20,121 bases of DNA from Candidatus Parcubacteria bacterium. Its GTDB lineage: Bacteria; Patescibacteriota; Patescibacteriia; Patescibacteriales; UBA12075. The notes below the pieces were generated by a model. The model was not told the origin of the DNA and made no database searches. It worked only from the letters and a program-made list of their open reading frames with translations. Numbering within the stretch: the stretch's first letter is position 1; the number at the start of each line of letters is the position of its first letter. A program made the position numbers and the translations under genes. The DNA lies in contig JAGLNE010000052.1 of NCBI GenBank assembly GCA_023139655.1, positions 1 to 20,121 on the forward strand, in the 5' to 3' direction. Positions 1 through 20,121 of this stretch are shown one piece after another.

Positions 1-1297
1 TTTGAAAATTTTGCCGGCTGGAGTTGCCGATACGGATAACCGTAAAGCCGATTTTTTCCAAATCCAAGGCCATTTGTGAGGCCAGGCCGTTTATCCAGGT
101 GCCGTTGCGTACCTCAATAGTTGAGCGTTCACCAACTACAATATTTTTTTGTTCTACGGGAGCGTCGGAAAAAATATTATTGATAAAATATTGGATTTCC
201 GCGAAATCACCGCTCCGGGGAACCAGGACATAGGCCCCTTCTTTGGTAATAGTGTCTATTAATAATCCATTCGGGCTATTGTCAAGCACCCGCATCACAA
301 TATCCTCTTTGTTGACGCCGTTCCAATTATCCCACATTTTTATCATTTCCCAAGTTTTAAGATTAGTGGAAATATGTTCGTTTAGCTCACCAATGATATT
401 GATAATTTTGCTTGGGCTGAGTAGGGTGGAACGGGAGAGAAGCTTGTCCTTGGCCGCCGATATAATTATTTGTTGGCGTCGGGCACGGGCAAAGTCGGAA
501 CCTTCACTCCCAAGAGCATGGCGGGAACGGGCGTACTTGAGGGCCTTACTGCCGTCCATGGATTGGAGACCGGCTTCAATGTGTAGATGCTCGAATCGGG
601 CTTCATAGTCCTCATCTTTTTCCTTGCCCATTACCGGATAACGATAGTCGTCAAAGGTGCGCTCAACGTTAACGTCAAGTCCTCCCATTTCATCAACAAT
701 ATCAACAAAGCCGGTAAAATCAACACGTACGTAGTAGTCGATCGGCATATCCAGAATATCGCCAACCGCTTGGCTAATAGCCAGGCCACCGCTGCCGCTT
801 GATTCCATTTCGGCATAAGCATTTATGCTGTTAATTTTTTGGTAACCCATATCTTCTACCGGTACGGTCAGATCGCGGGGAAGAGAAATAAAGGCCACTT
901 TTTGGCTGGACGGCTCCAGGCTTAGGAGCATGATCGTGTCGGTTAGATAACCACCTTCATGTTTAATGCCGCCTTGCCCAAGAAGCAATATATTGATACG
1001 GTCGGCATTTTCGCCTTTTAATGCCCGGTCGGCGCTTTCGGCCAAATGTTTTAATTGTTTTACAATTGGTAGATTGGCAAACCAAGAGGTAGAGCCTTGC
1101 TCGGAAGTTGATACCTGGTTGGAAAAAACTACTAATACAGTAAAGATAAACACTATAAATATCCCGATAAATTTGATCGGTTTTTTTGGTAAACGTCTGG
1201 GACTGGGTTCATGTTTTCCGGCCAAGTCTACATTGGTTTCCCCTTTTTTTACTTTCCGGACCGGCACTATTTGTTCTTTGTGGTAGTTGTCATCCAT
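1..1297 (-). CDS. LytR-CpsA-Psr (LCP) family cell-wall ligase with LytR_C domain, 3' end outside window
   Basis: LCP proteins transfer undecaprenyl-linked glycopolymers onto peptidoglycan at the outer face of the membrane. Reading the minus strand from the ATG at 1297 gives 432 residues that stay open to the window edge, so the C-terminus is missing. A charged cytoplasmic tail (1-41) precedes one membrane helix (about 42-59). The LCP domain (about 120-285) shows the PRD motif at 140-142, the stretch INSINAYAE, and YARSRH at 254-259 followed by SDFARARRQQ; these Arg/Asp residues bind the pyrophosphate of the polyprenyl carrier in known members. From about residue 395, IEVRNGTWINGLA is typical of the LytR_C domain. 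A second ATG at 1293 is in another frame and stops at once, so 1297 is the start. No Shine-Dalgarno is visible. The gene diverges from lepB. Confidence 0.9.
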   Translation of the reverse strand, partial: MDDNYHKEQIVPVRKVKKGETNVDLAGKHEPSPRRLPKKPIKFIGIFIVFIFTVLVVFSNQVSTSEQGSTSWFANLPIVKQLKHLAESADRALKGENADRINILLLGQGGIKHEGGYLTDTIMLLSLEPSSQKVAFISLPRDLTVPVEDMGYQKINSINAYAEMESSGSGGLAISQAVGDILDMPIDYYVRVDFTGFVDIVDEMGGLDVNVERTFDDYRYPVMGKEKDEDYEARFEHLHIEAGLQSMDGSKALKYARSRHALGSEGSDFARARRQQIIISAAKDKLLSRSTLLSPSKIINIIGELNEHISTNLKTWEMIKMWDNWNGVNKEDIVMRVLDNSPNGLLIDTITKEGAYVLVPRSGDFAEIQYFINNIFSDAPVEQKNIVVGERSTIEVRNGTWINGLASQMALDLEKIGFTVIRIGNSSRQNFQ

Positions 1298-1316
1298 AGA
1301 TTGTTTTAAATATATA

Positions 1317-1422
1317 TTAACCCCACGAATCAACGAATCCAATACGAATTTACGAATACTTACAAAAAAACAAATTCCGTATTCGTAAATTTGTGAAATG
1401 ATTCGTTGATTCGTGGGGTTAA
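1317..1422. repeat. Long palindrome with perfect 22-bp terminal arms
   Basis: Bases 1317-1338 and 1401-1422 are perfect inverted copies (each contains CCCCACGAATCAACGAAT or its complement). An inner pair, 1344-1359 and 1379-1394, is complementary over 16 bases with one mismatch, so the whole 106-base unit folds into a cruciform or RNA hairpin with a loop around 1360-1378. The word ACGAAT recurs within each arm. No ORF lies inside. It is consistent with a miniature inverted-repeat element, and no target-site duplication is obvious. A transcription terminator is less likely because there is no T-tract and it lies upstream of both flanking genes. Confidence 0.85.
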
Positions 1423-1460
1423 CAATTATTTAGATTATATCGGGAAATATGTATTTTGGC

Positions 1461-1560
1461 AATCCCTCTCCCTCAGCCCCTCCCTCAGCCCCTCCTACGC
1501 TAAAGCTTCGGCGGGCAGGCAGGAGAGAGAGGGAAATCTAAGTAGAAGGGGGTGAGGGCG
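1461..1560. repeat. GC-rich repeat with 12-bp tandem duplication and inverted arms
   Basis: The 12-mer CCCTCAGCCCCT occurs twice head to tail (1470-1481 and 1482-1493). Further on, AGGAGAGAGAGGG (about 1521-1533) is roughly complementary to the CCCTCTCC start at 1464, and GGGGGTGAGGGCGGGG (about 1549-1563) is complementary to the CCTCAGCCCC units, so the segment can fold on itself imperfectly. The centre contains CGCTAAAGCTTCGGCG. The composition is foreign to the surrounding AT-rich DNA. It looks like a dispersed intergenic repeat; only this copy is present in the window. Confidence 0.6.
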
Positions 1561-1672
1561 GGGTATTGATTTATTTAAAAGCTTGTGTTATAGTAAAGTA
1601 GATTTAATAATACAAAACACGTAATTAAGATAGCAAATAAGGCGAATAACGTTCTAGTTATTCTTGTTTAAT

Positions 1673-1700
1673 TTGTACTTGTTTATGTTTTGCTTATAAA
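1673..1700 (+). promoter_or_regulatory. Candidate leaderless promoter of lepB
   Basis: TTGTAC (1673-1678), a 16-base spacer and TATAAA (1695-1700) resemble sigma-70 -35 and -10 boxes. The -10 box ends only 5 bases before the lepB ATG, so transcription would start at about the ATG and give a leaderless mRNA. This agrees with the absence of a Shine-Dalgarno sequence. Confidence 0.4.
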
Positions 1701-1705
1701 GTCCC

Positions 1706-2269
1706 ATGCTTAAAAATTTTTTTAGCTTTGTTTTCGAGTTGGTAAAAATAGTTGTAATATCGCTGGTAATCATTATTCCGGTAAGATATTTTTTAATCCA
1801 GCCGTTTTATGTCAAGGGCGCTTCAATGGAGCCGAATTTTTACGATCATGAATATTTGATCATTGATGAAATTTCTTATCGTTTTAATGAGCCGGAGCGC
1901 GGCGACATAGTGGTTTTCCGCTATCCTCGTAATCCGCAGGAATACTTTATTAAGCGTTTGATCGGCTTGCCCGGTGATAAAATTCAAATAAAGGACGGCC
2001 ATGTTTATATTTCCAATGATGACAGTCCTGACTGGATTTGTTTAGAAGAATCCTATTTATCCCTGGGAGTTAAAACTTACGGTTTAAGTGAGGAAGTGGT
2101 AGAGCTAGGCGATGATGAATTTTATGTTCTGGGTGATAATCGTAATTCCAGCAAAGATTCACGCAGTTTTGGCCCGGTGAACCGGAGCTATGTTACCGGC
2201 CGGGTCTTGCTACGCGGCTGGCCCTTTGACCGGATACAATTATTTGAGGCCCCGCAATACGCTTTATAA
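1706..2269 (+). CDS. lepB: Signal peptidase I
   Basis: Membrane serine protease (family S26) that cleaves Sec signal peptides from exported proteins. At 187 aa it is the short Gram-positive-like form. A single N-terminal membrane helix (about 12-30) is followed by box B, GASMEPNF, with the nucleophile Ser40. Box D, YFIKRLIGLPGD, supplies the general base Lys83, and box E, GDNRNSSKDSR, sits near residue 143. All catalytic elements are present, so the enzyme should be active. The ATG start leaves the membrane helix intact, and a promoter-like -10 box 5 bases upstream suggests leaderless expression. Its likely clients include the secreted proteins encoded at 5503, 8942 and 11798 in this same window. 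Confidence 0.96.
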   Translation: MLKNFFSFVFELVKIVVISLVIIIPVRYFLIQPFYVKGASMEPNFYDHEYLIIDEISYRFNEPERGDIVVFRYPRNPQEYFIKRLIGLPGDKIQIKDGHVYISNDDSPDWICLEESYLSLGVKTYGLSEEVVELGDDEFYVLGDNRNSSKDSRSFGPVNRSYVTGRVLLRGWPFDRIQLFEAPQYAL

Positions 2270-2295
2270 TTTTTACCCGTCAAGCGAGCATAAAT

Positions 2296-2382
2296 AATTA
2301 TCAGTAACCCAGTAACCCAATCAGTTATCAATTGACTAATTAGCTAATTGATAATTTATTGATAATTGGGTTACTGATAATT
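2296..2382. repeat. AT-rich palindrome between lepB and hisS
   Basis: AATTATCAGTAACCC (2296-2310) is perfectly inverted at 2368-2382. The left arm also carries AGTAACCCA as a direct duplicate, so the right arm could pair with either copy. The inner stretch (2321-2360) has further short complementary words (CAATTGA, CTAATTAG, TTGATAAT). It could act as a hairpin at the lepB 3' end, but it lacks a following T-run, so a small mobile repeat is the more likely identity. Confidence 0.7.
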
Positions 2383-2425
2383 AAAAATTTAGCGATGAGT
2401 CACTGATATTTGATAATTTTTTTAT

Positions 2426-3826
2426 ATGTACAAAAAAGCAATGAATAAAAATAACAGTAAAAAAAGTACTGCCAAGGAAGCGGTTGATTTTAAACCTCGC
2501 CGTGATAATAAGCACGCGCGGCTCAAGGGAATGAAAGACGTTTTGTTTGACGAGTATCGTTATTATCGCTTGCTAATAAATAAGGCTAATGATTTGGCGC
2601 AAGTTTACGGCTTTAATCGAATTGAAACTCCGGTATTGGAGCGTTCTAAGCTCTATGAACGTTCAACCGGCAAAGATACAGATATTGTCTCAAAAGAGAT
2701 GTATAATTTTGTCGACAAAAGCGGGGATAAGATAGCCCTCAGGCCCGAGGCCACCCCAAGTTTGGTCCGGGCTTATATTGAGCATGGTATGTTTAATATG
2801 CCGCAGCCGGTAAAAATGTATTGGCTTGGTTCGCTTTTCCGGCACGAAAAGCCGCAATCCGGACGTTACCGCCAGCATACGCAGTTTGATTTGGAGATCC
2901 TTGGTGATCCTAGCCCGGTGGCTGACACCCAGCTGATATTGATCGCCTATAATTTTTATTCTGAATTACAAATAAACGTTCAGGTGCAGATAAACAGTCT
3001 GGGCGACAAAGAGGACCGCGAAGAGTATATTACGCAGTTAACGGAATTCTACAAAGAAAGAGGTAAGCGTTCTAAACTTTGCAATGATTGCAAGCGCCGT
3101 TTTTTTAAAAATCCCCTGCGTTTGTTGGATTGTAAAGAACCGGATTGCATAGCGATCCGTGAGGATGCTCCGCAGATCGTGGATTTTTTGGGGGACAGTG
3201 CCAGGGACCATTTTATAAAAGTATTGGAATATTTGGATGAATTGGAAGTGCCATACAACCTTAATCCGTTTTTGGTGCGTGGCTTGGATTATTATAATCG
3301 GACGGTTTTTGAGATCACCCCGGTCATAGATGATCTTGGGAACGATGAGAATGGTCCGACAAGCCAAAAGCGGCAAATTTCGCTTGGTGGTGGCGGCCGC
3401 TATGACGATTTGGTGGAAAAGATGGGCGGGCGCCCGGCTCCGGGTTGCGGCTTTGGCCTGGGTCTGGAGCGGGTAGTGCAGAAAATAAAAGAAAAGAATA
3501 TACCCTTACATAAAGACAAGGAACCGATTATATTTTTGGCCCAATTGGGCGATCAGGCGCGTCGGAAAATGATGGTGATGTTTGAGGAAATGCGCCGTGG
3601 CGGATACAAAGTCCGGCAAGCTTTTACCAAAGACAGCCTTAAAGCCCAGCTGGAGGAGGCAAACCGCATTGGGGCAAAGCACAGCCTTATTTTGGGGCAG
3701 AAAGAATTAATTGACGGCACGATAATTATTCGCGATATGGACTCCGGCACTCAGGAAGTGATTGACATGAAGAAAGTAAATTCAGAATTGGCTAAACGGC
3801 TAGAGGAAAATAAAGATAATAAATAG
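2426..3826 (+). CDS. hisS: Histidyl-tRNA synthetase
   Basis: Class II aminoacyl-tRNA synthetase that charges tRNA-His. The 466 aa length is slightly above the usual 420-430, due to a roughly 30-residue basic N-terminal extension and a small insertion near 300-318. Visible motifs: the N-terminal LKGMKDVLFDEYRYY (HisRS GxxD start), motif 2 with RHEKPQSGRYRQHTQFD from Arg139, the HisRS-specific LVRGLDYY at 283-290, GGGGRYDDLV at 321-330, and motif 3 GFGLGLERV at 342-350. The C-terminal anticodon-binding domain follows (about 370-455). An ATG at 2441 (MNKNNS) is an equally plausible start, since the first five residues are not conserved and no Shine-Dalgarno is visible for either. No in-window neighbour shares its pathway. 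Confidence 0.97.
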   Translation: MYKKAMNKNNSKKSTAKEAVDFKPRRDNKHARLKGMKDVLFDEYRYYRLLINKANDLAQVYGFNRIETPVLERSKLYERSTGKDTDIVSKEMYNFVDKSGDKIALRPEATPSLVRAYIEHGMFNMPQPVKMYWLGSLFRHEKPQSGRYRQHTQFDLEILGDPSPVADTQLILIAYNFYSELQINVQVQINSLGDKEDREEYITQLTEFYKERGKRSKLCNDCKRRFFKNPLRLLDCKEPDCIAIREDAPQIVDFLGDSARDHFIKVLEYLDELEVPYNLNPFLVRGLDYYNRTVFEITPVIDDLGNDENGPTSQKRQISLGGGGRYDDLVEKMGGRPAPGCGFGLGLERVVQKIKEKNIPLHKDKEPIIFLAQLGDQARRKMMVMFEEMRRGGYKVRQAFTKDSLKAQLEEANRIGAKHSLILGQKELIDGTIIIRDMDSGTQEVIDMKKVNSELAKRLEENKDNK

Positions 3827-3839
3827 TATTAAATTTAGA

Positions 3840-3903
3840 CTGTAGAAGAATCAGCGTAAATTCTGCGTATTGATCTGCGTTAAATCCGCGTAAAACCATG
3901 TAG
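3840..3903. repeat. Dispersed repeat, copy A (CTGTAGAAGAATC / GCGTTAAATC type)
   Basis: The segment begins CTGTAGAAGAATC and contains four degenerate tandem units of the form ATC(A/T/C)GCGTWA. A second copy with the same start and same internal units occurs at 18911-18980, 15 kb away. Both sit just after a gene's 3' end and before the next gene's promoter. Confidence 0.75.
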
Positions 3904-3953
3904 GGCAATACCAAAGGTTAAATTTTGTAAACAGTATAAAAGAATCATTATCG

Positions 3954-3959
3954 TATACT
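3954..3959 (+). promoter_or_regulatory. Candidate -10 box for rpsU
   Basis: TATACT (3954-3959) matches the sigma-70 -10 consensus in five of six bases and lies 34 bases before the GTG start. No good -35 box is found at 16-18 bases; TTGTAA (3925-3930) is too far away. This is a weak call made from position and composition. Confidence 0.3.
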
Positions 3960-3982
3960 AAAATAATAAATTCTAGAAAGGC

Positions 3983-3987
3983 AGGTG
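3983..3987 (+). promoter_or_regulatory. Ribosome binding site that fixes the GTG start of rpsU
   Basis: AGGTG lies 6 bases before the GTG at 3994, and a further AAAGG lies just upstream. This is one of the few Shine-Dalgarno-like sequences in the window. It supports a GTG start where no nearby ATG precedes the conserved residues. Confidence 0.6.
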
Positions 3988-3993
3988 TAACAA

Positions 3994-4230
3994 GTGGTAG
4001 AGTTTAAACGAAAAAAGGGAGAAAGTTTTGAAGCGTTTTTAAGGCGTTTTAATAAAACTTTAATAAAAAGCCGCAAATTAAATGAAGTTCGCGGCCGCCG
4101 CTTCCTACAGCCCAAGAAGAACAAGAGCAAGCAGAAAGAATCCGCTTTAATGGGCAGAAAGATCAAAGCAAAAAGTGAATATTTAAGAAAGATCGGCAAG
4201 CTCAAAGAAGAGCCTCGCCGACGTTGGTAG
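3994..4230 (+). CDS. rpsU: Small ribosomal subunit protein bS21
   Basis: Component of the 30S platform that binds near the 3' end of 16S rRNA and helps initiation. The 78 aa product starts with GTG and is highly basic. The family core VEFKRKKGESFEAFLRRFNK is followed by RRFLQPKKNKSKQKESALMGRK, close to the S21 consensus for the long RNA-binding helices, though spacing differs from enterobacterial S21 (about 71 aa). The start is supported by an AGGTG site 6 bases upstream. A 70-base gap separates it from the GatB/YqeY gene, which may be cotranscribed up to the terminator at 4771. Confidence 0.88.
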   Translation: MVEFKRKKGESFEAFLRRFNKTLIKSRKLNEVRGRRFLQPKKNKSKQKESALMGRKIKAKSEYLRKIGKLKEEPRRRW

Positions 4231-4300
4231 TTGTGTTTTTGCGAATATTATTTTTTATTCTTTGTGTTATCTGATACGGGGATAAATTTATTGTTAGAAT

Positions 4301-4753
4301 ATGAGTTTGATAGATAATATTACAAGCGACATAAAAGAGGCAATGAAGGCTAAAGAAACAGCCAAGTTGTCTGCTTTGCGCATGCTTTTGGCTGCCCTTA
4401 AGAATAAAAAAATTGAGTTAAAGCAAGAGGATGATTTAAATGATGAACAAACAATTCAGATTATAAAGAGTGAAATTAAAAAGCGCAAAGATTCAATTAT
4501 CGCCTACGAAGAAGGTAATCGCGTTGATTTGGCTAAAAAAGAAAACGCAGAGCTGGAAATACTAAGTAAATATATGCCTGAGCAGATGAGCGAGAAAGCA
4601 GTTAATGAAGTGGTTAAGAAAATAGTTTCTAGCTTGGGCGATGTTGGCCCAACAGATTTTGGCCGGGTAATGGGCGCGGCTATGAAAGAATTAAAGGGAC
4701 AGGCTGATGGTACGGTTGTCAGTGAAGCTGTTAAGAAAGTGTTAAATTCATAA
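4301..4753 (+). CDS. yqeY: GatB/YqeY domain-containing protein
   Basis: The 150 aa length and sequence match the free-standing YqeY family, which is related to the tRNA-binding tail of the GatB amidotransferase subunit. The precise cellular role of stand-alone members is not settled. Visible landmarks are ALRMLLAALKNKKIE (about 25-39), the signature KRKDSIIAYEEGNRVDLAKK (about 66-85), LSKYMPEQMSE, and the C-terminal GRVMGAAMKELKGQADG. The protein is nearly all helical and soluble, with no signal peptide. It commonly sits beside rpsU in many bacteria, as here, which supports both calls. The ATG has no clear Shine-Dalgarno. A strong terminator follows the stop. Confidence 0.92.
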   Translation: MSLIDNITSDIKEAMKAKETAKLSALRMLLAALKNKKIELKQEDDLNDEQTIQIIKSEIKKRKDSIIAYEEGNRVDLAKKENAELEILSKYMPEQMSEKAVNEVVKKIVSSLGDVGPTDFGRVMGAAMKELKGQADGTVVSEAVKKVLNS

Positions 4754-4770
4754 TTTAAGATAAAAACAAT

Positions 4771-4797
4771 AAATCACCTTTTCCGAGGTGGTTTTTT
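4771..4797 (+). terminator. Rho-independent terminator after yqeY
   Basis: AAATCACCT (4771-4779) pairs with AGGTGGTTT (4786-4794) through a 6-base loop, with one G-T pair, and runs into six T residues. It lies 18 bases after the yqeY stop. Confidence 0.85.
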
Positions 4798-5076
4798 GTA
4801 TGGATAAATTTTAATGGGTTTTAAATTGCAAAAACAATATCGTTGGCCAAATCACGATTATTCAGATAATGGTTGGTATTTTGTGACAATTTGCACGAAA
4901 AGCAAAGAAGATAATTTAGGCATGTTATTTCCTGTGCTAATGATTTTTTTATTGAATTATCTGATATTGGAAAAATTGTGAATAAATATTGGTTAGAATT
5001 GTTAAATAGTTTTCCAGAAATTAAATTGGATGAATATATTATTATGCCCAACCATGTCCACGGGATAATTGTTATC

Positions 5077-5106
5077 CGTAGGCATTTGATTTATCAAATG
5101 CCTACG
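5077..5106. repeat. REP-like palindrome inside the transposase gene, copy 1
   Basis: A perfect 14-bp stem (arm CGTAGGCATTTGAT, including the outer C-G pair) closes on a 2-base loop TT. The arm has GTAG near its foot, the tetranucleotide that REP elements of RAYT systems carry at the hairpin base. It translates as RRHLIYQMPT within the otherwise variable region after the HUH motif. Confidence 0.75.
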
Positions 5107-5138
5107 CGGAATAATCAAACACCTGCGGATACGCCCGT

Positions 5139-5158
5139 GAATTTGATAAATCAAATTC
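5139..5158. repeat. REP-like palindrome inside the transposase gene, copy 2
   Basis: GAATTTGAT and ATCAAATTC form a perfect 9-bp stem around AA. The core ATTTGAT/ATCAAAT is shared with the palindrome at 5077-5106. CCTAC follows on the right, as in copy 1, and the CGGATACG that comes next (5162-5169) also occurs at 5126-5133, after copy 1. The left GTAGG foot is lost. The two units look like a decayed tandem pair. Confidence 0.65.
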
Positions 5159-5444
5159 CTACGGATACGAAAAATAAAAAAAATAATGGGGATATTTTTC
5201 GTTCCGGGATAAAAAATAATCCAATGGAAATGAAAAAAAATTCATTAGGTAAAATTATACGATATTTTAAAGGTTTATCAACCTATAATATTAGGCATAT
5301 TTACCCAGGTTTTGCCTGGCAACCACGATTTCATGATTGGGTTATCAGGAATCAGGGCGAATTAAATCGAATTAGGAATTATATAATCAACAATCCGTTG
5401 GCGTGGTATAAAGATTGGAATAATTTAAAAAATTTTAATAACGT

Positions 5445-5473
5445 TTGAGAAAAAGTGAAATAATTGCTACAAT
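5445..5473 (+). promoter_or_regulatory. Strong sigma-70-like promoter of the secreted beta-helix protein
   Basis: TTGAGA (5445-5450), a 17-base spacer and TACAAT (5468-5473) each match consensus in five of six positions, and TGC directly before the -10 makes it an extended -10. The predicted transcript starts near 5480 and leaves a leader of about 22 bases. The -35 box overlaps the stop codon of the transposase remnant. Confidence 0.65.
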
Positions 5474-5502
5474 TAGGATATTACTAATAATATTAAAAAT
5501 AT

Positions 5503-7140
5503 ATGTTTAAAAAATTGTGTATTTTATTTGTTTTTATTATTTCCTTAGCCTTTATTGGGCCAGTGGACGCGGCTAGTTTGGCGGACAGTTTATCCGGCAA
5601 AATCCTATTGCAAGTTGAGGATAATGGCGAGGCCTGGTATATTAATCCGGATACTAAAACTCGTTATTATATGGGTCGTCCGGCGGACGCGTTTGCCTTG
5701 ATGCGGGAATTAGGACTAGGAATTTCCAACGCGGATTTTGATTTATTTAATTTAGTTGCTCCCAGTCGTCTATCCGGTCAGATACTGCTCCGGGTAGAGG
5801 AAAATGGTGAAGCGTATTATGTTAATCCGGAGAATAATGAGATGTTGTTTTTGGGGCGGCCGGCGGACGCGTTCCAGATAATGCGCGCGGTCGGTTTGGG
5901 GATTACTAATGCCAGCCTTAGTACTCTGACTATTGAAACCGGCTATGATATTCCCCCTCAGTCCGATTCGGGGCAGGCAGCGGAAGAAGAGCCGGCGCTC
6001 ACTTGTCCGGAATCTTATTGCGACGGCAATATAAATATTAGCTATGAAATACAAGACGAGGAATGCGTGGCCATAGAAGATGATTGCTCGGATTGTTCCT
6101 GTAATTGCGGTGGGTATAATATAAGCGAAGAAGAGGCTAATGACAATTGCGGGGACGGGATTGATAATGACTGTGACGGCTTTTTTGACGACACTGATGA
6201 GGATTGTATATTTAATGGCACTGAGATAAGCGCTGACATAAATGATAATATTATTTGGACCAAAGAAATGAGCCCTTACCGCTTACTTAACAGCATTGAA
6301 ATCGCTAGTAACAAGATTTTAACCATTGAGCCGGGAGTAGCGGTTGAGTTTGTTTTGGCTGACGGCGTTGCGGACTTGGGCGGGGTAAGTATAATTGTAA
6401 AAGGCAGTTTAAGCGCTGTTGGAATGGAAGGCGAAGAAATTACTTTTTTGTCTGTTGTGCCAGAGCCATTGGCCGGGGACTGGGGTGCGATTGAGATAAT
6501 TAATGGCGGTATTGCGACATTTGAATATGTCAGTATTAAGCATGCCAGTACCGCTATTCGAGCCGCTAATGCCAAGAATCTGACAGTGGAAAACACGATA
6601 ATTAGCAATTCTAACACCGGTATATTTACGATTGGGCCGGCTACGATTGAGCATAATTATATTCTGAATAATAAAACCGGCCTGGTGCATGCCGGGGTCA
6701 TTGATTCTATTCGCGATGACGGCAGTTATAAGAATTTTGATCGGATCACGAATATTAATTATAATACGATTCAAAGTAACATCGGTGAGAGCGGCGTTGA
6801 CGCCGGTTTGCGGATTGAGAATATTACTACTGGCGGTTACCGCTTGATATGTAAATTTAACGAACTGGACGCTAATACGAATGGAATATTATTTAAGGAT
6901 AGTGACAGTTATAATTTAATGGAAGTAGAGCAAAATAATATTATGAATTCTCTTGAATATAATGCTTATGTGGACTCGCAGGGCCCGAACATCACCTTAG
7001 AAAAAACCTGGTGGGGAACAACTGTTTTGGATACAATTACAGACAAGATCTTTGATTTCTATGATGTTAATTATTCTCTCCCACAGATAGATTACAAACC
7101 ATTCTACAACGCCCCGGTCAGCGGAGCTGGTGCTAATTAG
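5503..7140 (+). CDS. Secreted protein: duplicated 60-aa repeat, MopE-like motif, beta-helix-like C-terminus
   Basis: The function is unknown. This is a 545 aa exported protein. Residues 1-23 are a signal peptide ending PVDA. Two copies of a domain follow at exact 60-residue spacing (about 31-78 and 91-138), with consensus SG-ILL-VE-NGEA-Y-NP, then LGRPADAF--MR--GLGI-NA. A Cys/Asp-rich segment (168-235) ends in DNCGDGIDNDCDGFFDD, resembling the Cu-binding MopE/metal-binding motif. From about 245 on, the chain has the pattern of a right-handed parallel beta-helix (EPGVAVEF, GDWGAIEIINGG, EYVSIKHAST, VENTIISNSNTGI), as in polysaccharide-binding or lyase-like surface proteins. No catalytic motif was recognised. 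It has its own extended -10 promoter and converges on rel. It is probably a wall- or surface-exposed protein. Confidence 0.85.
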   Translation: MFKKLCILFVFIISLAFIGPVDAASLADSLSGKILLQVEDNGEAWYINPDTKTRYYMGRPADAFALMRELGLGISNADFDLFNLVAPSRLSGQILLRVEENGEAYYVNPENNEMLFLGRPADAFQIMRAVGLGITNASLSTLTIETGYDIPPQSDSGQAAEEEPALTCPESYCDGNINISYEIQDEECVAIEDDCSDCSCNCGGYNISEEEANDNCGDGIDNDCDGFFDDTDEDCIFNGTEISADINDNIIWTKEMSPYRLLNSIEIASNKILTIEPGVAVEFVLADGVADLGGVSIIVKGSLSAVGMEGEEITFLSVVPEPLAGDWGAIEIINGGIATFEYVSIKHASTAIRAANAKNLTVENTIISNSNTGIFTIGPATIEHNYILNNKTGLVHAGVIDSIRDDGSYKNFDRITNINYNTIQSNIGESGVDAGLRIENITTGGYRLICKFNELDANTNGILFKDSDSYNLMEVEQNNIMNSLEYNAYVDSQGPNITLEKTWWGTTVLDTITDKIFDFYDVNYSLPQIDYKPFYNAPVSGAGAN

Positions 7141-7147
7141 GGCAATT

Positions 7148-7285
7148 AAGGACGCAAGACACAAGGATATAAGATGCAAATAAATTAGAAGATACAAATT
7201 TTATGATACAAACGATTTGAAATCGAGTTTTTAATTTTCAATTTGTATCTTGTTTGTATCCTTGTTTCTTGTAGCTTGTATCCTT
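7148..7285. repeat. Long imperfect palindrome of AAGGATACAAG-type words
   Basis: The left arm (from AAGGACGCAAGACACAAGGA at 7148) and the right arm (ending CTTGTATCCTT at 7285) are imperfect inverted copies built from GATACAA/AAGATACAA words. A small perfect hairpin, CGATTTGAAATCG, lies near the centre (7213-7225). No ORF is inside. It lies between two convergent genes. Confidence 0.65.
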
Positions 7286-7307
7286 CTTATAAATATATTG
7301 TTATCCC

Positions 7308-7338
7308 AAAAACCATCAACGTTTAGCTGATGGTTTTT
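7308..7338. terminator. Bidirectional terminator between convergent genes
   Basis: AAAAACCATCA (7308-7318) and TGATGGTTTTT (7328-7338) form a perfect 11-bp stem with a 9-base loop. A-run and T-run on opposite sides let it work on both strands. It overlaps the rel stop codon (7337-7339). Confidence 0.85.
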
Positions 7339-8803
7339 ATATTCCGGGGATCATTTTTTTGATCTGGTCCAGCTTGCTTGCTTTAGTGGCTTGCCTAATT
7401 TTTTCTCTGGCCCGGTGGGTTTTGACGAATTTAAGCCAATCGCGGTTTGGTCCTTTGCGGTTTTTTTCGGTAATAATTTCCACCAGATCGCCGTTTTTAA
7501 GGGGCTGGTCCAGGGAGGACATTTTATTGTTTATCAAAGTACCGGTTGCCTTATTGCCAATTTCGGTATGGACGATATAAGCAAAGTCTACGGGCGTGGA
7601 ATTTTTCGGCAGATCAAAGACATCGCCCTGGGGCGAAAAGACAAAGATACGGTCATGGAAGACATTTAGTTTTAAATTGGAAATAAAGTCATTAGTACTT
7701 TCACTTTCACGTTGGATGCGCAATATTTCTTTTATCCATTGCGGTTGGCTGGTGTAGCTTGCTTCGTCGCCATCTTTTTGCTTATAGTGCCAATGGGCGG
7801 CAATTCCGTAAAGCGCTTCCTCATGCATTTCCCGGGTACGAATTTGGAATTCGGTTGCCCGGTTTTCCGGTCCGAACACGGTTGTGTGCAGACTGCGGTA
7901 GCCGTTGGGTTTGGGAACGGCGATATAATCTTTGATCCGGTCGGGATTGGGCTTCCAAAGAGAGTGGATAATGCCCATGGTTTTGTAGCAATCAGAAATA
8001 GTCGGGACAATTACGCGCAAAGCAAATACATCATAGATCTCATCAAATTTACGGTTTTTATTTTGCATCTTCATATATATTGAATAAAGATGCTTAAAAC
8101 GATCTTCAATATCGTATTCTATTTTTTCTTTACGCAACGGCGTGTCGAGAATATTTTTAATTTTTTGCGAGTATTGATTGCGTTCTACTTTTTTTTCCAC
8201 TTCATATTTATATTCCAGTTTTTTATATTCTTCCCCGTAAAGATATTTAAAACAAATATCTTCCATTTGCCATTTGAGGCGCCAAATACCAAGTAGTCCG
8301 GCAATCGGGGCGTAGATCTCCATGGTTTCCCTGGCAATTCGGGTTCTTTTTTCCAAAGGCAGAGCGTCCAGAGTGCGCAGATTATGCAGACGGTCGCAAA
8401 ATTTGATCAGGATAACGCGCAGGTCGCGCGCCATTGCCAGGAACATTTTTCTCAGGCTCTCACGATAACGCTCTACGCCGCGATATTTGATCTTACTTAA
8501 TTTGGTAATACCTTCAACCAGGCCGGCAATTTCCGCGCCAAAGTTTTTTTCTATGTCTTCCAGGGATTTTTCCGTATCTTCAGGAACGTCGTGGAGAATG
8601 CCGGCAATTACGGTATTAATATCCGCCTTAATTTGCGCAAGCAGGAAAGCCGTATGAAGGCTGTGCTGGATATATGGTTCACCGGTTTTGCGCTTTTGTT
8701 TATCATGGGCCTTATCAGCAAAATCATAAGCCAGCTTAAGCAGATCCAAGTCTGCTTTAGGATTGTTGCTTTTAACCTTATTAATTATTTGCTGAATGGT
8801 CAT
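7337..8803 (-). CDS. rel: Bifunctional (p)ppGpp synthetase/hydrolase (RelA/SpoT family), short form
   Basis: This protein makes and degrades the stringent-response alarmone (p)ppGpp. The HD hydrolase domain (about 20-175) keeps the metal and catalytic residues: His47, His71-Asp72, Glu75-Asp76 in HDVPEDT, and Asp137 in DRLHNLR. The synthetase domain (about 215-345) has RFKHLYSIYMKM, DVFALRVIV, KDYIAVPKPNGYRSLHT and the EFQIRTREMHEEALYGIAAH motif. A TGS domain (about 370-440) reads DRIFVFSPQGDVFDLP. The protein ends at 488 aa, soon after TGS, whereas typical Rel proteins reach about 700-750 aa with helical, zinc-finger and ACT domains. A terminator overlaps the stop, so this looks like a settled short form and not a fresh truncation. 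The ATG at 8803 is preceded by a good promoter. Confidence 0.95.
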   Translation of the reverse strand: MTIQQIINKVKSNNPKADLDLLKLAYDFADKAHDKQKRKTGEPYIQHSLHTAFLLAQIKADINTVIAGILHDVPEDTEKSLEDIEKNFGAEIAGLVEGITKLSKIKYRGVERYRESLRKMFLAMARDLRVILIKFCDRLHNLRTLDALPLEKRTRIARETMEIYAPIAGLLGIWRLKWQMEDICFKYLYGEEYKKLEYKYEVEKKVERNQYSQKIKNILDTPLRKEKIEYDIEDRFKHLYSIYMKMQNKNRKFDEIYDVFALRVIVPTISDCYKTMGIIHSLWKPNPDRIKDYIAVPKPNGYRSLHTTVFGPENRATEFQIRTREMHEEALYGIAAHWHYKQKDGDEASYTSQPQWIKEILRIQRESESTNDFISNLKLNVFHDRIFVFSPQGDVFDLPKNSTPVDFAYIVHTEIGNKATGTLINNKMSSLDQPLKNGDLVEIITEKNRKGPNRDWLKFVKTHRAREKIRQATKASKLDQIKKMIPGI

Positions 8804-8805
8804 TT

Positions 8806-8835
8806 TTGATTTTTTATTGATTTTTATGTTATAAT
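8806..8835 (+). promoter_or_regulatory. Extended -10 promoter toward the 8942 gene
   Basis: TTGATT (8806-8811), an 18-base spacer and TATAAT (8830-8835) with TGT directly before it give a perfect extended -10. The leader would be about 100 bases and includes the hairpin at 8878-8929. Its -10 region overlaps that of the divergent rel promoter. Confidence 0.5.
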
Positions 8836-8862
8836 AATATTACATAACTGTGGATTAGTCAA
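8834..8862 (-). promoter_or_regulatory. Promoter of rel
   Basis: Read on the minus strand, TTGACT (8862-8857), a 17-base spacer and TATTAT (8839-8834) match sigma-70 boxes in five of six bases each. It lies about 30 bases upstream of the rel ATG. Confidence 0.6.
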
Positions 8863-8877
8863 TTGTTTTTAGAAAAC

Positions 8878-8929
8878 AGAAAGCAGAAAAAAGATTTTTA
8901 AAATTTCTATTTTCTATTTTCTGCTTTCT
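8878..8929. repeat. Palindrome in the leader of the 8942 gene
   Basis: AGAAAGCAGAAAA (8878-8890) is perfectly inverted at 8917-8929. Related words AGAAAACAG and TTCTATTTTCT extend the symmetry on both sides. It would form a stem in the transcript about 12 bases before the ATG at 8942, so it could affect translation, or it could simply be another intergenic repeat. Confidence 0.6.
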
Positions 8930-8941
8930 ATTCAATTTCCC

Positions 8942-11569
8942 ATGCAAAAAAATATTAAATTATTCATCAATATAAGCAAAATAGCGATAATTTTGTCGAT
9001 TATAGCCGTCGCTGTTTTTTTATTGTCTTTTAATATAAGCTGGGCCCAGGAACCGGGTTTGGGAATAAATTACGCGGCTAATATTGGTTTAGAGCGGTCA
9101 GATGGGGATTTACGCGATTTGCTCGTAAATATTATTAAATACATATTGTCTTTCTTGGGGATTATCGCGGTTTCGGTAATAATGTATGCCGGTTATTTAT
9201 GGATGACCAGCGGCGGTAGCGCGGATAGGCTGGCCCAAGCGAAAAAAACCTTAACCAACGGCGTGATTGGCCTTATTATTATTGTTTTATCATTCGCGAT
9301 TGTAACATTTATTGTGAATTTATTAGGAGATGGCTTAAGTGGCATTGGAGACGGACAGCCTCGTCCCGGCGGGATCGGCCAGGGCATGGGTGTGATTGGT
9401 GCCTGCACGGTGGAGAGTGTTTATCCAGAACCGGGCCAGCTGGATGTACCGCGAAATACCTCTATAATCGTCAGTTTCAAAGAGCCTGTTAATCCAATGA
9501 CGATTTGCGGAGCAGCAATATGCAATGGTTCACCGATTGTTGCGGAAAACATAAGGCTTTTTAATAATAATCAGGGTGATTCCTGCTGGTGGGACGGGTC
9601 ACTAACTCCACCACAATGGGTTGATTGTGACGTCAGTAATATAGTGGACGTTTCGGTTACCCAGGCAGGAAATATTTTTGTTTTTGTCCCAAATAATTAT
9701 CTTGGTTCGGCTTCAGAAATAATCTGGCATACTATGCGTTTAACTAATGATATTACCGACGTTGATGGCAATGGTATTTTTAATTCTTGCCGTAATGATT
9801 TTCTTGCCTGGTCGTTTGAGGTCAGTAATCGCCTTGATCTAACCCCGCCAATTGTTCGCTCAGGTGGTGTTTATCCGTTTCCGGATGACGGCCAGGATAC
9901 CAGTACAATGTCTAGCGCCACCGCAGCGACCGGCCAGATTGTCGTAAACGCCCAGCCAGCGTTTTACCGTCCAGCCCAGTTGGGACCCTTAGGAGTAGTG
10001 AAGAACCCCCCACTTGCTATTTGGAATGATGCTGATGCCAGTGTTAATATTGATTGTGTTCAGGATGGTGATATTACAGTGGAGGTTATTGACGATATGA
10101 CCGGCACGGTTAGATTTAGCAGGGGAGCAATTCTTTTGGGGTCGGCTACTTTTAACGCTAATCAAGTTACCTTTTCGGGCTGTTTTACCTTGAGTGTTTT
10201 GGGTGATGGTACTTACGCGACCGGGAATTCCTGGAATGTGCCGATAATCGGCCGTACCACGTCAGATTCTTTGCGTGTTGGCAGTACCAATTACCGTTTT
10301 ATTGGGAGTGGCGTACCGGCTGGCAATGAATTTTTAATAGGCGCGGATATAAATTCAACCGCCGCCAGTATTAGCGGCCAATTAAATAGCACAAATATAC
10401 AAGTTAGCGCTACTGTGGCTGCTAACGTTATTAATATTACGGCCAGTACACCAGGTTCGGCCGGAAACAGCATTGCCTTAAGCAGTGACAATAACATAGC
10501 TTTTGCTTTTACACCAATGTCAGGCGGCACTGAGGCCGGCATAACGGTTGTTCCGGTTGATCTTTTGGACAAACCACGCAATTCAGTTATTCAAATAAAT
10601 TTTAATGAAGCAATTAATCCCATTACCGTTTCCGGTGATGCGACTGCGGTTAGTAATGTTATTAGGGTAAGATGTGTTAGCGGCACTTGTGACGGGATAG
10701 ATACAGGCGTTTGCCCTGATTGTATAAACGGCAGTTTTGTAATATCCAACCAATATCGGACAATAGAATTTATTTCTGACAATGAATGCGGCGCTAACGG
10801 TTGTGGCGATCCGATCTATTGTTTGCCGGCTGACTCAGAGCTTTTAATTGAATTAGACGCGGCTTCGCTTGAAGCTTGTATTAATTGTACGGCCAAGTCT
10901 CCTTATACTGCTTGCAATGTTCATTGTCAAAATCCAACCAGCCTGGAGTTTTATCCCTTGGCCAATTTTAGCGCTTTGGATGGTATTATGGACGCGGCCC
11001 TTAATTCTTTTGACGGGGATAGGAGTGGTGACGCGCTCGGACCCGGTTCAAGCTGGAACGAAAATACAATGAGCGGTCTTGGTGATGATTTTATTTGGTC
11101 TTTTTGGATAAACAACACAATTGACGCGACTCCGCCTGCCATTACTCTTACTACTCCGGCCAATATTGACACTAATGTTGACCTTGATTTACTCATAGAG
11201 ATTCAATTTGATAAATATATGATGTCCAGCAGTCTTAGGACAGGTAAAAGCGTATCTTGGCGTAATGATGACAGTGTAATACACTCTCATATTAATTTGC
11301 GTAATTTTGCCGGACGCTCAACCGGTTATTGGATAACCAAAGAGGATTTTGATAGTGAACCTGATGGTTTTGTTGATTATACTACCGCTTATATTAATCA
11401 TTCCGATATGGCCGAGGCGGTTTCGTATCGCGCGCAAGCCGGCAGTGGATTGCGTGATATTAATCAGAATTGTTTCAAACCATCGGACGGGCCGGCTTGT
11501 GTCGGCATAGACGATGCTAATCCCAGTTGCTGCTCAGGGACGGTGTCGTCGGATCCGACTTGTCCATAA
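8942..11569 (+). CDS. T4SS-pilin-like core fused to Ig-like (Big_5) ectodomain, 875 aa
   Basis: The N-terminus is a signal peptide (helix about 12-31, SWA before Gln36) followed by a VirB2/TrbC-like pilin core: INYAANIGL, a helix at 61-88 containing LGIIAVSVIMYAGYLWM, a short polar turn (GGSADRLAQAKKTL), and a second helix at 107-129. Known pilins of this type end here, but this chain runs on for 740 residues. SbsA/Big_5-like Ig domains start at about 154 (PEPGQLDVPRNTSIIVSF), 533 (VPVDLLDKPRNSVIQINF) and 728 (TPANIDTNVDLDLLIEIQFD). A module at 444-533 ending SGGTEAG resembles a domain of phage tail-sheath proteins. Cys pairs are scattered in the distal part. It is the tandem paralog of the 2058 aa gene. 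The likely role is a surface adhesin or pilus-associated subunit; whether it polymerises is unknown. Confidence 0.82.
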   Translation: MQKNIKLFINISKIAIILSIIAVAVFLLSFNISWAQEPGLGINYAANIGLERSDGDLRDLLVNIIKYILSFLGIIAVSVIMYAGYLWMTSGGSADRLAQAKKTLTNGVIGLIIIVLSFAIVTFIVNLLGDGLSGIGDGQPRPGGIGQGMGVIGACTVESVYPEPGQLDVPRNTSIIVSFKEPVNPMTICGAAICNGSPIVAENIRLFNNNQGDSCWWDGSLTPPQWVDCDVSNIVDVSVTQAGNIFVFVPNNYLGSASEIIWHTMRLTNDITDVDGNGIFNSCRNDFLAWSFEVSNRLDLTPPIVRSGGVYPFPDDGQDTSTMSSATAATGQIVVNAQPAFYRPAQLGPLGVVKNPPLAIWNDADASVNIDCVQDGDITVEVIDDMTGTVRFSRGAILLGSATFNANQVTFSGCFTLSVLGDGTYATGNSWNVPIIGRTTSDSLRVGSTNYRFIGSGVPAGNEFLIGADINSTAASISGQLNSTNIQVSATVAANVINITASTPGSAGNSIALSSDNNIAFAFTPMSGGTEAGITVVPVDLLDKPRNSVIQINFNEAINPITVSGDATAVSNVIRVRCVSGTCDGIDTGVCPDCINGSFVISNQYRTIEFISDNECGANGCGDPIYCLPADSELLIELDAASLEACINCTAKSPYTACNVHCQNPTSLEFYPLANFSALDGIMDAALNSFDGDRSGDALGPGSSWNENTMSGLGDDFIWSFWINNTIDATPPAITLTTPANIDTNVDLDLLIEIQFDKYMMSSSLRTGKSVSWRNDDSVIHSHINLRNFAGRSTGYWITKEDFDSEPDGFVDYTTAYINHSDMAEAVSYRAQAGSGLRDINQNCFKPSDGPACVGIDDANPSCCSGTVSSDPTCP

Positions 11570-11576
11570 AATAATA

Positions 11577-11692
11577 AAGCATCAAATAACAAATTTTAAA
11601 TAACAAATAAATTCTAAATTACAAATTCAAAATAATTAATATAAACAGTTTTGGTTATTGAAATTTTGAATTTATTTGGTATTTGGTTGCTT
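11577..11692. repeat. AT-rich imperfect palindrome (CAAATAACAAAT type)
   Basis: AAGCATCAAATAACAAAT at the left is an imperfect inverse of the right end ATTTATTTGGTATTTGGTTGCTT (ending 11692). The internal words ACAAATTC and GAATTT continue the symmetry toward a centre near 11640. There is no ORF. It lies at the 3' end of the 875 aa gene and could stop or stabilise its transcript. Confidence 0.65.
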
Positions 11693-11777
11693 ATGTCATT
11701 CTGAGCCGAAGGCGAAGAATCTCGTGGATATAGAGACGAGATCCTTCACTCCGCTAGCGCTTCGTTCAGGATGACAT
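11693..11777. repeat. Palindromic GTCATTCTGAG-type intergenic repeat
   Basis: ATGTCATTCTGA (from 11693) pairs with TCAGGATGACAT (to 11777) with one mismatch, and GAAGAATCTCGT (11714-11725) pairs with ACGAGATCCTTC (11735-11746) with one mismatch; a TATA-containing loop lies between them. I recall very similar GTCATTCTGAGCGAAG repeats from several unrelated bacterial phyla, but have not checked this. It directly abuts the repeat at 11577-11692. Confidence 0.75.
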
Positions 11778-11797
11778 AGAGAGTTTAAATCATTTGA

Positions 11798-14700
11798 ATG
11801 AATATTTTCTATAAAAAATTAATATTCTTATCCCTCTTTATTTCTAGCTTTTTGGTGGTTGGTTTTGCAATGGCGCAAGCTGATTTGGGGATTAATTATG
11901 CGGCTAATTTAGGTCTGGAGGGGGCGGTTGGCACTGATCCAAGGGTTTTGATCGTAAATATCGTTAAATATTTTTTAAGCCTTCTTGGAATTATAGCGGT
12001 AGCTATAGTAATGTATGCCGGTTGGTTATGGATGACCAGCAATGGTGACCCGGAAAAAATAAATAAAGCCAAGAAAGCTTTAACCGGCGCAATAATTGGT
12101 TTAATTATTATACTATCAGCTTTTATGATAGTTGTTTTTATTTCCCGTTTTGTTTCGGACGCGATTTCTCCGCCTTGCAACGCGGTTTGTGCAAGTGGAG
12201 AAAAGTGTTGCCAGGGTAGCCCGGATTATTGCTGTGCCAATGCCGAAATTTGCTGTAATCGGGGCGGGGTTAATGAATGTTGCGCTGCCGGCGGGTATTG
12301 CTGTGCCGGCATTGGTTGTTCTATCACGCCCTGCAGCACCTTAATACCGTCGGTTTTTCAGCTAAGCTCAACTGTGCCAATGGATGGTAGTACTAATGTG
12401 ATTAAAAATGTGCGTTTGCGTTTTAATTTTAATTTAAATATTGATCCACTGACCGTGGATGCGTCCAGCGTTGAAATATCAGACAGTGTCGGCCCGGTAA
12501 GCGGTGATTTATCTGTAAGCGGTAAGCGTATTATTTTTGAACCTGACGCAGGGACTTGCCCGGCTAATCCGTGCAACGCGGATAGGTGTTTTGCGACCGG
12601 CACTCATGTTACGGTTTTGATCCATGACCTAGTAAGCAGTAGCGGCCGGCCTTTAGAGCAATGGATAAATCCTGCTACCAGTTTGGCCGAGAATTGCGGG
12701 ACAACGGGAAATCCTTGTACGGTCAGCTTTGACGTTGGCGATCTTATTGATTGTGAAGATCCGAATGTGGGGTTGAATATTACTCAGGTTTGCCAGGCGG
12801 CTAATAACCCGATAGATGCCTGGGCCCAGGACGACAGCGGAGTGGCCGATATTGAGCTTTTGGTTGATTCTAATCCTTATGACATAAATGTAAACGGGGC
12901 TGCCGCTAATCCGTTTTTTACTACATTTAATTGGGATGGCAGCGGCTATACACCCGGAACACCGGTTACATTTACGGCCCGGGCCAATGACTATGACGCG
13001 CACACCAGTAGCCGAAGCATTACTACTATACTTCGACCTGAACATTGCTGTGATGGGTGGTTGAATTTTGACGAAACCGGGGTTGATTGTGGCGGAACCG
13101 AATGCGCCAGCTGCGATGGAGCGGCTTGCGGAGCGAGCTTGAACGACGATTGTGATATTGACGAGAATGGAACACCAGACATAGATTGCACTTTAAATAA
13201 TTCCCGCTGTTCGTCAAATTTTTGCGATTGTGATATGAGTGGAGCGGATTGCCAGATAGTTGGCTACGCTGCCGGAATAGACGATTGCTGTCTTTGCCAA
13301 AGGCCGCCAACTATTGATTGGGTTACGCCGTTGGGAGGTTTTTGCCGTGACGCAGCCGATAACCCGACTAATAATCCTTGTCAAAGAGACACTGATTGCG
13401 TGGTCGGTTATTGCGATATGGATACCGGCAACGGCGCGGTGGGGAATTTAATTACTATTATTGGCAGGAATTTTGGTTCGGCTGCTGGGATTGTTGAAAT
13501 AGACGGTGTGCCCGCGACCCATATAATCCCCGGTTGTCCCAACACCTGGGCCAATAACCAGGTAATTGTCCAGGTACCGCCCGGAGTCTCACTGCCAATT
13601 ACTAACGTGATAGTAAGACTGGAAGCGGCCAATGGCTACGAAGATACGACCGGTTTTGATGCCCGCGGTCCGGTGCTTGATTTTTTAATTAATTCGATTG
13701 TTCGGCCCGGTTTATGCGGGATTACCCCGGACACGGCTTCATTGGGCGCTACTATTGACTATGTTGGTATTAACCTGGGCGGCAGTTCGGCTTTTTTTGG
13801 AAACATCAGTTCAAATATTGCCGCTATTGATATGGGTCCTTTTGGCGCAACCACTGGCCAAGCCGGAGTGCCAAATTTGCAAAACGGGCAAACCTCAACT
13901 TTTAATTTAAATGGAATAATTAACAGTAATTATTTAACTTTTACAAAAATCGCGGAAACACCGCCTGGTCCGTCAATAACCGGTTTTGATCCGGATAACG
14001 GCGCTCCAGGCCAATATGTTACTATTAGCGGTACCGGATTTGGCGCCAGCCAGGGAAGCAGCCAGGTATTTTTTGGCACTGACGAGGCGGATTACAATTT
14101 TCCCGCAATTTGCGCGGACAGTATTTGGGGGGACAATCAGGTAATAGTTAAAGTGCCAAGCATTGGCGCTGGGCCGTATGTCATTTCTATGGACCTGGGC
14201 GTCAGTATTATTGACACCAGTGCTCTGACCCCGTCACAATTTACAGTCAATACCACGGTTCGTCCGAATCTATGTAAAATTCAGCCCGTGATGGGCCCTA
14301 ATAATAGTAATATTAGTCTTTGGGGAGAAGATTTTGGCGCACCTCCGCCGGCAGGATTGGTTCGTTTTCATTCCGGCGTTGACCAGACTATTGTAACACT
14401 CTGGGGAGTAGAAGCAGATGCTATGCGGATTGATACGACTATTTCCGGTGCGGCTATTTCCGGCCCGGTTAAGGTGGTCCAGGGAGGAGTCGAGGGTAAT
14501 GGACTTGATTTAACAATTGGACTTTGTAGCGCCGCTCCTAATCCGGACGCGGCTTGTGGTACTTGGTTTTGTTGCCCGGAGAACACCTATCGCGAAGGGC
14601 GCTGCGTGGCTGACCCGGCTGACCCGGTTAATGGCTGTGACCTGGCCCTTTCCAGCTCGGTCTATGAATGGGATTTTAGCACTGAGGATGTTACATACGC

Positions 14701-17700
14701 CGGCTGGCATGATCCTTGCCAGGAACCGCTAAGTATGGTTTGTACTGATATAACTTTACCGATTTGCGATCCTAACCAGGATTTATTTTGCGATGAAACG
14801 CAGAGTTGTATCTGCGAATTTAATTCTAATACTGATGATAGCTGCCAGGCCCGGTCGCTTAGGCTTGGTAGTTGTGAGCCTTATTTTTGCCCTAATTCTC
14901 CGGGTGAATGCAGCCCGTATGCCGGTCAGGATATAGTAGTTGATACTTGCGACCAGACATGCAATGGAGTGGCTAATTGTGCGACTGCCGGTTGTACCTA
15001 CTATGCTGACCGTGATCAATGTGTTCTGGATTCATTAGTTTGCACTAAGACGGTTCAAGATGTTTTTAATAATAATGTTATTGCCCGTTGCCAGGATTCA
15101 AGTAGTGAAATGCGCTGGCACTTTGCCACTCCGGGCAGCTGTCCGCTTGGCTGGACCATGACGACTAACAATCGTTGCCAAGAGGATGGAGCAGGTGGTT
15201 TGTGTTCACTTTGCCCCAGCGGTTTTAGCTGCCAAGACCATGACAATGACGGTGATGGCAGCTGCCTTAGTGATGAGCAGCTTTGCCCGGGCGCGCCGGC
15301 TTGCAACGCGGCTAACGAATGTATAGAAATTGACAATGGCACTTGTGAATGTTGCTGCGAGATCGGTCAAGACGCGCGTGACTGTTGTTGGCCCCTTACC
15401 TGCGAAGGGGAATGCGGTGATGATCGGATAACCGATACTGATACTTATGGCTATTGCTCGGGCTGTGCCAACACGCCGGATCCGGACGCGGCCTGTAATT
15501 GTGAAGGGCATAGCGGTAAGTTTTGCGATTTAAGCGTTCCTAACGGAGTTTGCCGGGATTGCGCCGGACTTGGTACGGCTGATTGCCAAGCGCATAGCAA
15601 TGTTTGCTGTCTGGACGCGATGGCCGGGGACCAGTGCCGCGGCGGAGATGGCAATTTGCTTGCGAACGGGGTTTGCGCTTATTTTAATTGCGATACGGTT
15701 CAGCCTTGGCTTTGCGCCAGTACGACCCCGATTACTACCGGTACTTATAGTTCTGTAAATACCTGTAGCAGTGATTGCGCGGCGACGTATGGGAATAATG
15801 GCGGAGAATCGTGTTATAACCCGACTCTTGGCAACTGCTCTTTGCCTTGTAGTAGCGGCTACTCGTGCTTGGGTATTAGTGGTTGTTCCGCTGCCGGTTG
15901 TAGCGCTTATGACAGTACTTGCCGCTGTTGCTGTACGCCGGGTGCGGGTGACAATTGCAACCTTATTAACCCTCAGCTGGTATGTGAACCAGATTTGTCG
16001 CCTTGTTCCGGCACGGCGCGCGGGCTTTGTTGTGGTTGTTCAATTGATACGGATTGTGGCTTGCCGGCTATTAGTGCCGGTTGTGGCCAGGATTCGTGTT
16101 GTCGCGCCCGTCCAGATATAGTTAGCACTATGCCGGCGGATGATGACGACCTGGTTTGCCGCAATGCGGCTGTAATTGCTAATTTTAGCCAACCTATTGA
16201 TACGGGAAGCCTTACCGGTAATGTCTTGGTAGTAGGTGAATATGACGAGCCATGTCCGGTTGGCACCCAATTTTTAGCGGCCGCTGACTTTGAACCAATT
16301 AGTCAAAATATAGTAATTAGATATATTAATAACGCGTGGTTAGGATTTAAAAATTTAATCGCTAAAATATGGCTCAATGATACGGCCTATGCTTATGTTA
16401 ATCCGCAGACAAATATGAATTATTGCGCTATTACCGGCGGTGCTACCGGCTATAATGATCCTGTCGGCAATGGAGTAATGGAGTTTCGCTCTAATCGCTT
16501 ATTGGACGGTAATCGGCGGTATTATGTAATTGTTAAGGGTGACAGTAGTTTGGACAGCTCAAGCGGAGTGCTTAATCAATGGGGGATCGGGCTTAATTCG
16601 TCTGATAATCCGTGGCAGAGTCCTTCCACTGGCAATAATATTTTTAATGGTATTGATTATATTAATGCTTATGTCTGGACTTTTACTACCATGGACGACC
16701 AAGGTCCGGGACAAGGGGTATGCGAGATCGGCCAAGTACTGGTTCGTCCGTCAAGTTATTTATTTCAAACCACTACCGAAAATGCTAATGAAACGGATAA
16801 TGTGCCGACTGACCCTAGTTTTGACACCAGGGCGGACAAAGACAAAGTATTTGTTGCTCAGGCGCGCAGCCAGAATAATCAGGTTTTAACGCCGGTTCCC
16901 GGCTATGCTTGGGACTGGGTATGGAGCTCGGATCTTCCTGCGGTGGCTGATATTACCAATGAAACCGGCTGGCCGGCTGGTGAACGTCGGCAACTGGTAG
17001 AGGCTGATAGTGGAGCCAGTGACGCCAATACCTATATCCGGGCAGAGATTAATCTTACTGATTCAACATATTCAACCGTTGGCGACGGCGTTGTTGGCGC
17101 GGCCCGGGTTTATGTATTTTTATGCTCTAACCCATGGCCACCGGTTGTTGCCGGAACCTGGAGCCCTTGGATCGATAATAGTGGTAATTGCACTATCGGT
17201 GCTGGTAGTTGTTATGATACGCATTTTGAGCTTTATTATTGTCGGGACGAAGGACAATTTGGTTCTTATGACGATTTGCCGTCACTGGTAAGTGGCAATG
17301 AACAAATAATACGCAGTCAAGAAGGAGAAATTTTGAAAGAGGCTTTCTTCCCCCGCGCTTCTAGCCCAGTCGGAACCACGACATTAAACGTGTCTAATAC
17401 CGGTATCGGCAGGACAGTAGATGTTAGTTGGCCGCACATTACCATTGACCCTTTGATTATCGGTTATCGTTTGTATTGGGGGAGCTCGCCTGGCAATTAT
17501 AGTGATTTCGTTACTATATATAATGATGGCAGTGACAACCACGAGAATGTTGGCCCCTGCGCGGGCGCGAATAATTTCGCTTGCGCGGTAACGTCTCTGA
17601 ATAATAACCAAACCTATTATTTTAGTTTAACTAGCTTTTACCAATCCGGGGTTGAGAGCGGTCATTTTGGTGAAGTGTTGGTTGATGTCGCTGATACTCT

Positions 17701-17974
17701 CGCACCGCCCACACCGATACTTCTTCCTATTACTGTCGGCAATTCGGAGCTTACGCTTAGCTGGAGCCCGATCCCGGACGCGGATAGCTATATTGTTTCG
17801 TACGGCATAAGTAGCGGTGCTCCTTATGGCTGGTCGCAGAATATCGGCAGTGACACAAGCGTAATAATTTCCGGCTTGACCAGTGGCACAACCTATTATT
17901 TCGTAGTTCGTTCCTCGGATAACTATGGTAATGAGAGCCCGGATTCAAATGAAGAGAATGCTGTGCCGAATTAA
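11798..17974 (+). CDS. Giant Cys-rich surface protein with T4SS-pilin-like N-terminus, IPT/TIG and FN3 domains, 2058 aa
   Basis: The first 120 residues repeat the plan of the 875 aa neighbour: signal peptide to about Ala26, INYAANLGL, helix 52-79 with LGIIAVAIVMYAGWLWM, linker DPEKINKAKKAL, and helix 97-118. Next come a Cys-pair domain (127-179, 14 Cys, granulin-like spacing), a Big_5-like Ig domain (about 185-310), a DCGG/CxxC segment (410-500), four IPT/TIG-like domains (about 503-620, 635-720, 725-805, 820-905), a very Cys-rich region (908-1437), another Big_5-like domain (from 1438), an Ig-like stretch, and two fibronectin III domains (about 1861-1965 and 1968-2058). A hand count gives about 130 Cys. 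CxCCC occurs at 1183-1187 and 1375-1379. No enzymatic motif was seen. It is probably a long disulfide-stabilised adhesin anchored by, or assembled through, the pilin core. The next gene starts 32 bases after its stop. Confidence 0.82.
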   Translation: MNIFYKKLIFLSLFISSFLVVGFAMAQADLGINYAANLGLEGAVGTDPRVLIVNIVKYFLSLLGIIAVAIVMYAGWLWMTSNGDPEKINKAKKALTGAIIGLIIILSAFMIVVFISRFVSDAISPPCNAVCASGEKCCQGSPDYCCANAEICCNRGGVNECCAAGGYCCAGIGCSITPCSTLIPSVFQLSSTVPMDGSTNVIKNVRLRFNFNLNIDPLTVDASSVEISDSVGPVSGDLSVSGKRIIFEPDAGTCPANPCNADRCFATGTHVTVLIHDLVSSSGRPLEQWINPATSLAENCGTTGNPCTVSFDVGDLIDCEDPNVGLNITQVCQAANNPIDAWAQDDSGVADIELLVDSNPYDINVNGAAANPFFTTFNWDGSGYTPGTPVTFTARANDYDAHTSSRSITTILRPEHCCDGWLNFDETGVDCGGTECASCDGAACGASLNDDCDIDENGTPDIDCTLNNSRCSSNFCDCDMSGADCQIVGYAAGIDDCCLCQRPPTIDWVTPLGGFCRDAADNPTNNPCQRDTDCVVGYCDMDTGNGAVGNLITIIGRNFGSAAGIVEIDGVPATHIIPGCPNTWANNQVIVQVPPGVSLPITNVIVRLEAANGYEDTTGFDARGPVLDFLINSIVRPGLCGITPDTASLGATIDYVGINLGGSSAFFGNISSNIAAIDMGPFGATTGQAGVPNLQNGQTSTFNLNGIINSNYLTFTKIAETPPGPSITGFDPDNGAPGQYVTISGTGFGASQGSSQVFFGTDEADYNFPAICADSIWGDNQVIVKVPSIGAGPYVISMDLGVSIIDTSALTPSQFTVNTTVRPNLCKIQPVMGPNNSNISLWGEDFGAPPPAGLVRFHSGVDQTIVTLWGVEADAMRIDTTISGAAISGPVKVVQGGVEGNGLDLTIGLCSAAPNPDAACGTWFCCPENTYREGRCVADPADPVNGCDLALSSSVYEWDFSTEDVTYAGWHDPCQEPLSMVCTDITLPICDPNQDLFCDETQSCICEFNSNTDDSCQARSLRLGSCEPYFCPNSPGECSPYAGQDIVVDTCDQTCNGVANCATAGCTYYADRDQCVLDSLVCTKTVQDVFNNNVIARCQDSSSEMRWHFATPGSCPLGWTMTTNNRCQEDGAGGLCSLCPSGFSCQDHDNDGDGSCLSDEQLCPGAPACNAANECIEIDNGTCECCCEIGQDARDCCWPLTCEGECGDDRITDTDTYGYCSGCANTPDPDAACNCEGHSGKFCDLSVPNGVCRDCAGLGTADCQAHSNVCCLDAMAGDQCRGGDGNLLANGVCAYFNCDTVQPWLCASTTPITTGTYSSVNTCSSDCAATYGNNGGESCYNPTLGNCSLPCSSGYSCLGISGCSAAGCSAYDSTCRCCCTPGAGDNCNLINPQLVCEPDLSPCSGTARGLCCGCSIDTDCGLPAISAGCGQDSCCRARPDIVSTMPADDDDLVCRNAAVIANFSQPIDTGSLTGNVLVVGEYDEPCPVGTQFLAAADFEPISQNIVIRYINNAWLGFKNLIAKIWLNDTAYAYVNPQTNMNYCAITGGATGYNDPVGNGVMEFRSNRLLDGNRRYYVIVKGDSSLDSSSGVLNQWGIGLNSSDNPWQSPSTGNNIFNGIDYINAYVWTFTTMDDQGPGQGVCEIGQVLVRPSSYLFQTTTENANETDNVPTDPSFDTRADKDKVFVAQARSQNNQVLTPVPGYAWDWVWSSDLPAVADITNETGWPAGERRQLVEADSGASDANTYIRAEINLTDSTYSTVGDGVVGAARVYVFLCSNPWPPVVAGTWSPWIDNSGNCTIGAGSCYDTHFELYYCRDEGQFGSYDDLPSLVSGNEQIIRSQEGEILKEAFFPRASSPVGTTTLNVSNTGIGRTVDVSWPHITIDPLIIGYRLYWGSSPGNYSDFVTIYNDGSDNHENVGPCAGANNFACAVTSLNNNQTYYFSLTSFYQSGVESGHFGEVLVDVADTLAPPTPILLPITVGNSELTLSWSPIPDADSYIVSYGISSGAPYGWSQNIGSDTSVIISGLTSGTTYYFVVRSSDNYGNESPDSNEENAVPN

Positions 17975-18006
17975 TTTTTTTATAATTTATAAATAAATAC
18001 ATTAAT

Positions 18007-18825
18007 ATGTTTGATGATGCAGACAATAAAACAAGCGATAACACGAGCGAAGGAGGGGATAATACAACTCCTGCGGCTCCACCACCGGCTTCTGTTGATA
18101 AAGAAAAGCCTTCGGGGGACAACGTAGTGCCTGTTCCGGCTAGTGATTTGCCTACACCCGCGGTCCCAAAAAGTCCGCCAGCGCCTGCCGAATCCAAGCT
18201 AAATGCGGGAGTGGAAGATATTTTTTCCGATACTGAGGCGGGTGAAGCTGAACCAATAAAGCCAGCCGCGTTTCAGCCAAAGGCTAACCTTACTCCCAGA
18301 GAAGATCTAAGCGTAGAAGAGCCAAGCGGTAATAAGTTTAGAAAGATAATAATTTCGCTTGTTTTGATCGTTGTCTTGGGCGCGATTGGCGTAGGCGGAG
18401 TGTATGGCTACAAGTATGTAATGAATTTAATCGGTGAGGAAGATGCTAAAGCAATAAACGCTCCTGAAGATGAAAATACGCAAGGTAATATTATTGAACC
18501 GAAAACCGTTGAACCACAGCCAAAAGACATTATAGAGCCGTCAGAGGAGACTGAGCCTGTTCAAATGCCGCCAAGCAGTCCCACGTCTATGCCGCCTTTG
18601 GACACCGATAATGACGGTTTAAGTGACCAAGAAGAAATAACGCTCGGTACAGATATAAATAGCGTAGACACCGATAATGATGGTTTGTTTGACCGGGAAG
18701 AAGTTTATGTCTATAAAACCGATCCGACTAACGAAGACACGGATGGAGACGGGTTTTTGGACGGCGCTGAAGTGCGGGACGGATATAACCCGAACGGGTC
18801 AGGCAAGCTTTATGAAATAAATTAA
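18007..18825 (+). CDS. Single-pass membrane protein with thrombospondin type 3 repeats, 272 aa
   Basis: The function is unknown. Residues 1-112 are a disordered Pro/Glu/Ala-rich tail without a signal peptide, predicted to stay inside. A membrane helix spans 113-135 (KIIISLVLIVVLGAIGVGGVYGY). After a Glu/Pro-rich spacer, three TSP3-type repeats begin at 199, 221 and 244 (DTDNDGLSDQEE, DTDNDGLFDREE, DTDGDGFLDGAE); their DxDxDG spacing is that of calcium-binding loops. The chain ends 19 residues past the last repeat. It lies 32 bases downstream of the 2058 aa gene and is likely cotranscribed, although a TATAAT (17981-17986) without a good -35 lies in the gap. It may act as a calcium-dependent partner of the giant ectodomains. 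Hairpins follow the stop. Confidence 0.82.
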   Translation: MFDDADNKTSDNTSEGGDNTTPAAPPPASVDKEKPSGDNVVPVPASDLPTPAVPKSPPAPAESKLNAGVEDIFSDTEAGEAEPIKPAAFQPKANLTPREDLSVEEPSGNKFRKIIISLVLIVVLGAIGVGGVYGYKYVMNLIGEEDAKAINAPEDENTQGNIIEPKTVEPQPKDIIEPSEETEPVQMPPSSPTSMPPLDTDNDGLSDQEEITLGTDINSVDTDNDGLFDREEVYVYKTDPTNEDTDGDGFLDGAEVRDGYNPNGSGKLYEIN

Positions 18826-18830
18826 CGTTA

Positions 18831-18890
18831 TTTTCCCTAGCGGGAAAAGCCGCAAATGCGAATGCGGCACATACGAATGTGTGTTTTTTT
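18831..18890 (+). terminator. Cluster of three hairpins ending in a T-run
   Basis: Three stems follow in series: TTTTCCC/GGGAAAA (18831-18848), GCCGCA/TGCGGC (18849-18868) and CACAT/ATGTG (18868-18881), then seven T residues (18884-18890). The last stem plus T-run fits a rho-independent terminator; the first two are back to back with no gap. Confidence 0.7.
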
Positions 18891-18910
18891 GTTTCACGGG
18901 GTAGGTTAGG

Positions 18911-18980
18911 CTGTAGAAGAATCCGCGTTATATCCGCGTAGTTATCCGCGTTAAATCAGCGCTAAGACCGTGTAAAACAA
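18911..18980. repeat. Dispersed repeat, copy B
   Basis: It starts CTGTAGAAGAATC as copy A (3840-3903) does, then has tandem ATCCGCGTTA-type units and ends near CCGTGTAAAA, where copy A has CCATGTA. I judge the two alignable along their whole length with scattered substitutions. Confidence 0.75.
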
Positions 18981-19042
18981 AATAAAATAAAAAATTTTCG
19001 TAAAAAAATATAAAAAAATATAATAATTTTATATTCTTAAAT

Positions 19043-20065
19043 ATGGCAAATGAAAAAGATAAAATATTGGCTGAGATAAATATTCCCGGCGCTCTAGCCG
19101 ATGGCGGATTAAAAAAGAAAGACACGACAGTAATCCATGCGATGCCGAAAAGTTTTTTAAGTTCAACCACTCCCGGTAAAGACAAAACTAAGCGGGTTGG
19201 CCTTTTAATTTTAGTTTGCGGAGGAATCCTATTAATTGCGATATTTGCCGCGGCTTATTATTATTTAACAAATTATAATTCCAAAGTGGATATCCCAGCT
19301 ACAAGCCAAATCGAGAAAACAGAAAATGTTTTGCTTAAAGACGATAAAATTCTTGAACCAGAGCCAATCGTAGAATCTCCTCCACTTAATGGCTTAGAAC
19401 AAGAAGAAGCAGTAGAGGAAACAGATATTAAGCGGGTAAATATGGCCACTAGCACTAATACTTTGGAGGCTACTTCAACCGTGATTGAAGTTGAGCCTGT
19501 TCCGGCGGTTATTAGTTATTCCAGTGACAGCGACCAGGATGGATTGAGTGATCTGGAAGAAATTCTCTTGGGTACTGATTTGCAAAAAATCGACTCGGAT
19601 GATGACGGCTATGACGACAAATCGGAATTATTAAACCTTTATAATCCGGGTGGAGTGGGAGAAATTGTAACCAACCCAAAGATAAAGAAGTACACTAACG
19701 CGACTTACCGTTATTCCTTGTATTATCCGGACGCCTGGTCAGTTGAGCGCGTGGGCGGTGATGAGTCAATAATGCTTAAGTTGGATAATAACCAATTTTT
19801 TCAAATAATAGTGTCCTTAAAGACCGATGGCCTGTCTCTTGAAGATTGGTATAAAAAAGAATTTAATGTGCCGACAATTAATCCAGATCAAAAGCTGTAT
19901 AAGCAAGGTTGGACCGGCATAAAAAGCCAGGATGCGATGATAATTTATTTGGTTTATCCAAATGAAGAAAAATTATATACCGTAACCTACAATCTGGGCT
20001 TACAGCAAACAATCAGCTACCAAAATATATTTGAGATGATGGTTAATAGTTTGGAGCGTACATAG
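19043..20065 (+). CDS. Single-pass membrane protein with thrombospondin type 3 repeats and PsbP-like C-terminal domain, 340 aa
   Basis: The function is unknown. Residues 1-51 are a basic cytoplasmic segment, followed by a membrane helix at about 52-78 (VGLLILVCGGILLIAIFAAA) and an acidic linker. Two TSP3-like repeats begin at 162 (DSDQDGLSDLEE) and 184 (DSDDDGYDDKSE). The C-terminal domain (about 212-340) opens with YRYSLYYPDAWSVE and has alternating strands, as in PsbP-like/lipoprotein domains of Patescibacteria and Gram-positives. The design parallels the 18007 gene (tail, helix, linker, TSP3), so they are probably distant paralogs, this one with an added globular head. The ATG start has no Shine-Dalgarno; TATAAT at 19019-19024 without a clear -35 is a possible -10. 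Confidence 0.82.
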   Translation: MANEKDKILAEINIPGALADGGLKKKDTTVIHAMPKSFLSSTTPGKDKTKRVGLLILVCGGILLIAIFAAAYYYLTNYNSKVDIPATSQIEKTENVLLKDDKILEPEPIVESPPLNGLEQEEAVEETDIKRVNMATSTNTLEATSTVIEVEPVPAVISYSSDSDQDGLSDLEEILLGTDLQKIDSDDDGYDDKSELLNLYNPGGVGEIVTNPKIKKYTNATYRYSLYYPDAWSVERVGGDESIMLKLDNNQFFQIIVSLKTDGLSLEDWYKKEFNVPTINPDQKLYKQGWTGIKSQDAMIIYLVYPNEEKLYTVTYNLGLQQTISYQNIFEMMVNSLERT

Positions 20066-20084
20066 AATTTACGCGTTTGCTTAT

Positions 20085-20114
20085 TTGACAAGTATACGCA
20101 TTAGCTAATATTAA
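20085..20114 (+). promoter_or_regulatory. Candidate promoter reading out of the window
   Basis: A perfect -35 box TTGACA (20085-20090) is followed after 18 bases by TATTAA (20109-20114), a four-of-six -10 match. It lies 20 bases after the last stop codon and would serve a gene to the right that is not visible here. Confidence 0.45.
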
Positions 20115-20121
20115 TTATTTT

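Follow-up and report, generated by a model that had tools for sequence, protein, structure and literature searches.

The nearest concept to the proteins described here is that of the modular type IV pilins, as portrayed in the available sections of PMC8179133. In PilB and PilC of Streptococcus sanguinis a small pilin module is combined with a large vWA or lectin-like module, and this functional module is thought to be displayed at the filament tip. The type IV secretion system (T4SS) pilins known from Patescibacteria are short (PMC12102498 and PMC10633639, both in part). When PF18895 and other profiles were run over 3,035 Patescibacteria genomes, arrays of 2-11 pilins were described, and in the text available no PrgB-type adhesin was reported (PMC12102498). 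T4SS pilins and several adhesin-like proteins were essential in one genetically tested Saccharibacterium (PMC10633639, in part). According to the accessible part of PMC12857230, neither VirB2 nor VirB5 is found in T4SSs of Gram-positive type, with an exception for Patescibacteria. Large membrane proteins with fn3 and lectin-like domains have been proposed for host recognition by episymbiotic Patescibacteria (PMC13059738, with PMC12206443 as background, each in part).

The window, by which the whole stretch of DNA that was analysed is meant, is an entire contig of 20,121 bp (G000:C97) from a genome of 1.19 Mb in 148 contigs with a completeness of 89.65%. Its organism is a tiny bacterium, probably dependent on a host, of a class that we take to be ABY1. 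The preliminary description of this DNA placed in it two open reading frames for giant pilin-adhesin fusions, and both were confirmed, at 8942-11569 (+, 875 aa), here F1, and at 11798-17974 (+, 2058 aa), here F2. As in PilB and PilC, the large functional module is attached to a small pilin module. However, PilB and PilC are type IV pilins with a class III leader that is handled by prepilin peptidase, whereas F1 and F2 have a two-helix T4SS_pilin core and a Sec-type signal, and the largest modular type IV pilin named in the available sections of PMC8179133 has 860 aa, far from the length of F2 and of its still longer relatives. With the VirB2-like pilins and arrays of Patescibacteria, F1 and F2 share the Pfam family and the genomes, and in phylogeny their fused cores are nested among those of the short pilins; F1 and F2 differ in being giant and in lying apart from the array and from T4SS genes. 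A giant pilin fusion is not mentioned in the accessible text of PMC12102498 or PMC10633639. No description of such fusions was found in the full-text literature searched, in which most subscription papers and preprints are absent.

VirB5 is located at the tip of the T4SS pilus. Like PrgB-type adhesins it is a possible functional counterpart of F1 and F2 in contact with a partner cell, but VirB5 and PrgB are separate proteins, PrgB being LPXTG-anchored (PMC12857230, in part), whereas the ectodomain of F1 and F2 is part of the pilin. With the proteins of PMC13059738 they have in common the very long surface chain and the fn3 and lectin-like domains; in the part of that paper available a pilin core is unmentioned and the organism belongs to the Absconditicoccaceae. 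For the recognition and holding of hosts by uncultured Patescibacteria the pair supplies concrete candidate genes, and for its class no described host-contact mechanism was encountered in the literature. The pair is hidden by annotation: among the F1 relatives listed, at least 120, the names are mostly hypothetical or Ig-like, and two read "pilin".

Two giant proteins with an N-terminal T4SS pilin core

The features of the tandem and of the genes behind it are as follows.

8942..11569, + strand: F1, classed as a modular T4SS pilin, 875 aa (open reading frame; PF18895 and Big_5; relatives in the class)
8942..9046, + strand: signal-peptide-like segment of F1, residues 1-35 (hydrophobic at 14-32, A-x-A type site after residue 35; heuristic)
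9110..9337, + strand: pilin core of F1 (PF18895 at 61-124; AlphaFold2 helices at 57-88 and 94-132)
9389..11566, + strand: ectodomain of F1, all-beta, Big_5, conservation highest in the C-terminal third (profile match, alignment, model)
11798..17974, + strand: F2, classed as a modular T4SS pilin, 2058 aa with 130 Cys (open reading frame; Pfam matches)
11798..11875, + strand: signal-peptide-like segment of F2, residues 1-26 (hydrophobic at 8-26, A-x-A type site after residue 26; heuristic)
11948..12142, + strand: pilin core of F2 (PF18895, 48.8 bits in the genome search, 42.4 bits with hmmscan)
12155..17971, + strand: ectodomain of F2 (Big_5, TIG, fn3; model of residues 495-1650)
13970..14245, + strand: TIG domain of F2, residues 725-816, the better of two (Pfam)
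14843..15667, + strand: Cys-rich stretch of F2, about residues 1016-1290, with many invariant Cys (alignment)
17729..17941, + strand: fn3 domain of F2, residues 1978-2048 (Pfam)
18007..18825, + strand: TSP3-repeat protein with a single TM segment, 32 bp 3' of F2 (PF18884), probably in the operon of F2
19043..20065, + strand: second TSP3-like membrane protein (sequence), a possible operon member

The VirB2/TrbC-like core that had been proposed for both proteins was recognized by the T4SS_pilin profile PF18895 (curated cut-off 26.6 bits), in F1 at residues 61-124 (32.8 bits, E 7.3e-8) and in F2 at residues 51-115 (42.4 bits, E 7.3e-11). Below their cut-offs remained the TrbC/VirB2 profile PF04956 in F1 (19.6 versus 27.9 bits; 25.3 for the core alone) and the NCBIfam profile of the Mbov_0395 pilin-like conjugal transfer protein (25.7 in F1 and 31.1 in F2 versus 40 bits). 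At 875 and 2058 aa neither protein has the small-pilin size of about 100 residues, and they are for that reason called a modular variant. The source genome has 15 PF18895 matches, seven of them on contig C42, all in frames of <160 aa except F1, F2 and one frame of 250 aa.

Whether the N-terminal helices match no VirB2-like profile, or generic anchors only, had been raised as the weak point of the pilin idea. The idea survived: at E<=0.01 PF18895 matched all 42 cores scanned (32 fused and 10 short) and the TrbC/VirB2 profile 19 of them, and the other open reading frames of the loci had no core match. Of 79 named Falkowbacteria-like loci, 71 hold F1 followed by F2 on the same strand (the tandem loci). 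With a core HMM made from the fused cores of this analysis their paired frames scored at least 50.5 bits; among the 4567 frames of the 79 loci the next best, after eight F1/F2-type frames and one 246-aa pilin, reached 10.9 bits. A generic two-TM anchor was dropped as the identity of the core since the other frames of the same loci lack a match to this HMM. A type IV pilin was dropped as well, the N-terminal methylation motif having no match in Pfam or NCBIfam at the thresholds used. The core profile gave three matches among solved structures, none convincing (best E 0.68), and no solved VirB2 pilin was recovered by sequence.

A signal peptide had been noted at both N-termini, and in both a hydrophobic segment is followed by a plausible signal-peptidase site (hydropathy, -3/-1 rule). 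By hydropathy, three N-terminal hydrophobic segments are present in 68/71 F1 and 70/71 F2 proteins of the tandem loci, with additional weak internal segments in 7 F1 and 14 F2. Neither F1 nor F2 of the window showed an anchor at the C-terminus. In the tandem loci a C-terminal TM segment was seen in none of the 71 F1 and in one of the 59 complete F2 proteins, and the same counts were obtained in a pattern scan for LPxT[GAS] close to the C-terminus. An LPXTG adhesin of the PrgB type was dropped because the C-terminal sortase motif and TM tail are missing, bar one F2.

The lengths given for the ectodomains in the preliminary description, about 740 and 1940 residues, fit. Its assignment of Ig, TIG and FN3 domains holds for Ig-like Big_5 in both proteins; TIG and fn3 occur in F2 only. 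The AlphaFold2 model of F1 (67 sequences, mean pLDDT 86) has two long core helices at pLDDT of about 72-85 and an all-beta ectodomain that is mostly above 90. Residues 495-1650 of F2 (42 sequences, pLDDT 79.7, pTM 0.42) were modelled as a chain of beta domains that includes the Cys-rich part. Compared with the PDB by Foldseek, both models resemble generic Ig/IPT chains, which is uninformative on function. Among 20 F2 proteins, picked so as to include the longest, the Pfam domains found at E<=1e-4 were Big_5 (18), TIG (17), T4SS_pilin (17), fn3 (10), Laminin_G_3 (5), CBM_4_9 (1) and Dockerin (1). A search of 5.8 billion proteins with the F2 core, which depends on shared 5-residue words, returned 15 long proteins of 1297-3349 aa, one of them with a VWA and a Laminin_G_3 domain.

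Spread and surroundings of the tandem

The tandem, made up of two modular T4SS-type pilins that each have a giant ectodomain, is real and widespread. F1 is about 85% identical to the F1 of a metagenome-assembled Candidatus Falkowbacteria (L059), which NCBI places in the Patescibacteria group. In an alignment with the loci of 16 relatives, selected for showing long fusions, identity to F1 and F2 of the window was 35-49% outside the same genus. PF18895 matches are present in all 29 genomes of the relatives sample, the source genome included. F2 was matched in 28 of these, with the matches of G023 and G027 confined to the fn3-like end; the lack of a match in G001 is due to a contig end inside F2. 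By its ectodomain profile (E<=1e-10) F1 was found in 30/379 genomes of the phylum sample, all within the class of the window (33 sampled there), and in 0/346 outside it. In the class sample 246/380 genomes have F1 relatives, a number in which distant orders may be under-counted because the profile was built within one order. F1 is present in 35 of the 37 family and order members of that sample, on the assumption that the listed non-matches are sorted by kinship. The F1 of G005, unmatched in the class sample, probably lies beyond a contig end; this genome keeps F2, whose start is some 0.5 kb away from the end of C5.

In the tandem loci the median gap between F1 and F2 is 38 bp and the median length of F1 is 891 aa; F2 is complete in 59 of them, one a 189-aa fragment, with a median of 1931 aa. 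The longest complete F2 among the named loci has 3287 aa. The longest frame seen, of 4681 aa, is in G211:C18, with a T4SS pilin core at its head (36055-36234, -). Eight loci have a single core frame of >=180 aa (L083, L098, L099, L109, L113, L121, L123 and L126), and several of these are short contigs.

It had been suggested that virB4 and virB6 genes be looked for near the pair. Neither was found in the window; PrgI and a VirB4-like ATPase are encoded elsewhere in the genome, on contig C94. Upstream of the pair in the 71 tandem loci, homologues of three window genes recur, which we take to be RelA-like (57 loci, opposite strand), HisRS-like (51) and LepB-like (48), and by direct search homologues of the TSP3 proteins of the window were found downstream in 32/71. 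No T4SS gene recurs beside the pair in the 71 loci. In the fetched stretches around short-pilin arrays, the T4SS proteins of C94 had no real match (best E 0.13). Elsewhere in the window, positions 5503-7140 (+) encode a secreted 545-aa protein with two GKILLQVEDNGEAWY-like repeat copies and, probably, a beta-helix; the protein had no match in the Pfam scan and a homologue in just 2/71 related loci. The frame at 4978-5448 (+) resembles, judged by eye, a REP-associated (Y1-type) transposase.

VirB4 was found in 27/29 relatives and in 355/380 class genomes, where it is commoner than F1. Of the 25 class genomes without VirB4, 20 were listed, six of them with F1 (G651, G419, G211, G489, G507 and G514). 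All six keep the pair of long pilin-headed frames, five of the six also have short pilins, and PrgI was found in 0/5 searched. Short pilins and the fusion pair with no VirB4 or PrgI match were observed in G514, a one-contig assembly, and in G211, G651, G419 and G489. A seventh genome with the pair, G015, likewise had no VirB4 or PrgI found; in G027 the pilins are kept, and F1, F2 beyond fn3, VirB4 and PrgI were not found. Such genomes are compatible with a plain anchor, with ATPases that were missed, or with a pair whose tie is to the pilins and not to VirB4.

Resemblance between fused and stand-alone cores

A survey for the same N-terminus on short pilins and on long fusions had been proposed, and both were found side by side in the same genomes, with one copy each of F1 and F2 versus many short pilins. 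In a tree of 183 cores all 34 fused cores, from 17 genomes, fall in one clade with 30 of the 143 short pilins (support 0.75). The short pilins of this clade open the short-pilin array in most genomes looked at; in G026 a weaker pilin precedes them. The cores of F1 and F2 are sisters in 7/17 genomes, five with support >0.9. Over the 71 tandem loci core identity between F1 and F2 of the same locus is 0.581, versus 0.439 between loci and a maximum of 0.459 in 2000 permutations; between loci it is 0.454 for F1-F1 and 0.453 for F2-F2. Fused cores and the short pilins of the clade have an identity of 0.524 within the same genome and 0.438 when permuted (0/2000; 14 genomes). For the remaining short pilins almost no within-genome effect was seen (0.334 versus 0.329; 56/2000). 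The overall closeness of the clade is partly by construction, because it was picked on the same alignment; the within-genome excess likeness is independent of how it was picked. Between genomes the fused cores are conserved at 0.495 and 0.501 and the matching short pilins at 0.541.

Five loci were chosen for high F1-F2 identity. In L111, a named copy of L044 (F1 at 1482-4403, F2 at 4495-11079), the core DNA of the two genes is 98-100% identical over 300 aligned columns and the DNA outside the core near 50%; weaker core-only identity was seen in L106, L077, L120 and L074. Gene conversion confined to the core would be the simplest mechanism for identity of the L111 type. Recurrent conversion of this kind suggests that the cores must fit one another. 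As far as sequence comparison can tell, the pilin part of F1 and F2 is not a generic anchor.

A proposed place in the pilus and its alternatives

The reading that we prefer, with a probability of about 0.58, takes F1 and F2 as minor pilins of a modular, VirB2-like kind that present giant adhesins on a T4SS-type pilus and are co-assembled with the short pilins. Its support consists of the family match, the conservation of the tandem, the nested phylogeny, the within-genome likeness and the finding of no other anchor. The core-confined DNA identity in L111, the lectin-like Laminin_G_3 and CBM_4_9 domains of some F2 proteins, and the use of the core by another gene to bear a lytic transglycosylase also speak for it. 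Display on, or co-assembly with, a pilus had already been put forward in the preliminary description; it is favoured, short of proof, by the resemblance of fused to stand-alone cores within genomes. Against a pilus speak the position of the pair, which is not next to T4SS genes, its being kept without detectable VirB4, and the higher frequency of VirB4 than of F1 in the class sample. Both proteins would be exported by Sec, after which the signal peptide would be removed. The hydrophobic hairpin is predicted to lie in the membrane, its charged loop on the inner and the C-terminal chain on the outer side. It would then pack with the stand-alone pilins of the genome, most likely those of the subfamily found as a rule at the head of the short-pilin array. 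The giant Ig, TIG, Cys-rich and fn3 chains would thereby be kept on the outside of a T4SS-type pilus, at its tip or base, and could there bind a partner cell. Topology, polymerisation, position in the pilus and adhesion are all predicted in this scheme, and co-assembly is suggested by the core sequences. Domain content, together with the papers on other Patescibacteria, points by analogy to host contact, and since the fusion pair is kept across a large class it may hold other cells. If true, the modular-pilin principle of type IV pili would apply to type IV secretion pili as well.

The main alternative, which we regard as unlikely but well worth weighing, is that the pilin hairpin is a plain membrane anchor and that F1 and F2 are surface fibres in the cytoplasmic membrane, never in a pilus. 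The remoteness of the pair from T4SS genes and its retention in the six listed VirB4-negative genomes and in G015 agree with this, and a hairpin that serves as anchor would make other anchors unnecessary. However, conservation of the fused cores between genomes comes close to that of the matching short pilins, and within genomes the two vary together, which a plain anchor would not need, unless the conversion is neutral, as gene conversion between similar neighbours can be. Besides, nearby membrane proteins have ordinary TM segments without a core match.

Improbable, in our estimate, is docking of the cores on the membrane part of the T4SS, at the level of VirB4/VirB6, as a fixed collar of the channel without a long pilus: the presence of VirB4 in most relatives and class genomes and the single copies of F1 and F2 beside many short pilins would suit it, but seven genomes keep the pair without detectable VirB4. 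That F1 and F2 are mainly structural envelope proteins of an S-layer-like coat, with the pilin core as membrane attachment, is very improbable, for although the chains are Cys-rich, conserved and Ig-like, the numerous generic fold matches of F2 include S-layer proteins and F1 is nearly universal in family and order (on the assumption on sorting made above), Pfam scans of the window proteins and the 20 F2 proteins gave no recognised S-layer assembly domain and the likeness to one short-pilin subfamily would be left unexplained.

A second group of proteins with the core consists of medium modular pilins, about 230-580 aa long, and because these use the core too, its role as carrier extends beyond a single gene family. 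Tentatively, the T4SS-type pilus of this class might be a modular contact organelle with a VirB2-like shaft, the adhesins F1 and F2, and medium pilins bearing cell-wall enzymes, in some of them a lytic transglycosylase. Host recognition and wall opening would then be domains of pilins, functions that belong to separate proteins in known T4SSs. A 340-aa protein of G005 (L175:2399-3421) has a lytic transglycosylase domain (SLT, E 7.5e-18) fused to its T4SS pilin core, in the manner of a VirB2-VirB1-like fusion. Five other medium modular pilins scanned, and likewise the one of the source genome, had no second Pfam domain above cut-off. With the L175 protein as query, at least 10 of 111 genomes of the order gave a match past residue 300, among them G005, G748, G715, G706, G792, G747, G763, G762, G623 and G768. 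In L173, L174, L175 and, in the source genome, at L195:1516-2226, the medium modular pilins have about 230-340 aa and frequently lie next to each other in pairs; the gene beside them presumably resembles a 2-oxoacid:ferredoxin oxidoreductase subunit.
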